DNA of 64,000 nt from NCBI RefSeq assembly GCF_003515945.1, contig NZ_QWLM01000012.1, positions 1 to 64,000 of the forward strand, given 5' to 3'. Positions within the stretch are counted from its first letter, which is position 1, and every line of letters begins with the position of its first letter. This document shows, in pieces, positions 1 to 64,000 of the stretch. Made by a program: the position numbers and the translations under genes. A model generated the notes under the pieces. It was not told the origin of the DNA. It ran no database searches and was given only the letters and a program-made list of their open reading frames with translations. This stretch comes from Dermacoccus abyssi (GTDB taxonomy: Bacteria > Actinomycetota > Actinomycetes > Actinomycetales > Dermatophilaceae).

Positions 1-31
1 GGGACCGCTGCACGGATAGGTGACACGGTGG

Positions 32-145
32 TCACGCGGCCTGAGTGACCGGTGCGGTCATGATGGTCTCGTATTCGACGGGGGTCAATCGGCCGAGGGC
101 GTCTTGCCGTCGGCGTCGGTGGTAGGTCCGCCTCACCCCGACACC
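32..145 (-). pseudogene. IS3-family transposase, C-terminal remnant
   Basis: Read on the minus strand, this stretch encodes the typical end of an IS3-type OrfB integrase, including HRRRRQDALGRLTPVEYE followed shortly by a stop. In intact IS3 transposases this part follows the last catalytic Glu (usual form YNxxRxHSALGxLSPxxYE). Everything upstream of roughly codon 35 from the end is missing and runs into unrelated sequence, so this is a truncated copy. It marks the left part of the window as mobile-element debris. Family assignment rests on this C-terminal signature only. Confidence 0.6.
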
Positions 146-149
146 GACG

Positions 150-713
150 CGCCGCCCCAGGTCACACCACCGCTACACCCTCATCTGTGAAGAGCCCCCA
201 AACCCATCCGTCCACGCCGAACACGCCGAACCTTTCGCGGCATCCACAGGAGACACAAGCAAAGAAGTTGTTTCTAAGCTAAAAGAAATTCAGAATGAAC
301 TCACAAGCCTCTCGCGGCCAGCACTGGAAACCCTCGCCAAACTCTTTGCAGTATGGCAACTTTCGATCAAAGAAGGCGACACCTTCAATTTCGGCGATAG
401 GACGCCAGAGCTTCCCGCTTCGCGGGTCGAAAATAGAGTAATTGGCGGGAGGAAGGATGCTTTTGAGTCCGCCTTGGATGAACTCAGGGGCCGCGGTCTT
501 GTGGAACTACACCCTGACGAATACGAAGGCGTACTATACTATCGATTCCCGCTATCCGCAGCGCATACATACGGAAGCTTTTGGGCGTCGGCCGCCTTCT
601 TTTTGTACGAAGCGCACGGGATTCTGCTCGACAGCTGGATTCCGGGATTGGACTTTTCCATTTTTGATAGAGATCCCGCGGCCAGCAGGAATGTCCCTTG
701 GCGGGACGCCTAG
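150..713 (+). pseudogene. 5'-truncated gene of unknown function, low GC
   Basis: An open frame without a convincing start runs from the IS3 remnant to a TAG stop, giving about 185 residues. The segment from about 260 on has AT-rich codons (runs of aaa, gaa, att) unlike the GC-rich neighbours, suggesting recent acquisition from a lower-GC source. The residues form a plausible soluble protein: a helical stretch (KEVVSKLKEIQNELTSL) and then a C-terminal part containing GVLYYRFPLSAAHTYGSFW and FLYEAHGILLDSW. I do not recognise the family. The N-terminal part was probably removed when the IS3 element inserted or decayed. An internal ATG at 474 could give a 79-aa product, but no clear ribosome site supports it. 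Confidence 0.4.
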
Positions 714-745
714 TTAGGTCGTCGTATCTGTACAGGCCCGGTGCA

Positions 746-751
746 GCTAGC
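746..751. repeat. IS481 target-site duplication, left copy (GCTAGC)
   Basis: GCTAGC here is repeated exactly at the other end of the IS element. IS481-family elements are known to target NCTAGN and duplicate 6 bp, which matches. Confidence 0.8.
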
Positions 752-1885
752 TGTGATGACCAGGCACGTTGGTCGAGTCAGTGCGACTCGATGATCTGAA
801 CGGGTGACAAGCGAAGACCTCCCGGTGTGCAGTGGAGCTGTCTAGGTCCCACACCCACACACCGGGAGGTCTTCATGGCCCACGCTACCCACTCAGGCGC
901 CGCTCTCACAGTCCGCGCCCGCCTACGCCTGGCCCGCCTCATCATCGACGACAACTGGCCTATCGCACGCGCTGCGGAACGCTACGACGTGTCCTGGAAG
1001 ACCGCCGCGAAATGGGCACGCCGCTACGAAGCTGAAGGCGCCGACGGTCTCCTGGATCGTTCCAGCCGCCCCCACCACCAACCGAACAAGACCCCACCAC
1101 ACGTGGTCCGCAAGGTCGTGCGGACCCGGCAACGTCAACGCCTCGGCCCCATCGAAATCGGCGCGAAACTCGATCTGCCCGCTTCCACGGTGCACGCGGT
1201 CCTGACACGCTGCCACCTCAATAGGCTCACCCACATCGACCGCGCCACTGGTGAACGCGTACGCCGCTACGAACACGAACACCCTGGCGACCTCATCCAC
1301 GTCGATGTGAAGAAACTCGGACGCGTACCCGACGGCGGCGGCCACCGCTACGTCGGACGCGCCCAAGGCGAGTTGAACCGTATCGCCACCGTGAAAGCCG
1401 GCCACGCCACCCGTAACAGCACCCACGCACCCCGCCTGGGCATCTGCTACCTGCACACCGTCATCGACGACTACTCCCGTGTTGCCTACGTCGAAGCCCA
1501 CTCAGATGAGAAGAAAGAGACCGCAGCGGCCGTACTCAGAAACGCGATCGCGTGGTTCGCTGCGCGCGGCGTCAGCGTCCAACGCGTCCTCAGCGACAAC
1601 GCAACGGCTCGGCGTATGAGAGCCACCACTGGCGTGACACCTGCGCCGAGCTTGGCGTCGTGTACAAGCGCACCCGCCCCTACCGTCCACAGACGAACGG
1701 CAAGATAGAACGCTTCCACCGCACCCTGGCCGACGGGTGGGCGTTCGCGAAGTTCTATGACAGCGAAGACGAGCGCCTCGCGGCGCTGGCACCATGGATC
1801 CACCAGTACAACCACCACCGGCCCCACTCAGCCATCGGCAGAGTCGCGCCCATCACCCGGTTGGATAACCTGGCTGGACATCACA
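752..1885 (+). mobile_element. IS481-family insertion sequence, 1134 bp
   Basis: The left end begins TGTGATGACCAG and the right end is the inverted complement of TGTGATGTCCAG, so 11 of 12 terminal bases match. Both ends are flanked by the direct repeat GCTAGC. The single transposase gene inside is a D-D-E integrase of IS481 type but is frameshifted, so this copy could move only if a transposase is supplied in trans. The exact boundaries and target repeat imply fairly recent insertion into non-coding DNA between the truncated low-GC gene and the defence-like cluster. Confidence 0.85.
813..874 (+). promoter_or_regulatory. Long inverted repeat masking the transposase ribosome site
   Basis: The arms 813-829 and 858-874 are perfect 17-bp complements with a 28-base loop. 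The downstream arm contains the GGAGGT Shine-Dalgarno sequence and ends at the base before the transposase ATG. Any transcript entering from outside would fold this stem and hide the ribosome site. A transcript initiated inside the loop would lack the first arm and be translatable. This is a known general strategy of insertion sequences against read-through expression; its operation here is inferred from the fold. Confidence 0.7.
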
Positions 1886-1890
1886 GCTAG
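875..1890 (+). pseudogene. IS481-family transposase, frameshifted by 5-bp duplication
   Basis: The product begins MAHATHSGAALTVRARLRLA with an N-terminal helix-turn-helix, followed by an rve/DDE integrase core: the first Asp in DLIHVDVKKLG, the second in VLSDN, and the Glu in NGKIERFHRTL. The frame breaks right after the second Asp, where CAACG is tandemly duplicated (1597-1601 and 1602-1606). Removing one copy restores DNGSAYESHHW and joins the two halves cleanly. The TAG stop lies inside the right GCTAGC target repeat, so the host target supplies the stop codon. The full-length product would be about 336 aa, normal for the family. Inactive as it stands, barring ribosomal frameshifting. Confidence 0.85.
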
Positions 1891-1891
1891 C
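1886..1891. repeat. IS481 target-site duplication, right copy (GCTAGC)
   Basis: Identical to the left GCTAGC; contains the transposase stop codon TAG. Confidence 0.8.
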
Positions 1892-2090
1892 GATGTCATG
1901 TCATAAGCCGTTGCGCCAACCGGCAGGACACTGTCGCGAGCACACTTGTGCATCACGCTCATCACTTGCGGCCAACATGGTCGGTCTAATCCGGCCGGCC
2001 CTAGCCGTACCTCAGCCTCCCTTAGCCCATGCCGCGTCAGCCCATCGGGCGGCGGCGCGCTCGCCGCTAGGGTGCGGCAGACTGTGCCTC

Positions 2091-2471
2091 ATGGCCGTCA
2101 TTCAGACCCCCGAGGAGATCAAGACGATTTTGGCTCGCCTGGAGGGGCAGAGGATCGTCAACCTACAGGTGCTGGGGGTCAATTCGCTGAAGTCATTCTC
2201 GCCCCCACTTGATGCGCTGACTGACGATGCGATCGAGGGGTACGCAGTCTCGGATCGCCTCCTCACACTGACAACCACGCGTCATCGTGTGGCTTTTGAC
2301 CTACAGCGCACAGGGAAGATTGTATGGCTCCCTAGAGCGGAGCCCTACAGCGTGGCTGCTGGCTCCGTCCGCCCGACGGTCCGCCTCTTGCTCGGTGACG
2401 GACAAGGTCTCGACCTCACGGAACCGGCCAAGACTAAGCGGATCACGGTGACCGTCTCGGCCCGGACGTGA
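2091..2471 (+). CDS. Small protein resembling the Fpg/Nei N-terminal domain
   Basis: A 126-aa product starting MAVIQTPEEIKTILARLEG. The pattern L-x-G-x-x-I at the start, a central IEGYAVSDRLLTL ... VAFDLQRTGKIVW, and LLLGDGQGLDLTEPAKTKR near the end recalls the beta-sandwich N-terminal domain of formamidopyrimidine-DNA glycosylases. The catalytic Pro-Glu N-terminus (PELPE), the H2TH domain and the zinc finger are all absent. It is therefore either a truncated glycosylase gene or a stand-alone accessory domain. It lies 86 bp upstream of the ATPase gene on the same strand and could be the first gene of that operon. ATG 2091 was chosen because it opens the similarity; the ribosome site is weak. 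Function unknown; the family link is tentative. Confidence 0.45.
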   Translation: MAVIQTPEEIKTILARLEGQRIVNLQVLGVNSLKSFSPPLDALTDDAIEGYAVSDRLLTLTTTRHRVAFDLQRTGKIVWLPRAEPYSVAAGSVRPTVRLLLGDGQGLDLTEPAKTKRITVTVSART

Positions 2472-2557
2472 CGCGACCATTCAGGCGTGCTGGCAGTGTG
2501 ACATTCGCCCATCCGAGGAGCTACTCTGAGCCGACGCACCATGCACTGAGGAGGACC

Positions 2558-4009
2558 ATGAGCCGACACGCTCCCCGAGTCGACGATCTTCTGGTTTCCT
2601 CAAATTTCATCCGCGCTGTACGCGAGTCCGGATACCTCAGCATCTCGACTGCCCTCGCCGAACTGGTCGACAACTCCCTCCAGGCGTCGGCCTCCGAAGT
2701 GGCGATTTCTATCACCCGCGACGGGGCGGATGCCCTCCCCGAGATCGTGGTCGAGGACAACGGCTGTGGAATGTCGAAGGCCGAGTTGGAACTCTGCCTG
2801 CGGTTTGGCGGCTCTTCCCGCTTTGACGCCCGTCAGTCGTTCGGACGCTTCGGCATGGGGCTCCCGGCGGCGAGCCTCAGCCAGGCACGACGCGTCGAAG
2901 TGACCGCGTGGCGGGGTGGCGGCTATGAGCGCACAGTCGCTCTGGACGTGGATGCCATCGTGGCGGGGAGCGATCCGACGCCCGTCGCGAGCCGCGGATC
3001 ACGCGGAACTTCCTCATCAGGCTGCCGCGTGCGCTGGATTCAATGCGACCGGATCGAATACCGGCGTCTGGTCTGGCTGCAGCGTTCACTGCATCGGGAG
3101 TTAGGGCGGATGTACCGCCGTTTCATCGCCTCCGGTTTACGCCTGACGATCAACGGAACGCCGGTCGAAGCGGTCGACCCCACCATGCTGACCACCGCGG
3201 TCGAGGGAGCATCGGCGCGCCTGGCATTTGAGGAACTCCACTACGAGTTGGAGACGGCCGGCGGAGGAACCGCCATCGTGACGGTTCGTTTCGCCATGCT
3301 CCCGGTCGAGCGCTGGCACCAACTCGACAACGTCACCAAGCGTCGGGTTGGCATCGTCGGCAATGGAGGCGTCTCGATTCTTCGCGCCGGAAGAGAGATC
3401 GCTAATGGTTGGTACCTGATGGGCGGCAAGCGCAAGGAGAATTACGACGACTGGTGGCGGTGCGAGATCGAGTTCGACCCGAGCCTTGATGAGCACTTCG
3501 GCATCACGATCAACAAGCAAGGGATCCGGCCCTCCGCGATGCTTCGCGAGGCGATTGAGTCGGAATTGGAATCCATCGCCCGGATGCTCAATGCCCGCGT
3601 CCGTCAGGCCTTCGAGGACGTCAAGTTCCAGGCAGCCGCCGAGGCCTCCTGTCGGATCGCGGCGGCAGCCGACCCGGATCTGCCAGTGATCCCGTCGCCA
3701 GGGCGGAGCGGTGCGATCCAGTATCGGTTGTGGTCGGAGGCGCTGCCCATGGAGGCGATGTTCCATTCGGCCTTGTCCGATCGCACTCTCGACCTGACCA
3801 TGAACGCAGACCACCCGGCCTTCGCCGCGCTGTACCAGCCGCTCCAGGCCATTGAGGGTGAGGCGGCAGCCGAACTCCGCACCTCGCTCGAGCTATTCCT
3901 GCTGTCGTTCGCCCGCATTGCGGTCCAATTGGAGCGGGCCGGACAGCCGCTCGACGAACTCGTCCACGCATGGAGCAGTACGTACGGACGGATGCTGCAG
4001 AAGTCATGA
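2558..4009 (+). CDS. GHKL (HATPase_c/MORC-like) ATPase of a defence-like operon
   Basis: A 483-aa protein whose N-terminal third is a GHKL ATPase fold as in Hsp90, MutL, gyrase B and MORC proteins. The N-box ELVDN is at about residue 35, the Mg/ATP loop DNGCGM at about 67, and the glycine lid GRFGMGLPAAS at about 96. The rest carries a transducer-like beta-rich region and a helical C-terminus. GHKL/MORC ATPases act as ATP-gated clamps in DNA handling and recur in bacterial defence systems. The start is fixed by a strong GAGGAGG ribosome site 5 bases upstream. The stop overlaps the next gene (ATGA), so the DruA-like protein is translationally coupled. The partner and the trigger for ATP hydrolysis are not visible from sequence. 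Confidence 0.85.
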   Translation: MSRHAPRVDDLLVSSNFIRAVRESGYLSISTALAELVDNSLQASASEVAISITRDGADALPEIVVEDNGCGMSKAELELCLRFGGSSRFDARQSFGRFGMGLPAASLSQARRVEVTAWRGGGYERTVALDVDAIVAGSDPTPVASRGSRGTSSSGCRVRWIQCDRIEYRRLVWLQRSLHRELGRMYRRFIASGLRLTINGTPVEAVDPTMLTTAVEGASARLAFEELHYELETAGGGTAIVTVRFAMLPVERWHQLDNVTKRRVGIVGNGGVSILRAGREIANGWYLMGGKRKENYDDWWRCEIEFDPSLDEHFGITINKQGIRPSAMLREAIESELESIARMLNARVRQAFEDVKFQAAAEASCRIAAAADPDLPVIPSPGRSGAIQYRLWSEALPMEAMFHSALSDRTLDLTMNADHPAFAALYQPLQAIEGEAAAELRTSLELFLLSFARIAVQLERAGQPLDELVHAWSSTYGRMLQKS

Positions 4010-5994
4010 CTGACGACGCGAAAGGCGTTCCCCTGACCCTGCCCGCCGGTGCCACCCCAGCGGAACGCCGCGGCTTCACCAGCCTGTGCACCCTGCTGGC
4101 TCGTGCGCAGTTTGCTCCCGATACGCCGTTCGACCACGCGTTCTGGTTCACGGCTGCGGGACTGAAGGACCTCTATAACAAGCCGACGCTGGCCGCTGCT
4201 GCCCACACGGTCATCGACCTCGTCGACCAGGGTTGGACGGTTCAGGTCGATAAGTACGGTCCGCTGCTCAGCCCGCCCGATACGCATGCGGATCGGGATA
4301 CGGAGAAGGCTCGCATCCGCCGTCAAGAACACCTGCGTCGCGACGCCCAGCTGCGGCAACCGAGCGTGCGGCGCTTCGTGAGCAGCATGGAGCGCAGCCA
4401 TCAGCACGACGGCAAGCTGGTGTCGGTCTTCAACCTGATGCGCGACGGCCGGGAGCTAGCCGAGGCGCTCGCTGAGCACACTGAGGCAACCGACGCCATC
4501 CAGCCGTATGTACAAGTCGTAGACAGTGCCAGCATCTGCGAGCTGACCGGTTTCAAGCTGCACGACATCTGGCGGTACTTCCGCCACACGTGGTCGAACG
4601 CCTACTCGACGGTGCCCGGCCGCTCCATGCCAATCCTGATCCGGGATGCCGCTACCGAGCACCACGCCGTGATCGGGCTTGCCGCCATCTCTAGCCCGGT
4701 GGTCCAGATCGCCGAGCGCGACAACTGGATGGGGTGGGACACCAAGCAGTTCGTTAGTGCGATCGCGGTGGAGCCGACGGCCGCAGTCGCCCGGTGGCTG
4801 GCTCGCCGTATCGAGGCACAGCGCGACGAGATCTACGTTGACGACCTCCTGCGCGACGGCGTCCTGCAACCACGCGACCTGAAGGAGCCCGCGTCTGACG
4901 TCGTCGCTCGCCTGAAGGCGGATGCAGAGCGGCACCGCGCGAAGCACCACCGTGCGGGCGTGATCCGTGAGGTCCGCAACATCGAGACCGATGCATGGGT
5001 GGAGCGAGCTGAGACCCATCTGTTCCGGTCGAAGCGATCGGCGCTTCTCGCCGAGACGCTCGAGATCCAGTCACTAGTTGGCAGTTACCTCGGCACGACG
5101 GCCACCGTGGATGGACTCAAGAGGGCGCTGGATGACCCCAAGGCCAGGACGCAGATCGGGCGACTGGTTAGGCGGGCCCGTGGCGAGCGCGTAGGCACGG
5201 TTATCGCAGACCTAACGGTCTGCGGTGCCGTCGCACCGTATAACGCGCTGGCGGCAGGCAAGCTCGTCGGCGCCATGGCCACCTCTCCTACGGTGCTGTC
5301 TGCCTACCGGACGAAGTACGCGCGCCCCAGCGAGATCGCCTCGGCGATGGCGGGCCGCCCGATCACGCGTGAGGCCCGTTTGTCCTTCATTGGGACGACG
5401 TCGCTGTACGGAACAGGCTCCAGCCAGTACAACCGGCTGTTCTGGCCCGCCACTGCGATGGGGGGTGACGACGGTCAGCGGATGGGCTTCCACGAACTCG
5501 GCCGATCTCGCTCATTCGGAACGTCGCACTTCTCGGACGTGACTGTCGATGCACTGGTGCGACTGTCGCAACAAACCGGCGGCATGGTGCGGGTCAACAG
5601 CTTGTTCGGCGAAGGCGTAAGTCCTCGGCTGCGAAAGGTGCGGCTGGGTCTTGCAGCGCTGGGCTGGCCGACGAATGAGCTTCTCAGGCATGGCCGCGAA
5701 CGAATCCTCTACGGCGTACCACTCGTTGCGAACGTCCGGGACTACTCGCTCGGCATCGACAGCGAGCCTGACTACCTGCTCGATCCGGAGTCTCAGGATC
5801 AAGGTCAAGGGGTCGCACGTTGGTGGCTGGAGCGATGGGCGCTGAAACGGGCCGGCCAGGAGCATGTGCGCGAGGCGATGCGTGGGCACCGGCTTGTTCG
5901 GCCGATCCGCCACGGTGCGCGTGTACCACTGCCGAGCGACGACGATGGCCCGTCTGGCTTCTCGACACAGGCAGCGGGTGGCTCGCGGGCGTAG
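4006..5994 (+). CDS. DUF4338 (Druantia DruA-like) protein
   Basis: A 662-aa protein. The central and C-terminal parts follow the DUF4338 pattern: GRSMPILIRDA then AVIGLAAISSPVVQIAERDN and WMGWD (about 206-245), VIADLTVCGAVAPYNALAAG (about 399-418), SLYGTGSSQYNRLFWP (about 466-481) and GFHELGRSRSFGTSH (about 494-508). DUF4338 is the domain of DruA in type I Druantia, whose biochemical activity was not established as far as I know. At 662 aa it is longer than typical DUF4338 proteins, with an added N-terminal region and a charged helical insert (about 290-395). The start is set by an ATGA overlap with the ATPase gene. Its stop directly abuts the stop of the convergent nuclease gene. Confidence 0.7.
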   Translation: MTDDAKGVPLTLPAGATPAERRGFTSLCTLLARAQFAPDTPFDHAFWFTAAGLKDLYNKPTLAAAAHTVIDLVDQGWTVQVDKYGPLLSPPDTHADRDTEKARIRRQEHLRRDAQLRQPSVRRFVSSMERSHQHDGKLVSVFNLMRDGRELAEALAEHTEATDAIQPYVQVVDSASICELTGFKLHDIWRYFRHTWSNAYSTVPGRSMPILIRDAATEHHAVIGLAAISSPVVQIAERDNWMGWDTKQFVSAIAVEPTAAVARWLARRIEAQRDEIYVDDLLRDGVLQPRDLKEPASDVVARLKADAERHRAKHHRAGVIREVRNIETDAWVERAETHLFRSKRSALLAETLEIQSLVGSYLGTTATVDGLKRALDDPKARTQIGRLVRRARGERVGTVIADLTVCGAVAPYNALAAGKLVGAMATSPTVLSAYRTKYARPSEIASAMAGRPITREARLSFIGTTSLYGTGSSQYNRLFWPATAMGGDDGQRMGFHELGRSRSFGTSHFSDVTVDALVRLSQQTGGMVRVNSLFGEGVSPRLRKVRLGLAALGWPTNELLRHGRERILYGVPLVANVRDYSLGIDSEPDYLLDPESQDQGQGVARWWLERWALKRAGQEHVREAMRGHRLVRPIRHGARVPLPSDDDGPSGFSTQAAGGSRA

Positions 5995-7212
5995 TTACGA
6001 CGACACCGCGTACCACTCCGACGTGCTGACCATCGCGATGACGAGACGCGTGTCCTTGTCGGGGTCGATCGTTCGCCTGACCCCGAGGAGGCGCACCTTG
6101 TCGCCCTGAGGGAACGGCACGTGGCTCTCCACAGTCCGGACAAGGACCTGTGTCGCGTCGTCGGTCTCGAGGAACCAGCTACGACTTCCTTGGGGACGAA
6201 GGACTCGCCCTTCGAAGTCAAACCATTCCTCGGTGGTCGCCTCGGACACGTTGGGCGGGATGCTCAGCCAGTAGCTGTCGCACAGGTGTTTGACCTGGCA
6301 GAACTGACAACCCTCGACGCTAGGCGTCGCCGACGGAGCGGTGGCCGCGGTGACTTCGTCGGCAGCCGCAATGCGTTCCACCATTCCGGCCTGGAGGGCA
6401 TTGAGCGCGGCCGAGTCCGGTGGCTCGACTGAGAGTGTGTGAGATGGGTATGCAAGTTCGAGCTTCGTCGCTGGGCGAGAGTAGGGATTGGTCTGCTCGT
6501 CCAACTGCCACAGCAATGCGTAGAGGCGTACCTGATCGGCATGGCCATGGTCCTCGTCCCCTGTCTTGAAGTCGACCACGGCGACGTCTTTGTCATCGAC
6601 GACGAGCAGATCGATTCGTCCCGTCAGACGCAGTTCTTCGGCGCACACTTCTCGCTCCGAATGGGTTCCTGACGTCACCGGGAGCCGCTTGTGGGATTGT
6701 TCCGACGACTCACCACCGGCTGACGTCCTCCCGGTAGGTAGCGCTCGCCGGCCGAGGAATGTCTTCACCTGATCCGCGGCCTGCGGTGCGCGGCGAATCA
6801 ACTCTTCCCGCAGGCGATCGATCCGCTCACGACTGACGCGGGGGTTGTCATCGAACTGAGCCAACTGATGATCGATCTCTTTGAGAACGATGCCGCGCCA
6901 GCCACCCTGCTCACCCAGGACGCCGATCACGGCGCTCGGGCTGGCAAATTTGATGCCCGCGTCAGCGAGCGCCTCAGCGAGACGTTCGACGACGCCATGC
7001 ACGACGTTGCCGAAGACACCGGCCGCAGCGGGCTGCTGTGGGTATCCGCGACGATCCCAGACATCTGGGTATGTGGCGCGCGACAGCATCCAACGACGAG
7101 GACACGCCTCCATCTCCTTTAGCGATGAATAACTCCACAACGCAGGCGTCACCGGCCAATAGCCCCAGATTCCGGGGACTTCCGTGTCGAACCGAGCGGC
7201 CAGAGCGTTCAC
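5995..7212 (-). CDS. Cas4/AddB-like PD-(D/E)XK nuclease with Fe-S cysteines
   Basis: A 405-aa RecB-family nuclease. SYSSLKEMEACPRRWML (about 27-43) carries the first Cys (37) and GNVVHG (68-73) the conserved His. GRIDLLVV gives Asp201 and VVDFKTG gives Asp214 and Lys216, the catalytic D...DxK set. CQFCQVKHLC (302-311) gives three further Cys. One Cys before and three after the catalytic core is the layout that holds a 4Fe-4S cluster in Cas4, AddB and Dna2. A DNA end-processing role is therefore likely. The GTG start overlaps the helicase stop as GTGA, so it is the last gene of the minus operon and coupled to the helicase. No cas1 or cas2 is nearby, so a CRISPR adaptation role is unlikely. Confidence 0.8.
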   Translation of the reverse strand: MNALAARFDTEVPGIWGYWPVTPALWSYSSLKEMEACPRRWMLSRATYPDVWDRRGYPQQPAAAGVFGNVVHGVVERLAEALADAGIKFASPSAVIGVLGEQGGWRGIVLKEIDHQLAQFDDNPRVSRERIDRLREELIRRAPQAADQVKTFLGRRALPTGRTSAGGESSEQSHKRLPVTSGTHSEREVCAEELRLTGRIDLLVVDDKDVAVVDFKTGDEDHGHADQVRLYALLWQLDEQTNPYSRPATKLELAYPSHTLSVEPPDSAALNALQAGMVERIAAADEVTAATAPSATPSVEGCQFCQVKHLCDSYWLSIPPNVSEATTEEWFDFEGRVLRPQGSRSWFLETDDATQVLVRTVESHVPFPQGDKVRLLGVRRTIDPDKDTRLVIAMVSTSEWYAVSS

Positions 7213-10200
7213 CGGACGAACTCCAGCACCTCACGCGACGCACTCGGAAGGCTGCGAGCAATCACCAGATCGTCGATGAGCCTGACTCGCTCGAAGGTCT
7301 CCTGATTCACACGGTGGAGTTCGAGAGACGGAGCAACGTCGGGCGTCAGTGGGTTGTGGATACCGATGAGCGCTCGATCGCCGTTCGCCTTGTTGGCCAG
7401 GATCGGCACGAGGACTTCTCCGATGCCCTCGACAGGGACCGTCGCGTTGCGTTCGAAGGTCACGTCCTCGATGCCCGAACGGACGAGGTCCTCGAATAGA
7501 CGATCGGCCGATCGACCGAGGCGTTGTTGCGACAGCATCGGCAGCGTCCCGTCGAGCAGGTAGCGCAGCAAACTCGCTCCGACGTGTCGATCAAGCTGCG
7601 TGTGCTCGAAGCGGTTGCGAAAGCTCCGCAGACAGCGGTAGCAGGACTCTTCGCAGTCGGCCGGACACTTCTCAAGGCGCTCCAGCGCGGCCTTGAAGAT
7701 GTCCACGCCGAGCCTGCTGATCTGCTCGGTGAAGCCAGCGCCACCAGCCAGCGTGTCGTAGAGATAGATCTCTGCTTCGCGCCCATGTCCCCCAAGGGGA
7801 GTCAGCGCGGGCCGGAACTCTGCCTGGAGTTCGCTCGCCTCAATCTCAAGCATCTCGGTGGCGGCAATGGTCAGTGCTTCCGCCACAGTGCGGAGAGCGA
7901 CCTGCGAGGACAGATACGAGGGCCGTAGCGTCACTGGGTCGGCAACGGCGAGTCGAATGAGGAGGACGTCCGAGATGAAGTCAGTGCCGAGCACCAAGCC
8001 ACGTGTGGCCCGCCCGCCAGGGCACATGGCGTCCTTTGGATCAGTCGGGAACGGCTTGGCATGGGTTCCGGCGAGCAGCGGCGTCGGCATTGCTGTCGGC
8101 TCGATGAGACCGCACCAGGTGCAGAACGTGTAGCCCTCGTTGCGTGGACCCGTGTTGGAGACGAGAAGTGTCTGACGGTCAAAGTTCTGCTGTACGCGGT
8201 CCGTGATGGAATGCCACAGATTCTCGTCGCCAGGACCGTGTGCGATGAGCTTGGCCCGGGTCGCGTAGGAGATGGCTGGGGCATCGTCGGGGCTGGTGCC
8301 CGGCGGCTCCGTCACGGCATGCGCAAAGCCCGGCGGGCGTAGCCAGTTCATGCCGGGGCCGAATCGCTCGCCCTTACAGGCCGGACAGCAGACGGTGTGT
8401 CCGCGGTCGGCCTGCTCCCACGGAATATGGGTGGCGTGGTGGCAGTCCTGGCATTCGAAGTACATGAGGCGGTCACGCCAGGCATCGGCGAGTTCGCCAC
8501 GCATCGGGGAGTAGAGCGCAGTCGATGTCCACTCGCGCTTGTCGACCCAGACGACCTTGCCCGGCGCGTACTGGCTCAACGCAACGCTCAGCCCTTGACT
8601 GGGTGCGTACTGGAAGACCGGACGGAACGGCGTTGATCGGTCGTCATCGAAGATATGGAAACTGACGACATCCGTTGGGAAGGCATAGCGCGGCAGCACG
8701 CCCTTGTAGAGCAGCCGGTCGAGCAGTTTGGTGCGTGCTCGCTGCGAGTCGAGGTCCTCGCCGCCATCCTCAGCCGGGTTGTCCGACTCCACGGTGGTAT
8801 CTCCGTCTGTGACGGCCCGCTCGTCGTCCTCGTCGGCGATGTCACCCGGGCTCGACTCCGGTTGCGTCTCGCCCTCCTCGTCATCAGCGGTTCCGGCAGC
8901 CCCCGTGCCGGTTGTGAGGTCCAGCGCTTCGTCAATATCGCTGAGTGTTGTCTTGATCAGACCGTCAAGAAGGCCATTACGCTGGTTGCCACCGATTTCC
9001 TCGGGCAGCCAATCGTCGACCTCAGCCCGGAGCTTCGACTCATTGGACGCGAGCCACATCTCGAAGTCGGTTCGGTTCAGAGTCGCGGTGTCGGATAGGA
9101 AGTCAGTGACCGATCCGAGCACCTCGAACAGGTTGGCTGGCATGGTCTCGGGATCGAAGGTCTGGACTCGGTCCTGGTGATACCGCTGGAGCAGGAACGC
9201 CGTGACGTGACGCTTGGCGATGTCGATGTTGCCCATGGTCAGGATCGGGTCAGTGACGTCGCCGCTGATCATGTCCTGTGGCTCGCGGAAGTAGTGATCG
9301 TCGTGCGTGTCCGCGCTACCAAACGCCACAACCGTGGCGACGGCATTGCCGCGGCGTCCGGCACGTCCCGCCCGCTGCTGGTAGTTGGCGCGGGAGGGCG
9401 GCATGTTGCGTAGCGCGACGCCGCTCAGGCTGCCGATGTCGATTCCGACCTCCATCGTGGTGGTGCACGACAGCAGGTCAATCGCCACATCTTGCTGTTC
9501 GTCCCGTGCAGGCACAGCGATGTTCACGTCCTGGAACAGCAACTCGTACATCTCCGCTTTTGAAAAGATGTCGTCCGTCTGCGACGAGTTGAGCTGAGCG
9601 GTGTGCTCCGCTGCCACGATGCTCATTACCTCGCCTGCCGGTGTCGCTAGTGCCCGCATCGAACTCGCGCGGTAGTAGCCCTTCCGTGCGGTGAAGACCG
9701 CGTCCTCGGCGGGCTTGAGGTTCCGAACCTTGTCGGCGCCGCAGGAGATGCACGTTGACCTGCCTGGGAACGGGCGTTGCGTAAAGCGGCACTTGTCGCA
9801 ATAGCCCCATTCCCCATCCAGTTCGAGCGCAACGTTTTGCGCCTGGAGTTGGTACTTGTCGCCCACCTTCTTGCAGAACTTGGCCTGTAGGACCGGCAGC
9901 CACTCGGTCTCGAAGGTCTTGCGGGCTTCCTTGGTCCCGAGCCACCTAGTCAGCTTCGTGAATTTGCCTGTCGCACTCTGAACCTTGGTTCCCTTCCACT
10001 CCGCACTCATCGCGGAGAACCAGATTCCCTGGCGGATCCAAAGCGAGAGCCACAGACGAACGAGCGCCAGCTTCTCCTCGGGAGTGACGGCCACACCAGG
10101 AATGTCGATCAGTTCGTCGAGGAACTCGTCGCGAAGGTTGCCGCGTTCGCGGAGCGAGGCCAGACCAAGCGCCGAGAAGTTGTAGTAGCGGCTGGTAAGG

Positions 10201-12827
10201 GTTGGTACGAGGCTTCGAAGGAGCGATTGCGGCGGATCATTCGGCACGGAGTACAACTGGATGAACTGGGCCGGATCGGTGAGCGCGCCCTTGTCGATGG
10301 ACTTCGACACCTGCGCAAACGCCGTGAAGTCCTCGGTGCCGGTCAGTTCGGGGCGGAGTCGAACGCCGAGCAGTTTGGCGCCGACCATGGCGGCTAGATA
10401 GAGGTTCTCCAGACTCAGCGCCGGCGCGACCATCTGCTGCTTCGAGAGTTCAGCCCACCCCTTCAGCACGATCGGCCGGATCGCGTCCTGGAGCGAGTAG
10501 TTCTGCAGGTTCGGGGCAAGGCGGGCCGCGACCTGACGCGAGTCAGAGAACGCCAGCACCTTGCGTCCACGGAGGGGCGCGAAGCCATCGGCTGCCTGCG
10601 GGCCGGGCGGCTGCACCTCGATCTGTCGACTGACGAGCGCCTGAAACGGCTGATCGCCCTTCGTCTGGTGATCCTGAACGCTGGTTCGACCGAAGTTGGC
10701 TTTGTCGCCGCAAACCCCACACGGAATGAACTCGCCCGTGATTTTCGACTTCTCTGAGTCGTCATCGTCACCGATTGTCTGTTCACCGTGTCTCGGATAC
10801 CGCAGCCAGACCTGTCGCCAGCGCTCTCCGAGGCCGTGGGGATTGAGTCGGCCGGTGATGAGGTCAAGTTCCTGCAACTGCGCGTAGTCAATGTCATCGG
10901 ACGGAGGCTCAAGCAGCAGATCGATCGGCAGCAGTTCGGCGACCGGCCCAGATGCGGCGTTGAAGGCGCGGCCCGGTTCCTGCCAGAGGAAGGTCGGATT
11001 CTCCAGATCGTCGGTGTAGGCACGCGCATACGCGGCGCCGCATTGGCGGCAGGTGTAGAGCTCGAATACCCGAGCCCCGCAGTCGCAGGTCTGTTGCGGT
11101 TGTCCGTACATGGCACCAGTCGGGCCCTTCGGGATCCCGCCGCGATCAACGGTGCAGTTCTCGTCGAGGCAGGCCCAGAGGCCAGGGAGGCCACGGAAGA
11201 AGGCGTGTACACGGCACGGCAGGAGGCCCGCCTCGTCGTCGCTCAGTCGCGCGGCGCTCCCCAAGGAGATCAACGTCGAGACTGCCTGCTCTGCAATCGA
11301 CTGTTCGGCGTCGGGAAAGACCAGCGCACCCAGATCGCTGACCGGCAACGCCTTCTTCATCGTCTCGTTGACCAGGCGCGCGAGTGGTGGAAACGCACGG
11401 AGCGCCTCATAGAGCGTTGCACTCGCAGTGGCGCCATCGTCGGGAACTGCGTCGAGGTAGTCGAGCAACTCGGCTAGGGCTGCGAGTCGAGTCGAGTCAT
11501 CTTCGGCCGCGTAATACGAGTCCATGGGCACTGCGGCGAGTACCTCCGCATCGGAAGTCGACCCGGGGGCATCGGGCTTCCTCAGGTCGAGGTCACCCGT
11601 GACGGCTTCGGCGAAGTCGCTCACTTGCTTGCCGGTCAGCGCGGCCGCAAACTCGCGGGCGTAGTCCTTGCTTGAGAAGCTGGCGCTCGTCGCAATGACC
11701 TGCACACGATCGGCAGGGATGCCGAGTCGGGCACGAAGTCGCCGCATGAGGAGCGCGACCTCCGCCCCAGCCGCGCCGCGGTAGAGGTGCGCCTCGTCGA
11801 TGATGAGGAGGAACTTCTCCTCCGGGTTGTCCTGGAGCCACTGACGGGTGGCATCAAAGATCGGCCGTTCGAGCGGCCGCATCAGCATGTACTCCAACAT
11901 CGAGTAGTTGGTGATCAGGACGTCGGGCGGCCAGTTGAGAACCTCGTCGCGAGTCAGCAACTCGGCATCCTCCGGCCGCATCACCGCTCGGCGCGGCTTC
12001 TTGGTCTTGCGGTCGAACCACTCGCCCGAGCCGTACCACGCAGCGAGGTCTGGTTTCGCGGGCCACTTCCCCCGAGACCTCAGCTCCTTGATCAGTTGCT
12101 TCGATCGCTCTTGGCGAGGTGAGCCGTCCTTGGCCGCCTCCTCCAGCAGGGTGATGTAGTAACGCTTGATCGAGTTGAGTCGAAGTCCGTCCTTCTTGGC
12201 GGTTCGGACGCCGGGGTACAGCGTGCGGCTGGTATAGCGCGCGAAGCGGGCAGGTCGGTCTGCCCAGGCCGTGAACTGCGAGGTCACTCGGTCGTCGCCC
12301 AGCAGCAGACGCAGGCGGCCAAGCTGATCGTTGACGAGCGCGTTCATCGGGTACAGCACGAGTGCACGCACCGCTGGGGCGGCGAAGGAATCGGGTCGGT
12401 TCGCCGCCTCTTGAGCGAGCTTGGCCAGCATCGGCAATAGGAAAGACTCGGTCTTTCCCGAGCCGGTACCGGTCATGACGACCAGGCTCTTGCCGTCACG
12501 TGCTATTCCCTCTAGCGCGGTCGCCTGGTGGGTATACGGCGGGTCAAAGACGAGCGGCTTCTGACCGCCGTCCTTCGACGTCAACGTGGCGAACAACTGG
12601 TGCACAGCGGGATCGAGGTCGAGGTCGGCGAACCGCTTGCCGGGTGTGTAGCGTGGCGTGCTCTCCAGGAACGGCGACTGATACGTGTTGCCAGGTTGGT
12701 CAAGCAGCAACTGGCGCTGCCGGATCAGGGAGGGGTGACCGATGTGGTAAGTCGCCTCGATGTACTCGCGAAGAGCCTGGCGAATCTCACTGATCGTCTC
12801 GGCGATCGTCAGAGCACGCGTCGTCAT
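7209..12827 (-). CDS. Giant DEAH helicase with C-terminal DUF1998/MZB-type region, DruE-like
   Basis: An 1872-aa superfamily 2 helicase. Walker A TGTGSGKTES is at about 119, VLYPMNALVNDQLGRL at about 157, DEAH in LLIIDEAHLYRG at about 344, and motif VI QRAGRAGRRG at about 1150. Two zinc-ribbon-like Cys groups sit near 570-620 and 1000. The C-terminus carries CPADCEESCYRCL (about 1715), the Cys cluster of DUF1998/MrfA-type zinc-binding domains. Helicases of this size with this end are the DruE proteins of Druantia; DrmA/DrmB of DISARM split similar parts over two genes. An acidic low-complexity linker lies around 1300-1350. It begins one base after the upstream 359-aa gene and overlaps the downstream nuclease. 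Expected role: ATP-driven translocase or nucleic-acid sensor of the module. Confidence 0.85.
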   Translation of the reverse strand: MTTRALTIAETISEIRQALREYIEATYHIGHPSLIRQRQLLLDQPGNTYQSPFLESTPRYTPGKRFADLDLDPAVHQLFATLTSKDGGQKPLVFDPPYTHQATALEGIARDGKSLVVMTGTGSGKTESFLLPMLAKLAQEAANRPDSFAAPAVRALVLYPMNALVNDQLGRLRLLLGDDRVTSQFTAWADRPARFARYTSRTLYPGVRTAKKDGLRLNSIKRYYITLLEEAAKDGSPRQERSKQLIKELRSRGKWPAKPDLAAWYGSGEWFDRKTKKPRRAVMRPEDAELLTRDEVLNWPPDVLITNYSMLEYMLMRPLERPIFDATRQWLQDNPEEKFLLIIDEAHLYRGAAGAEVALLMRRLRARLGIPADRVQVIATSASFSSKDYAREFAAALTGKQVSDFAEAVTGDLDLRKPDAPGSTSDAEVLAAVPMDSYYAAEDDSTRLAALAELLDYLDAVPDDGATASATLYEALRAFPPLARLVNETMKKALPVSDLGALVFPDAEQSIAEQAVSTLISLGSAARLSDDEAGLLPCRVHAFFRGLPGLWACLDENCTVDRGGIPKGPTGAMYGQPQQTCDCGARVFELYTCRQCGAAYARAYTDDLENPTFLWQEPGRAFNAASGPVAELLPIDLLLEPPSDDIDYAQLQELDLITGRLNPHGLGERWRQVWLRYPRHGEQTIGDDDDSEKSKITGEFIPCGVCGDKANFGRTSVQDHQTKGDQPFQALVSRQIEVQPPGPQAADGFAPLRGRKVLAFSDSRQVAARLAPNLQNYSLQDAIRPIVLKGWAELSKQQMVAPALSLENLYLAAMVGAKLLGVRLRPELTGTEDFTAFAQVSKSIDKGALTDPAQFIQLYSVPNDPPQSLLRSLVPTLTSRYYNFSALGLASLRERGNLRDEFLDELIDIPGVAVTPEEKLALVRLWLSLWIRQGIWFSAMSAEWKGTKVQSATGKFTKLTRWLGTKEARKTFETEWLPVLQAKFCKKVGDKYQLQAQNVALELDGEWGYCDKCRFTQRPFPGRSTCISCGADKVRNLKPAEDAVFTARKGYYRASSMRALATPAGEVMSIVAAEHTAQLNSSQTDDIFSKAEMYELLFQDVNIAVPARDEQQDVAIDLLSCTTTMEVGIDIGSLSGVALRNMPPSRANYQQRAGRAGRRGNAVATVVAFGSADTHDDHYFREPQDMISGDVTDPILTMGNIDIAKRHVTAFLLQRYHQDRVQTFDPETMPANLFEVLGSVTDFLSDTATLNRTDFEMWLASNESKLRAEVDDWLPEEIGGNQRNGLLDGLIKTTLSDIDEALDLTTGTGAAGTADDEEGETQPESSPGDIADEDDERAVTDGDTTVESDNPAEDGGEDLDSQRARTKLLDRLLYKGVLPRYAFPTDVVSFHIFDDDRSTPFRPVFQYAPSQGLSVALSQYAPGKVVWVDKREWTSTALYSPMRGELADAWRDRLMYFECQDCHHATHIPWEQADRGHTVCCPACKGERFGPGMNWLRPPGFAHAVTEPPGTSPDDAPAISYATRAKLIAHGPGDENLWHSITDRVQQNFDRQTLLVSNTGPRNEGYTFCTWCGLIEPTAMPTPLLAGTHAKPFPTDPKDAMCPGGRATRGLVLGTDFISDVLLIRLAVADPVTLRPSYLSSQVALRTVAEALTIAATEMLEIEASELQAEFRPALTPLGGHGREAEIYLYDTLAGGAGFTEQISRLGVDIFKAALERLEKCPADCEESCYRCLRSFRNRFEHTQLDRHVGASLLRYLLDGTLPMLSQQRLGRSADRLFEDLVRSGIEDVTFERNATVPVEGIGEVLVPILANKANGDRALIGIHNPLTPDVAPSLELHRVNQETFERVRLIDDLVIARSLPSASREVLEFVR

Positions 12828-12828
12828 G

Positions 12829-13908
12829 TCACTGATCTTCCTTGATTGAGGTCATCCAGAGGGAGTTGGAGAGAAACTGCTCGGCATCGTCTATCGCGCC
12901 GGCAGGCAGGCAGTAGGTGAAGAGCGACTTCGGCCCCTTCGGCGCCGACCATCCACTGATTGCCAAGTAGCGCTCGGCCCACGTAGGCAACGGCGCGAAG
13001 AAGTCCAAAAACGTGCCGCCAGTTGGCGACCCGTCGCGGCGACGTCGAAAGGTCTGCGGAGTGCCGCGCTCCGCATCGAGCGCGGCCTGAATGCGCCGAG
13101 CCTCGTCCCAGCCCGGCGCGATGCTTGAGTTCACCGGAAGGTCCAGCACTGATTGCGGCACACCCCCCGCCATCTCGATGGCGCACCAGATTGGCGCGCC
13201 GTAGGCCTGTGGACGGCGCCCGGTGAAGATGCCCGTGTGCTCCTCGGCCGGCTCGTTCCATCGGCCCTTGTAGAAGTGCATCGGCCGTGAGGGGTCGATG
13301 ATCGTCAGTCCGGTGACGACACCCGGGGCTCGCTCAGCGGCAAATTGCTTGCGCAGGTGATCGAGCACCTGCGCGGCAGGCTCGATTCGCGGTGCCTTGG
13401 TCCACTGCTCCTTCGAGATTCGGTGCAGTCCGGCCGCGATAAGCGTCTCTTGGCCCGTTGTCGGGTCTAACAGGACGGACCGTGTGTGCCCATCGTGGAT
13501 GACCTCGACATCCTCGGCAACTTGGTCGACGAGCGCAATATTTCGTGGCCGGACCCCGAGCAGCATGTATTCGCCGGGCTGCTTCTCAACGAAGGATGGT
13601 GGGCCGAGGAACAGGAGACGAGTTCGTTCGCCCGGCTGGCGGAGTTCCAGCAGATCGCCGGACATCAAGAGGGCATCAAGCGCCTCGACGACTGTGTCAC
13701 GGTCGAGATCCTCGGCCAGTGGTGCGAGTGCATTCATGACGGTATCGACGATCTGACGAGGCGAAGCCGGACAGAGAAACGACGCGGTTCGTCGCAGTGA
13801 GGCGCACAGTGCCTCAGTCGAGAGAAGGTCGATCACCTCGTGATCCAGGCCGAGGATGGCCACCGCGCGGGCGGCGACCTCAGCCCGTTCGATCCGTTGG
13901 ACGGTCAT
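12829..13908 (-). CDS. Unknown protein of the Druantia-like operon (359 aa)
   Basis: I do not recognise this family. The 359-aa protein has a helical N-terminal third (RAEVAARAVAILGLDHEVID...), possibly winged-helix-like since DTVVEALDALLMSGDLLELR reads like a DNA-binding or partner-binding wing. A mixed alpha/beta region with PMHFYKGRW and YGAPIWCAIEM follows. No signal peptide, membrane segment or known catalytic motif is visible. It sits between the 952-aa protein (ATGA overlap upstream) and the helicase (one-base gap downstream), so all are made from one coupled message. A role as helicase partner or specificity subunit is plausible by position but is inference. Confidence 0.75.
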   Translation of the reverse strand: MTVQRIERAEVAARAVAILGLDHEVIDLLSTEALCASLRRTASFLCPASPRQIVDTVMNALAPLAEDLDRDTVVEALDALLMSGDLLELRQPGERTRLLFLGPPSFVEKQPGEYMLLGVRPRNIALVDQVAEDVEVIHDGHTRSVLLDPTTGQETLIAAGLHRISKEQWTKAPRIEPAAQVLDHLRKQFAAERAPGVVTGLTIIDPSRPMHFYKGRWNEPAEEHTGIFTGRRPQAYGAPIWCAIEMAGGVPQSVLDLPVNSSIAPGWDEARRIQAALDAERGTPQTFRRRRDGSPTGGTFLDFFAPLPTWAERYLAISGWSAPKGPKSLFTYCLPAGAIDDAEQFLSNSLWMTSIKEDQ

Positions 13909-16763
13909 CCCACGCCTCCCGCTACTTCATCGATCGTTCCCAGCACCGCAAAGCGAGCAGATCGCACAAGCACTGGATCGGTGAGAACACAGCGCAGGTA
14001 GTGATTCAGCTCGTCCTCGTCCCAGTCGGCAAGCTCGCCAGGGGAACTAGCGAGTTGCAGCAGGAATCGAGCGCCCTTGCGGGTGTCCTTCATGCCGCTC
14101 GACGTCGCCAGGTCGGAGATCGCTGCGGTGAATCCCACGATCAGCGCCTCCGGAGTGTTCCACTCCCATAGGCGCGAGGCGATCGCTTGCGCCGTCGCCC
14201 GCTGCGGCGTCGTATCACCCACCAGCTTCTGGGCGCGATTCAGATCGACGTCCTCCGGTGCAAGGTCCGCGATCTGGTGCTCAAAGTGCGCCCACCGCCC
14301 GGGAGCCAGCATCACTGCCATCGCCGTGGTGAGCGTCTGAAGCACCCGCACCCGGTCTCGCACACCAAAGGGGTGGGCAGGCAGCTCGGCGGCACTCCAG
14401 CGGCGGTGGTGGTGGATGAGCGTGCAAACCTCGTCCAGTGACTTGGGGCGCGCAGGTAAGGACGGTGTTGTCGGCCCGATCCGAAGCAACTCGTTGGGGT
14501 CAGGCGGGATGATCTGTCCCGCAACCTGGTCACCGCTGGAAGCCCACAGCAGGCCGCCTCGGGGTGGGCCAATGAACTCCTGTTCTGGAGCGTGAGTTGT
14601 CGCACTGAGCGGACGATCCATCGGGTAGAAGTCAACCGAGACCGACTCGCCGTCGGTTCGGTCGATGAGGCGTGCCCGATAGCCGCTCTGGTGGTCCTTG
14701 TTGAGTACCCACCGAAGGCCGCGGAAGCCGCGTTCGCAGGCGATGCGGGCGAACCCGACCCCCGCCCGGCTGATCGTCACGTCGGCCACGTCGGCTTCGT
14801 CGTAGTGTCGCGCCAACTCGTTGCTCTCCCGAAGCTTCGAGAACACCCGGCGCCAGTCTTCTCCCGATACCGGCAACTCCAAAGTTCGCTTGAGCGTGTC
14901 GCCCAGCGGCTTCGCGTCCCCGTCTTGCAGCGTGATGAGCAGATCGGCTCGCGTCGCCTCGGGGCCGTCCACCTCGATAACGGCATGGCCGTCCCACAAC
15001 TCCGGCAATGTCGGCTGTGCGGGGGAGGTTCGGACGCGGATGCCCTCGCCCGCCGAGAGACCTTCGGCCGGAGCTTGGGGGTCGACGATCGATACCGTGA
15101 GCGTCCCGCTGACCTGGCGCGCGTCGTGCTCGGGGTCGCCCAGTGACACCACAACCTCATGGGTGCCGGTTGCCAGCCCGTCGAGCGACAGGAACAGGTC
15201 GGTCTCACCGGACGGCCATTCAACGTAGTACGGGTCGCCATTGATCGTCAGGCGACAGTTCTGCGGCGAGTGTTCGGCGTGGATCATAACGAGGATCGGC
15301 TCACCGGCGAGCCACTCGGCCGCGCCCTCGCCGTCCCAACTGCTGGCTGCCACTCCCGCCGGCTGAATCGATAGATCCGACACAATCGAAAGTCCGGCCG
15401 CGACGAGCGCCCTTGACTCTTCCTCAGAGATTGCCTTTGGCACGTCCAGTGAGTACATGGTCGTGCCATTGACGGCAGGCTCGACAGGCTCGCACCACGC
15501 GACCTCCGGCGGATCCAGGTCCGGTGCTCCGAGGATGACGTACCGGCCGCCCGGGCGGACGAATTTGCCCTTGATCTCCGGCGCCGGCTGTCCCTGTTTG
15601 CGCCGGAAGACCCACCACGGGCCGCGCGTCATTCGGCACTGGTCTGCAATCAGGAGGTTCACTTCTTGCGGCGCGCCTGCCAACTGAAGGAACGGGTCCC
15701 GGGGCGACGGCCAGGTGGACAATTCGATGGGTGCGAGTGCATAGAGGAGGGCTCCGCTCCGGATGATGTCCTTTGACCCGGCCACGGAGGCTCGTGCGCG
15801 ACGCATCTCGTCGTAGACGACATGCAGACGATGTTGCAGCGGCTTCAGGTCTGGGATGACCGCGTAGGCGTGCCAAACGCCGTCCAACTCCCTGAGTTGC
15901 AGCTTCGGGTCCGTCAGGGCAGGCGGACGTCGTTCGACCTTTCCTGTCCCTGCGTCACCGCCGCCTGACGCCGCCTTGAAGTTGCGAGTCCGGACCGTGC
16001 TGGCGCAGCGCCGCGCATCGTGCAGCCACCGCCGTGACTGGCGCTCGCTATTGAGGCTGTCGACGAGACGGTCAAGCGTTGACGACTCGATGTAAGGCGA
16101 GGGCGTGTCCTCGCCTGAGAGGAGGAGGGCGACCGCCACGTGGCCAAGCAGGGCGGTGTTCTGACAAAACTTCTCTAGCCGTTCGCCGTAGTAGCGCGAC
16201 CAGGAGTGGAGCCGGATGCCCAGCGCTTGGGGATCGTCCAGCAGGCTCGGCCACGCCGTCCGATAGTCGAACAGCATCCGAGCCAGTTGCACTTGCAGGT
16301 AGCGAGGCAAAACGGCGTGGGTGATCGGCCAGGCGATCTTCCGGAACGTGGTCGCCCAGGCGCCACGGGGGATCGCGCCGCCGTACTCGCTGGAGAACTT
16401 GTTGAACCATGCGCGAACGCAGTCGCGCTCGTACTCGCTGTCGATCCAACCCGGCGTCGCCTTCGCATAGATCGGCCAGAACTCGATGCCATCGTAGATG
16501 TAGCCAACCTCAGCGGCGTGGACGACGAGCGGCAACCACCAGCGACTCGAAGCTCGGGTAATGATGCGCTCGGTATGCGCCGCCACGACGGCATCGTGGA
16601 GGAGCTTGCGGTCGTCCCCATCCAGTCCGTGTTCGAGCGCGAAGACCGGCGCCGGCGTGCCGAGTTGCTGGCGTCGCTCATGAATCGCGCGGAAGTGCGC
16701 ATCGAGCAGACCGTGGAAGAACTCCAAGGTTTCGGCGGTGCTGCCCTTCCGGACTTCAACCAT
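13905..16763 (-). CDS. Unknown large protein of the Druantia-like operon (952 aa)
   Basis: I do not recognise this family. The 952-aa protein has an N-terminal region rich in aromatic residues (EVGYIYDGIEFWPIYAKA, then WSRYYGERLEKFCQNTALLG), a middle with beta-sandwich character (about 400-640, including EILV- and GLATGTHEVVVSLGD-type strands), and a helical C-terminus. No Walker, nuclease or methyltransferase motif is evident, and no membrane segment. The ATG lies about 10 bases after AAAGGGGG. Its stop overlaps the next start as ATGA. The large size and first position in the operon recall the big unknown subunits (DruB, DruC, DruH) of Druantia systems, but homology cannot be claimed from inspection. 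Confidence 0.75.
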   Translation of the reverse strand: MVEVRKGSTAETLEFFHGLLDAHFRAIHERRQQLGTPAPVFALEHGLDGDDRKLLHDAVVAAHTERIITRASSRWWLPLVVHAAEVGYIYDGIEFWPIYAKATPGWIDSEYERDCVRAWFNKFSSEYGGAIPRGAWATTFRKIAWPITHAVLPRYLQVQLARMLFDYRTAWPSLLDDPQALGIRLHSWSRYYGERLEKFCQNTALLGHVAVALLLSGEDTPSPYIESSTLDRLVDSLNSERQSRRWLHDARRCASTVRTRNFKAASGGGDAGTGKVERRPPALTDPKLQLRELDGVWHAYAVIPDLKPLQHRLHVVYDEMRRARASVAGSKDIIRSGALLYALAPIELSTWPSPRDPFLQLAGAPQEVNLLIADQCRMTRGPWWVFRRKQGQPAPEIKGKFVRPGGRYVILGAPDLDPPEVAWCEPVEPAVNGTTMYSLDVPKAISEEESRALVAAGLSIVSDLSIQPAGVAASSWDGEGAAEWLAGEPILVMIHAEHSPQNCRLTINGDPYYVEWPSGETDLFLSLDGLATGTHEVVVSLGDPEHDARQVSGTLTVSIVDPQAPAEGLSAGEGIRVRTSPAQPTLPELWDGHAVIEVDGPEATRADLLITLQDGDAKPLGDTLKRTLELPVSGEDWRRVFSKLRESNELARHYDEADVADVTISRAGVGFARIACERGFRGLRWVLNKDHQSGYRARLIDRTDGESVSVDFYPMDRPLSATTHAPEQEFIGPPRGGLLWASSGDQVAGQIIPPDPNELLRIGPTTPSLPARPKSLDEVCTLIHHHRRWSAAELPAHPFGVRDRVRVLQTLTTAMAVMLAPGRWAHFEHQIADLAPEDVDLNRAQKLVGDTTPQRATAQAIASRLWEWNTPEALIVGFTAAISDLATSSGMKDTRKGARFLLQLASSPGELADWDEDELNHYLRCVLTDPVLVRSARFAVLGTIDEVAGGVG

Positions 16764-16781
16764 CCCGGAGCACCCCCTTTC

Positions 16782-17016
16782 TCACTCGACCCAGGCTGCG
16801 TGCATCAGTCTGGTGGATGGGACCGATAGTTTCAGGGGATACGGGATCAGATGTGTGGGAAGCGCAAAGTCCAACCCGGCATTGGCTACAGCGTCGGATA
16901 GATGACCGGCGATCGGCCTGCCAGAAGAATGGGAGTGCTGCAGCCCCCTCAAACATCGAGTCATGCGTCGCCACCGGATCAATGATCGTGCGCTGCGGCT
17001 TTGCCTCGCTCGTCAT
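16782..17016 (-). CDS. Possible small ORF ahead of the 952-aa gene, apparently frameshifted
   Basis: An ATG preceded by a good ribosome site (AAAGGGGG, 6 bases away) begins MTSEAKPQRTIIDPVATHDS and continues through FEGAAALPFFWQADR. After that a different frame looks more protein-like (IAGHLSDAVANAGLDFALPT to LMHAAWVE) and stops within the leader of the 952-aa gene. The original frame instead runs to a stop at 16756 with poorer codon bias. The most economical reading is a small gene of about 78 residues with one frameshift, or two alternative short ORFs. Homology unknown. It would be the first gene of the minus operon. Confidence 0.35.
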
Positions 17017-17519
17017 ATGGACCCCCTTTCCCTTCTCGAATGACGCTAGACGGCGGTGGTGACAACCGCCTTCAGGGTTGGCCCTGGCCGTACGCGTTGG
17101 GCCGCGACTGCGCGTCACGTTCGGAGGACCAGCGCGCGGCCTGTGGCAGGTATTTGGGCGCGGCGCGTGGGTGGCGTTGTGGCCTGTTTTCGCGGTCAAG
17201 GTAGGTCGCTTGCGCGCTCCATCAGGCGTAACCACTCGTCCACTTCCAGGCGACCCCCTCGAACCGCTGAAAGCGCTTTCAGCGCGTCCTGACGGGTCCC
17301 GTTCGTCCCCGAAGTCGCTCACAACGCGCGACAGACCCTCCACGGAACGAGCCAACTCATGAGGCAACAGCATCCGCTCAATCTCCATTTCCATCGGGTG
17401 AGGCCGCACGAGCACCGCGCGTCCCTACCCCACGGCAGCATCCCTCAGCTACCCGCCCCAATGGCCGGTTCGACGTGAAGCGCCCTGGGTTTCTCTTCCA
17501 GCCGAGAGAAGATGAGCAC
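17017..17519. other. Region between defence operon and pseudogenes
   Basis: Besides the degraded small ORF at 17196-17415, I see no supported gene. The part just upstream of 17016 should hold the promoter of the minus-strand defence operon, but no clear -35/-10 pair stands out. Confidence 0.3.
17196..17415 (-). pseudogene. Small degraded gene of unknown function
   Basis: Two adjacent frames on the minus strand look like halves of one short protein. One reads MLLPHELARSVEGLSRVVSD and continues FGDE; the other reads QDALKALSAVRGGRLEVDEW and ends LRLMERASDLP plus stop. They would join with a one-base change near 17300. The composition (short, helical, acidic) would suit an antitoxin or adaptor, but I recognise no family. 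The start is uncertain (ATG 17373, ATG 17394 or GTG 17415). Confidence 0.3.
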
Positions 17520-18148
17520 ATGAGCGACCTTGAATTAGGAACGCGCACTGCAACGCGTCTCTGCTTCGAGCACCAGGAGCTTTTGCTGCGGCTTATCCTG
17601 AGGCTCGGCGAGGCAGAGTTGCGCCGGCCTTCAGCGCTGCCAGGTTGGTCACGGGCTCACGTCGTCGCACATTTGGCGCGCAATGCAGATGCGACTGCGC
17701 GGCGGGTCCACGGAGCGTTACGAGGTATCGACGAGCCCAAGTACCCCGGTGGTGAGGGACAACGCACGAAGGAGATCGAAGTCAGCGTTCGACAGTCGCG
17801 CACAGATCTGCTTGCCGACGCAGAACGTTCCTTTCACGTCTTGGCGACCGCCTTCGGGAAGCGGAGGCAAACGGCTGGCCTAACGGGCAGTACATGGGAG
17901 GCGGAAGCTACCCAGTGACCGCCTGTCCTGCACACCGACTGCGTGAAATCTTGATGCATGGCGTGGACTTGGACATTGGCCTGACGCCGGTCTCGTGGCC
18001 AACGGAATATGTCGACTGGGAAATGGGAGTGGTGGCTCAAACGTTGACGGAACGGATCAGCGGCACCGAGCAACGCGCCGAAGTGCTCGCCTGGCTGACT
18101 GGCCGGGCCGAGTCCGCCGTGGGCTGGCGTATAGATCCTTGGGGATAA
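17520..18148 (+). pseudogene. Mycothiol-dependent maleylpyruvate isomerase-like (MDMPI/DinB) protein, frameshifted
   Basis: The first frame starts MSDLELGTRTATRLCFEHQE and contains ALPGWSRAHVVAHLARNADA, the signature of the DinB-like MDMPI N-terminal four-helix metal-binding domain. That frame stops at 17918. The second frame carries the rest: CPAHRLREILMHGVDLDIGL, where MHGVDLD holds the conserved His of the metal site, and a short C-terminal part ending AVGWRIDPWG. The switch lies around 17890-17915 and fits one lost base. Such enzymes isomerise maleylpyruvate with mycothiol as cofactor; many paralogues are of unknown role. The C-terminal SCP-like domain is absent or reduced. Probably inactive unless the frameshift is a sequencing error. 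Confidence 0.65.
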
Positions 18149-18190
18149 TCGTGAGTTCTTGGACGCGACCTGGAGGGAACAACTCCACGT

Positions 18191-18469
18191 ATGAATACCT
18201 TGAAGAATCGGCACATGACCACGCCTGAGGCTGTGGCGCACGTCGTGCGTGAAGAACGCACTGCGCAGGGGTGGACCCACACCGAACTCGGCCGTCGCGC
18301 GAACGTCGACGAGCAATTCGTCGCCCGACTCGAACACGGTCACGACCGCGCAGCACTCGCGCAAGTCCTCGCCGTGCTCAACGTCCATGCCACCGCGCTG
18401 CCGTCCACAGCACCGGAGGACAACATTCACGCGATCGATCTCGACGCGATCATTGACGCTCACGCCTGA
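18191..18469 (+). CDS. XRE-type helix-turn-helix protein (HipB-like)
   Basis: A 92-aa protein with a Cro/C1 helix-turn-helix: AVAHVVREERTAQGWTHTEL, then GRRANVDEQFVARLEHG and a third part ALAQVLAVLNVHATAL. This arrangement is like HipB, the DNA-binding antitoxin of HipAB. No HipA kinase gene follows, so it is an orphan regulator or a relic of a toxin-antitoxin pair. ATG 18191 follows GGAGGG at a rather long distance; ATG 18215 is an alternative start and would still include the whole domain. Confidence 0.7.
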   Translation: MNTLKNRHMTTPEAVAHVVREERTAQGWTHTELGRRANVDEQFVARLEHGHDRAALAQVLAVLNVHATALPSTAPEDNIHAIDLDAIIDAHA

Positions 18470-18489
18470 CCTGCTCCCGCTGAGCTTCG

Positions 18490-19095
18490 CTACCCGACAC
18501 TCTGTGGTGGATGGACGTCGTCCATGAACCGTGCTGTCGTGAAAAGAAGCGGTCCGCCGCCTTGGAATCCTTGCGGCACACCGGCAGGGCGCGGCGGCGC
18601 CTGGTAGGCCTCGAGCTCATCGAGCAACGGGTCCAGTTCCTCGACCTCGGCACTGGACAGGCGTCGGTGGAAACGGGGCGCGTCTTGACGGTCCGCCAAA
18701 GTCACAAGCAGCGCGGGGTTCCCCAAGCCGTCGCGGTTCGTGACCAGGGCGATCATTGTGGGCGACGTCTCGTCATCCGGAGACGAGGGGTGCCACGCGA
18801 AGACCACGAAAGGGCTGTACGTCTCGCTCAACACGTTTCGCCAGTGGGTGACCCACCCGCGCGGCACGAGGAGGGCTTCCAACGAACAGGCCCTCTCGTA
18901 CAGAACAGCCGCGTCGAGAGAACCGGCGATCTCACACAGGGCCACCTCGATGCCGACACGAGCCCGATCAGCGTCGGGCGGACTCTGCCCGGAGGGCCCG
19001 TCGTGGCGCTTGTGCAAGTTCGTGAGCATACGATTCGCGGCGCGGTGAAACCCCTTGTAGATCTCGTAAGTGACAAGGTCTCGCACCATGCTCAC
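18490..19095 (-). CDS. Hypothetical protein (201 aa), partner of adjacent lipoprotein
   Basis: A 201-aa soluble protein I do not recognise. It begins VRDLVTYEIYKGFHRAANRM and contains a mixed alpha/beta core (PFVVFAWHPSS, TMIALVTNRDG) and an acidic region LSSAEVEELDPLLDELEAY. There is no signal peptide. The GTG start lies a few bases after the stop of the upstream lipoprotein gene, which suggests an operon. ATG 19089 is an alternative start. The opposite strand is open over much of it, but residue composition and the operon context favour this strand. Confidence 0.65.
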   Translation of the reverse strand: MSMVRDLVTYEIYKGFHRAANRMLTNLHKRHDGPSGQSPPDADRARVGIEVALCEIAGSLDAAVLYERACSLEALLVPRGWVTHWRNVLSETYSPFVVFAWHPSSPDDETSPTMIALVTNRDGLGNPALLVTLADRQDAPRFHRRLSSAEVEELDPLLDELEAYQAPPRPAGVPQGFQGGGPLLFTTARFMDDVHPPQSVG

Positions 19096-19098
19096 AAG

Positions 19099-19632
19099 CT
19101 ACTTCCCGACCTGATCGATCACCGACTGCAAGTCACGCACGGCAGCCTGGTTCTTGCCGGTCCGGACCGCGTCGGCGAGCACCCCGAGCCCAGCGCGCTC
19201 GTTCCAAGCTGAAGCCGCGCGATCCGGCTCAGAAGCACTCTCAATATCCTGGCGTGCTTCGTAGTCGAAGTTCTCCCGGCCAGTCACGACAGTGAACCCG
19301 TCCCCAGCAAACTCGCCCTTCTTGTCGGTGACCGTGCACGTGAAAGACGGCCCCCGGGTGGCTTGCCCAATGGTCCCATCAACCTTGGTTCCACCATCGG
19401 TCGAGACATGGGTCAACCACCGCGCCTGCTTCATCCCATCCCCGACCAAGGCACGGCACGCCTCGGTCGCGGCCTGCTCCGACTTAATCGCCTCAGCGAA
19501 GCTCACCTTCACCGCCGGCGACGAGGACGAGGACGAGGCCTTATCACCCGCACCGCTGCCACCCCCGCAGGCAGTGAGCGATGCAAGGGCCACCAGGCAG
19601 GTAGCGACGGTGCGTGTTGGGTGGGCATTCAT
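19099..19632 (-). CDS. Secreted lipoprotein, unknown function
   Basis: A 177-aa protein with a type II signal peptide: positively charged start MNAHPTRTVATCLVALASL followed by the lipobox LTAC at the acylated Cys. A Ser-rich spacer and an extracellular domain with two more Cys (TEACRALVG and SFTCTV) come next, possibly a disulfide. It resembles small actinobacterial lipoproteins of about 170 aa with a DUF3558-like look, but I cannot assign a family. It is anchored on the outer face of the membrane. The start was chosen at the ATG that gives a proper signal peptide. Co-directional with the following 201-aa gene. Confidence 0.75.
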   Translation of the reverse strand: MNAHPTRTVATCLVALASLTACGGGSGAGDKASSSSSSPAVKVSFAEAIKSEQAATEACRALVGDGMKQARWLTHVSTDGGTKVDGTIGQATRGPSFTCTVTDKKGEFAGDGFTVVTGRENFDYEARQDIESASEPDRAASAWNERAGLGVLADAVRTGKNQAAVRDLQSVIDQVGK

Positions 19633-19731
19633 GGCCAAGGCCTCCGGTCGATGGTTAGGCAGATCCCACCCTACCGAAATGCCCAACTAGTAGGGCAGAC
19701 ATTCGCGCCCTTCTAGCGTGACATCAGGTGC

Positions 19732-19983
19732 ATGCCCGCACGCCGTTCCGCCGCAACGCCTGAGCAGCAGGAACGGTGGCAAGCCAGCCGCATGCGAGTA
19801 GGCGCGAACATCCGCGCACAACGCGTACGGGCAGGCTTGACCCAGGAGGCTCTGGCGCTCGAATGCGGTCTGAGCCGCAATCAACTCATTGAAGTCGAGC
19901 ACGGCCGCAGGGGCCTACTCTTCGAGCGGTTGGAAGACCTTGCGACTGCTCTTGTCGTCCAACCCTCCGATCTTCTCAAGTGA
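19732..19983 (+). CDS. XRE-family transcriptional regulator (small)
   Basis: An 83-aa protein with a classic helix-turn-helix: RVGANIRAQRVRAGLTQEAL, ALECGLSRNQLIEVEHGRRG, then LFERLEDLATALVVQPSDLL. It is little more than the DNA-binding domain, as in phage- or element-borne repressors. It is divergent from the lipoprotein gene, so the 100-bp gap between them could be its operator. Target unknown. Confidence 0.75.
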   Translation: MPARRSAATPEQQERWQASRMRVGANIRAQRVRAGLTQEALALECGLSRNQLIEVEHGRRGLLFERLEDLATALVVQPSDLLK

Positions 19984-20262
19984 CCAACTCCGGCTGAGCA
20001 CCCCGCGGTGGGCGGCCAGTTTGCACTTCGAACTACTGACCCCACGTCGAATGACCCGAACTGCGGTCTAGGGGTGTCACCACAGGGCGACGTCTAATTG
20101 GGGTGTCCAACAGTCAACACCGGACCGCGTTCTCATGCGTCGACCTCGCCGTCATGACCTCCAATGGAGGGGCCGACCTTGCCTCGACGGCACCGACTGG
20201 CCACCTTCAGCGAAGCGATCATCCAAGCGCCGCGCTTGAGGGCAGGGTTTGGCGCACTACCC

Positions 20263-20556
20263 CTAGCTGACCGAGTTGGATCGGTCAGTTCGTCGAGGCC
20301 AGAGATCAACCCCAAGGGCGTCCTCCAGGCGGGCGATGGTGGCGAGGTCGGCCCACGTCTTGCCGTTCAACACCTTGCCGATAAGGGTGTGGTCAACGCC
20401 CGTCTCGGCGGCGACCGCACGTGCACTACGCCCGCCCATCGCTTTCCTGAGGTTCACGGCCAAGAGACGTGCCACTTCCCCAGCGGAATCACTTGCCGCA
20501 ACGTCCGGCCAATTCGCCGACAGCTCCCACGGCTGAGGTCGGCTATAGCGGGGCAT
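20263..20556 (-). CDS. XRE-family helix-turn-helix protein next to recombinase genes
   Basis: A 97-aa protein starting MPRYSRPQPWELSANWPDVA. The helix-turn-helix is in NLRKAMGGRSARAVAAETGV then DHTLIGKVLNGKTWADLATI and a final helix ARLEDALGVDLWP. It is divergent from the recombinase-like gene at 20735, with about 180 bp between, the usual layout for a repressor of an integrase. That regulatory link is inference from position. Confidence 0.75.
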   Translation of the reverse strand: MPRYSRPQPWELSANWPDVAASDSAGEVARLLAVNLRKAMGGRSARAVAAETGVDHTLIGKVLNGKTWADLATIARLEDALGVDLWPRRTDRSNSVS

Positions 20557-20734
20557 GGCCTGATGGTATCCCGAGGCCGAGCTTCTGATCTGAGGGCTGG
20601 CATGCGGCACAGTTTGGAGATTAGTATCCCCGATATGTCGTGTCAACCATCGCGGGCGCACTCCGGTGCAACCACCTTCGTCGACGCAGGGATAGAGGCA
20701 GGAAGCGGACCAGCCAAAGCACTAGGAGACTGAC

Positions 20735-21865
20735 GTGTCGCCAGACGGAACTCCGACAAGATTTGAGTTTGACCAGGCCGTCGAGCGGGTTCGCGCAGAG
20801 CAGCGCATCGATCCCAGATGGCGCTCCTCCACCCAGCCCCCTCCTGTGAGAGCGGGTGGGGTGACGTGTAGGACCTCTGCTGAGGTGTACGCGGCCTACG
20901 TCCCGGGACCGCAACACGAAGTCTCGCGGGAACTGTGGGCGGAGATCGGCGCATTCGTTCGCCAGTGTGTGAGTCAGGCGCCTTGTACTTCGCCGGCGAC
21001 AGCCCGAACACGAATGTCCTACGCGACATCCTTCGTCGCTTGGTGCCATGCACAGGATGTGCCCTTGGCCCCGGAAAGAGTGTTCACGCCAGAACGAGTC
21101 GAAACGTATGCAATCGGCGTACTCAGCGGTCGCGCTGATCGAAGCGTCGGATCTATCCGGGGCGCGTTGAGAACCATAGGCATCGCCTGCACGACGAAGG
21201 CGGCCTGGTCACGTCCCGTGACCCCGCTACGAAGAAACGCCTACCTCGCTCTCCCCTACACCGCAGACGAGACGCAAGCACTCTTCGAGGTAGCAGAAGC
21301 ACAGCGCAACGCGAGAGCTCGTCGATACTTTCGGACGCTGCTAGTCGCGGGGCTGGGAGCCGGCCTGCTCAGTGGCGAAGTCGCGGTGGTGGCCGCCAAG
21401 CATGTTCTCCGACATCCTGTCAACCCCCGGTTGTGGGTCATCGTGTTGCCGGACCGTCTCGTACCCGTTCGCCAGGACGTCACCGCAGTGCTTGAGGAGT
21501 TGTGCGCATCACAGCCCGAGGGGCCCCTATTGGGAGAACGGGTGTCGGAGGCCGCGGCGGTGAAACACCGCAGTCACGCACTGCGACGCCACCTCGACAT
21601 CCCGCGTGGTGTGCCGCAGCTATCCCTTTCGCGACTGCGAACGACCTGGGCAACCGCCGTTCTGTCGGAGGGCGTCACAATCGCTGAATTTCTTCAAATG
21701 GCCGGAACGACTAGTGCCAAGTCCCTTGAGCTTTACCTCCCCCACGTTCGTGTTCGCACCGATCTCGAGTGGATGTCGATCGCGTCAGGCCAGCCGCCCT
21801 GTGAGCAAAACCACCCTTCCGCGCGCCGGGAAGGTGTGAGCGCACACGCACCCAGGACCTCATGA
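20735..21865 (+). CDS. Tyrosine-recombinase-like protein A, probably catalytically impaired
   Basis: A 376-aa protein. An N-terminal SAM-like helical part (ARTRMSYATSFVAWCHAQDV) is followed by a recombinase-like C-terminal domain: LVAGLGAGLLSGEVAVVAAK (where active members have GLRxxE), SRLRTTWATAVL (box II, normally HxLRHTxA), and ELYLPHV with the candidate nucleophile Tyr. The first catalytic Arg is Leu and the box II His is missing, so strand cleavage is doubtful. It is paralogous to the next gene: both share ACG-type motifs TCRTSAEV/VCHTSAEV, FTPERVE/FTPARVE, PDRLVPVRQDV/VDRLVPVRRDV. GTG start after AGGAG. It could be a regulatory or structural subunit of the active partner. Confidence 0.6.
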   Translation: MSPDGTPTRFEFDQAVERVRAEQRIDPRWRSSTQPPPVRAGGVTCRTSAEVYAAYVPGPQHEVSRELWAEIGAFVRQCVSQAPCTSPATARTRMSYATSFVAWCHAQDVPLAPERVFTPERVETYAIGVLSGRADRSVGSIRGALRTIGIACTTKAAWSRPVTPLRRNAYLALPYTADETQALFEVAEAQRNARARRYFRTLLVAGLGAGLLSGEVAVVAAKHVLRHPVNPRLWVIVLPDRLVPVRQDVTAVLEELCASQPEGPLLGERVSEAAAVKHRSHALRRHLDIPRGVPQLSLSRLRTTWATAVLSEGVTIAEFLQMAGTTSAKSLELYLPHVRVRTDLEWMSIASGQPPCEQNHPSARREGVSAHAPRTS

Positions 21866-22398
21866 ACATGACACACCTTGGGCCTTCCCCCACCCCTTAC
21901 CGGAGGCCACACTTGGCGGGCCGCATTGCGTGCAGTCCACAGCAAACCAGCAACACAAATACCGCGATACACCCGCCATTTTCCCCTAGATGGCGGGTGT
22001 ATCTCGCGTTTTCACACCGGTCGGAGGACGAAGCGGACAGCGGCGAAAACCCCCCTGCCGCAGTCGTCACTTCGCTGTTTGGCTTGATTCAGGTCGAAAG
22101 ACCAGCGCGATGCACGGACAGCCTCAGACCCCTGAGCCGCCGACAACGCGTTCCAGATCGGGGCCTGACCGCGCAACACGTAGGTCCTGAACCACACACC
22201 AGCAGAAATCAGACATGCGAGGGAGGTGACAGACACCAGACGGCATGCCGGCGCCGAGCAGACACGGCACCCATCCCGGGCGAGGCGCGAGCGTCACACC
22301 ACGACACTCACGCCCCGCGACGCCGGGACCGACATATAGCGGCTCGCTGCTGCAACAGCGGCCACCACGATCAACCGCTCAGCGAAAGGACGCGGCTG
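21866..22398. other. Spacer between the two recombinase-like genes
   Basis: No supported gene. An open frame runs through part of it in phase with the downstream gene, but its residues are compositionally odd and lack a start with a ribosome site. The only structure I see is the long hairpin at 21966-22003. Confidence 0.4.
21966..22003 (+). terminator. Hairpin downstream of recombinase-like gene A
   Basis: Arms gatacacccgccat and atggcgggtgtatc form a perfect 14-bp stem with a 10-base loop, followed by gcgtttt. It probably terminates gene A transcripts; a recombinase-binding inverted repeat is an alternative. Confidence 0.55.
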
Positions 22399-23541
22399 AT
22401 GAATTCAGTACACCCAAAAACTCTCAGCACTGAAACCCCCCACTGCTTCAGCGGCACACCTGACGACCGGGTGACGGCATTTCACAACGAGGTCGCACGT
22501 GTCCGGTCCCAGGTAGCACCGGAGTTGTTGTTTCACCCGGACCGGCCGAAGCCCATCGCAGTTGGTGGCGTGGTCTGTCACACCAGCGCAGAGGTCATCG
22601 CCGCGTACGAGCCGACTCGGAGAACCTGCACGGCCGGCGAGTGGAAGCGCATTGAAAGCCTCGTTCGTGAGAGTGTTCGGCTCGCCATCACGAACGGGCC
22701 TACGACAACTCAGAAGCGCTTGAAGGTGGTCACGGCGTTCTCGTTGTGGTGTTTGCGGCTCGACGTGCCTCTCTCAGCGGAGCTGATCTTCACGCCCGCC
22801 CGGGTCGAGCAGTACGTCGCGTCCTTGCGCGGAACACGATCGGATCGTTCCCGACGAGAAGTGCGGAGTGAACTCAGCAGCGTCGGGCGCGCGGCGACGA
22901 CCCGAGCGGGGTGGGCACACCCGGGACCCAACCTTCGCGAGCACCCCACGGCCTGTCCGCCTTACACGTCGGGTGAATTGAAAGGCTTCTGGGCGGCTGC
23001 CGGCGCACAATCCACAGCGCGCAGGCGCGAGATTCTCACGAGTGTCCTGACCCTTGGGCTCGGCGCGGGTTTGCGACCGACGGAGATGCTCGAACTACGC
23101 GGCGAGCAGGTCCTGGAGCATCCGCTGCATGACAATCTCCTCGTCTTGGCGCTGGTGGACAGGCTCGTGCCGGTACGGCGCGACGTTTCGGACTCCTTGC
23201 GACTCCTGTGCCGGGCCCGCCCCGTCGGGCGCCTTCTTGGCGGATCGAGCACGGCGCCTAGCGTGTCGCGCGGTTGGAAAGACCTGAGCACATTCGCCCT
23301 GCCCGCTTCCTTGCCGCCTCTGACGTGGATGCGTTTGCGGACCACGTGGGCCGTGAAGTGTCTCTCGGGCGAGGTCACCATCGCGGAGTTCGCAGCGATG
23401 GCTGGCCTCCACCACAGTTCCGCAGTCTCGAACTACCTCGCGTACGTTCCGGTGCGCTCACAGCACGACGCATGGATGCCACTGGCCGCCGGGATGAGGT
23501 CCCGCCGTGGCGGCTCGCAGCCTGATGGACAGATCGGCTGA
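22399..23541 (+). CDS. Tyrosine-recombinase-like protein B
   Basis: A 380-aa paralogue of the preceding recombinase-like protein. Here the first box is intact, LGLGAGLRPTEMLELRGEQV, giving the catalytic Arg. Box II reads TWMRLRTTWAVKCL (Arg present, usual His absent). AGLHHSSAVSNYLAYV gives a His region and the candidate Tyr nucleophile. The N-terminal half is a SAM-like arm-binding region (QKRLKVVTAFSLWCLRLDVP). The start at ATG 22399 follows GAAAGGA; earlier in-frame starts give an unlikely N-terminus. It overlaps or nearly touches the DDE transposase gene, suggesting that proteins A and B and the transposase belong to one mobile unit. Confidence 0.65.
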   Translation: MNSVHPKTLSTETPHCFSGTPDDRVTAFHNEVARVRSQVAPELLFHPDRPKPIAVGGVVCHTSAEVIAAYEPTRRTCTAGEWKRIESLVRESVRLAITNGPTTTQKRLKVVTAFSLWCLRLDVPLSAELIFTPARVEQYVASLRGTRSDRSRREVRSELSSVGRAATTRAGWAHPGPNLREHPTACPPYTSGELKGFWAAAGAQSTARRREILTSVLTLGLGAGLRPTEMLELRGEQVLEHPLHDNLLVLALVDRLVPVRRDVSDSLRLLCRARPVGRLLGGSSTAPSVSRGWKDLSTFALPASLPPLTWMRLRTTWAVKCLSGEVTIAEFAAMAGLHHSSAVSNYLAYVPVRSQHDAWMPLAAGMRSRRGGSQPDGQIG

Positions 23542-23548
23542 CATCACG

Positions 23549-25420
23549 ATGACCAACACGAGCAGGGCGAGCCGAACAGACGGGCTTACCGCCATAGTCA
23601 TCACCGATGAAGAACACGGGATGGCACCGGCGACCGCTGTCCAGACGGGTTCGTGGGACTTTGATCGCGCCCTGGCCGCCGTCCGTCGAATGGAAACGGT
23701 CAAGATCGTCGCGACGGAGCTCGATGGTCACCGCCCCGGCCCCCGACGCTACCTTCCCTGGGAAGCGTGGTTCACCGCAATCGCATTGGCGGTCATGCAC
23801 TCACGCGGCCAAGCTCACATGACAGGAGCGCTAGCCGTCATTAACGGACTTACGCCCACGCAACGGTGGCAGCTGGGGCTGCGAGGCCTCGACATCACCT
23901 ACGCCCACGTGGAGTCAGGGCTCGAAACCATCATCAAAGCGTGCCGTCCATCCGTGAACGTGAAAACAGGACAGGTCCGGCCACCTCGACTCACCCTCAC
24001 AGAACACGACATCGCCAATTCTCTGATCCGTGCCACCCACCCCCCAGGGATGGTCTTGTCAGACACGATCGCGATGGATTCGACCGACTTCGAAACCGAT
24101 GCTGCGCGCCGCTCCCGCGCCAGCCTGAACGTCCTCGGACTGGCCGGCGAGGCCATCGCTGGCGACTCCGACAAAGAGACACCAACGGAAGTTGTCGACG
24201 GCAAGGTCATGCGCCGCTCGCGCCACCGGACCCGAGGCGCACAGGTGCGCGCCTTTCCCTACGTCGGTGCCGACAAGCGGCTCGTGCACTCACTCGACGA
24301 GGACGCTAGGGATGGCTACCGCTCGGGCAAACAAATGAAAGGCAAGGACACGTTCCTCGGCTATGACCTCCACATCGCGACCTCGACGCCCGTCAAAGGC
24401 TCAGACGCACGGGCAGCACTCGCCTACGGGATCGAAGTCGCGCCTGCTGGCTCATCGAAGGCCAGGGCCGGACTTAACCTGATCGAGCGTCTGAACCGAA
24501 CATTCGAAGAAGACGGTCACAGGATCGCGGCCGTGTGCGTGGATCGTGGCTACTCCATGGCCAAACACGAGAACTGGGCGCTCCAACTGAGCAAGCAGGG
24601 CATCGTCCAGCACCACGACCTTGGCGAAAAAGAGACCCGTCTCGCCCCCGCTGACAAGCCGGGCATCATCTTTCTCGACGGCCACCCGTATATCGCGAAC
24701 ATGCCCAAACGCCTGAAAGAACTTCGCCGCCCGGGCCTAGGCGCTACCAAAGAGGAGAAGGCGGCCGCGGCGCGCGACTACGACGAACGCCGTGCCTACG
24801 CGTTCTCCGCCAACGGACCAGCCAAGTTGAGCCCACGCGATGAGAACGGCGAGGGAAAGGCAACAGATGGGGACCAGCGCTACCGTGGCCCCGTCCTCAC
24901 GGGCAAGGTCCGCTGCCCCAACCACCCCCGCTCCATGCGTTGGGCAGAGCACAAGCCACTGACTAACTGCGACGCGGGCACGAAGTGTGCTTGCGGGGCC
25001 ACGATCACCGTCAAGGCAGCCGACCCTCGCGCCAAGCACCGCCAGCCCGAACTATTCGGCACCAGCCGCTGGCACGAGGCCTACGGCGCCCGCAACATGT
25101 CCGAATCCTTCAACGCCTCCGTGAAGAAACACCACATGAGCCTGCAACGCCACAGTGCGCGCGTGTTCGGACTCGCGAAGAACACCATCATGCTGGGATT
25201 CATCGTCGCAGCGACCAACATCGCCGTCCTACGCACCTGCTACAACCACGACGACGGCAAACCCGAGCAGCTCCCACCCGCAGGCACCCCAGTCGAGCCC
25301 CAGCCAGCGGGCGAACTGACCGTCTTCAACGACGACCAACCACCCCGAGCCGGGCCGCAGCCAAGCAGCGAGCCTCCGCTTGAGCCCAAGACAAACCGAA
25401 CACGCCCCACACGCAGCTGA
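23549..25420 (+). CDS. Large DDE transposase
   Basis: A 623-aa transposase. A helical N-terminal region (SWDFDRALAAVRRMETVKIV) is followed by a DDE/RNase H-like core: SDTIAMDSTDFET (first Asp), AAVCVDRGYSM (second Asp), and ARNMSESFNASVKKHHMSL (Glu). Between the second Asp and the Glu lies a Cys-rich insert (CPNHPRSM ... CDAGTKCACG) that could bind zinc. The C-terminus is Pro-rich and disordered. I cannot place it confidently in an IS family; IS1182-like is possible. ATG 23549 begins 8 bases after the stop of recombinase-like gene B; ATG 23525 or GTG 23507 are alternatives that overlap that gene. A strong hairpin terminator follows. Confidence 0.7.
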   Translation: MTNTSRASRTDGLTAIVITDEEHGMAPATAVQTGSWDFDRALAAVRRMETVKIVATELDGHRPGPRRYLPWEAWFTAIALAVMHSRGQAHMTGALAVINGLTPTQRWQLGLRGLDITYAHVESGLETIIKACRPSVNVKTGQVRPPRLTLTEHDIANSLIRATHPPGMVLSDTIAMDSTDFETDAARRSRASLNVLGLAGEAIAGDSDKETPTEVVDGKVMRRSRHRTRGAQVRAFPYVGADKRLVHSLDEDARDGYRSGKQMKGKDTFLGYDLHIATSTPVKGSDARAALAYGIEVAPAGSSKARAGLNLIERLNRTFEEDGHRIAAVCVDRGYSMAKHENWALQLSKQGIVQHHDLGEKETRLAPADKPGIIFLDGHPYIANMPKRLKELRRPGLGATKEEKAAAARDYDERRAYAFSANGPAKLSPRDENGEGKATDGDQRYRGPVLTGKVRCPNHPRSMRWAEHKPLTNCDAGTKCACGATITVKAADPRAKHRQPELFGTSRWHEAYGARNMSESFNASVKKHHMSLQRHSARVFGLAKNTIMLGFIVAATNIAVLRTCYNHDDGKPEQLPPAGTPVEPQPAGELTVFNDDQPPRAGPQPSSEPPLEPKTNRTRPTRS

Positions 25421-25435
25421 CACGCACAGCCAGCA

Positions 25436-25471
25436 ATGGCCCCAGCCCGGAAACACCCGGACTGGGGCCAT
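25436..25471 (+). terminator. Hairpin terminator after the DDE transposase
   Basis: Arms atggccccagcccgg and ccggactggggccat pair over 15 bp with one mismatch and a 6-base loop, 15 bases after the transposase stop. Confidence 0.7.
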
Positions 25472-25570
25472 ATTCATGCCACAAAACGCCACGTGCGCCC
25501 CAACCATGACTCAGGTGCCAACCCAAGCCACCCCCACCCCCTCAACGACGCTCCACATACCCCCGAAAAG

Positions 25571-25612
25571 CACGAATCCCGGTCCGAGATCTCTCTCAAA
25601 CCGGGATTCGTG
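25571..25612. terminator. Second hairpin between transposase and tRNA-Leu
   Basis: Arms cacgaatcccggt and accgggattcgtg are a perfect 13-bp stem. It lies 36 bases beyond the 3' end of the minus-strand tRNA-Leu, so it most likely terminates the tRNA transcript. Confidence 0.6.
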
Positions 25613-25647
25613 AACTCAAGCCCACCTATTTCGTGAACTACCCCGCG

Positions 25648-25729
25648 TGCGCGAGGGGGATTTGAACCCCCACGCCCTTTCGGACACTGGCACCTGAAGC
25701 CAGCGCGTCTGCCGTTCCGCCACTCGCGC
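25648..25729 (-). tRNA. tRNA-Leu(CAG)
   Basis: On the minus strand the acceptor arms GCGCGAG and CTCGCGC pair perfectly with discriminator A. The anticodon arm reads CTGGC-TTCAGGT-GCCAG, giving anticodon CAG (Leu). The long variable arm (TGTCCGAAAGGGCG) is typical of class II tRNA-Leu, and the T arm is GGGGGTTCAAATCCCCC. CCA is not encoded. Its 3' end faces the accessory region, the usual side for integrating elements. Confidence 0.95.
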
Positions 25730-26045
25730 GAGTGCTCAACTATCATTCCCTACCGCCACACGGTTCGCCAAATCGGCAGGGCGCGCGTCGCCCCGGCCAC
25801 CGGACCGGGCGTCGAACCGGCTCCTCAGCAGGCGCACAGGCACGCGCGGAGGGCAGGAATTCAGCGGTTCCCCATGGCCGACGGCTACGATCGAATCCCT
25901 GGTTCACCCGACCAGACCGGCGTGCTGCCCGCACACCACCGACGCACAGGCCGCCGACCGACGGAACCACCGCGCCGCGAGGGGAGTCGAAGGCCGTGAG
26001 GCCCACCGGCCTCCACGCCGGCCACGACACAACGAGGAGGCACCC
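25730..26045. other. Intergenic region ahead of the fhaA operon
   Basis: No supported gene. It must contain the tRNA-Leu promoter (minus strand) and the promoter of the fhaA-pknB operon (plus strand), but no convincing -35/-10 pair stands out. Its last bases carry the strong GAGGAGG ribosome site of fhaA. Confidence 0.4.
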
Positions 26046-27466
26046 ATGGGGTTGTTCGACAAGCTCGAGAGCAAACTCGAACAAGGTGTCAACGGCGCCT
26101 TCGCCCGCGCCTTCAAGAGCGAGGTGCAGCCGGTCGAGATCGCCTCCGGCATCCGCCGTGCCATGGACGACCGCGCAGCCTCCGTCGGCCGCGGCAAGCG
26201 CCCCATCGTGCCCAACCTCTTCACGATCGAGCTCTCCCCCACCGACTACGACCGCCTCTCGGCCTGGGGTGACGAACTCGACGACGAACTCATCGCGAGC
26301 GCCCAGGAGCACGCCGACGAGCAGCGCTACTCGCCCGGCGGCCCGTTCACCATCGTCCTGCAGGAATCCGAGACCCTCGAGACCGGCGTCTTCCGCCTGC
26401 GCCCCGCCACCGCGAAGGCCGCCGAAGCCCTCGCGCACCAGCGCGCGAACGTCCGTCCCCACAACCAACAGGACGAGCGCAACTCGCACGACTCCTCCAA
26501 CCGCGGGCCCCGCCCCGGCCGCGACGCCGGCCGCCCGGCGACCGCTGCCGCCGGAACGGCCGCAGGCGCGGGCGCCGCAGCACCCGCCAGCCGTGGCTTC
26601 GGCTCTCGCATCAAGGACTACCTCACCGGCTACGCCCCCGACGACGCCGCGAAGCCGGCCCCGGGTGAGCAGCACCAGCCGCGTGAACCGCGCGAAGACA
26701 TCCGCCGTGACCACCGTCAGGCACACGGCACCAACGGCGACTACGGATACGACGGCCGCTCGCACGCCCCCGATCCCTTCGAGGGCAACACCAACCGTGC
26801 GCCCTCGAGCCTCGGCGGCGCCTACTCGCGGGACGCTGCCGGGTCGGATGCGCCGCGCCGTCAGGAGCACGACGCACACGACGGCCACGACGAGTACGAC
26901 GGCTTCGCCGACGAGCGTGGCGACGAGCGCGCCGGTCACGACGTCGACAACGGGTACGCCGACGACGCGTATGACAACAACGACTACGGCAACGGCTTCG
27001 ACGACGCCCACCCCGACAACCGCGCCACCGGCCGCGGCCTCGCGTGGGACGACGATGACGACTACGGCGACCCCACCGGTTTCTCCCCGGCCGAGGAGCC
27101 GCAGGACTCCACGGCACGTCACATCCCCGCCGGCGTGCCGCACGCCCACCGCGCCCCGTCTCGCCGCGTGAGCGCCCCTGGCTCAAGATCGACGGCCAGC
27201 GTTACCCGCTGCTGGGCGCCATCACGGTGCTCGGCCGCGACGACGAGGCCGACATCATCATCGACGACCCGGGCGTCAGCCGAAGCCACAGCGAAATCCG
27301 CATCACCCACGACGGCCCCCACCTCGTGATGAGCGTGCGCGACCTCGCCTCCACCAACGGCACCTACGTCAACGGTGAACGCATCGACTCCACCCACGTC
27401 CACGACGGTGACCGGCTCACCCTGGGCCGCACGTCGATGACGATCCACCTGGGAGACCGCACGTGA
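26046..27466 (+). CDS. fhaA: FhaA: DUF3662 and FHA domain protein, frameshifted
   Basis: The N-terminus MGLFDKLESKLEQGVNGAFA is the start of the DUF3662 domain of FhaA (about residues 1-120). A long disordered linker rich in Asp, Gly and Tyr follows (about 140-360). The FHA phosphothreonine-binding domain comes last, with LGRDDEADIIIDDPGVSRSH and LASTNGTYVNGERI. The FHA domain is in a different frame: the switch lies around 27120-27175 and fits one missing base. FhaA binds phosphorylated substrates of PknB (for example MviN) and tunes peptidoglycan synthesis. A GAGGAGG ribosome site lies 5 bases before the ATG. The stop overlaps the fhaB start (GTGA). Given the conserved context, sequencing error is as likely as true decay. 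Confidence 0.85.
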
Positions 27467-27933
27467 ACGAACTGACGCTGACGGCCATCCGCATCGGCCT
27501 CCTCGCCCTCCTGTGGTTCTTCGTGTTCGCCGTCGTCGGCGTCCTGCGCGGAGACCTCTACGGAGCGAAGACCGGTGGCGGACGCGCCTCGCGCGCCTCC
27601 TCGCGTGAGCGCGGCGCCAAGACGCCGCGCGCCGTGAAGAAGGGCCCGACGCACGTGGCCGTCATCGAGGGCGCCATGCGCGGCACGACACTGCCGCTCA
27701 CCGAATCCGGCGTCCTGCTCGGGCGCAACCCCGAGTGCTCTCTCGTCCTGTCCGACGATTTCGCCTCCGGGCGTCACGCACGCATCTACCCCGAGGCCGA
27801 CGGCTGGTACCTCGACGACCTCGGTTCCACCAACGGCACGTACATCGGCGCCGAACGCATCGGCGAGCACGTCCACGTCGACGCGGGAACCCGCATCCGT
27901 ATCGGCCGCACCGTCCTCGAGCTGAGGAAGTGA
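27463..27933 (+). CDS. fhaB: FhaB/FipA: membrane-anchored FHA protein
   Basis: A 156-aa protein. One N-terminal transmembrane helix (IRIGLLALLWFFVFAVVGVL), a basic Ser/Arg-rich linker, and a C-terminal FHA domain with LLGRNPECSLVLSDDFASGR, HARIY and LDDLGSTNGTYIGAERIG. FhaB (FipA) reads PknA/PknB phosphorylation and links cell division with cell-wall synthesis in mycobacteria. The GTG start overlaps the fhaA stop, and pstP follows 4 bases after its own stop, so this is the normal position in the operon. Length is typical. Confidence 0.9.
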   Translation: MNELTLTAIRIGLLALLWFFVFAVVGVLRGDLYGAKTGGGRASRASSRERGAKTPRAVKKGPTHVAVIEGAMRGTTLPLTESGVLLGRNPECSLVLSDDFASGRHARIYPEADGWYLDDLGSTNGTYIGAERIGEHVHVDAGTRIRIGRTVLELRK

Positions 27934-27937
27934 CCCC

Positions 27938-29209
27938 ATGCCCATCGCCCTGAGATTCGCCGCTCGTTCCGACGTCGGCCTCGGCTCGAAGAAGCGCAAC
28001 GAGGACTCCGGCTACGCGAGCAACACGATGCTCGTGCTCGCCGACGGCATGGGCGGCCACGCCGCCGGTGACATCGCCAGCTCCACCGTCGTCGGCCAGA
28101 TCGTGCCCCTCGACGGTGACGACGTCGGCGCGGACGACGTCCTCGACCAGCTCGCGGACCGCATCCACCTCGCCAACGAGAAGCTGCGCAGCGAGATGGA
28201 CGCCGACCCGACCCGCGAAGGCATGGGCACGACGCTCATCGTCCTCATGAAGGCCGGCCGTCAGCTCGCCATGGCCAACATCGGCGACAGCCGCGCCTAC
28301 CAACTGCGTGACGGCAAGTTCACGCAGATCACGAAGGACCACTCCTTCGTCCAGAGCCTGCTCGACTCCGGCCGCATCACCCCCGACGAGGCCGTCCACC
28401 ACCCGCAGCGCAGCCTCGTCACCCGCGTCCTCACCGGCCGCGAGAACGACGTTCCTGACCTTTCGCTGCGCGAGGCCCGCATCGGCGACCGCTTCCTCCT
28501 GTGCTCCGACGGCCTGTCGGACTACGTCGGCGGCCGCACGATCGAGGAGATCTTCACCTCCGGCAAGCCGATCGACCGCGTCGCCGACGAACTCATCGAA
28601 ATCGCCCTCAAGGCCTCGACGCTCGACAACGTCACCGTCGTCGTCGGCGAGGTCGCCGACAGCGACGAGCTCGACCTCTCGAGCAAGCCGGCCGTCGTCG
28701 GCGCCGCCGTTGCACACGGCGTCACCGAGGCCGTGCCGGTGCGCGACCAGACGCCCGCCGAGAAGGCCCGCGCTCTCTCGCGCGAAGTTTCCGACGACGA
28801 GGACGAGGAGACCGAGGAGCACAGCGGCGCCCAGCTCGCCGAGGACGGCCCCCGCCGTCGCGGCCGGTTCTACGCCGCCATCGCCGCACTGGTCGTCCTC
28901 GCGGCCCTCGCCGTCGCCGCGATCTGGGGCTGGACGTGGTCGCAGAGCCAGTACTTCGTCAAGGATTCCGGCGGACGAGTCACCATCCACCAGGGCGTTG
29001 ACGGCGGCTTCGGCCCGCTCGAGCTCAGCCATGTGGAGGAGAAGACGGACATCCCGACGGCCGACCTGCCCGAGTTCTGGCGCACCAAGGTCAAGGCCGG
29101 CCTCGAGGCCTCCAGCGACTCGGAAGCCGCGGCCACCGTCGAACGTCTCCGGGCGGAGATGGTGAAGTGCCTCGCCGCCTCACCGAACGGAAGCGAGTGC
29201 AAGCAGTGA
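27938..29209 (+). CDS. pstP: PP2C-family Ser/Thr phosphatase PstP
   Basis: A 423-aa protein. The PP2C catalytic domain (about 1-235) shows metal-site Asp in NEDSGY, LADGMGGHAAGDIASS and CSDGLSDYVGG, plus the GMGTTL motif. An acidic linker and one transmembrane helix (about 308-330, AAIAALVVLAALAVAAIWGW) follow, with a small extracellular tail containing two Cys. PstP removes phosphates placed by PknB and controls the FHA proteins, PBPs and the kinase itself. It is the counterpart of pknB six genes downstream. Its stop overlaps the rodA start. Confidence 0.93.
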   Translation: MPIALRFAARSDVGLGSKKRNEDSGYASNTMLVLADGMGGHAAGDIASSTVVGQIVPLDGDDVGADDVLDQLADRIHLANEKLRSEMDADPTREGMGTTLIVLMKAGRQLAMANIGDSRAYQLRDGKFTQITKDHSFVQSLLDSGRITPDEAVHHPQRSLVTRVLTGRENDVPDLSLREARIGDRFLLCSDGLSDYVGGRTIEEIFTSGKPIDRVADELIEIALKASTLDNVTVVVGEVADSDELDLSSKPAVVGAAVAHGVTEAVPVRDQTPAEKARALSREVSDDEDEETEEHSGAQLAEDGPRRRGRFYAAIAALVVLAALAVAAIWGWTWSQSQYFVKDSGGRVTIHQGVDGGFGPLELSHVEEKTDIPTADLPEFWRTKVKAGLEASSDSEAAATVERLRAEMVKCLAASPNGSECKQ

Positions 29210-30582
29210 GTCTCGGCCTCACCCGCACCACCTCCGGCACGAAACGCGGCACCGAGCTCTTCCTCCTCGGCTTCGCGGTCGTCGTCGTGCTGTTCGCCTA
29301 CGCCAGCGTCGGCCTCGCCATCGACGGCACGATGCCGGCGGACATCATGACCCTCGGCATCGGTCTCGGAGTTCTCGCGCTCGTGTTCCACCTCGTCGTG
29401 CGCATCGTCGCGAGCTACGCCGACCCCGTCCTCCTGCCGACGGCGACGCTGCTCAACGGCCTCGGCCTCGTCATGATCCACCGCATCGACGTCGCCCGCG
29501 GCCGCGACATCATGGAGGGCGCCGCGCTGCGTCAGCTCATGTGGTCGACGATCGCCGTGGGCGCCGCCATCACGCTGCTGTTCCTCATCCGCGATCACCG
29601 CAAGCTGCGACGCTACACGTTCACGTTCGCCGCAGCCGGTCTCGCGCTGCTCATGATGCCGATGCTCCCGTTCATCGGTATGAACATCAACGGCAACCGC
29701 ATCTGGATCCACATCGGCCCGCTCAGCTTCCAGCCGAGCGAGGTCGCCAAGATCCTCCTGACGATCTTCTTCGCCAGCTACCTCGTGCAGACGCGTGACG
29801 CGCTCTCCCTCGTCGGCAAGCGCTTCCTCGGCTTCCCCCTGCCGCGTGCCCGCGACATGGGCCCCATCATGTTCGCCTGGCTCATGTCCCTGGCCGTCCT
29901 CGTCTTCGAGAAGGACCTCGGCACCTCGCTGCTGTTCTTCGGCCTCTTCGTCGCGATGCTCTACGTCGCCACCGAGCGGCGCAGCTGGGTGGCCATCGGC
30001 CTCATCCTGTTCTTCACCGGCTGCTACGTGGCCTACCTGCTCTTCGCGAACTTCCAGAACCGCGTCGCGCTGTGGCTCGACCCCTTCACGCCCGGCCAGT
30101 CGGACCAGGTCGCGCGCTCCCTCATGGGCCTCGCGTTCGGCGGCATCACCGGCACCGGCCTGGGCCGCGGTTACCCGACCTTCAACTACTCCGAAGCGAA
30201 CTCCGACTTCATCATGTCGAGCTTCGGTGAGGAGATCGGTCTCGCCGGCATCATGGCGATGATCGTGCTGTTCGCCATCATCGTCGAGCGCGGCCTGCGC
30301 ATCGGCATCGCCTGCCGCGACGGCTTCGGCAAGCTGCTCGCCACCGGCCTCGCGTTCTCCGTGTGCCTCCAGTGCTTCGTCGTCCTCGGCGGCATCACCC
30401 GCGTCATCCCCCTCACCGGTCTGACGACACCGTTCCTCTCCGCCGGTGGTAGCTCGCTCCTCGCGAACTGGGCCATCATCGCCCTGCTGCTGCGCATCTC
30501 CGACCAGGCCCGGCGCCCGAGCGTCGCCGAGACCGACCCGACCCGTGGAAGCGACGACACCCAGGTGGTGAAGGTTCGATGA
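29206..30582 (+). CDS. rodA: RodA/FtsW-type peptidoglycan glycosyltransferase (SEDS)
   Basis: A 458-aa polytopic membrane protein of the SEDS family with about ten transmembrane helices. Family signatures include GNRIWIHIGPLSFQPSEVAK, LEKDLGTSLL-like FEKDLGTSLLFF, the ARSLMGLAFGGITGTGLGRG loop, and EEIGLAG near the C-terminus, followed by LTTPFLSAGGSSLLANW. It polymerises lipid II into glycan strands together with the class B PBP encoded immediately downstream. The GTG start overlaps the pstP stop (GTGA); an ATG 39 bases earlier lies inside pstP and is less likely. Confidence 0.92.
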   Translation: MSLGLTRTTSGTKRGTELFLLGFAVVVVLFAYASVGLAIDGTMPADIMTLGIGLGVLALVFHLVVRIVASYADPVLLPTATLLNGLGLVMIHRIDVARGRDIMEGAALRQLMWSTIAVGAAITLLFLIRDHRKLRRYTFTFAAAGLALLMMPMLPFIGMNINGNRIWIHIGPLSFQPSEVAKILLTIFFASYLVQTRDALSLVGKRFLGFPLPRARDMGPIMFAWLMSLAVLVFEKDLGTSLLFFGLFVAMLYVATERRSWVAIGLILFFTGCYVAYLLFANFQNRVALWLDPFTPGQSDQVARSLMGLAFGGITGTGLGRGYPTFNYSEANSDFIMSSFGEEIGLAGIMAMIVLFAIIVERGLRIGIACRDGFGKLLATGLAFSVCLQCFVVLGGITRVIPLTGLTTPFLSAGGSSLLANWAIIALLLRISDQARRPSVAETDPTRGSDDTQVVKVR

Positions 30583-32033
30583 ACACGCCCATCCGACGTC
30601 TCGGCTTCGTCGTCGCAGCCCTGTTCTGCTCCGTCCTGCTCGCCGCGAGCTACATCCAGGTGCTGCAGGCCAAGTCGCTCAACAACCGCCCGGGCAACAC
30701 GCGCATCATCAACGCCGGGTACAAGATCGAGCGCGGCTCGATCCTCGTCGACGGCAAGGCCATCGCCACGAGCCGCAAGTCGAACGACAAGTACGTCTAC
30801 GAGCGTCAGTACACGAACGGCAGCCTCTACGCCCCCGTCACCGGCTACAGCTCGCTCGTCTACGGCAACGGCGGCGGCCTCGAAGGTGCCGAGAACGAAG
30901 TGCTCACCGGCACGAGCGACTCGCTGTTCTACCGCCGCCTCGTCGACGTCGTCACCGGGAAGCCCAAGCAGGGCGCCAACCTCGAGCTGACGATCAACCC
31001 CAAGATCCAGCAGGCCGCCGCGCAGGCCCTCGGCAACCGCCGCGGCGCCGTCGTGGCGCTCGACCCGAAGACGGGCGCCGTGCTCGCCATGGTGACCTCG
31101 CCCTCCTACGACCCGAACAACCTCGCCTCGCATGACACCGAGGCCGTGACGAAGACGTGGACGCAGATGAACGCGGCCGCGAACCAGCCCATGGTCAACC
31201 GCACCATCGGCGGCACTCTCTACCCGCCGGGTTCGACCTTCAAGCTCGTCACCTCGGCCGCCGCGCTCGAATCCGGCAACTACTCGAACTCCTCGACGTT
31301 GCCCGGCCCGGCCACCCTGCGTCTGCCCCAGACGACGCACTCCCTGCCGAACGACGACGGGCGCGCGTGCGGCCCCAACGACGAGACGTCGCTCCTGCAC
31401 GCCCTCGAGGTCAGCTGCAACACCGCCTACGCCCAGCTCGGCATGGACCTGGGCCAGGACAAGCTCGCCTCCCAGGCCAAGAAGTTCGGTTTCGGTGACG
31501 TCATGCGCGTGCCGATGCGGGTCACGCCCAGCACGTTCCCGACCCAGCTCAACGAGCCCCAGACGGCGATGTCGGCCATCGGCCAGTACGACGTGCGTGT
31601 CACGCCGCTGCAGATCGCGATGATCTCCGCCACCATCGCCAACGGAGGCAACCAGATGCAGCCGTACCTCGTGAAGAACGTCGTCGACTCCGACCTCGAC
31701 GTCATCAAGTCGACCGACCCGAAGGTGCGCGCCAAGCCGATCTCCGGACAGACCGCCGACTCCCTCACCGAGATGATGGAAGCCGTCGTCAACAACGGCA
31801 CCGGTAAGCAGGCCGCCGTCCCCGGCGTCCAGGTCGCCGGCAAGACGGGTACCGCGCAGGGCGACACGAAGAACGCCGCCGACCTGTGGTTCACCGGTTT
31901 CGCGCCCGCCAACGACCCGAAGATCGCCCTCGCCATCGTCCTCGAGAACGGCGGAGACCAGGGCGTCGAAGCCCTGGCCGGCTCCGTCGCCGCACCCGCT
32001 GCACGCCAGATCTTCGAGGCGGCCGTGCGATGA
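30579..32033 (+). CDS. pbpA: Class B penicillin-binding protein (PbpA)
   Basis: A 484-aa protein with an N-terminal membrane anchor (FVVAALFCSVLLAASYIQVL), a dimerisation region, and a transpeptidase domain. The active-site tetrad STFK is at about 219-222 in YPPGSTFKLV, SCN at about 279-281, and KTGT at about 421-424 in VAGKTGTAQGD. It cross-links peptidoglycan outside the membrane as partner of the upstream RodA-type polymerase and is a beta-lactam target. The ATGA overlap with rodA couples translation. Length and order match PbpA of the actinobacterial pbpA-rodA-pknB cluster. Confidence 0.93.
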   Translation: MNTPIRRLGFVVAALFCSVLLAASYIQVLQAKSLNNRPGNTRIINAGYKIERGSILVDGKAIATSRKSNDKYVYERQYTNGSLYAPVTGYSSLVYGNGGGLEGAENEVLTGTSDSLFYRRLVDVVTGKPKQGANLELTINPKIQQAAAQALGNRRGAVVALDPKTGAVLAMVTSPSYDPNNLASHDTEAVTKTWTQMNAAANQPMVNRTIGGTLYPPGSTFKLVTSAAALESGNYSNSSTLPGPATLRLPQTTHSLPNDDGRACGPNDETSLLHALEVSCNTAYAQLGMDLGQDKLASQAKKFGFGDVMRVPMRVTPSTFPTQLNEPQTAMSAIGQYDVRVTPLQIAMISATIANGGNQMQPYLVKNVVDSDLDVIKSTDPKVRAKPISGQTADSLTEMMEAVVNNGTGKQAAVPGVQVAGKTGTAQGDTKNAADLWFTGFAPANDPKIALAIVLENGGDQGVEALAGSVAAPAARQIFEAAVR

Positions 32034-32140
32034 CGGAGACCGCAGCCGCGAGCGCCGCGACGAACCACCCACCGGCGAACCACGCACGAACGACCCGACG
32101 ACCGACCACCCCGACGAGATCTCAGGAGGAGACCGCATGA
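32030..32140 (+). CDS. 36-aa ORF coupling pbpA to pknB
   Basis: A tiny ORF (starting MTETAAASAATNHPPANHA) whose ATG overlaps the pbpA stop (ATGA) and whose stop overlaps the pknB ATG (ATGA). It is Thr/Ala/Pro/Arg-rich and matches no family I know. In many actinobacteria pknA lies at this place; no kinase sequence remains here. It may be a leader that hands ribosomes to pknB, since GGAGGA precedes the pknB start. Whether the peptide itself has a role is unknown. Confidence 0.4.
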   Translation: MTETAAASAATNHPPANHARTTRRPTTPTRSQEETA

Positions 32141-33998
32141 GCACGGCACCACGCATTCTCGGCGGGCGGTACGAGGTCGGTGAGCTCATCGGTCGCGGTG
32201 GCATGGCCGAGGTTCACGCCGGCCACGACACCCGTCTCGGACGCTCCGTCGCCATCAAGATCCTGCGCTCCGACCTCGCGCGCGACCCCTCCTTCCTCCA
32301 GCGCTTCCGCCGCGAGGCGCAGTCGTCGGCCGGGCTCAACCACGCCAACATCGTGGCCGTGTACGACTCGGGTGAAGACACCTTCGTCGAGGCCGGCGGC
32401 GGCACCGTCGACATCCCCTACATCGTCATGGAGTACGTCGACGGCCAGACGCTGCGCGAGATCCTCAACGACGAGAAGAAGCTCAGCTCGGACGAGGCCT
32501 GCCGTGTGACGATGGGCATCCTGTCGGCCCTCGAGTACAGCCACTCCAAGGGCATCGTCCACCGCGACATCAAGCCCGGAAACGTCATGGTGACGCGCGG
32601 CGGCAACATCAAGGTCATGGACTTCGGTATCGCGCGAGCCCTCGCCGACGTCGGCGCGACGATGACGTCGGCCCAGGCCGTCGTCGGTACCGCCCGCTAC
32701 CTCTCCCCCGAGCAGGCCCAAGGCGAGAGCGTCGACCCGCGCACCGACCTGTACTCCGCAGGTTGCGTGCTCTTCGAGCTACTCACCGGGCGTGCGCCCT
32801 TCGTCGGTGAGCCGGTCAGCCTCGTCTACCAGCACATCGGTGAGCAGCCGCAGCCGCCGTCGCTGTACGAGCACTCGGTGTCACCCGAGCTCGACGCCGT
32901 CGTCCTGCACTCGCTCGAGAAGAAGCGGGACGCTCGCTACCAGAGCGCCGGCGAGTTCCGTTCGGACGTGCTCGCGGCTCGCTCCGGCCAGGAGATCTCC
33001 GCGGCCGCCCTCGCGAGTACCCAGGCCGCAGGCGACAGCACGGAGGTCGTCAACTACACGCGCCGCGGCGCAGCTCTCGCGGCGCCGACCACACGGCGGA
33101 ACTCGACGAGCGTCACGAGCCGAAGCGTTCGCGCGGCGGTCTGTGGGCTCTCGCCGTCATCGCGGCCCTCGCCGCCATCCTCGGCATCGGCTACCTCTTC
33201 ATGAACCCGAGCGGCACCACCGACCAGGTCACGGTGACGAAGGTCGAGGGCATGACCTACGACCAGGCCTTCTCGACTCTGTCGCAAGACTTCACGGTCG
33301 AGCGCAAGGAGACGTCCTCCGACCAGAGCGAAGGCACCGTCGTCGGGCAGGACCCGCCGGGCGGCACCAAGGCCGACCGCAACTCCACCGTCACGCTCAC
33401 CGTCTCGACGGGCCCAGACTCCGTGAAGGTGCCCGACGTCGTGGGCGACTCGGTCGAGACAGCGCGCCAGACCCTCATCTCCGCAGGTATCGACGCCGAC
33501 CGCATCAAGGTCTCCTCGGAGAAGAAGGACGACAGCGGCGTCGACTCGGGCAAGGTTGCCGAGACCAACCCCAAGGCCGGCTCGACGCTCGGTGCGAGCA
33601 ACGAGATCACGCTCTACCCGAGCAGCGGCAAGGTCACCGTGCCCGATCTCGTCGGCAAGACCCAGGACGAGGCGACGCAGGCGCTCTACAAGGCGCACCT
33701 GTCGATCAGCGTGACCTACGAGCGCACGGACGACGAGACCAAGCAGGGCAAGGTCATCTCCGTGCCCGATCAGGGCAGGAAGGTGGACAACGGCACGGCC
33801 GTGGTCGTCGTGGTCGGCCAGAAGCCCGAGGCCACCGTCACGGCGACGCCCTCACCGACGTCGACACCGTCCTCCTCGTCGTCGAGCTCCAGCTCCTCGA
33901 GCAGTTCCACCTCCTCGAGCACCAAGCCGAGTTCGCCGAGTGACACGACCGAGCTCACGCCGTCGAACACGGCGAGCCCGCCGAACGAGGACGACTAG
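32137..33998 (+). CDS. pknB: PASTA-domain Ser/Thr kinase PknB, frameshifted in the juxtamembrane region
   Basis: The kinase domain (about 1-270) shows the GRGGMAEV glycine loop, VAIKIL with the catalytic Lys, HRDIKPGNVMV (about 141), DFGIARA (about 162) and VVGTARYLSPEQA. After a linker, the frame changes around 33060-33100, consistent with one missing base. The second frame carries a transmembrane helix (LWALAVIAALAAILGIGYLF) and three PASTA repeats (for example VKVPDVVGDSVETARQTLIS and VTVPDLVGKTQDEATQALYK), then a Ser-rich tail. PknB senses muropeptide or lipid II through the PASTA repeats and phosphorylates wall and division proteins. GGAGGA precedes the ATG. A strong terminator follows. 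Confidence 0.88.
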
Positions 33999-34010
33999 TC
34001 ACGAAGACCT

Positions 34011-34047
34011 CGAAGGGCCACCCCGATTCGGCCGGGGTGGCCCTTCG
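34011..34047. terminator. Bidirectional terminator between pknB and trpG
   Basis: Arms cgaagggccaccccg and cggggtggcccttcg form a perfect 15-bp stem with a 7-base loop, placed between the convergent pknB and pabA/trpG genes. Confidence 0.85.
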
Positions 34048-34079
34048 ACGTCGGTGTCGCGTGGCCGGGCGACGGCGGG

Positions 34080-34715
34080 TCAGCTCGCGCGCACGAGCGG
34101 CGCCATGTCGTGACTCGCCTCGACGGCCGTCGTGGAGCCGCACATCCGCAGCCAGTTGGCGAGCATGCGGTGACCACCGACCGTCATGACGCTCTCGGGG
34201 TGGAACTGCACGCCGTGCAACGGCAGGTCACGGTGATGGGCCGCCATGATGATTCCGGTGTCGGTGCGACCGTTGACGACGAGTTCGTCGGAGACGGTGG
34301 CCGGGTCGATCGTCAGCGAGTGGTAGCGCGTGGCGGTGAACGGGTCGGAGAGACCCTCGAGCACGCCCGTGCCGTCGTGGAAGACCTCGGACGTCTTGCC
34401 GTGCAGCAACTCCGGCGCACGCCCCACCGTCGCGCCCGTGACGACGCCGAGGGCCTGGTGGCCGAGACACACCCCGAGCATCGGCTGGTTGCGCTCGCCG
34501 CACGCCTCGATCATCTTCATGCTGACGCCGGCGTCCTCCGGGGTGCCGGGACCAGGCGAGACGAGCACGCCGTCGAAATCGGCGCCATCGGCCGCGCTGA
34601 TCGCGTCGTTGCGCAGGACCGTCGTCTCGGCGCCCAACTGCTGGAGGTAGCCGACGATCGTGAAGAAGAAGCTGTCGTAGTTGTCGACGACGAGAATGCG
34701 CGGCGAGTCGGTCAT
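34080..34715 (-). CDS. pabA: Glutamine amidotransferase of anthranilate/aminodeoxychorismate synthase
   Basis: A 211-aa class I glutamine amidotransferase. The start MTDSPRILVVDNYDSFFFTI is characteristic of PabA/TrpG. The catalytic Cys is in GVCLGHQALG; His and Glu are in GVQFHPESVMT. It releases ammonia from glutamine for PabB or TrpE to make 4-amino-4-deoxychorismate or anthranilate. No synthase large subunit is adjacent, so folate, tryptophan or both cannot be decided. This stand-alone copy near pknB and crgA is the usual actinobacterial location, where it is generally annotated as component II. The ATG chosen opens the conserved N-terminus. Confidence 0.88.
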   Translation of the reverse strand: MTDSPRILVVDNYDSFFFTIVGYLQQLGAETTVLRNDAISAADGADFDGVLVSPGPGTPEDAGVSMKMIEACGERNQPMLGVCLGHQALGVVTGATVGRAPELLHGKTSEVFHDGTGVLEGLSDPFTATRYHSLTIDPATVSDELVVNGRTDTGIIMAAHHRDLPLHGVQFHPESVMTVGGHRMLANWLRMCGSTTAVEASHDMAPLVRAS

Positions 34716-34761
34716 GCCCACCAGTCTAGGTGCGCCCATCTCGCACGGCCCAGCGCCGCCG

Positions 34762-35595
34762 TCAGCGCTGGGCCCGGGCGTACTTCAGGGAGAGCGAGCC
34801 GGTGAACGCGGGGAAGGACGCGTTCTGCTCCGTCTTGACGTCATAGCCCAGCCCGACGAGGTCGACGTACTGCTTGTAGATCTTCACCGCTTCGTCGTCG
34901 TCGAGGGCTGCCTTGAGCTTCACCGGGTCGCCGATGGCCTTGATCGTGAACGGTGGGCTGTAGACACGACCCTGAAGGATGAGGGTGTTGCCGACGCAGC
35001 GCACCGCGCTGGTCGAGACGACGCGCTGATCCATGAGCATCATGCCGCGAGCGCCCGCGCGCCACAGCGCGTTGACCACGGCCTGGACGTCCTGCTGGTG
35101 GACGACGAGCCAGTCGGGAGTACCGTCTTCGGGCAGCTGGTCGACGCTCTTCTTGCTGTCGTCGAGGGTGACGGTGATCGCCTGCCCCGTCAGCGGCGCG
35201 AGACCGGCCGGGTCCTCCTCCTTCGACGCCTGAGCGTTGATCTTGGACGCCTGTGCGGCTGGTCCGTCCTTCTTCGCGGCGGCGCTCTGCGCCTGTTCGA
35301 CCTGACGGCGCAGGCTAGCGACGGACTGCTGCTTCCCCTTGACGCGTCGGTCGGCTCCGGCGACGACGTCGCTGAGCTGTGTGTTGCCCGAGCGCAGATC
35401 GATGCCGTGGGCCGCACGCGAACTGACGGCGAACATGAGGCCGGCCACGAGCGTCACGATCGGGACGGCGACCTGCCAGAGCTTCACGCGGCGGCGCGAG
35501 GGCATCCGGACACTCTCGTTCTGCTCGACGCCGGGCGCTTCGTTCGGTGCGTCATTCGGCGCGTCGGTCGCGGGAGTGCTGGGCGAATCGGCCAC
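34762..35595 (-). CDS. DUF881 family membrane protein
   Basis: A 277-aa protein: a disordered Pro/Asn/Ala-rich cytoplasmic start, one transmembrane helix (LWQVAVPIVTLVAGLMFAVS), a coiled-coil stretch (KGKQQSVASLRRQVEQAQSA), and the extracellular DUF881 domain. The domain signature includes GQAITVTLDDS, LVVHQQDVQAVVNALWRAGA, and RCVGNTLILQGRVYSPPF. DUF881 proteins occur near division genes in Gram-positive bacteria; the fold resembles that of YlxW/YlxX types, but the function is unsettled. GGAGG lies upstream of the GTG start. It is divergent from crgA. Confidence 0.85.
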   Translation of the reverse strand: MADSPSTPATDAPNDAPNEAPGVEQNESVRMPSRRRVKLWQVAVPIVTLVAGLMFAVSSRAAHGIDLRSGNTQLSDVVAGADRRVKGKQQSVASLRRQVEQAQSAAAKKDGPAAQASKINAQASKEEDPAGLAPLTGQAITVTLDDSKKSVDQLPEDGTPDWLVVHQQDVQAVVNALWRAGARGMMLMDQRVVSTSAVRCVGNTLILQGRVYSPPFTIKAIGDPVKLKAALDDDEAVKIYKQYVDLVGLGYDVKTEQNASFPAFTGSLSLKYARAQR

Positions 35596-35694
35596 GCGGA
35601 CGCCTCCTTCATGCTGCGTACCGGCGAGTGAGTCAACTAGGCTCTCACCTTAGTTGACTCACCTCCAGAACGCCTGACACGGAAGGGGTACCCC

Positions 35695-35924
35695 GTGGCC
35701 CGTAAGAACTCCGACGCCGCTGCGCGCGCGCCTCCGGAGGCGGCCTCAACCCCAGGTGGTGGGTGCCGACCGCTCTCGGCCTCATGCTCCTCGGCCTCGT
35801 GTGGGTCATGACGTACTACATCAGTTCGGGCGCGTATCCGATCCCCAACGTCGATGCGATCAACATCGTCGTCGGCTTCGCCTTCATCATGGTGGGATTC
35901 ATCATGATGACGCGCTGGAAGTAG
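35695..35924 (+). CDS. crgA: Cell division protein CrgA, frameshifted
   Basis: CrgA is a small two-helix membrane protein that joins the FtsZ/FtsQ/PBP divisome in actinobacteria. The GTG start after GGAAGGGG gives ARKNSDAAARAPPEAAS in one frame. Around 35738-35750 the frame must change to read NPRWWVPTALGLMLLGLVWV, MTYYISSGAYPIPN and VVGFAFIMVGFIMMTRWK, the canonical CrgA body with both transmembrane helices. The change fits one missing base. The total of about 76 residues is normal. As the rest is perfectly conserved, a sequencing error is likely. Confidence 0.85.
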
Positions 35925-35940
35925 CGCCCCTTCGACTTCG

Positions 35941-35978
35941 TCGGATGCCCTCGGCCCTATTGGGTCGAGGGCATCCGA
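35941..35978 (+). terminator. Terminator after crgA
   Basis: Arms tcggatgccctcg and cgagggcatccga form a perfect 13-bp stem with a 12-base loop, 16 bases after the crgA stop. Confidence 0.75.
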
Positions 35979-35989
35979 CGTTGTGGGAT

Positions 35990-36330
35990 GTTTTCCCCAG
36001 AGTTATCCACAGCCTGTGTGTAATTACACGGCTGTCGTTTTCCACAACTGTGGACAAACTTGGGGACAACGCGTGGACGGCCCGGGGACAAGCATCCAGA
36101 TCAGTGGAAAACCGGTGGTCCACCGGTGGAAAAGGGCAGGTCAGCTGGGGACAACTCATGTGACTCACCGGGCCCGGCCCCACGACACGCCGCCCATTCC
36201 GCGGGTTTCTCCACACCCATGCCTGTGGAAACTGTGGAAAACCCTGGTTTCGGACGCAGTTGAGGGGGTCTTCCACAGCTGGGGACGACGCTTGCTCGGT
36301 TTGTCTTGCCCCATCTGGAGCTGAGGCGAG
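35990..36330. promoter_or_regulatory. Gene-free cluster of DnaA-box-like sequences
   Basis: This non-coding stretch holds a perfect TTATCCACA (36003-36011), a perfect reverse TGTGGACAA (36049-36057), and one-mismatch relatives TTTTCCACA (36038-36046), TGGGGACAA (36061-36069 and 36146-36154), CGGGGACAA (36083-36091), plus further CTGTGGAAA-type sequences at 36222-36280. Density is like that of oriC itself, which lies about 19 kb away. It also shares gttatccacagcctgtgt with the dnaA upstream region. Possible roles are DnaA titration or reactivation (as datA/DARS in E. coli), or part of an extended origin. The rest of the gap to 36399 shows nothing else. Confidence 0.6.
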
Positions 36331-36399
36331 AGATGTGGATAGGCTCTCATCGACGTTGCGGCGAACTGCGAGCGTTCACCACGCCATGGAACCGTCCTG

Positions 36400-36786
36400 A
36401 TGACGAAAGAACTCACCTCTGGACGGCGGCGGCATCGCGGCGCACACTCAGGTCATGGGTACGTGACGCGGACGTCGGTGGCCATGCTGGGCCTGGCTGC
36501 CGTGGTGACGGGCTGGACCTACGCGACGCCCGGCGAGTCGCCCGGGCCGTTCAAGCTCTACACGCACTGCGGAGTGCGCGAACTCAACAACAACGGCACC
36601 TGGTATGTCCGCGAGGGCGGCCCTCTCGCGAGCGAGGCCGGGACGCCGAAGGGGTGGGACGACCCCTATCAGCGCGGCTGGGTCATCATCGACGGCAACC
36701 GTGCCACGTTCCAGGACAGCTCGGGCCACAAGGAGACCATCGTCGAGCGTCCAGGAGCCACGAACCCCCTCGCCGTCTGTTCGTGA
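36400..36786 (+). CDS. Hypothetical membrane-anchored or secreted protein
   Basis: A 128-aa protein. A basic N-terminus (TSGRRRHRGAHSGHGYVTR) is followed by a hydrophobic helix (TSVAMLGLAAVVTGWTYAT), an anchor or signal peptide. The extracellular part has two Cys, one in LYTHCGVRELNNNGTWYV and the last near the C-terminus (LAVCS), with a likely disulfide. LYTHCGV...F/W resembles small secreted actinobacterial proteins of unknown role. A terminator follows. No operon partner. Confidence 0.6.
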   Translation: MTKELTSGRRRHRGAHSGHGYVTRTSVAMLGLAAVVTGWTYATPGESPGPFKLYTHCGVRELNNNGTWYVREGGPLASEAGTPKGWDDPYQRGWVIIDGNRATFQDSSGHKETIVERPGATNPLAVCS

Positions 36787-36844
36787 CCCGAGTTCGGCAC
36801 GATGCATCACTCTGTCCGTATCTTGCACCTGACGTAGACAACAC

Positions 36845-36880
36845 AAGAGGGCCTCATCGAACACTCGATGAAGCCCTCTT
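36845..36880. terminator. Terminator between hypothetical gene and rhomboid gene
   Basis: Arms aagagggc and gccctctt plus an inner cctcatcga/tcgatga pairing form a strong hairpin that ends the convergent genes on either side. Confidence 0.75.
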
Positions 36881-36897
36881 GGCGTGACGTCCTGGTA

Positions 36898-37806
36898 TCA
36901 GCGCACGATTTGGATCCAGCTGAGGTCGGCCATCGCGAAACTGACGTAGGCAGCTGCGAACAGTAGCGCGGCGAGACCACCGAGCAGACCGAGCTGGATC
37001 GCCGCCGAGCGGCGGCGCACGGCGTACAAGAGGCCGGCGGCGATGCCTCCGACGATCGCGCCACCGAGGTGTGCCTGCCACGCCACGTTGCTCATCGTGA
37101 AGCCCAGCACGACGTTGATGGCGATGAGGGTGAGCATCGGGCCGATCTCGCGCCCCAGGTGTCGGTTGAGCACGATGACGGCGACGAACAGGCCGAACAC
37201 ACCACCGGACGCACCGACGAGCGGAGTCGCCCATCCCGACGCGTAGAGGTCGCCACCCCGAACGGGCGCCGAAGTCAGCAGTTGATAGCCGACCGACCCA
37301 CCGAGCACCGCCACGAGGTAGAGGGCCGCGAAGCGGAGACGGCCCAACATCGGCTCGAGGTACTGCCCCATGAAGTACAGCGCCATCATGTTGAACAGCA
37401 GATGGATGACGTTGCTGCGGTCGTGCGCGAAGCCGCTCGTGATGTAACGCCACGGCTCGTCCTGTGCTGCCAGGGCGATGAAAGCGACGTTGCCGAAGAA
37501 GCTCCAGCTCATCAGCTCACCCACCCAGACGGCCACGCAGATGCCGATGATGCCGAAGGTCACGAGCGGGCGTCCCGGCGCGGCGGGCATGCCGAGCTCC
37601 GACCGCTGCATCGGCATCGGGTTCGCCTTGCGCTCGGCGGCGACGCAGTCGACGCACTGGAACCCGACCGAGGCCGGCACCTGGCACTGCGTGCATGCCG
37701 GACGTCCGCAGCGCTGGCAGCGCGTGTAGGCCGCGACCTCCGGGTGCCTCGGACACACCGGGATCCCTTGCTCGTCGTACGAACCGTTGTCCAGCGGAAC
37801 GCTCAT
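36898..37806 (-). CDS. Rhomboid-family intramembrane serine protease with N-terminal zinc motif
   Basis: A 302-aa protein. The N-terminus carries a B-box-like zinc motif (CPRHPEVAAYTRCQRCGRPA followed by CTQCQ and CVDC). Six or seven transmembrane helices follow, with rhomboid signatures: HLLFNMMALYFMG, the catalytic Ser in VGASGGVFGLF, and the His in AWQAHLGGAIVGG. Rhomboids cut transmembrane substrates inside the bilayer; the substrate here is unknown. The ATG was chosen because it opens the zinc motif; a longer frame upstream is non-conserved. It follows the cyclophilin gene on the same strand but behind a terminator. Confidence 0.9.
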   Translation of the reverse strand: MSVPLDNGSYDEQGIPVCPRHPEVAAYTRCQRCGRPACTQCQVPASVGFQCVDCVAAERKANPMPMQRSELGMPAAPGRPLVTFGIIGICVAVWVGELMSWSFFGNVAFIALAAQDEPWRYITSGFAHDRSNVIHLLFNMMALYFMGQYLEPMLGRLRFAALYLVAVLGGSVGYQLLTSAPVRGGDLYASGWATPLVGASGGVFGLFVAVIVLNRHLGREIGPMLTLIAINVVLGFTMSNVAWQAHLGGAIVGGIAAGLLYAVRRRSAAIQLGLLGGLAALLFAAAYVSFAMADLSWIQIVR

Positions 37807-37831
37807 CGTTCTCGTCTCTGCCCTTCTCATG

Positions 37832-37870
37832 CGTGTGGCCCCGTCGTCATGACAACGACGGGGCCACACG
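37832..37870 (-). terminator. Terminator after the cyclophilin gene
   Basis: Arms cgtgtggccccgtcgt and acgacggggccacacg form a perfect 16-bp stem with a 7-base loop, just beyond the minus-strand cyclophilin stop. Confidence 0.85.
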
Positions 37871-37918
37871 ATTGTCTCCCGCACCCTCACACCGTTCGGA
37901 GCGAGGGCACGGATGCGA

Positions 37919-38437
37919 TCACTCGGAAATCGTGACGCTCTCGATGACGACGGGCTCGACCGGCTTGTCCTGGCCGCCCGTGCGGACGGCGGCGATCTCG
38001 TCGACGACCTTCTTGGACTCGTCGTCGGCCACCTCGCCGAAGATCGTGTGCTTGCCCTGCAGCCAGCTCGTGTCGGCAACCGTGATGAAGAACTGCGAGC
38101 CGTTCGTGCCCTTGCCCATGCGCTTACCGGCGTTGGCCATGGCGAGCATGTAGGGCGAGTTGAAGTTCAGCTCGGGCGAGATCTCGTCGTCGAACGTGTA
38201 GCCGGGGCCACCGATGCCGATGCCCTGCGGGCAGCCGCCCTGGATCATGAAGCCCGGGATGATGCGGTGGAACGTGAGGCCGTCGTAGAACGGCTGCGGG
38301 TTGGTGCGGCCGGCGTCGTCCTTGTACTCCTTCGTGCCCTTGGCGAGGCCGACGAAGTTCTCGACGGTCTTCGGCGCCTGGGTCGGGAAGAGGTTGATGT
38401 TGATGTCACCGTGGTTGGTGTGCAGTGTCGCGATCAT
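37919..38437 (-). CDS. ppiA: Cyclophilin-type peptidyl-prolyl cis-trans isomerase
   Basis: A 172-aa cytoplasmic cyclophilin that accelerates proline isomerisation during folding. Hallmarks are FHRIIPGFMIQGG (catalytic Arg and Phe), MANAGKRMGKGTNGSQFFIT, and LQGKHTIFGEV. No signal peptide. The length is normal for single-domain bacterial cyclophilins. The start ATG lies only 9 bases from a parS-like site, which overlaps its leader. Located next to the rhomboid gene as in many actinobacteria. Confidence 0.93.
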   Translation of the reverse strand: MIATLHTNHGDININLFPTQAPKTVENFVGLAKGTKEYKDDAGRTNPQPFYDGLTFHRIIPGFMIQGGCPQGIGIGGPGYTFDDEISPELNFNSPYMLAMANAGKRMGKGTNGSQFFITVADTSWLQGKHTIFGEVADDESKKVVDEIAAVRTGGQDKPVEPVVIESVTISE

Positions 38438-38446
38438 GACACCCAG

Positions 38447-38462
38447 TGTTCCACGTGAAACG
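38447..38462. promoter_or_regulatory. parS site
   Basis: TGTTCCACGTGAAACG, 14 of 16 matches to the parS consensus TGTTTCACGTGAAACA. Upstream edge of the cyclophilin gene; the most origin-distal copy in the window. Confidence 0.75.
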
Positions 38463-38656
38463 CACACGGGCACGGCGGCCTCGCGGGTGTTCGCACTCGG
38501 CGGAAGCCCGGGCGTCACGAGGCCGACGTCTCCGTCCCTTGGTGTGGGCCCGGCCGACATCCCCACCGTCCGACCTGCCGAACCGGTTGGTAAGCGGGCA
38601 GCGAACAAGGCAGGATAAGAGGCAGAAGAGTATCCACCCGCAGGAGAGGAACAGCC

Positions 38657-39784
38657 GTGCTGTGGAAATCCGAACCCACCAAGACCGAGAAGGCCAAGGA
38701 GGCTGCGCTCACCGCGGTCGACCTGGCTTCGACGAAGGCCGCTGAGGCCAAGGCGAAGACCGAGAAGGACATCGTCCCCACCCTCGCAGAGAAGGCCGAG
38801 GAGGCCCGCGACTTCATCATGGAGAAGGCAGAGGAAGCCCGCGAAGCCGCTGCGCCGCACCTCGAGAAGGTTGCCGACGCCACTGCCGACCAGCGTGAGG
38901 CTGCCGCCGACAAGGTGAGCGTGCCCAAGGCCGTCGCCGCCGCGAAGATCGCCGACGTCGCCGAGTCCGCTGCCGACGCGCGTGACGAGGCCGAGAAGAA
39001 GGGCCGCAAGGCTGCGAAGAAGGCCGACGAGAAGTCGTCCAAGTTCGCGAAGCAGGCCGACAAGGGCGCCGAGAAGAGGAAGAAGAAGGCCGACAAGAAG
39101 GCTGCCGCTCTGGCGGGCTTCCTCGGTGCCAAGGCATCGCGCGCGGAGAAGAAGGCGACGAAGAAGTTCGGCGTCGACACGCGCCAGGACGTCGCCTACA
39201 AGGCTGCTGCTCTGAAGGGCCAGGCCCAGCAGGTCGCCGAGGACAAGGGCCTCACGGCCGACAACGCTCGCGACTTCTACAAGGACGAGCTGCTCCCGCA
39301 CCTCAAGGAGATCCTCGCGACGGCCGCCGCCGCCGGCACCGCCGCCTCGCACAACGTCGTGGGTCAGCTTCCCGACGGTGCGCAGGAGCAGGTCGCGCGT
39401 TACGCCCCGGCCCTCGCACCCAAGAAGAAGAAGGGTGGCTTCCTCATCGTTGTCGGTGCGGCCGCCCTCGCCGGTGCCGGCTACCTCGTGTACGCCGACC
39501 AGCAGAAGAAGAAGGCCAAGAACGCCCAGCTCTCCGAGGCTGCCATCGCGGACAGCAAGGCTGACCGTTCGGACGAGATGACGATCAACAACCCCGTCAC
39601 CGACTTCAGCAAGGCCGACGACACCACGATGGTGCGCCCCGCGGGCGACGGCACGGCCGAGCCGGCAGGTGGGCCGGGCACCGCTGCCACGTGGACCGAG
39701 GCCGAGGAGTCGGGCCACATGTCCACCGAGGCACTCGAAGGTGAGACGCGCAGCTCGCGTCGCGCCGCGCGCGGCGACGTCTGA
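38657..39784 (+). CDS. Lys/Ala/Glu-rich coiled-coil protein with C-terminal membrane helix
   Basis: A 375-aa protein with strongly biased composition. Residues 1-180 are nearly continuous alternating Lys/Ala/Glu helix (for example EKAEEAREAAAPHLEKVADA and AKKADEKSSKFAKQADKGA), recalling apolipoprotein or heparin-binding haemagglutinin-like proteins. A hydrophobic helix (GGFLIVVGAAALAGAGYLVY) follows at about 258-277, then an acidic disordered tail. It may be a DNA- or membrane-coating protein, but the bias makes family assignment unsafe. GTG start after GAGAGGAAC; a strong terminator follows. Single-gene unit. Confidence 0.65.
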   Translation: MLWKSEPTKTEKAKEAALTAVDLASTKAAEAKAKTEKDIVPTLAEKAEEARDFIMEKAEEAREAAAPHLEKVADATADQREAAADKVSVPKAVAAAKIADVAESAADARDEAEKKGRKAAKKADEKSSKFAKQADKGAEKRKKKADKKAAALAGFLGAKASRAEKKATKKFGVDTRQDVAYKAAALKGQAQQVAEDKGLTADNARDFYKDELLPHLKEILATAAAAGTAASHNVVGQLPDGAQEQVARYAPALAPKKKKGGFLIVVGAAALAGAGYLVYADQQKKKAKNAQLSEAAIADSKADRSDEMTINNPVTDFSKADDTTMVRPAGDGTAEPAGGPGTAATWTEAEESGHMSTEALEGETRSSRRAARGDV

Positions 39785-39800
39785 GACCAGTCGCTCCGCT

Positions 39801-39836
39801 CGAGGGGCCGCTTCCCTGCTGGGGGGCGGCCCCTCG
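39801..39836 (+). terminator. Terminator after the coiled-coil gene
   Basis: Arms cgaggggccgc and gcggcccctcg form a perfect 11-bp stem. Beyond it, up to 40092, no gene is seen; an AT-rich patch (tagacaaataactagattc, about 39943-39961) may hold a promoter. Confidence 0.75.
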
Positions 39837-40092
39837 TCGTGTGCCTGCTCCTGACGCGTCGTGTGAGCGCCTTCCCCGACGCCCGGGCCCGGCTTCGGCG
39901 CTGCGTTGCACCAAAGGTCGATCACTGCTTCTTTCGGTTGATAGACAAATAACTAGATTCTGCTAGCCGAGGGAATCGGCGCGTCCCATCGGGGTAACCC
40001 TGTTCGACGTCGTCGTCAGCGGAACGCCGCCTCGCGCCCACAGCGTGGGCAGGCACGCGCGGATTCGGTGGCGCCGGCCGTACAGTCCGTTC

Positions 40093-40712
40093 ATGGCGCA
40101 CTTCCTCAGCTCCGTCGTGTTCGCGACGGCCACCGCGGTGCACCGGGCCCGGACACGTTCCTCACGCTGCGCAACACCGTCATCGGTGGCCGCGCTCGAG
40201 GGCTGTGGACGACGCTCGGCATCGGGGTCGCCGGTGCCACCCAGGGCGTCCTCGCCGCGGCGGGGCTGGGCGCGATCATCGCCCGTTCGGAGCCTGTGTT
40301 CCAGACGATCCGCTGGCTCGGTGTCGCCTACCTCGTCCACCTCGGCGTCATGGCGCTGCGTACGGCCATCAAGGCGCGCAGCGAGGGCTGGGCCATGACG
40401 CCGGAAGCGACGCCGCGGAGCCCGCGCCGCTCGTTCCGTCAGGGATTCCTGTGCAACATCACGAACCCGAAGGTGCTCGCGTTCAACCTCGCGGTACTGC
40501 CGCAGTTCGCCGGCCCTGGCACAGGGATGCTCACGCTCCTCGCCTACGCCCTCACCCTGACGATCGTCGGCACGATCGTGCTGCTCGCCGTCGTGGGGCT
40601 GGCCACGCGTGCCCGCGATGCACTGGCACGTCCGCTCGTCAACCGCGGTGTCGAGGGCGGTACGGGCGTCGTCATGCTCGGTTTCGCGGGGGCTCTGGCC
40701 GCCGAGGGCTGA
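40093..40712 (+). CDS. LysE/RhtB-family exporter, frameshifted near the start
   Basis: A LysE-type amino-acid or metabolite exporter with about six transmembrane helices. The first frame reads MAHFLSSVVFATATAV; the rest in the next frame reads PGPDTFLTLRNTVIGGRARG, the family signature, then GLGAIIARSEPVFQTIRWLG, and FRQGFLCNITNPKVLAFNLA. The switch lies at about 40138-40145, where one base is missing in the gcggtgcaccgggc stretch (expected ...AVxPGPDT). The restored length is about 206 aa, typical for LysE. The substrate cannot be predicted. Confidence 0.8.
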
Positions 40713-40784
40713 CCTAAGGTCCCTTCGTGCCGCATGATTCACCGTCGGTGCGCGTCCCGCGCGGGGTACGGATAGGTTGAAGGC

Positions 40785-41348
40785 ATGGCAACCAAGCGCA
40801 TCACCTACGTGCTCATCGACGGCGAGAACATCGACGCGACGCTCGGCACGTCCATCCTCGGACGACGACCGCACCCGGACGAGCGGCCGCGCTGGGATCG
40901 GCTGCTGCGCTTCGCGGAGCAGGAGTGGCGTCAGGATGCCAAGGGTCTGTTCTTCCTCGCCGCGAACGGCCCCGAGCTGCCGATGTCGTTCATCCAGGCG
41001 CTGACGGCCCTGGGTTACCAGCCGATTCCGCTCTCCGGTGCGTCCGACGAAAAGGTCGTCGACATGGCCATCCAGAAGACGCTGGACGCGCTGCGGACCT
41101 ACCAGGCCGACGTCATGCTCGTCAGCCACGACGGGGACTTCCTGCCGCAGGTGGAGCCGCTGCTCGGAGGCTCGCGCAAGGTGGGACTCATCGGCTTCAA
41201 GGAGTTCCGCAACTCGGGCTTCGCTCCCCTCGAGGCGCAGGGCATGGAGTTCTTCGACCTCGAGCACGACGTCAAGGCGTTCAACGCGACGCTGCCGCGG
41301 CTGCGCATCATCCCGATCGACGAGTTCGACCCGATCGCCTACCTCTGA
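40785..41348 (+). CDS. NYN-domain (LabA/PIN-like) ribonuclease-type protein
   Basis: A 187-aa NYN-domain protein. The PIN-like acidic residues appear in YVLIDGENIDATLG (Asp, Glu, Asn), DEKVVDMAIQKTLD, and VMLVSHDGDFLPQVEPLLGG. These form the metal site of NYN nucleases, which act on RNA. The C-terminal part ends DEFDPIAYL. No fusion domain. It is monocistronic with its own strong terminator. The RNA substrate is unknown. Confidence 0.85.
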   Translation: MATKRITYVLIDGENIDATLGTSILGRRPHPDERPRWDRLLRFAEQEWRQDAKGLFFLAANGPELPMSFIQALTALGYQPIPLSGASDEKVVDMAIQKTLDALRTYQADVMLVSHDGDFLPQVEPLLGGSRKVGLIGFKEFRNSGFAPLEAQGMEFFDLEHDVKAFNATLPRLRIIPIDEFDPIAYL

Positions 41349-41390
41349 GTGCTGGCCCGCCTCCGCGCAGGGAAAGCAGACTTCGCCGGA

Positions 41391-41432
41391 GAAGGGCCTC
41401 GTGGGAGCGTCACCGCGCCCACGAGGCCCTTC
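41391..41432 (+). terminator. Strong terminator after the NYN gene
   Basis: Arms gaagggcctcgtggg and cccacgaggcccttc form a perfect 15-bp stem, followed by tttc. Confidence 0.9.
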
Positions 41433-41469
41433 TTTCGTTACGGTCGCCGCGCCAATTGCTCCCGTGACG

Positions 41470-41508
41470 CGACGAAGGCCCTCACCTGTGCGGTGAGGGC
41501 CTTCGTCG
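41470..41508 (-). terminator. Terminator after tRNA-Ala
   Basis: Arms cgacgaaggccctcac and gtgagggccttcgtcg form a perfect 16-bp stem, 5 bases beyond the 3' end of the minus-strand tRNA-Ala. Confidence 0.85.
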
Positions 41509-41513
41509 TTCGG

Positions 41514-41586
41514 TGGAGGTAAGGGGACTCGAACCCCTAACCCCCTGCTTGCAAAGCAGGTGCGCTACCAATTGCGCCATACCCCC
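41514..41586 (-). tRNA. tRNA-Ala(TGC)
   Basis: Minus strand: 5' GGGGGTA pairs with TACCTCC (one G-T type pair), discriminator A. The anticodon arm CCTGC-TTTGCAA-GCAGG gives TGC (Ala). The T arm is GGGGTTCGAGTCCCC. CCA is not encoded. Confidence 0.95.
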
Positions 41587-41598
41587 GAGGGGTGACGG

Positions 41599-41739
41599 TC
41601 AGTTCTTGCCCGGTGCGGTGTTCTCCGGCTGATCCGTCGCTTTCGCCCACAGCTCCTTGCCCAGTTGTTGCTTCTGGTACTCACTGTTCGCGTAGATGGC
41701 TGTCGCCGCGGCGGCGGCGGCGAGAAGAACCTTGTACAT
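41599..41739 (-). CDS. DLW-39880-type small protein
   Basis: A 46-aa protein: MYKVLLAAAAAATAIYANSE, then YQKQQLGKELWAKATDQ and a Pro/Asn-rich end. A short hydrophobic N-terminal helix followed by a charged helix ending in a (D/E)LW-A-A/T-TD motif is typical of the DLW-39880 family of tiny actinobacterial proteins of unknown function found near gyrA. It lies between tRNA-Ile and tRNA-Ala on the same strand, so all three may share a transcript. GGGAG precedes the ATG at proper distance. Confidence 0.75.
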   Translation of the reverse strand: MYKVLLAAAAAATAIYANSEYQKQQLGKELWAKATDQPENTAPGKN

Positions 41740-41775
41740 CGGGAACTCCCAAGCGAACTCGAGGGGCAGTGGTGG

Positions 41776-41849
41776 TGGGCCTAACTGGACTTGAACCAGT
41801 GACCTCTGTCTTATCAGGACAGCGCTCTAACCGACTGAGCTATAGGCCC
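41776..41849 (-). tRNA. tRNA-Ile(GAT)
   Basis: Minus strand: acceptor arms GGGCCTA and TAGGCCC pair perfectly, discriminator A. The anticodon arm TGTCC-TGATAAG-ACA region gives GAT (Ile). The D arm is AGCTCAGTCGGTTAGAGC. CCA is not encoded. Upstream of the DLW gene and tRNA-Ala, downstream of gyrA, as is common in actinobacteria. Confidence 0.95.
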
Positions 41850-42277
41850 CTGCACCGCTTCCGCGCCTGCTCGTTCACCGAGCGGCACGAGCGTTGAGAT
41901 TACCCTACGCCGCGCGCGCCCCGCAAATCCGAGGGGCACCGGCGACGCAGGGGCCGTCGCGCAGACGAGCCCCACCCGGATCTGGGGAACTTCTGCCGAT
42001 CTGACGGCGATATATCGCGGCCAGATCCAGACATCTGCACCGGCTGGAACCGAGGATGCCCGCAGACGCCCGAAGGCCCCCACCACGAGTGTGGTGAGTG
42101 CCTTCGAAAAGCAGCGACAGACCTCAGTCGCGGGTCTGAAAACCCTGCCAACAAACCAACCGGACCAGCGCAGACCTACGAGACCACGCTGGAAGCCGAC
42201 CCGCCCCCGAAGGCCTGTCGCACCGAGGGATCTGACCGAGCTTGCGAGGTCATCACCGGAAGACAGGACAAGGGAGC
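41850..42277. other. Intergenic region between DUF3566 gene and tRNA-Ile
   Basis: No supported gene. It contains a terminator (42071-42106) for the gyrase operon and must hold the tRNA-Ile promoter. I see nothing else. Confidence 0.5.
42071..42106 (-). terminator. Terminator of the gyrB-gyrA-DUF3566 transcript
   Basis: The arms cgaaggc and gccttcg are extended inward by ccaccac/gtggtg; about 170 bases after the DUF3566 stop on the minus strand. Confidence 0.6.
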
Positions 42278-42805
42278 TCACTCGTCGCTGAGGGTCAACT
42301 GCACGCCGCCGACGAGGGAGGCGCAGATGTTGTAGAGGAACGCGGTGAGGGTGGCGATGGCCGTCATGAGGATGATGTTGAGCACGCCGATGACGATGCT
42401 GAACGAGATGGCGCGTCCGAATCCGACGTAGTCGAGGATGTCGAACTGCGATCCCTGACGGTCGAGGGTGCGCAGCATGTCGTTGGCGGCGCTGAAGGTG
42501 CCCATGCCGGCGAGGACGGTCCACAGCGTCGCGACGAGCACGACGGACGCGATGGCGACGGCCACGGACAGCAGGAAGGCGATCTTCAGAACCGACCAGG
42601 TGTCGACGCGCGACAGGGTGAGGCGCACGCGACGAGGCGTGGTGCGCCGCGGTGCCGGACGCCCCGCGCCGCCCTTCGGCGCTCCCGCGGCCGAGCGGCC
42701 GGCTGGTGACGCGACGCGCTGCTGCGGCGGGCGTCCCTGGCGTGGTGCCGCAGCAGTCGCCTCAGCGCCCGGCAGTTTGGTGCGCGGTTCTCGCGAGTTA
42801 CTCAC
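42278..42805 (-). CDS. DUF3566 membrane protein
   Basis: A 175-aa protein: a basic, Pro/Ala-rich disordered start, then the DUF3566 domain with two transmembrane helices ([20 protein letters not shown] and [20 protein letters not shown]). [20 protein letters not shown] is the family entry motif and [19 protein letters not shown] the end. This family sits directly downstream of gyrA in actinobacteria and its function is unknown. The ATG overlaps the gyrA stop by 4 bases, so it is coupled. Confidence 0.9.
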
Positions 42806-45567
42806 TCACTGTCTCCCGACTCGTCGTTCTCGGCGGTAACGGCATCCTCCGAGGGGTTTGTCACCTCTGCGTCATCTGCCGTATTCGCATCCGAACCTAC
42901 CTGCTCGTCGGCAATTTCCTCGGCTTCCTTCTCGGCGTTGCGCGCAACCGCGACGATGGAGTCGCCCTTGCCCGGGGTGGCGAACTGGACGCCCTGGGTG
43001 TTGCGGCCGGTCTCGCGCACCTCGCTGACGGCGCTGCGCACGATCTTGCCCTTCTCCATGACGACCATGACCTCGTCACGGTTCTCGACGACGAGCGCGC
43101 CGACGAGGTCGCCGCCTCGTTCGGAGATCGTGGCGACCTTGACGCCGAGCGTCGCGCGGCCCTTCGTCGGGTACTCCTCGACGGGGGTGCGCTTCGCGAG
43201 GCCGTTCTCGAAGACGACGAAGACGTAGAGCTTCTCGGCGGCGCCGCGCTCCACCTCGTTCGAACCCTCGGGCACGACGCTGAGCGACAGCAGTTCGTCG
43301 CCGTCGCGGAACTTCATGCCGGTGACACCGGACGTGGAGCGGCCCATCGGGCGCAGCGAGTCGTCCGTGGCGGCGAAGCGCACGGCCTGACCCTTGCGCG
43401 AGACGAGCAGGACGTCGTCGCTCGCCTCGGCGAGCTTGGCGCCGACGAGTTCGTCACCGTCACGCAGGTTGACGGCGATGAGGCCGCCCGAACGCGGCGA
43501 GTCGTACTCGGACAGGCGCGTCTTCTTCACGAGGCCGTTGCGCGTGGCGAGCAGCAGGTACTCGTGGTCGGAGTACGTGCGCAGGCGCAGCACCTGGGCG
43601 ATCTGCTCGCCCGGCTGGAACGCGAGCAGGTTCGCGACGTGCTGGCCCTTGCTCTCGCGCGAGCCCTCGGGCAGTTCGTAGCCCTTGGTGCGGTAGACGC
43701 GCCCGGCGTTCGTGAAGAACAGCAGCCAGTCGTGCGTCGACGTGGTGAAGAAGTGCCCGACCACGTCGTCGCCGCGCAGCGTCGCGCCGCGCACGCCCTT
43801 GCCGCCGCGACGCTGGCTGCGGTACTCGCTCACCTTCGTGCGCTTGACGTAGCCGCCGTGCGTGATGGTGACGACCACGTCCTCCTCGGGGATGAGGTCT
43901 TCCATGTTCATGTCGCCGTCGAACGGCACGATCTGGCTGCGACGGTCGTCGCCGTACTTGTCGACGATCTCGGCGAGCTCGTCGGAGACGAGCTGACGCT
44001 GACGCTCCGGCTTGGCCAGGATGTCCTTGTAGTCGTCGATCTGCGCCTGGATCTCGTCGTGCTGCTCGACGATCTTCTGACGCTCGAGGGCCGCGAGGCG
44101 GCGCAGTTGCATGTCGAGAATGGCGTTGGCCTGGATCTCGTCGACGTCGAGCAGGTCGATGAGGCCGGCGCGGGCCTCCTCGACCGTGGGGCTACGACGG
44201 ATGAGGGCGATGACCTCGTCGAGCGCGTCGAGCGCCTTGAGGTAACCGCGCAGGATGTGGATGCGCTTCTCGGCCTCGTCGAGGCGGTACTGCGTGCGTC
44301 GCTGGATGACGTCGATCTGGTGCTCGACCCAGTAGCGGATGAACGCGCTGACCGGCAGCGTGCGGGGCACTCCGTCGACGAGGGCGAGCATGTTCGCGCC
44401 GAAGTTCTGCTGAAGCTGCGTGTGCTTGTAGAGGTTGTTGAGCACGACCTTCGCCACGGCGTCACGCTTGAGCACGATGACGAGGCGCTGGCCGGTACGA
44501 CCCGACGTCTCGTCGCGGATGTCCGCGATGCCCGCCATCTTGCCGTCCTTGACGAGCATGGCGATCTTCTCGGCGAGGGCGTCGGGGTTGACCTGGTAGG
44601 GCAGCTCCGTGACGACGAGGCACTGCCGGCCCTGGATCTCCTCGACATTGACGACGGCGCGCATCGTGATGCTGCCGCGACCCGTGCGGTAGGCGTCCTC
44701 GATGCCCTTCTTGCCCATGATGAGGGCGCCCGTCGGGAAGTCGGGGCCGGGGATGCGGCGCAGGCACTCCTCGAGGAGCGCCTCACGACTCGCCTCGGGG
44801 TTGGCGAGCAGCCACTGTGCGGCGTCGGCGACCTCGCGCAGGTTGTGCGGCGGGATCTGGGTGGCCATACCGACGGCGATGCCGGCGCTGCCGTTGACGA
44901 GCAGGTTCGGGAAACGGCTCGGCAGCACGGTGGGCTGCATCGTCTTGCCGTCGTAGTTCGGCTCGAAGTCGACGGTGTTCTCGTGGATGTCGCGCACGAG
45001 TTCCAACGCGAGCGGCGCCATGCGGCACTCGGTGTATCGCGGGGCGGCGGCGCCGTCGTTACCCGGCGAACCGAAGTTGCCCTGGCCGTCGACGAGCGGG
45101 TAACGCATCGACCATGGCTGAACGAGGCGCACCATGGCGTCATAGATGGCCGAGTCACCGTGCGGGTGGTACTGACCCATGACGTCACCGACGACGCGGC
45201 TGCACTTGTTGTAGCCACGGTCAGGGCGGTAGCCACCGTCGTACATCGCGTAGACGATGCGGCGGTGCACGGGCTTGAGGCCGTCACGCACGTCCGGAAG
45301 CGCACGGGAGACGATGACGCTCATCGCGTACTCGATGTAGCTGCGCTGCATCTCGGCGTTGAGGTCGATGGGGTCGACGCGGTGGGCGACCGGGGCCTCG
45401 ACGGCGGCGCGAGCCTCCGGAGTGTTCGGCACCTTCGGCGTCTCGACGTCACCGGGCGTGCCGGCGGTGGCCGCTGCGGCGTCGCTCACGGGCGCGTCGG
45501 GGTCTCCGGCGGGCACCTCGGGGAGGTCGGCCGCGTCGTCACCCGGCAGGTTCGTGTCGTCAGACAT
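42802..45567 (-). CDS. gyrA: DNA gyrase subunit A
   Basis: A 921-aa protein. The winged-helix breakage-reunion domain has catalytic Tyr in APRYTECRM and the quinolone-determining region [19 protein letters not shown] with Ser and Asp at the usual wild-type positions. The C-terminal beta-pinwheel contains the GyrA-box [11 protein letters not shown]. GyrA cuts and rejoins DNA to introduce negative supercoils together with GyrB. It has a longer than usual acidic N-terminal extension (about 55 aa, [17 protein letters not shown]) and an acidic C-tail. It lies 283 bp after gyrB, with two parS sites between. Confidence 0.97.
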
Positions 45568-45613
45568 GGTTTCTTTCCTTCGACGAAGGGAAATTCATTG
45601 AGTTCTTAGGTGG

Positions 45614-45629
45614 TGTTTCACGTGAAACG
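45614..45629. promoter_or_regulatory. parS site in the gyrB-gyrA intergenic region (1)
   Basis: TGTTTCACGTGAAACG, 15 of 16 matches to the consensus. Lies just upstream of gyrA. Confidence 0.9.
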
Positions 45630-45648
45630 AAGGACGGGAACGTCCGAC

Positions 45649-45664
45649 CGTTCCACGTGAAACA
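45649..45664. promoter_or_regulatory. parS site in the gyrB-gyrA intergenic region (2)
   Basis: CGTTCCACGTGAAACA, 14 of 16 matches; 35 bp (about 3.3 helical turns) from the neighbouring site, centre to centre. Confidence 0.85.
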
Positions 45665-45850
45665 CGATGTTCAGTTGGCGAGGATTGCCCAACGCAAGTA
45701 GGTCGTCACGTCAGACCCGACCCCGGACGGCGACGCCCCCTACGGGAGCCGACCGCCCACGACGTCGCGCCGCCGATCAAGCGCGGGAAGCAGGGGATGC
45801 GACGAAGGAGCAGACCCTGAAGCCCGCGCGCTGAGAAGGCGCGACAGAGG

Positions 45851-47989
<2,139 letters not shown>

Positions 47990-48250
47990 TCACCGTGCGG
48001 TGCCTGCCACGGTGGTGCGGACGCGACACGGGGTCGAACGTCACAGATCGGCGTACGAAGGCCGAGAGAGGGTGGCAGGTCCTGATCGTGTCCATTCTAC
48101 CGGGTCAGTGGACGCAGGACTGCCCCGAAACATGCCCACACGGGCATTTTCCGCGATTTTCTCTCGCCCGGCGTGCCGGGGATCGTCCCTGGGGCCACCG
48201 AAGGCGCTCGGGGCCGTCTGCGACGTGTCGCGCGTCCGAGCTGAAGGGGA

Positions 48251-49030
48251 TCAGGCGGCGCCTTCCTGAACCCAGATGTCAACGTCGGGATCGCTCGCCC
48301 GGAAGCAGTTGACGAGCCCACCCCGGCGCGAGCAGGTGAGGTCGATGTACCCGTCGGAACCGGCGACGTTCTCCTTGCGATAGGCGCTGTAGACCTTCAA
48401 CGGGAAGGAGGAGGTGTCAGGCGTTCGCGCCACCTGGCTCAACGCTGCGTCACGCACGGTGACGAGGAAGGGGCAACTCGAATAGTGCCCCTGCCCCTGG
48501 CGCACCTGAACGGCGGTGTTGGTCTGCTGACTCGTGCGGTCGCCACACAGGTTCCACGTCGAGGCCGGGAACGGCGTCAGACCCGTGCGCGTGAGAGTCG
48601 GGGTGCTGGTCGAAGCCTCGGCCACGGAGCTTCGGCTCTCACTCTGCGCTGGGGACGACGGCGCAGGCGCCGCGGTTCGGGAGTCGCCACCGGTCTCGCT
48701 CGTCGTCGACGACGGCGCCGAGGACGAACTGCTCGAGGAACTCGAGGAGGAGGAACTCGAGGAGGAGGAACTCGACGTCGACCGCGCGTCGCTCGAGGTA
48801 GCGGGGTCGGAGGGCGGCGGGGATGCGTCCTTCTGTCCGCGCGTCAGGGCGAGCGCCCCCAGTGCCAGCGCGAGGACGAGCACGGATGTGAGCGCGACGG
48901 CAATGACAAGGCCACGTGAGGGCGATCGCCGCTCCGGCGTCTCGGCCTCTGGCTCGTTCCAGAACGCCGGGGTCTTCGGTTCCGTGTCGTGCTCGGGGCC
49001 CGACGCGCGCGTCTCCTCGTCGTGGGTCAT
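48251..49030 (-). CDS. Membrane-anchored secreted protein, paralogue 3
   Basis: A 259-aa protein starting MTHDEETRASGPEHDTEPKT. A disordered cytoplasmic start, one transmembrane helix (GLVIAVALTSVLVLALALGA), a Ser-rich linker with a run of about 20 Ser, and an extracellular domain with four Cys (NLCGDRTSQ, SSCPFLVTV, DLTCSRRGG, NCFRASDPDVDIWV). The domain matches the two genes upstream in Cys spacing and in ending. ATGA overlap with paralogue 2 shows coupling. Function unknown; the position between dciA and gyrB is unusual. Confidence 0.75.
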   Translation of the reverse strand: MTHDEETRASGPEHDTEPKTPAFWNEPEAETPERRSPSRGLVIAVALTSVLVLALALGALALTRGQKDASPPPSDPATSSDARSTSSSSSSSSSSSSSSSSSSSAPSSTTSETGGDSRTAAPAPSSPAQSESRSSVAEASTSTPTLTRTGLTPFPASTWNLCGDRTSQQTNTAVQVRQGQGHYSSCPFLVTVRDAALSQVARTPDTSSFPLKVYSAYRKENVAGSDGYIDLTCSRRGGLVNCFRASDPDVDIWVQEGAA

Positions 49031-49623
49031 GGCCCGACCGAGTCCTTCACCCACGCCCTCACAGCAGTGCCACCCGTGCAGAGGCTGAGGTGATCGGAGC
49101 GTTCACAGGTGAGCGGCACGTACGCGCGCTTCGAGACGCTGTAGGGGTTGATCGTGAACGAGGTAGCGCCCGAATCCTGGGCGAGGTGCGCCAGCACGTT
49201 GCTCCGGATCTCCACGACGTAAGCGCAGCTCGTGTTCGACTCGCGTGCAATGCGGATGTCGGGAACGGTGATGGGGTCGCCCTGGCCGCACGTCGTCACG
49301 CTGTCGTCGGGGAAGGTGGCCTCGGCAGCGCTCGGCTCGCTGGGCGTGGAGGACGGTGCCGAGGCAACGGTCGAGGACTGGGTGCTCGCCGGCGTCTCGT
49401 CGCCCCCGGACATGAAGAAGGTGACGACGGCGAAGCCGACGATCGCGGCAGCGACGAGCAACACCGGTACGAGCCACTGCTTCGGCCCGCGAGGGGGTTC
49501 TCCGTCGTACTGCTGCGACGCGCCCCCGCTGTCGGCCATCGTCCGGTCGGCCGTGACCCACGACGTCGGTGCTTCGTGTGGCTCCGGCGACTGCGGGTAG
49601 CCCCGCGTCTCGTCCTCGTACAT
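49027..49623 (-). CDS. Membrane-anchored secreted protein, paralogue 2
   Basis: A 198-aa protein: cytoplasmic start, one transmembrane helix (WLVPVLLVAAAIVGFAVVTF), a Ser/Thr/Pro linker, and a four-Cys extracellular domain (TTCGQGDPI, TSCAYVVEIRSNVLAHLAQD, LTCERSDHL, LCTGGTAVRAWVKD). It is clearly paralogous to the preceding gene: SCAYV/TCSYV, NVLAHLAQDSGATSFTINPY versus KVNAHLAENPGATTYTVSPY. A target such as cell wall or another surface protein is possible; no enzyme motif is seen. Confidence 0.8.
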   Translation of the reverse strand: MYEDETRGYPQSPEPHEAPTSWVTADRTMADSGGASQQYDGEPPRGPKQWLVPVLLVAAAIVGFAVVTFFMSGGDETPASTQSSTVASAPSSTPSEPSAAEATFPDDSVTTCGQGDPITVPDIRIARESNTSCAYVVEIRSNVLAHLAQDSGATSFTINPYSVSKRAYVPLTCERSDHLSLCTGGTAVRAWVKDSVGP

Positions 49624-49685
49624 GGTGATCGTCTTCCCCTCTCCGCCGTCAGTCTAGGTGGAGGAGGGACGCCGGTTGCCACAGT

Positions 49686-50369
49686 TCAGCCGACGCTGTC
49701 GCTCACCCAGAGACGAACGTTGGAACCACCGGTGCATTCGGAGAGGTGGTCGGCGCGGGTGCAGTGCAACGTCACGACCTTGCGCAACGAGGAGCTGTAC
49801 GGACTGACCGTGTAGGTCGTGGCACCCGGATTCTCCGCGAGGTGCGCGTTGACCTTGGTCACGACGTCGGCGACGTAGGAGCAGGTGGAGTTCGTGCCGC
49901 GGGCGAGACGAACGCTGGACGTGGGTACGGCCTCGCCCGAGCCACACGTCGCCACGGTACCGGCAGGAAAGGATGCCTTGGTCGCCGCGGAGGACGAGGG
50001 CGTCGTCGACGAGGACGCCGGCGCCTCGGACGTCGATGGAGCGGCTGTCCTGGTCTGCGGCTGCGTCCTGGACGACGGTGTGTCGGAGGGAGCCGTGGCC
50101 GCCGACGGCTGAGCGACGGGTGGCCGGCTGCCCGATCCCCGGGTGATGAACCACGCCGTGGCGAACGCGAGGCTGGCGAGCACGATGACGAGCGCCGGCG
50201 CCAACCAGTCGGGTCGGCGTGAGGTGCGGTAGGGCACCGGTTCGCTGGCCTCACCCCACAGGTCGGCCACACCGGGCTCGGTTTCGGCACCCGGGTCGGA
50301 GCCACTGCCGCGTGACGGGGGTCGCTCGACGCCCCGATTCCACTCGTCGAAACCGTTCGGCTCGTTCAT
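49686..50369 (-). CDS. Membrane-anchored secreted protein, paralogue 1
   Basis: A 227-aa protein, first of three tandem paralogues. Cytoplasmic start MNEPNGFDEWNRGVERPPSR, one transmembrane helix (LAPALVIVLASLAFATAWFI), a Ser/Thr/Pro-rich linker, and a four-Cys extracellular domain (ATCGSGEAV, TCSYVADVVTKVNAHLAENP, LHCTRADHL, ECTGGSNVRLWVSDSVG). A parS site lies in its leader, about 25 bp before the ATG. Unknown function. Confidence 0.8.
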   Translation of the reverse strand: MNEPNGFDEWNRGVERPPSRGSGSDPGAETEPGVADLWGEASEPVPYRTSRRPDWLAPALVIVLASLAFATAWFITRGSGSRPPVAQPSAATAPSDTPSSRTQPQTRTAAPSTSEAPASSSTTPSSSAATKASFPAGTVATCGSGEAVPTSSVRLARGTNSTCSYVADVVTKVNAHLAENPGATTYTVSPYSSSLRKVVTLHCTRADHLSECTGGSNVRLWVSDSVG

Positions 50370-50393
50370 TCGTCACCTCTCGTTCCGTCCTCA

Positions 50394-50409
50394 TGTTCCA
50401 CGTGAAACG
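50394..50409. promoter_or_regulatory. parS site upstream of the secreted paralogue cluster
   Basis: TGTTCCACGTGAAACG, 14 of 16 matches to the consensus. Confidence 0.8.
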
Positions 50410-50483
50410 TGAGGTGAAGCGATCGCGCCCCCTATGGCGCCGGACATACCACGCTAGCGGTGGACTGCGTTGTGTCGGAAATG

Positions 50484-51119
50484 TCAGCCGTAGGTGTCCC
50501 GCGGACCACGCCCGGCGACACGTCGGGGACCTCGCACCCAACTGGGGGCAGAGGGACCGACGATCTTGAGCTCCGCCACCACGCCGTCACCGACGCCCTG
50601 CTCGATCGACCGGATGATCGTCGACGCAAGCAAGGTCAGCTGGGTCGCCCACGCCGTCGACTCCGCCCGTACCGTGAGAATTCCGTTCTCGAAGCTGACG
50701 GGAGAGGCGTGGTCCGCGACACCCGGTCCGACGAGATCGGCCCACCGTGACATCACGGTGCCCGCGGCGACATCGACATTCCATCCGCGGTCCTCGAGCA
50801 GTCGCTTCATGTTGTTGCCGAGCAGCAGCGGGTCGCGACCGTTGCGTCCGCCTCGTCCTTTGCGCGCGTCGTGTGTGTCCGTGGCGCGTGGGCTTCGACG
50901 CATGGGTCGAGACCCCGGACGGAACCCGCGTTCGGCGGCACCCCGTTGAGCGCGAGCCAACGCCGCTCGGGCTGCCGTCAGGGGGTCGTCCTCGACAGCA
51001 GACGTCGCGGGTGCCTCCACCGAACTCTCGTCGAGTGCCGCGTGCGTCGTCCGGGCGTCCGTGGACTCGTCCCCGCGGCTGTCGCCGTCGCCGGCAGTCA
51101 TGATCGGCACCGCCGTCAT
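50484..51119 (-). CDS. dciA: DciA-like DUF721 protein (DnaB helicase loader factor)
   Basis: A 211-aa protein with a DUF721 domain in its second half: [40 protein letters not shown], and [23 protein letters not shown]721 proteins (DciA) recruit the replicative helicase DnaB to origins in bacteria lacking DnaC. It follows recF as is normal. The start at ATG 51119 is favoured because a TGA overlapping it (ATGA) would end recF if the recF frame is corrected by one base; ATG 51101 is an alternative. The N-terminal half is disordered and basic. Confidence 0.85.
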
Positions 51120-52371
51120 CGGACGTTGCGTCGGCCGGCGACCCCGAGGTGGTGCCGGATTCGGTGAGCGGGGCAGCATCCGCCTCCTCGGCGGAGACCG
51201 ACCCCTTCGTCACGTAGTACGTGCGCCCGCTGAGTGCGTCGGGGACGTCCTCGGCCACCGCGGCGGTGATGAGCACCTGCTCGGCGTCGGCCACCATGGC
51301 GGCCAGGCGCTCGCGTCGTCCCGCGTCGAGCTCGGCGAAGACGTCGTCGAGCACGAGAACCGGGTCGGTCTTGAGGTCGTTGCGCAGGAGGTGGAAGGCC
51401 GCAAGACGCAGGGCGAGGGCGAACGACCACGACTCACCGTGGCTGGCGTAGCCCTTCGCGGGCAGCTCACCGAGTGTCAGCGTGACGTCGTCGCGGTGCG
51501 GCCCGACGAGGGTCACGCCCCGGTCGATCTCGCGCTGACGCATCTCCTCGAACGCTTGGTGGAAGGCCTTCTCCAGTTCCTCGCGCTCGGGCACCTCACC
51601 GTCGGCGATCCGATGAGCGACGGCCTCCGGCAGCGACGAGACGTACGTGAGCCGAGCCTCCGAGCGGCCCGCGCTCACCTCGTCGTACGACGACGCCACG
51701 TGCGGTGCCAGATCGCGCAGCAGACGCAGGCGCGCATAGACGAGAGAGGCGCCCACTGCGGCAAGGTGGGTGTTCCACTCGACGAGGGTGTCGAGAGTCG
51801 TTTCACGTGAAACGGCCTCTTCGGGGGTCAGCGTGCCGCCCCGGCTTCCCTTTCGCAGGACGGGCTGCGCCGAACGGAGGAGGGCGTTGCGCTGCTTGAG
51901 TATCTTGTCGTAGTCGGAGCGTGCGCCAGCCCACCGAGGCTGGCGAGCCACGAGCAACTCGTCCAGGAAGCGGCGACGTTCTCCGGGGTCGCCCTTGACG
52001 AGAGCCAGATCTTCCGGCGCAAAGAGCACGGTACGCAGCGTGCCGAGGATGTCACGGGGGCGCGTGGCAGCCGATCGCCCTACGCGTGCCCGGTTCGCTC
52101 GGCCGGGCACGATTTCCAGTTCGAGCACTGTTTCACGGGAATCACGGACGACGGCCGCACGGACGAAGGCGCGTTCCGCACCGAACCGGACGAGGGGAGC
52201 GTCGTTCGAGACACGGTGCGACCCCAGGGACGCGAGGTAGCCGGCGGCTTCGACGAGATTCGTCTTGCCCTGGCCGTTGAGTCCCACGAATGTGGTGACT
52301 CCTTCGGTGAGATCGACTTCCGCCTCGCTGTAGGAGCGGAAGTCACGCAGCGACAGGTGACGCAGCCTCAC
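51116..52371 (-). CDS. recF: RecF recombination protein, probable frameshift at the 3' end
   Basis: An SMC-like ATPase that loads RecA at gaps. [20 protein letters not shown] and [20 protein letters not shown] carry the Walker A motif, [19 protein letters not shown] the signature motif, and [16 protein letters not shown] the Walker B motif. Conserved sequence ends at about residue 390 ([16 protein letters not shown]). The frame then stays open for a further 190 codons across dciA, giving implausible Arg-rich residues. One missing base near 51120-51200 would let recF end at TGA overlapping the dciA ATG. A parS site (51799-51814) lies inside the gene. Confidence 0.9.
51799..51814. promoter_or_regulatory. 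parS site inside recF
   Basis: CGTTTCACGTGAAACG, 14 of 16 matches, and a perfect 16-bp palindrome. A degenerate relative TGTTTCACGGGAATCA lies at 52129-52144. Confidence 0.8.
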
Positions 52372-52407
52372 GTCGAACTCGTGTGCCTGGGGTCGAAAGA
52401 GGAAGAC

Positions 52408-53400
52408 TCAGTGCTCGCTCTTGGCGGCACCCGGACGCGACGCGCCGTCGTCCTGCTTGGGCTGGGCCGCGGGCGAGACCTCGGCCTGGCCCTCCTTGGT
52501 GACGTGGTAGGGCTCCTGGCCGAACTGCATGACCTCGTGACCGCCGAACTGTCCGCGCAGCGCGGCGACGGCCTGCATCTGCGGGCTGTTCTCCTGGCGC
52601 GACGTGAAGCGGGAGAAGAGAGCGGCGGCGAGCACCGGCATCGGCACGGCGTTCGCGATGGCCTCCTCGAGCGTCCACCGACCCTCACCGGAATCGGTCG
52701 AGTACTCGGAGATTCCCTCGAGGTGCGGCGTCTCCTCGAGCGCCTTGACCATGAGATCGAGCAGCCAGGACCGCACGACCGTGCCGCGCGTCCAGGCCTT
52801 GAAGCAACCGTGGACGTCGGTGACGATGTCCTTCGCCTCGAGCAGTTCCCAGCCCTCGGCGTACGCGTGCATGAGGCCGTACTCGATGCCGTTGTGAACC
52901 ATCTTGGCGTAGTGACCGGCGCCCACCTTGCCCGCGTGGACGAAGCCCTCTTCGCGAGGTCCTTCGGGGCGCAGCGCGTCGAAGACGGGCATCATGCGCT
53001 CGACGTCCTCCTCGGCGCCACCACACATGAGGCCGTAGCCGTTCTCCTTGCCCCACACGCCACCGGACACGCCGCAGTCCATGAAGTGCACGCCGGTCTC
53101 GGCGAACTGCTCCGCGTGCCCCAGGTCATCGGACCACTTGCTGTTGCCGCCGTCGATGACGAGGTCACCCTCGGCGAGCAGGCCCTGCAGCTCGGACATG
53201 ACCGAGTCCGTGATCTTGCCGGCCGGCACCATGACCCAGATGTTGCGGGGAGCCTCGAGCTTCTCGACGAGTTCCGCGAGATCGGCGACGTCGCTGATCT
53301 CGCGGTTGGTGTCGAAACCGATGACGTCGATGCCGGCGGCCTTCATGCGGTCACGCATGTTGCCGCCCATCTTGCCGAGGCCGATGAGTCCGAGCTGCAT
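52408..53400 (-). CDS. gnd: 6-phosphogluconate dehydrogenase, decarboxylating (GntZ type)
   Basis: A 330-aa protein. The NAD(P)-binding start MQLGLIGLGKMGGNMRDRMK is followed by VIDGGNSKWSDD, and catalytic-region motifs FMDCGVSGGVWGKENGYGLM and GAGHYAKMVHNGIEYGLMHA (Lys and Asn). It oxidises 6-phosphogluconate to ribulose-5-phosphate plus CO2. The short form (about 300-330 aa) lacks the long all-alpha tail of E. coli Gnd and is the actinobacterial type found between dnaN and recF. AGGAG precedes the ATG. The C-tail (about 30 aa) is disordered. Confidence 0.93.
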   Translation of the reverse strand: MQLGLIGLGKMGGNMRDRMKAAGIDVIGFDTNREISDVADLAELVEKLEAPRNIWVMVPAGKITDSVMSELQGLLAEGDLVIDGGNSKWSDDLGHAEQFAETGVHFMDCGVSGGVWGKENGYGLMCGGAEEDVERMMPVFDALRPEGPREEGFVHAGKVGAGHYAKMVHNGIEYGLMHAYAEGWELLEAKDIVTDVHGCFKAWTRGTVVRSWLLDLMVKALEETPHLEGISEYSTDSGEGRWTLEEAIANAVPMPVLAAALFSRFTSRQENSPQMQAVAALRGQFGGHEVMQFGQEPYHVTKEGQAEVSPAAQPKQDDGASRPGAAKSEH

Positions 53401-53523
53401 GGTCTTTAGCTCCTTGCTGAGGAAGTCTGGTTGCCGCACCCGAAGGCGCGGCGTTCGGTGCTCACGCTACGCCGCCGTCGCGGGAACGACCACATGCCGT
53501 CCGACACCGCCGGACGAGGCGGG

Positions 53524-54654
53524 TCAGTTGGCGAAGCGCACCGGCATGATGAGGTAGCGGTAGCTGTCGTCGGCCTCGCCGTCGAGCTCGTCCTGACCGG
53601 ACAGCACGGCCGGACGCGTGGGCTGGGTGAAGCCCAGGCGCACGTACTTCGTGCCGACGACCCCGAGGCCGTCGAGGAGGAACTGGGGGCTGAAGGCGAT
53701 CTCGAGTTCCGGCCCTTCGATGCGGGCTTCGAAGGTCTCCGAGGCCTGGGCGTCCTCGCCGGTACCGGCCTCGATGCGGACGGCGTCGTCACCGAAGCGC
53801 AGACGCACGGGCATGTTGCGCTCGGCGACGAGCGAGACACGCTTGGCGGCCTCGACGAGCATCGCCGTCTCGACGACCGCCGTCGTGTCGACGCTCGTGG
53901 GGAACAGGCTCGTCACCTTGGGGTAGTCGCCGTCGAGCAGGCGCGTCGTCATGCGGCGCTGGCCGGCCTCGAAACCGGCGAGGCCGGAGCCGGTCGACGC
54001 GCCGCTGAGCGACAGCGAGACGCTGCCCGCCGCACCGAGCGCCTTGGCCAGGGAGTCGAGCGTGCGAGCCGGGACGAGGGCCGCGTACTCCGCGTTCTCG
54101 TCACCGCCGTTCCACAGCACCTCACGCATGGCGAGGCGGTAGCGGTCGGTGGCCAGCAGGGTGAGCTTGTTTCCCTGAACCTCGATGCGAACACCCGTGA
54201 GGATCGGCAGGGTGTCGCCGCGGTCCGCGGCCACGCTCACCTGCGCGACGGCCTGGGTGAAGACGTCACCGCCGATGACGCCGGTGGGCTCGGGGTTCTC
54301 CGGCAGCGTCGGGTACTCGCCCGTCGGCATGCTCTGGAGGCTGAACTTGGCCGAACCGCAGGTGACCTGGACCTTGGAGCCCTCGCTCACGAGCTCGATC
54401 GGCTTGTGCGGCAGGCTCTTGCTGATGTCGGCGAGCAGGCGGCCGAGCACGAGCACGGTGCCGGGCTCCTCGACGTCGGCGTCGACGGTGACCTTGGCCG
54501 AGACCTCGTAGTCGAACGCGGAGAGCGTCAGGCCGTCCTCGGTGGCTTCGAGCAGGACACCCGCGAGCACCGGAACCGGCGGGCGCTGCGAGAGACCTCG
54601 AACGGCCCACGCCACAGCTTCGGCCAACACATCACGTTCAACCCGGAGCTTCAC
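53524..54654 (-). CDS. dnaN: DNA polymerase III sliding clamp (beta subunit)
   Basis: A 376-aa beta clamp with three repeated clamp domains. It begins KLRVERDVLAEAVAWAVRGL; landmarks are VPVLAGVLLEATEDGLTLSA, QSMPTGEYPTLPENPEP, TDRYRLAMREVLW, and YRYLIMPVRFAN at the C-terminus. It tethers polymerase to DNA. GTG 54654 is chosen as start because the conserved N-terminus begins there, with GAGGACGG upstream; an earlier GTG at 54672 adds six residues. The oriC region lies directly upstream. Confidence 0.95.
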   Translation of the reverse strand: MKLRVERDVLAEAVAWAVRGLSQRPPVPVLAGVLLEATEDGLTLSAFDYEVSAKVTVDADVEEPGTVLVLGRLLADISKSLPHKPIELVSEGSKVQVTCGSAKFSLQSMPTGEYPTLPENPEPTGVIGGDVFTQAVAQVSVAADRGDTLPILTGVRIEVQGNKLTLLATDRYRLAMREVLWNGGDENAEYAALVPARTLDSLAKALGAAGSVSLSLSGASTGSGLAGFEAGQRRMTTRLLDGDYPKVTSLFPTSVDTTAVVETAMLVEAAKRVSLVAERNMPVRLRFGDDAVRIEAGTGEDAQASETFEARIEGPELEIAFSPQFLLDGLGVVGTKYVRLGFTQPTRPAVLSGQDELDGEADDSYRYLIMPVRFAN

Positions 54655-55265
54655 GTCCACCGTCCTCGTCACTTCGTGGTTCGCCTACGTCGTGGGGAAG
54701 CGAGCGCAGGAGCACAGGTATTCGCGGTGAGCTTAACGCAGGTGGAGCTGACGCCCCAAGCGTCGAGGAGCTGTCCGAGGCGGTCGCCGCAGTTGGCTTG
54801 GGTGTGGATTCGTGGGGCGCTTGATCGCGATGGAGAAAGAGTTGGTCGTCGTCATAGGGGGTGTGGATTCTGGGGACAACCACATCTGTGCCGGAGATCC
54901 CGCGGTTTCCGGTTGTGGGCAGCGTGGGGATGGTGGTTGGGGACGACACAGTGGGGGTGTGGACGGATTTTTCGCGTCCACAGACGCCGACGGCGCTCAA
55001 GGGGTGTTATCCCCTGATTTCGACCGTTGTCCACGGAGTTATCCCCAGATTCTGTGGAAAAGCGTGTGACGAAGGAGTCCTGTTCATGTGGGGCAGGTGA
55101 ATCACAGTGGTGTTGTCCACAAATCCACAGGGATGTCCCCAGGCGGAGTTTCGCGGAATGTCGGGGCTGCCCCGGCTGTGATGGGACGTCCGAGCGGTCG
55201 TTGCACACAGCGTCCCCAGGGTTGTCCCCAGAACCTGTGGACAACCCCGAGTATCGGCCTCACGC
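54655..55265. other. oriC: oriC: chromosomal replication origin region
   Basis: Gene-free DNA next to dnaN with clustered DnaA boxes. Perfect TTGTCCACA is at 55113-55121 and its complement TGTGGACAA at 55236-55244. One- or two-mismatch boxes are TTGTCCACG (55027), TTATCCCCA (55039), TTATCCCCT (55007), TTGTCCCCA (55222), and reverse TGGGGACAA (54871). They span about 370 bp (54871-55244) in both orientations. In related bacteria this region lies between dnaA and dnaN; here an MFS gene sits between it and dnaA. An AT-rich unwinding segment is not obvious; the gattttttcgc-type patch at 54966-54974 is weak. Confidence 0.88.
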
Positions 55266-56522
55266 TCAAGACCGACGGGACGAGCCGGGGACAGTGCGTC
55301 GGACGCTCTGACGGAGCGCGTTGACGGGGCGGGTCGAGACGAGGTGCCACAGCCACATCGCGGCCCCGAGCATGACGAGACCGAGCGCCGTGACCGCCAT
55401 CGTCCAGGCGCTCTCGGCCGCGAAAGGAGCCACGAGACCTGCCACGAGAGCGCTTGTCACGAGGTTGACGAAGGTGCCTGCCGACGCCGCGCTTCCGCGG
55501 GCGTGGGGGAACTGGTCGAGCATGGCAATTTGCAGGGTGGGCAGGGACAGCCCGATCCCATAGGCGATGAGAGCGGGAGCCACGATGGCCCACGGCAGGA
55601 CGTCGCCGACCGGCGTCACCGAGACAATGGCGCCCGCTGAGGCCGCGAGGAGGGCGAAGCCCAGGCCGTAGGTGATCTGGCGGTCGCTCGTCACCCGTCC
55701 GGCGAGCCGTCCACTCGTCCAGGATCCGGTGATCATGCAAGCCACCATCGGGACGAAGAACACCCAGAAGTCTGATTCGCCGAGACCGAGCAGTCCGATG
55801 AGGAACAACGGTGCGGCGGAGATGTAGAGGAACTGGCCCGCAAAGGAGAACGCGGCTGCGAAGGCCACGCGCATGAAGCGGCCGCTCCGCATTGCGGCGA
55901 GCAGCCCAGACACGAGTGAGCCCACGCGCAGCGGCGTCCGGTGCTCGGCGGGGAGGCTTTCCGGCAGAGAAAGAGCAACCGAGACGGCCATGATGATGCC
56001 GAAGGCGACGAGGAACCAGAAGATCGTGCGCCAGGAGCCCAGCTGGAGGAGGAGCCCGGACAGGACGGGCGCCACGGCCGGTGCGACACCGAAGATCATC
56101 GAGACCTGGCTCATGAGTCGCTGCGCTTCCGCTCCCTCGAAGAGGTCACGGATGACGGTTCGCGCGATGATCTGCCCTGCACCGGCCGCGAACCCTTGGA
56201 ACATGCGGAAGACGAGCAGCATCGTCAGGGAGATCGACAGGGCGCACCCGATGGAAGCGACGACGTAGACGCCGATGCCGATGAGCATGACGGGACGCCT
56301 GCCCACGGCGTCGGAGATGGGGCCGTGGAGCAGGCTCATCAGAGCGAAGGCGAGGAGGTAGACGCTGACGACCAACTGCATCGCGGCTGGTTCCACGTGA
56401 AACTCCGCACCCATTTCGCCGAAGGCGGGCAGCGGCGCATCGACGTTGAACGGGCCGAACATCGACAGGCCGGCCAGGATGAGGGTCAGCAGGACGCCGG
56501 CGCGTCGTGGGGCGGAAGTCAC
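55266..56522 (-). CDS. MFS drug-resistance transporter (Bcr/CflA type) inserted between dnaA and oriC
   Basis: A 418-aa transporter with 12 predicted membrane helices. Bcr/CflA features include PFNVDAPLPAFGEMG in helix 1, QLVVSVYLLAFALMSLLHGP, ISDAVGRRPVMLIGIGVY (motif A), and RMFQGFAAGAGQIIARTVIR (motif C-like). Such proteins export drugs such as bicyclomycin or chloramphenicol, or sulfonamides; the substrate is not predictable. It lies between dnaA (upstream, same strand) and oriC/dnaN, an unusual place. A parS site lies within its 5' end (56389-56404). Codon use looks like the neighbours. Confidence 0.85.
   Translation of the reverse strand: MTSAPRRAGVLLTLILAGLSMFGPFNVDAPLPAFGEMGAEFHVEPAAMQLVVSVYLLAFALMSLLHGPISDAVGRRPVMLIGIGVYVVASIGCALSISLTMLLVFRMFQGFAAGAGQIIARTVIRDLFEGAEAQRLMSQVSMIFGVAPAVAPVLSGLLLQLGSWRTIFWFLVAFGIIMAVSVALSLPESLPAEHRTPLRVGSLVSGLLAAMRSGRFMRVAFAAAFSFAGQFLYISAAPLFLIGLLGLGESDFWVFFVPMVACMITGSWTSGRLAGRVTSDRQITYGLGFALLAASAGAIVSVTPVGDVLPWAIVAPALIAYGIGLSLPTLQIAMLDQFPHARGSAASAGTFVNLVTSALVAGLVAPFAAESAWTMAVTALGLVMLGAAMWLWHLVSTRPVNALRQSVRRTVPGSSRRS
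56389..56404. promoter_or_regulatory. parS-like site inside the MFS gene
   Basis: GGTTCCACGTGAAACT, 13 of 16 matches, core intact. Confidence 0.65.
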
Positions 56523-56546
56523 CGGCCGAGCCTACGAGGGAGGGTG

Positions 56547-56562
56547 TGTTTCACGTGAAACA
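56547..56562. promoter_or_regulatory. Perfect parS within a 30-bp palindrome
   Basis: TGTTTCACGTGAAACA, 16 of 16. The dyad extends to 56540-56569 (30 bp, perfect) with arms gagggtgtg and cacaccctc, in the 52-bp gap between dnaA and the MFS gene. It could also act as a transcription terminator for dnaA. Confidence 0.95.
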
Positions 56563-56574
56563 CACCCTCGTGGA

Positions 56575-58131
56575 TCAAGCGCTGCGGCGCCTGATCTGTG
56601 TCGTCAGCTCGGTGATCTGGTCGTAGATCGGCTGACGTTCGCCGATGAGCTGGCGGATCTTCTTCTCCGCGTGCATGACGGTGGTGTGGTCACGTCCACC
56701 GAAGTGCTGCCCCAGTTGGGGGAAGGAGTGCTCGGTCAGTTCACGGGAGAGATACATCGCGATCTGGCGCGCGGTGACGAGGTTGCGCGAGCGGGACGTG
56801 CCCTTGATGTCGTCCACCGTGACACCGAAATAGACGGCCGTCTCGGAGATGATCTGATGCACCGTGATCTGCCCGGTCTCACTCGGTACGACGTCCTTGA
56901 GGACGAACGCCGCCTTGGCCCGGTCGACCGGCTCCTTCTGGAGCGAGGCGTACGCAGCGACGCGGATGAGCGCGCCCTCGAGCTCTCGGATGTTCGTCGA
57001 GATCTTCGAGGCCACGAGTTCGAGGACGTCGTCGCCGATGTCCATGCGCTCGGCGTTGGCCTTCTTACGCAGGATCGCGATGCGGGTTTCCAGTTCGGGC
57101 GGGTGCACGTCCGTCGTGAGGCCGGACTTGAACCGGCTGCGCATGCGGTCGGCGAACGTGGTCAGCTTCTCCGGCGGCTGGTCGGAGGTGAGCACGATCT
57201 GCTTGCCCGAGGAGTGCAGAGCGTTGAACGTGTGGAAGAACTCCTCCTGCGTCTGCTCCTTGCCTTGGAGGAACTGGATGTCGTCGATGAGCAGGACGTC
57301 GACGTTGTCGCGGTAGCGGCGCTGGAAGGTGGCCGCACGGTCGTCACGGATGGAGTTGACGAAGTCGTTCGTGAACTCCTCGGAGCTGACGTAGCGCACC
57401 CGCAACTTGGGGTGGTAGTCGTGCACGTAGTGCCCGATGGCGTGCAGCAGGTGGGTCTTGCCGAGGCCCGAGTCACCGTGGATGAACAGCGGGTTGTAGG
57501 CCTGGCCGGGCTCCTCGGCGATCGCGATGGCGGCCGCGTGGGCGAAGCGGTTGCTGTCACCGATGACGAAAGTGTCGAAGGTGTACTTCGGGTTGAGTCG
57601 CGGCGAGTACTCCTCGTCGCTCGGCGGCGGAGCGTCCGTGCGGCCACCCACGGAACGGGGAGGCAGAACGACGTCGGGGTGCGCCGAGCGAGGACGCGGA
57701 ACCTGCTCGGCCGCGATCTGGGAGCCGCCCGGCAGCGAGAAACCGAGTGTGCCGTCGGAGTGGTCGGGCTCCTGGGCGTTCGTGTCGGGATCCGCGTCTG
57801 TGCCAGTCTGTGCAGCACCGTGCGCATCGGCGCCCGCGCCGTCGAGTTCCTGGACTGCGGCCTGAAGGCTCTCGTCGACGGAGATGGCGACGCGAACCTG
57901 CTGTCCGAGCTGGTTCGAGAGTGCCTCGGCGACCTGGTCGCGCAGCGGACCTTCGAGCATGCGCTTGGTCTGCTCGAAGGGAACGGACAGCAGGACGTTC
58001 TCACCGATGAGGCCGACGAAGCGCGTGAGGTTGAGGAAGGCTCGGTCACGAGAACCGATGCCGTGCTTGCTCATTTCCGCCAGGGCGGCGTGCCACGTGC
58101 GTTCGTAGTCGACGGGTTCGTCGGTGGTCAC
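56575..58131 (-). CDS. dnaA: Chromosomal replication initiator DnaA
   Basis: A 518-aa protein. N-terminal domain I (WHAALAEMSKHGIGSRDRAF), a long disordered domain II, an AAA+ domain III with Walker A GDSGLGKTH and Walker B LLIDDIQFLQGKE, and DNA-binding domain IV with GRDHTTVMHAEKKIRQLIGE. It opens oriC by binding DnaA boxes. GTG 58131 is preferred as start because AGGAGG lies 8 bases upstream; the frame is open for 24 further codons upstream including an ATG at 58173. A DnaA box just upstream suggests autoregulation. Confidence 0.97.
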   Translation of the reverse strand: MTTDEPVDYERTWHAALAEMSKHGIGSRDRAFLNLTRFVGLIGENVLLSVPFEQTKRMLEGPLRDQVAEALSNQLGQQVRVAISVDESLQAAVQELDGAGADAHGAAQTGTDADPDTNAQEPDHSDGTLGFSLPGGSQIAAEQVPRPRSAHPDVVLPPRSVGGRTDAPPPSDEEYSPRLNPKYTFDTFVIGDSNRFAHAAAIAIAEEPGQAYNPLFIHGDSGLGKTHLLHAIGHYVHDYHPKLRVRYVSSEEFTNDFVNSIRDDRAATFQRRYRDNVDVLLIDDIQFLQGKEQTQEEFFHTFNALHSSGKQIVLTSDQPPEKLTTFADRMRSRFKSGLTTDVHPPELETRIAILRKKANAERMDIGDDVLELVASKISTNIRELEGALIRVAAYASLQKEPVDRAKAAFVLKDVVPSETGQITVHQIISETAVYFGVTVDDIKGTSRSRNLVTARQIAMYLSRELTEHSFPQLGQHFGGRDHTTVMHAEKKIRQLIGERQPIYDQITELTTQIRRRSA

Positions 58132-58551
58132 GAAGGCTCCTCCTGGTGCGGTGCTCGTCTGTGGAACGCCCATACTAAGGGTGGTTTCCACAACGTTATC
58201 CACAGCCTGTGTACCGGAGTGTCGCGGCTTCGGGGCGCTTGAGAGGACAACGGGTTTGCTTTCCGGACACGTTAACGGCGTGTCGACTGGATTTCACCTC
58301 GCCCGTATGAATCACACATGTGTTATTTGCGCGTGTGCGCCGTTGAACATCGAGTCGCGCGTGTGTCGTTTTGACCGGCTTGGTCACGGCCCGTACAGTT
58401 GACGGCGATTGTCTGCGCCCCAAATGGGGCTCGGGTCGAGACGCGCACATCGCGACATTGCCCGAAACAACCGAGAAATCGGCGGCGCGACAACTAGACC
58501 ACCAGTACGACGGCGACGCGTCAGCGCTCGCCCATTTCATCGGAGATCGAC
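58132..58551. other. Divergent dnaA/rpmH intergenic region
   Basis: About 420 bp without a gene. It contains a perfect DnaA box TTATCCACA (58196-58204) next to TTTCCACAA, in the dnaA leader, and the rpmH promoter on the plus strand. It is AT-richer than its surroundings between 58300 and 58400 (tgttatttgc). It may be a second part of a bipartite origin. Confidence 0.7.
58371..58399 (+). promoter_or_regulatory. rpmH promoter
   Basis: TTGACC and TACAGT with a 17-base spacer form a good sigma-70-type promoter, 153 bp ahead of the rpmH start. Confidence 0.6.
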
Positions 58552-58689
58552 GTGAGCAAGCGCACCTTCCAGCCCAACAACCGTCGCCGCGCCAAGACGC
58601 ACGGCTTCCGTCTGCGTATGCGTACCCGCGCCGGCCGCGCCATCCTGGCCAACCGCCGCGCCAAGGGCCGCAGCAAGCTCTCCGCCTGA
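58552..58689 (+). CDS. rpmH: Ribosomal protein L34
   Basis: A 45-aa basic protein: [44 protein letters not shown], the full L34 sequence. GTG start after GGAG, followed 18 bases later by rnpA. L34 binds 23S rRNA in the large subunit. The order rpmH-rnpA-yidD-yidC-jag is universal. Confidence 0.97.
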
Positions 58690-58707
58690 GCCTCGGCGGC
58701 AACGGCC

Positions 58708-59127
58708 GTGCTGCCAGCGCCTCACCGTCTGCGTGACGCCGGGCAGTACCGCGCCGTTCTGCGGAATCGCCGCTCCGGTCGAGCCGGCGGTTCGCTGCTC
58801 GTGGTCCAGATGATCGACGCCGACGCGTCCGGCCTCGCGCACCCGGAAAGGGTGGGGCCGCGCGTCGGTTTTGTCGTATCCAAGGCCGTGGGAAACGCCG
58901 TGGTTCGCTCGCGCACGAAGCGGGTGCTGCGTCATCTCGTGCGTGACGAGTTGCCTCGCCTCGATCCGAGTCTCGACATCGTCGTGCGCGCCAACCCGGC
59001 CATCGCCGGCGCCGGCACGGACGCCGTCCGTGCCGAACTGCAGCGCATGCTCACGAAGGCGCACAAGCGGATTCGGACCGACGACGGCGTTCCACGTGAA
59101 ACGGCGAGTGCCGGAGCGAAGCGATGA
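58708..59127 (+). CDS. rnpA: Ribonuclease P protein component
   Basis: A 139-aa protein. [20 protein letters not shown] and [11 protein letters not shown] form the RNR motif that contacts RNase [23 protein letters not shown] is the normal N-terminus. It helps the RNA enzyme cut tRNA 5' leaders. The 3' end of the gene contains a parS site, which adds a VPRET sequence. The stop overlaps the yidD start (ATGA). Confidence 0.95.
59088..59103. promoter_or_regulatory. parS site inside the rnpA 3' end
   Basis: CGTTCCACGTGAAACG, 13 of 16 matches, core CCACGTGAAAC intact. It encodes part of the variable rnpA tail. Confidence 0.7.
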
Positions 59128-59453
59128 CGGCGTCCACGGCCGACGATGTGACGGGTTGGCGACATGTTGCCGTCTGGCCCCTGCTCGTCATCGTGCGCTT
59201 CTATCGCCGCTGGATCTCGCCCGCGCTACCTGCCACCTGCCGGTTCTACCCGACGTGCTCGTCCTACGGCCTCACGGCGCTCACCCGGTTCGGGCCGATC
59301 AAGGGCACCTGGCTCACCCTGAAGCGTCTTGCGCGCTGTCACCCCTGGAACCCCGGCGGGGTCGACCACGTTCCACCGAAGGGCCACTCGGCCCACGGGG
59401 AGCACGGACCGTCCGACGCCGCACCTGCACCCGTCAAAGCGAAGGATGATTGA
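59124..59453 (+). CDS. yidD: Membrane protein insertion efficiency factor YidD
   Basis: A 109-aa protein of the YidD (haemolysin-like) family. [40 protein letters not shown], and [14 protein letters not shown] carry the conserved three Cys and Pro-Trp motif. It assists YidC or Sec insertion at the inner face of the membrane. It overlaps rnpA (ATGA) and yidC. Confidence 0.95.
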
Positions 59454-60586
59454 TGCTTGACACCCTGCTCTATCCGCTCGAGTGGTTCGTCGCCGCCATC
59501 ATGGTCGGCTGGCACAAGCTCTTCACCCTCGTCGGGCTGCCTGAAGCGTCGGGCTGGACCTGGGCCCTCTCGATCGCCGGACTCGTGATCGTCCTACGTA
59601 TCCTGCTCATCCCGCTCTTCGTCAAGCAGATCCACGCCTCGCGCCGCATGCAGCTCGTGCAGCCCGAGATGCAGAAGATCCAGAAGAAGTACAAGGGCAA
59701 GAAGGACCCGGAGTCCCGCCAGAAGCAGCAAGAAGAAATGATGGAGTTGTACCGGACCACCGGTACCAACCCCATGGGTTCCTGCATGCCGATCCTGCTG
59801 CAGGCACCGTTCTTCTTCGCGCTCTTCCGCGTGCTCAACAACCTCGACGACATCGCCCGCGGTGACCGTGGGCCCATCGGCTTCCTCACGAAGGAGCTCG
59901 CGAGCCAGGCCGAGAGCTCGACTCTTCTCGGAGCGAAGCTCTCGTCCACCTTCATGGGAACGTCGGGTTGGGGTGCAGCCAAGTGGGTCGCCGTCCTGCT
60001 CATCATCCTCATGTCGGCGACGTCGTTCATCACGCAGCACCAGCTCATGCGCCGCAACATGCCGAAGGCCGCGCTCGAGGGCCCGATGGCCAAGCAGCAG
60101 CAGATCATCATCTACCTCATGCCGCTGTTCTTCGCGATCTCCGGTGTGAACTTCCCGATCGGTGTTCTCATCTACTGGTTCGTCACGAACCTGTGGACGA
60201 TGTTCCAACAGTGGTACGTCATCCGTCGCATGCCGACCCCTGGTTCGGACGCCGAGAAGAAGCTCGAGGAGCGCAACCGTTCCAAGGGCCGTGAGCACAA
60301 GACCGTGACGATGGACGACCTGCGCAAGGAGAACGAGGGCAAGCCGAAGACGCGTTTCCAGCAGGCGATGGACCGCGCTCAGGAGCAGGCCAAGGCGCAG
60401 CAGGCCGCGAAGAGCGGTGCCACGCCGGCGTCCGCGAAGAAGGACAAGTCGGTGAAGACCTCGGACACCTCCACTGAGGTTTCCAGCCCGGTCAAGGAGA
60501 ACGTCCGTCCGGCCAAGGCCCAGCAGACCGGCCCGCGTAACCAGCCCAAGAAGAACACCCCGCGCGCGAAGCGCAAGAAGAACTGA
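59453..60586 (+). CDS. yidC: Membrane protein insertase YidC/Oxa1
   Basis: A 377-aa insertase. Five transmembrane helices are seen, with the conserved region from LRILLIPLFVKQIHASRRMQ through NPMGSCMPILLQAPFFFALF, and the last helices SGVNFPIGVLIYWFVTNLWT. The Arg in hydrophilic groove position (LFVKQIHASRRM) is present. The C-terminal 100 residues are a Lys-rich tail that could bind ribosomes. The ATG overlaps the yidD stop (TGATG). It inserts membrane proteins with or without SecYEG. Confidence 0.95.
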   Translation: MLDTLLYPLEWFVAAIMVGWHKLFTLVGLPEASGWTWALSIAGLVIVLRILLIPLFVKQIHASRRMQLVQPEMQKIQKKYKGKKDPESRQKQQEEMMELYRTTGTNPMGSCMPILLQAPFFFALFRVLNNLDDIARGDRGPIGFLTKELASQAESSTLLGAKLSSTFMGTSGWGAAKWVAVLLIILMSATSFITQHQLMRRNMPKAALEGPMAKQQQIIIYLMPLFFAISGVNFPIGVLIYWFVTNLWTMFQQWYVIRRMPTPGSDAEKKLEERNRSKGREHKTVTMDDLRKENEGKPKTRFQQAMDRAQEQAKAQQAAKSGATPASAKKDKSVKTSDTSTEVSSPVKENVRPAKAQQTGPRNQPKKNTPRAKRKKN

Positions 60587-60603
60587 AAGCAGAGGTAGCA
60601 AGG

Positions 60604-61101
60604 ATGTCCGAGAACACCTCCGCGCGTTCCGACGTGACGAACCTCGAGCGCGAGGGCGAGATCGCTGCCGACTTCCTCGAGAAGCTGCTCGACATCGCCG
60701 ACCTCGACGGTGACATCGACGTCGAGGTCGACGGTGACCGCGCGTCCGTCTCCATCGTCGACTCCGAGGAGGGGCAGGTGCCCCGCTCGCTCGTCGGTTC
60801 GAACGGCAAGACCCTCGATGCGCTGCAGGAACTCATGCGCCTCGCCGTCCAGGCCGAGACGGGTGAGCGCAGCCGCGCGATGCTCGACATCGCCGGCCAC
60901 CGCGCCGAGCGACGCTCGACGCTGGAGACCAAGGGCGCCGAGGCCGTCGCGCGCGTCAAGGAATCCGGCGAGAAGGTCGAGATGGAGCCGATGAGCGCGT
61001 TCGAGCGCAAGGTCGTCCACGACGTCGTGCTGGCCGCCGGTCTCACCTCCGAGTCCGAGGGCACCGAGCCGAACCGCTACGTCGTCGTTCTTCCGAACTG
61101 A
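60604..61101 (+). CDS. jag: Jag/KhpB-type RNA-binding protein (KH and R3H)
   Basis: A 165-aa protein with a KH-like domain (FLEKLLDIADLDGDIDVEVD, SLVGSNGKTLDALQELMRLA with the GxxG-like loop) and an R3H domain (ERKVVHDVVLAAGLTSESEG). No N-terminal Jag domain, as in other actinobacteria. RNA-binding regulator linked to wall synthesis; it follows yidC by 17 bases. Confidence 0.92.
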   Translation: MSENTSARSDVTNLEREGEIAADFLEKLLDIADLDGDIDVEVDGDRASVSIVDSEEGQVPRSLVGSNGKTLDALQELMRLAVQAETGERSRAMLDIAGHRAERRSTLETKGAEAVARVKESGEKVEMEPMSAFERKVVHDVVLAAGLTSESEGTEPNRYVVVLPN

Positions 61102-61117
61102 CGTTTCACGTGGAACG
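61102..61117. promoter_or_regulatory. parS site between jag and rsmG
   Basis: CGTTTCACGTGGAACG, 13 of 16 matches. It covers the rsmG GTG start and the end of jag. Confidence 0.7.
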
Positions 61118-61880
61118 ACCGGACGTGAACACCCCGGAGGAGCAGCCGACGATCGGTGAAGCGGCTCCACCGCCGCCCACTCCGGATGCCGCGCGAGAGT
61201 TCCTCGGTGCGCGTGTCGAGGTCATGGAGCGCTACGTCGCGCACCTGTGTGACACAGGGGTGACGCACGGCCTCGTCGGGCCACGTGAGGTTCCGCGCAT
61301 GTGGGAACGACACGTGCTCAACTGCGCCGTCGTCCATCCCGGCATTGCGGACGAGAGCGCCGTCGCCGATATCGGCGCCGGGGCCGGACTGCCCGGCTTG
61401 GTGCTCGCCATCGCACGGCCGGACCTGCGCTTGACGCTCGTCGAGCCGTTGCTGCGCCGCACCGTCTGGCTCGAGCGCGTCATCGACGACCTCGAGCTCG
61501 GCAACGTCGAGGTGGTGCGGGCTCGGGCTGACGAATTGTGGGGCAAGCGTTCGTTCGACGTCGTCACCTCCCGTGCCGTGGCCCGGATAGGCGAACTCGC
61601 CCGATGGTCGTTGCCCCTCGTTCAGCGGGGTGGCGAGATGTTCGTGCTCAAGGGTTCGAGCGCGGCTCTCGAACGGGACGAGGACGCCTCGATCCTGCGC
61701 AAGCTCAAGGTTGTCGAGGCGGACGTCGAGACGTGGGGCGCCGGAATTGTCGACCCGGAGACCGTCACCCTGCGCCTGAGTGTCGAGGGCGTGGCACCGC
61801 AGCTCACCCGGAAGCAGGCTGGAACCGGCCCGTCAACGGCGAAGAAGAAGGCGGCGCGCAGACAGGGTCGTCGCGACTGA
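61110..61880 (+). CDS. rsmG: 16S rRNA (guanine527-N7) methyltransferase
   Basis: A 256-aa SAM-dependent methyltransferase that modifies G527 of 16S rRNA. VADIGAGAGLPGLVLAIARP is the SAM motif; SPLVQRGGEMFVLKGSSAAL and TSRAVARIGELARWSLPLV are family-specific. The start GTG overlaps a parS site; a GTG at 61125 is the alternative. A Pro-rich N-terminal segment is normal in this group. Loss of RsmG gives low-level streptomycin resistance. Confidence 0.93.
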   Translation: MERPDVNTPEEQPTIGEAAPPPPTPDAAREFLGARVEVMERYVAHLCDTGVTHGLVGPREVPRMWERHVLNCAVVHPGIADESAVADIGAGAGLPGLVLAIARPDLRLTLVEPLLRRTVWLERVIDDLELGNVEVVRARADELWGKRSFDVVTSRAVARIGELARWSLPLVQRGGEMFVLKGSSAALERDEDASILRKLKVVEADVETWGAGIVDPETVTLRLSVEGVAPQLTRKQAGTGPSTAKKKAARRQGRRD

Positions 61881-62006
61881 GCCCAGTTTTCTTGACGTTG
61901 TCCTCAGGTGTGCCGGCTAGCCGGAGCCTGGGGACAACTGCGTTCGGGGCCGTTCGCGAAGGTGACACAATGGGCGGGCTCGTCAACGCGACTTCAAGGA
62001 GAAACG

Positions 62007-63827
62007 GTGACAACGACCGCACCCGTGGGCTGGCCGGCGATCACGCCGGGCGCCGCTGAATCTGCCTCTTCACCGACACCGGTGGGATGGCAGGGGTTGC
62101 CGACGTCGGTCGTGGAGAAAGTCGTCGTCGAGACCGCTATCGACCTTGACGGCGCCCCTCGTGATTCACGTGAAACGAGGATGACGAACTCGGAAGGCGC
62201 AGAGACAGTAGTGCTCGACCCGCAGAAGCCGGTGCAGGCGGAGGCGCTCGAGCCGATCGCCGAGACCCCTGCTCCAGAGAACGATCCAGATGCCCGACGT
62301 GATGTTCCGGCGGCCGATGCTTCAGGCGTCGCGCCCTCCGAGGCGAAGGGCTACGACATTCTCCTCGGGGGCCACGATGTTTCCCGTGAAACACCGCAAG
62401 TGGATCAGCCTGCGATGACACAGCAGGACGCCGCTTCGATGCACGGGCTTGAGGAAGTCGCCGTCGAGGACGAGGCCGCGGTGGGTGACGCGGCAACGAC
62501 CGTCACCGAGGTACCGGCGGCAGATCCGGCCGAGGCGAGCGGGCCCGCCTACGTTCCTCGGCATCACGCGTCGGGGGCCGACATTTCGGCCTCTTCGGAG
62601 GGTGCAACGGCACCGGTGTCGACCGAGTCGGCCACCGCGGCCGGCGCCCCCAGCGCACCTGCTTCCACTGACGACGATGCTGCGCAGATCCCGGCCGACA
62701 CCGCCTTGGCCGCTCAGGCTCTGCCCTCCCGCAAGGCTCGCCGAGCCGGACGTCCGCGGGTGCCGAGTTTCGACCGCGTCACGGACGATGCCTGGCGTGA
62801 ACAGGAACTGGACGAGGACGAGCCGGCGGTTCCCGTTTATGCCCCTCTCGGGTCGACCGTCACGCACGAGACCTCCGGCCAGGACACGACGACGAGCGAG
62901 GAACCCATGGAAACGCCGCTCGCGCAGAGCTCCGACGGGGAGCAGGAGGTCCGGGCCCGCGCGGCCCGCGCCGCCCTCACGGGTGTGGAACGACTTCCGC
63001 GTCCGGCCCACCCGCGGGTGCTGACTGTGGCCAACCAGAAGGGTGGCGTCGGCAAGACGACGACCACGGTCAACGTGGCCGCCGCCCTCGCCCAGGCCGG
63101 CCTCCAGGTCCTCGTCATCGACATCGACCCCCAGGGCAATGCGTCGACGGCACTGGGCATCGAGCACCACTCGGACGTGGCGAGTGTCTACGACGTCATC
63201 GTCGAGGGCACGCCCCTGGCCGACGTCGTCCAGGAGTGCCCGGAGATCCCGGGCCTGTGGTGCGCTCCTGCCACCATCGACCTGGCCGGCGCGGAGATCG
63301 AACTCGTCTCGCTCGTCGCGCGCGAATCGCGCCTGCACCGAGCGATCAACGCGCAACTTGCGGCGGCGAGTGACGAAGACCGCTACGACTACGTCTTCAT
63401 CGACTGCCCGCCGAGCCTCGGTCTGCTCACGGTCAACGCCTTCGTTGCGGCGGACGAGGTCTTCATCCCGATCCAGTGCGAGTACTACGCGCTCGAGGGG
63501 CTGAGCCAGCTCCTCAAGAACATCGAGATGATCAAGATGCACCTCAACCCGGGCCTCCACGTCTCGACGATCCTGCTCACGATGTACGACGGACGCACCA
63601 ACCTGTCCGCGCAGGTGGCCGAAGAGGTGCGCACGCACTTCCCGGACCAGGTGCTCGGCGCCCTGGTGCCGCGTTCGGTGCGAATCTCGGAGGCACCGAG
63701 CCACGGCGAGACGGTCATGACGTACGACCCGTCGAGTACCGGCGCTCTCAGCTACCGCGACGCTGCGAGGGAGATCGCGCGGCGCGGCACAGAGGTTCCG
63801 GAACCCTCCGGACGTATCGGCCGATGA
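62007..63827 (+). CDS. parA: ParA/Soj chromosome partition ATPase with long N-terminal extension
   Basis: A 606-aa protein. The C-terminal 270 residues are a normal ParA: deviant Walker A NQKGGVGKTTTTVNVAAALA (about 345), DIDPQGNASTALGI, DCPPSLGLLTVNAF (Walker B), and MYDGRTNLSAQVAEEV. It forms ATP-dependent DNA-bound gradients that move ParB-parS. The first 340 residues are a disordered Ala/Glu/Pro/Thr-rich extension not seen in typical ParA (about 290-340 aa in total). The GTG start follows AAGGAG; no better later start with a ribosome site was found. Two parS sites lie in this extension. Confidence 0.93.
   Translation: MTTTAPVGWPAITPGAAESASSPTPVGWQGLPTSVVEKVVVETAIDLDGAPRDSRETRMTNSEGAETVVLDPQKPVQAEALEPIAETPAPENDPDARRDVPAADASGVAPSEAKGYDILLGGHDVSRETPQVDQPAMTQQDAASMHGLEEVAVEDEAAVGDAATTVTEVPAADPAEASGPAYVPRHHASGADISASSEGATAPVSTESATAAGAPSAPASTDDDAAQIPADTALAAQALPSRKARRAGRPRVPSFDRVTDDAWREQELDEDEPAVPVYAPLGSTVTHETSGQDTTTSEEPMETPLAQSSDGEQEVRARAARAALTGVERLPRPAHPRVLTVANQKGGVGKTTTTVNVAAALAQAGLQVLVIDIDPQGNASTALGIEHHSDVASVYDVIVEGTPLADVVQECPEIPGLWCAPATIDLAGAEIELVSLVARESRLHRAINAQLAAASDEDRYDYVFIDCPPSLGLLTVNAFVAADEVFIPIQCEYYALEGLSQLLKNIEMIKMHLNPGLHVSTILLTMYDGRTNLSAQVAEEVRTHFPDQVLGALVPRSVRISEAPSHGETVMTYDPSSTGALSYRDAAREIARRGTEVPEPSGRIGR
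62162..62177. promoter_or_regulatory. parS site inside parA (1)
   Basis: TGATTCACGTGAAACG, 14 of 16 matches, core TTCACGTGAAAC intact. Confidence 0.75.
62378..62393. promoter_or_regulatory. parS site inside parA (2)
   Basis: TGTTTCCCGTGAAACA, 15 of 16 matches; the single change breaks the central dyad. Confidence 0.75.
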
Positions 63828-63915
63828 CGCCCACACACCACCCCGCCGGCTCGACCGGCATGTTCGGATCACGAGCCGTGAGCGGTTCGATCGACTCAGT
63901 AGGAAGTGGACTGCG

Positions 63916-64000
63916 ATGAACGACAAGCGACGCGGCCTCGGGCGAGGTCTCGGTGCCCTCATCCCCAACGCGACCGAGCCGACACGGGTGACGCGACCCA
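63916..64000 (+). CDS. parB: ParB centromere-binding protein, 5' part only
   Basis: The start of ParB: MNDKRRGLGRGLGALIPNAT, with the ATP-stimulating GLGRGLGALI motif that contacts ParA. The window ends after 28 codons. AGGAAG precedes the ATG. An 88-bp gap from parA. The protein binds the parS sites listed here and spreads as a CTP clamp. Confidence 0.92.
   Translation, partial: MNDKRRGLGRGLGALIPNATEPTRVTRP

What the first reader, a model, noticed from the sequence alone, without database searches (positions are those of the whole stretch)
2091..16763. Druantia-like defence module with an unfamiliar gene set
A DUF4338 (DruA-like) protein and an 1872-aa DUF1998-type helicase (DruE-like) are the two hallmark genes of type I Druantia. 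Here they are combined with a GHKL ATPase, a Cas4-like Fe-S nuclease and two large unrecognised proteins, and with a split two-operon layout. I know of no described Druantia type with this composition. The nuclease could supply the cutting activity that canonical Druantia lacks. It may be a new subtype, or a hybrid with DISARM-like systems that also use DUF1998 helicases.
Basis: partly seen in the sequence, partly recalled or inferred. Interest (0 to 1): 0.88.

Follow-up and report, generated by a model that had tools for sequence, protein, structure and literature searches.

The report
Two-part Druantia variant with extra genes
A seven-gene, probably anti-virus locus in an actinobacterium is a recurrent, apparently undescribed relative of the known Druantia defence system, made of two facing halves that seem to have been exchanged between genomes, one of which also occurs beside a different DNA-restriction machine.

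Summary
Window 2091-16763 encodes, in two convergent operons with abutting stop codons, a lone Fpg-type domain, a GHKL ATPase and a long DruA (plus strand), and a RecB/Cas4-like Fe-S nuclease, DruE, DruD and a 952-aa unrecognised protein "X" (minus strand). DruA, DruD and DruE match PADLOC's type I models strongly (916, 398, 1,986 bits); X sits where DruB-DruC sit in E. coli, without a DruB/DruC hit. The set recurs: of 81 loci (window plus 80 DruA relatives) 80 have GHKL directly upstream of DruA, 49 hold GHKL+DruA+X+DruD+DruE, and 29 of those 49 the nuclease. Two E. coli type I loci lack GHKL, nuclease, X and Fpg domain. DruE and DruA trees conflict (AU p = 2.2e-5), which points to exchange of the halves. 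Long DruA also lies beside DndFGH/SspFGH-like genes. Reading: a type I-related Druantia variant in which GHKL-DruA is a portable recognition or self-marking half and X-DruD-DruE-nuclease the destruction half. Gene content and recurrence are shown; function is inferred. The window is not a DISARM hybrid. No paper naming Druantia with GHKL, MutL or HATPase was found in the open library searched.

The parts
2091..2471 (+). Small gene, 126 aa: N-terminal domain of Fpg/MutM DNA glycosylases standing alone, without N-terminal Pro-Glu, H2TH or zinc finger
   Evidence: Most aligned homologues have a Met at the same place; 10 of 19 family members match PF01149 at E<=10, best 1.9e-6, though the window's own member gives no hit; 57% identical to the copy in G363
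2558..4009 (+). GHKL (Bergerat-fold) ATPase, about 483 aa (ORF open from GTG 2468)
   Evidence: PF13589 77 bits; MzaB only distantly (PADLOC 80 bits; NCBIfam 94 bits against cut-off 850); E65, D68-N69, D97, G99, G101, G126-R127, G129, G131 in 79 of 79 aligned sequences, window included
4006..5994 (+). DruA, long form (DUF4338), probable GNAT fold with a helical insertion
   Evidence: PADLOC DruA1 916 bits; model pLDDT 89.3, pTM 0.88; listed rows with Z>=5 are GNAT-type or related acyltransferase folds, best Z 8.3, Foldseek alone not significant; about 146 profile positions have no counterpart in E. coli DruA
5995..7212 (-). RecB/AddB/Cas4-type PD-(D/E)XK nuclease with an Fe-S cysteine set, 405 aa
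   Evidence: PF12705 88 bits; H72, D201, D214, K216, Q227, Y231 and C37/C302/C305/C311 in 26-27 of 27 aligned sequences; start overlaps the DruE stop by 4 bases (coordinates)
7209..12827 (-). DruE, YprA-family DEAD/DEAH helicase with MrfA zinc-binding (DUF1998) domain, 1,872 aa
   Evidence: PADLOC DruE1 1,986 bits; Walker A GTGSGKT and DEAH in 52 of 52 aligned sequences
12829..13908 (-). DruD, 359 aa
   Evidence: PADLOC DruD1 398 bits, full length
13905..16763 (-). Protein X, 952 aa: helical N-terminus, Ig-like beta-sandwich region, helical C-terminus; stands in the place of DruB-DruC
   Evidence: No hits at E<=0.1; 40% identical to the G363 copy; model pLDDT 85.1, pTM 0.44; Ig-like matches at about 462-561; weak link to two DruB-like proteins

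Best explanation
A Druantia type I-related anti-phage system built of two facing half-operons. SHOWN (sequence level): X-DruD-DruE-nuclease forms one tightly packed operon and [Fpg-N]-GHKL-DruA the other; both recur together, have conflicting trees, and keep intact ATPase, helicase and nuclease motifs. INFERRED: X (Ig-like scaffold) and DruD load the DruE translocase on invading DNA; DruE unwinds it but has no active nuclease of its own, so the linked Fe-S PD-(D/E)XK nuclease cuts. GHKL-DruA is the recognition half: the GHKL ATPase acts as an ATP-dependent DNA clamp or switch, DruA (GNAT fold) transfers an acyl-type group, most attractively onto host DNA bases as a self mark, and the catalytically bare Fpg domain reads a base by flipping it. 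In this view GHKL-DruA does for Druantia what methylases do for DISARM, and can be plugged into another destruction half (DndFGH/SspFGH-like).
For: Profile matches. GHKL directly upstream of DruA in 80 of 81 loci, a linkage not used in selecting them; 49 of 81 with GHKL+DruA+X+DruD+DruE (42 convergent, 6 on one strand, 1 divergent), 29 of 49 with nuclease, 21 of 49 with Fpg-N. Motifs. Two E. coli type I loci give profile hits to DruA and DruE only among the seven. A nuclease of this family also adjoins DruE in four haloarchaeal plasmids (56-92 bits) and in Meiothermus (52 bits). Tree conflict: six-locus clade in DruE with SH-aLRT 100, rejected for DruA, AU p 2.2e-5. GHKL-DruA plus Fpg-N beside DndH/SspG/SspF-like genes in Micromonospora L056, no DndC match in that genome; SspF-like genes in 4 of 81 loci and, with long DruA but no GHKL hit, in six plasmid loci, four of which also hold DruE. 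GNAT fold of DruA, stated for DUF4338 in PMC10853773 (passages); GNAT proposed as self-DNA modifier in another system in PMC12839542 (passages).
Against: No experiment. 20 of 49 core loci show no such nuclease: 5 are cut at or just past DruE, 9 have a DUF4365 pair in its place, and 6 have nothing between DruE and DruA. No direct sign that DruA modifies DNA: fold matches are modest (best Foldseek E 1.9; best Z 8.3) and the usual GNAT acyl-CoA loop is not obvious in its conserved GAxxPYNxLxGGKL motif. GHKL is not universal to DruA: no GHKL hit in 11 of 11 other DruA loci searched, 5 with short DruA and 6 with long DruA. 15 of 81 loci show GHKL-DruA with no other core gene within reach. X shows no relation to E. 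coli DruB or DruC. DndFGH is often decoupled from Dnd modification genes anyway (PMC10853773, abstract and passage), so the missing DndC is weak support, and the DndC search had no control above its cut-off.
Confidence: 0.45

Rival explanations
1. Two separate defence units side by side: GHKL-DruA is a complete system of its own, and X-DruD-DruE-nuclease is a DruA-less Druantia or YprA system. Their adjacency is defence-island clustering.
For: 15 of 81 loci carry GHKL-DruA alone within reach; the two halves have conflicting trees; GHKL-DruA or long DruA occurs beside DndFGH/SspFGH-like genes.
Against: 49 of 81 loci hold both halves, 42 of them in the same convergent order, and E. coli type I has DruA in one operon with DruB-E. 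Several 'alone' loci are short or cut by contig ends (locus lengths).
Confidence: 0.2
2. DruA is an effector: a GNAT-type toxin that modifies host proteins or tRNA in abortive infection, held or released by the GHKL ATPase, with DruE and the nuclease as sensor or first line.
For: PMC10853773 proposes variable N-terminal domains of DndF, DUF4338/GNAT among them, as co-effectors that may target self proteins (passages); DruA has many invariant polar residues like an enzyme.
Against: DruA is found with different restriction machines that bring their own nucleases or ATPases, which fits a common recognition part better than a spare effector. Nothing tested.
Confidence: 0.15
3. Ordinary Druantia type I in which GHKL, nuclease and Fpg-domain genes are passengers without a role.
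For: DruA, DruD and DruE score as type I; Nitrosococcus watsonii has DruA(short)-X-DruD-DruE without GHKL, nuclease or Fpg-domain hits.
Against: GHKL linkage to long DruA in 80 of 81 loci from several phyla with ATPase motifs intact; nuclease catalytic residues intact.
Confidence: 0.1

Closest known systems
Druantia type I (E. coli druABCDE)
   Same: DruA (27.9% identity over 226 aa plus a second matching stretch), DruE (33.7% over 1,846 aligned columns), DruD (13 bits at profile level only)
   Different: No DruB/DruC hit, protein X instead; long DruA with an insertion of about 146 positions; GHKL ATPase, Fe-S nuclease and Fpg-type domain added; two convergent operons instead of one
Four-gene type I-like locus of Nitrosococcus watsonii plasmid pNWAT01
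   Same: X (28.6%), DruD (34.8%), DruE (49.3%) in the same order
   Different: Short DruA; no GHKL, nuclease or Fpg-domain hit
DndFGH/SspFGH-type restriction modules with DUF4338
   Same: DruA-type protein beside or fused to an SspF/DndF-like subunit (a DUF4338-DndF fusion is reported in PMC10853773, passage)
   Different: HerA/FtsK-type ATPase machine; the window has none of these genes in its cluster
MZA (MzaB)
   Same: Related GHKL ATPase (PADLOC 80 bits)
   Different: Far below the NCBIfam cut-off (94 against 850 bits); no other window protein matched an Mza model among the PADLOC rows shown
ARMADA, BRIGADE, TALON and DISARM (YprA-helicase systems, PMC12458937)
   Same: YprA-family helicase at the centre
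   Different: No methylase, second SNF2-type helicase or other hallmark gene of these systems recognised among the seven

Membership tests
Druantia type I | DruA (DUF4338) | tested here: met
   PF14236 94.7 bits (cut-off 27), PADLOC DruA1 916 bits
Druantia type I | DruE of the type I clade | tested here: met
   DruE1 1,986 bits against DruE2 663, DruE4 616, DruE3 570; no tree with published types was built
Druantia type I | DruD | tested here: met
   DruD1 398 bits
Druantia type I | DruB | tested here: not met
   No DruB hit for X at E<=0.1; X matches two DruB-like proteins only weakly (hhalign E 3.8e-4, probability 36%; 25-28 bits), not E. coli DruB
Druantia type I | DruC | tested here: not met
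   No gene in the cluster matches a DruC model; X gives nothing against three DruC or DruC-position proteins
Druantia types II, III, IV | DruM/DruF/DruG, DruH or DruL beside DruE | tested here: not met
   No such PADLOC hits among the nine ORFs of 827-17415; weak DruK hits (49 bits) for the nuclease only; for DruE only the best 25 of 44 rows were printed
DISARM | DrmA helicase, DrmB and methylase | tested here: not met
   DrmA only 46 bits for DruE; no methylase domain
Fpg/MutM DNA glycosylase | N-terminal Fpg fold (PF01149) | tested here: met
   At family level: 10 of 19 members match at E<=10, best 1.9e-6; the window member itself shows no hit; no structure was predicted
Fpg/MutM DNA glycosylase | Catalytic N-terminal Pro-Glu, H2TH and zinc finger (recalled) | tested here: not met
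   The conserved start reads M-A-x-x-Q or similar, no Pro-Glu, and the conserved protein is about 126 aa
CRISPR Cas4 | NCBIfam cas4 above cut-off | tested here: not met
   36.4 bits against 65; superfamily motifs and Fe-S cysteines present
GNAT acyltransferase (DruA) | GNAT fold | tested here: inconclusive
   Listed rows with Z>=5 are GNAT-type or related folds, best Z 8.3 (rmsd 4.2 over 167 residues); Foldseek best E 1.9; a paper states the fold for DUF4338 (passage)

The most novel reading that the evidence does not exclude
GHKL-DruA (with the Fpg-derived reader in actinobacteria) is a general self-recognition cassette, a GNAT-based DNA base-marking and reading device, that prokaryotes couple to at least two unrelated DNA-destruction machines: the YprA/DruE machine and the DndFGH/SspFGH-type machine, in haloarchaeal plasmids to both at once with a DruA alone. 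That would give Druantia a self/non-self mechanism and reveal a non-methyl, non-phosphorothioate restriction-modification principle.
Probability: 0.22. Interest if true: 0.85.

Novelty: new variant of a known kind. Interest (0 to 1): 0.62.

Why it matters
To my knowledge (recalled, not searched for) the roles of DruA to DruD in type I Druantia, and how self DNA is spared, are unexplained. This variant adds an intact nuclease, a GHKL ATPase and a glycosylase-derived domain to the type I core, giving concrete handles on who cuts, who senses and what is read. The reuse of DruA beside DndFGH/SspFGH-like modules makes a single question testable: is DruA a DNA-marking enzyme? PADLOC's models give strong matches for only three of the seven proteins.

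Tried and rejected
DISARM hybrid for the window: rejected by scores. X as a DruB-DruC fusion: DruC gave nothing, DruB only a weak link to two intermediate DruB-like proteins and none to P. putida or E. coli DruB, so X is left as a possible distant DruB counterpart. Nuclease presence explained by the state of DruE's C-terminus: no difference seen by eye between loci with and without nuclease. Fpg domain by PDB sequence search: only a chance-level biotin-ligase hit, E 0.18; Pfam on family members worked. Fpg domain in viral contigs: 30 stretches matched a pattern, none was a relative. tRNA-Leu att repeat at the island edge: no second copy in the window; two other partial matches in the genome; the window begins at the contig start, so the other edge is out of view. 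DruB profile in 369 genomes of the class of Halotalea as a control set: 1 weak match, so E. coli, P. putida, Meiothermus and Nitrosococcus loci served instead. Not all short-DruA loci are free of nuclease: Meiothermus L105 has a distant relative (52 bits) between DruA and DruE. The insertion in long DruA as a GHKL contact: not tenable as a rule, since haloarchaeal and Hymenobacter DruA have the insertion without a GHKL hit; the N-terminal part of the short DruA was left unaligned, so one search is the basis for the insertion, for E. coli only. Foldseek of DruA gave no significant PDB match; VIA-align is a second look only. Literature: Druantia with GHKL, MutL (99), HATPase (126) gave 0 papers; formamidopyrimidine with antiphage 0 (100); the four terms together 0. 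The library holds open-licence papers only, and the original Druantia paper (Doron 2018) was not read, so its type I gene list is recalled.

Rows dropped before counts: the 153 relatives were cut by the tool to 80; the 80 include near-copies (L047 and L055) and two loci of one MAG (L094, L097). Nuclease alignment kept 27 sequences over 300 bits; GHKL alignment 79 of 400 aa or more and 500 bits or more, DruD 52 of 300 aa and 300 bits or more; DruE alignment 52 longer than 1,700 aa, including L005, L022, L103 and L104; trees 47 loci, leaving out L073, L074, L092, L093 and loci without DruA of 600 aa and DruE of 1,500 aa. The trees are quick ones (LG+G4, no mixture model, SH-aLRT only) and both carry long-branch warnings. 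The six-locus group tested was chosen from the per-gene identity table, which also showed DruA values. The tally thresholds were chosen by me and the count repeated.
Full report
WHAT IS THERE. The window (contig C12 of a 3.16-Mb, 55-contig genome) carries seven genes at 2091-16763. Plus strand: a 126-aa protein (2091-2471), a GHKL ATPase (ORF 2468-4009, likely start 2558) and DruA (ORF 3970-5994, likely start 4006, overlapping the GHKL stop by ATGA). Minus strand: X, 952 aa (16763-13905), DruD (13908-12829), DruE (12827-7209) and a nuclease (7212-5995), packed with 4-base overlaps or a one-base gap (coordinates). The two operons face each other with stop codons that touch at 5994/5995.

IDENTITIES. 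DruA matches Pfam DruA (94.7 bits, cut-off 27) and PADLOC DruA1 (916 bits); DruE matches DruE1 (1,986 bits) far better than DruE2, DruE3 or DruE4 (663, 570, 616 bits); DruD matches DruD1 (398 bits). The GHKL protein is a distant relative of MzaB. The nuclease is a PD-(D/E)XK enzyme (88 bits) with only weak Cas4 and DruK scores. X has no hit at E<=0.1 in Pfam, PADLOC or NCBIfam. The 126-aa protein has none by itself, but 10 of 19 aligned family members match the Fpg N-terminal domain PF01149 at E<=10, best 1.9e-6; the proteins lack the N-terminal Pro-Glu, and at about 126 aa have no room for H2TH and zinc finger (those features recalled).

RECURRENCE. A scan of genome contigs (one genome for each of 84,980 species) with a DruA alignment gave 153 relatives, of which the best 80 loci were kept. 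With the window, 81 loci were scored with profiles of the seven proteins: GHKL directly upstream of DruA on the same strand in 80 of 81 (in the other, L062, GHKL is present but DruA is broken in two); GHKL+DruA+X+DruD+DruE in 49 of 81; of these 49 the nuclease in 29 and the Fpg-type gene in 21. Of the 49, 42 are convergent like the window, 6 have DruA and DruE on one strand (for example Halotalea L067, Desulfobulbus L069) and 1 is divergent (L090). Of the 20 without the nuclease, 5 end at or within 200 bases after DruE (L066, L069, L078, L090, L091), 9 hold a DUF4365 protein and a 397-aa unknown between DruE and DruA, and 6 have only 41-289 bases there. One contig classed as viral (L103) carries GHKL-DruA-X-DruD-DruE. 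In 394 genomes drawn from the window's class, only the window genome and one other (G363) gave a near full-length match for X and for long DruA; the other 2 and 3 matching genomes were weak and partial.

CONTROLS. The seven profiles were also run over 11 other DruA loci. Two E. coli loci annotated druA-druE match only the DruA and DruE profiles; P. putida L104 (its DruA, DruB, DruC and DruD match PADLOC's models) matches DruA, DruE and weakly DruD; Nitrosococcus L005 has short DruA-X-DruD-DruE; Meiothermus L105 has short DruA, a distant nuclease relative (52 bits) and DruE. None of the 11 has a GHKL or Fpg-domain hit. Two intermediate loci among the 81, Myxococcus L073 and Steroidobacter L074, have GHKL and long DruA with DruB-like and DruC-position proteins before DruD and DruE. 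So X stands where DruB-DruC stand. X and the intermediate DruB-like proteins share a weak stretch; X and E. coli DruB or DruC share none that I could detect.

MOTIFS. GHKL: E65, D68, N69, D97, G99, G101, G126, R127, G129 and G131 in 79 of 79. Nuclease: C37, H72, D201, K216, Q227, Y231 in 27 of 27 and D214, C302, C305, C311 in 26 of 27. DruE: GTGSGKT and DEAH in 52 of 52; the C-terminal region shows no obvious nuclease motif whether or not a nuclease gene is linked (read by eye). The counts include the window's own sequence. Bell et al. (PMC12458937; Results parts 1-2 of 3, legends and passages read) describe the C-terminal domain of type I DruE as an inactivated Vsr nuclease. In Streptomyces-type loci the nuclease place is taken by a DUF4365 protein (39 bits) and a 397-aa unknown.

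FOLDS. X (pLDDT 85.1, pTM 0.44, so domain arrangement unsure): helical residues 1-256, beta-rich middle with Ig-like matches at 462-561 (for example Nir2 Z 8.7, rmsd 2.2 over 81 residues), helical 756-950. DruA (pLDDT 89.3, pTM 0.88): no significant Foldseek match, but the listed VIA-align rows with Z>=5 are GNAT-type or related acyltransferase folds (Kre33 complex Z 8.3, an N-acetyltransferase Z 8.1; the fold of some rows is recalled). PMC10853773 (passages) states that DUF4338 is a GNAT domain. The motif GAxxPYNxLxGGKL is shared by E. coli and long DruA; relative to E. coli DruA, the long-DruA profile has about 146 extra positions between two matched stretches.

MODULARITY. Window, L027, L044, L046, L052 and L058 form a clade in the DruE tree (SH-aLRT 100) but not in the DruA tree (AU p 2.2e-5, log-likelihood difference 252); holding only window and L027 together is not rejected (p 0.107). 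Long branches are flagged in both trees. Relatives also combine DruA and X-like proteins with an SNF2-type helicase, a NERD-helicase protein and a DruE-like helicase: Leisingera L016 and Paracoccus L018 in full, L059, L060, L063, L065 and L077 in part. In Micromonospora L056 GHKL-DruA and the Fpg-type gene flank DndH/SspG/SspF-like genes, and a DndC model found nothing in that genome. SspF-like proteins occur in 4 of 81 loci (L056, L082, L095, L102). Long DruA with SspF-, SspG- and SspH-like genes, without a GHKL hit, occurs in six plasmid loci: Hymenobacter L019, where one ORF includes DruA and the SspF-like part, and haloarchaeal L020, L021, L109, L110, L111; four of these (L020, L109, L110, L111) also hold DruE with a nuclease relative at its end.

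MECHANISM. See Best explanation. Druantia III, as described in a 2026 preprint (PMC13192584; abstract, outline and one section seen), uses DruE as a helicase-nuclease on ssDNA-containing intermediates; here the nuclease would be a separate protein. The GNAT-as-self-mark idea is mine for DruA; a GNAT self-modification role was proposed for another system in PMC12839542 (passages). The rival in which GNAT domains attack self proteins is from PMC10853773 (passages), which also reports that DndFGH is often decoupled from the modification genes.

NOVELTY. The core is Druantia type I-like and partly covered by PADLOC; the combination with GHKL, Fe-S nuclease, X and the Fpg-type domain, the conflict between the two halves and the sharing of GHKL-DruA with DndFGH/SspFGH-like genes were not found in the searches listed under Tried and rejected (the DUF4338-DndF fusion is known). 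I file it as a new variant of a known kind, not as a member of type I, since DruB and DruC were tested and not met.

Noticed in passing
L019 (Hymenobacter canadensis plasmid) 10692-14288: DruA and an SspF-like domain lie in one ORF, followed by SspG- and SspH-like genes.
   Followed up: partly
L020, L109, L110, L111 (haloarchaeal plasmids): A DruE operon with a nuclease relative and a DruA-(SspF-SspG-SspH)-like operon are neighbours, divergent in three and convergent in L111; one DruA may serve two destruction machines.
   Followed up: partly
L007 and L008 (Azospirillum and Rhizobium plasmids): X-like proteins stand beside an SNF2-type helicase and, on the other strand, helicase, DUF1998, UvrD and NERD genes, without a DruA hit.
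   Followed up: partly
L103 (viral contig IMGVR_UViG_3300036770_007174): The GHKL-DruA-X-DruD-DruE set lies on a contig classed as viral, all on one strand.
   Followed up: no
L073 8381-9424 and other loci: A 340-415-aa protein follows long DruA in several proteobacterial and myxobacterial loci (nine profile matches, one of them weak); no Pfam hit for the L073 copy.
   Followed up: partly
L022 11309-13065, L027 6015-7900, L043 533-2490: A DUF4365 protein and a 397-aa unknown form a linked pair that sits between DruE and DruA in Streptomyces-type loci and elsewhere in two others.
   Followed up: partly
L016, L017, L080, L081, L083, L087, L091, L094, L097: A second, longer GHKL-type gene stands upstream of the GHKL-DruA pair.
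   Followed up: no
window 827-1708: IS481-type transposase ORF, probably incomplete, next to the plus-strand operon.
   Followed up: no
window 20735-25730: Two ORFs that look by eye like tyrosine recombinases (only a weak NCBIfam match, for the first; no Pfam hit), a transposase-like ORF and tRNA-Leu; no second copy of the tRNA end in the window.
   Followed up: partly
window 41512-41849: tRNA-Ala and tRNA-Ile stand together, but Rfam at gathering threshold finds no ribosomal RNA in the window.
   Followed up: no
L094 11732-14624: A TIR-type Argonaute-associated protein and a short Argonaute (PADLOC) lie directly downstream of GHKL-DruA.
   Followed up: no
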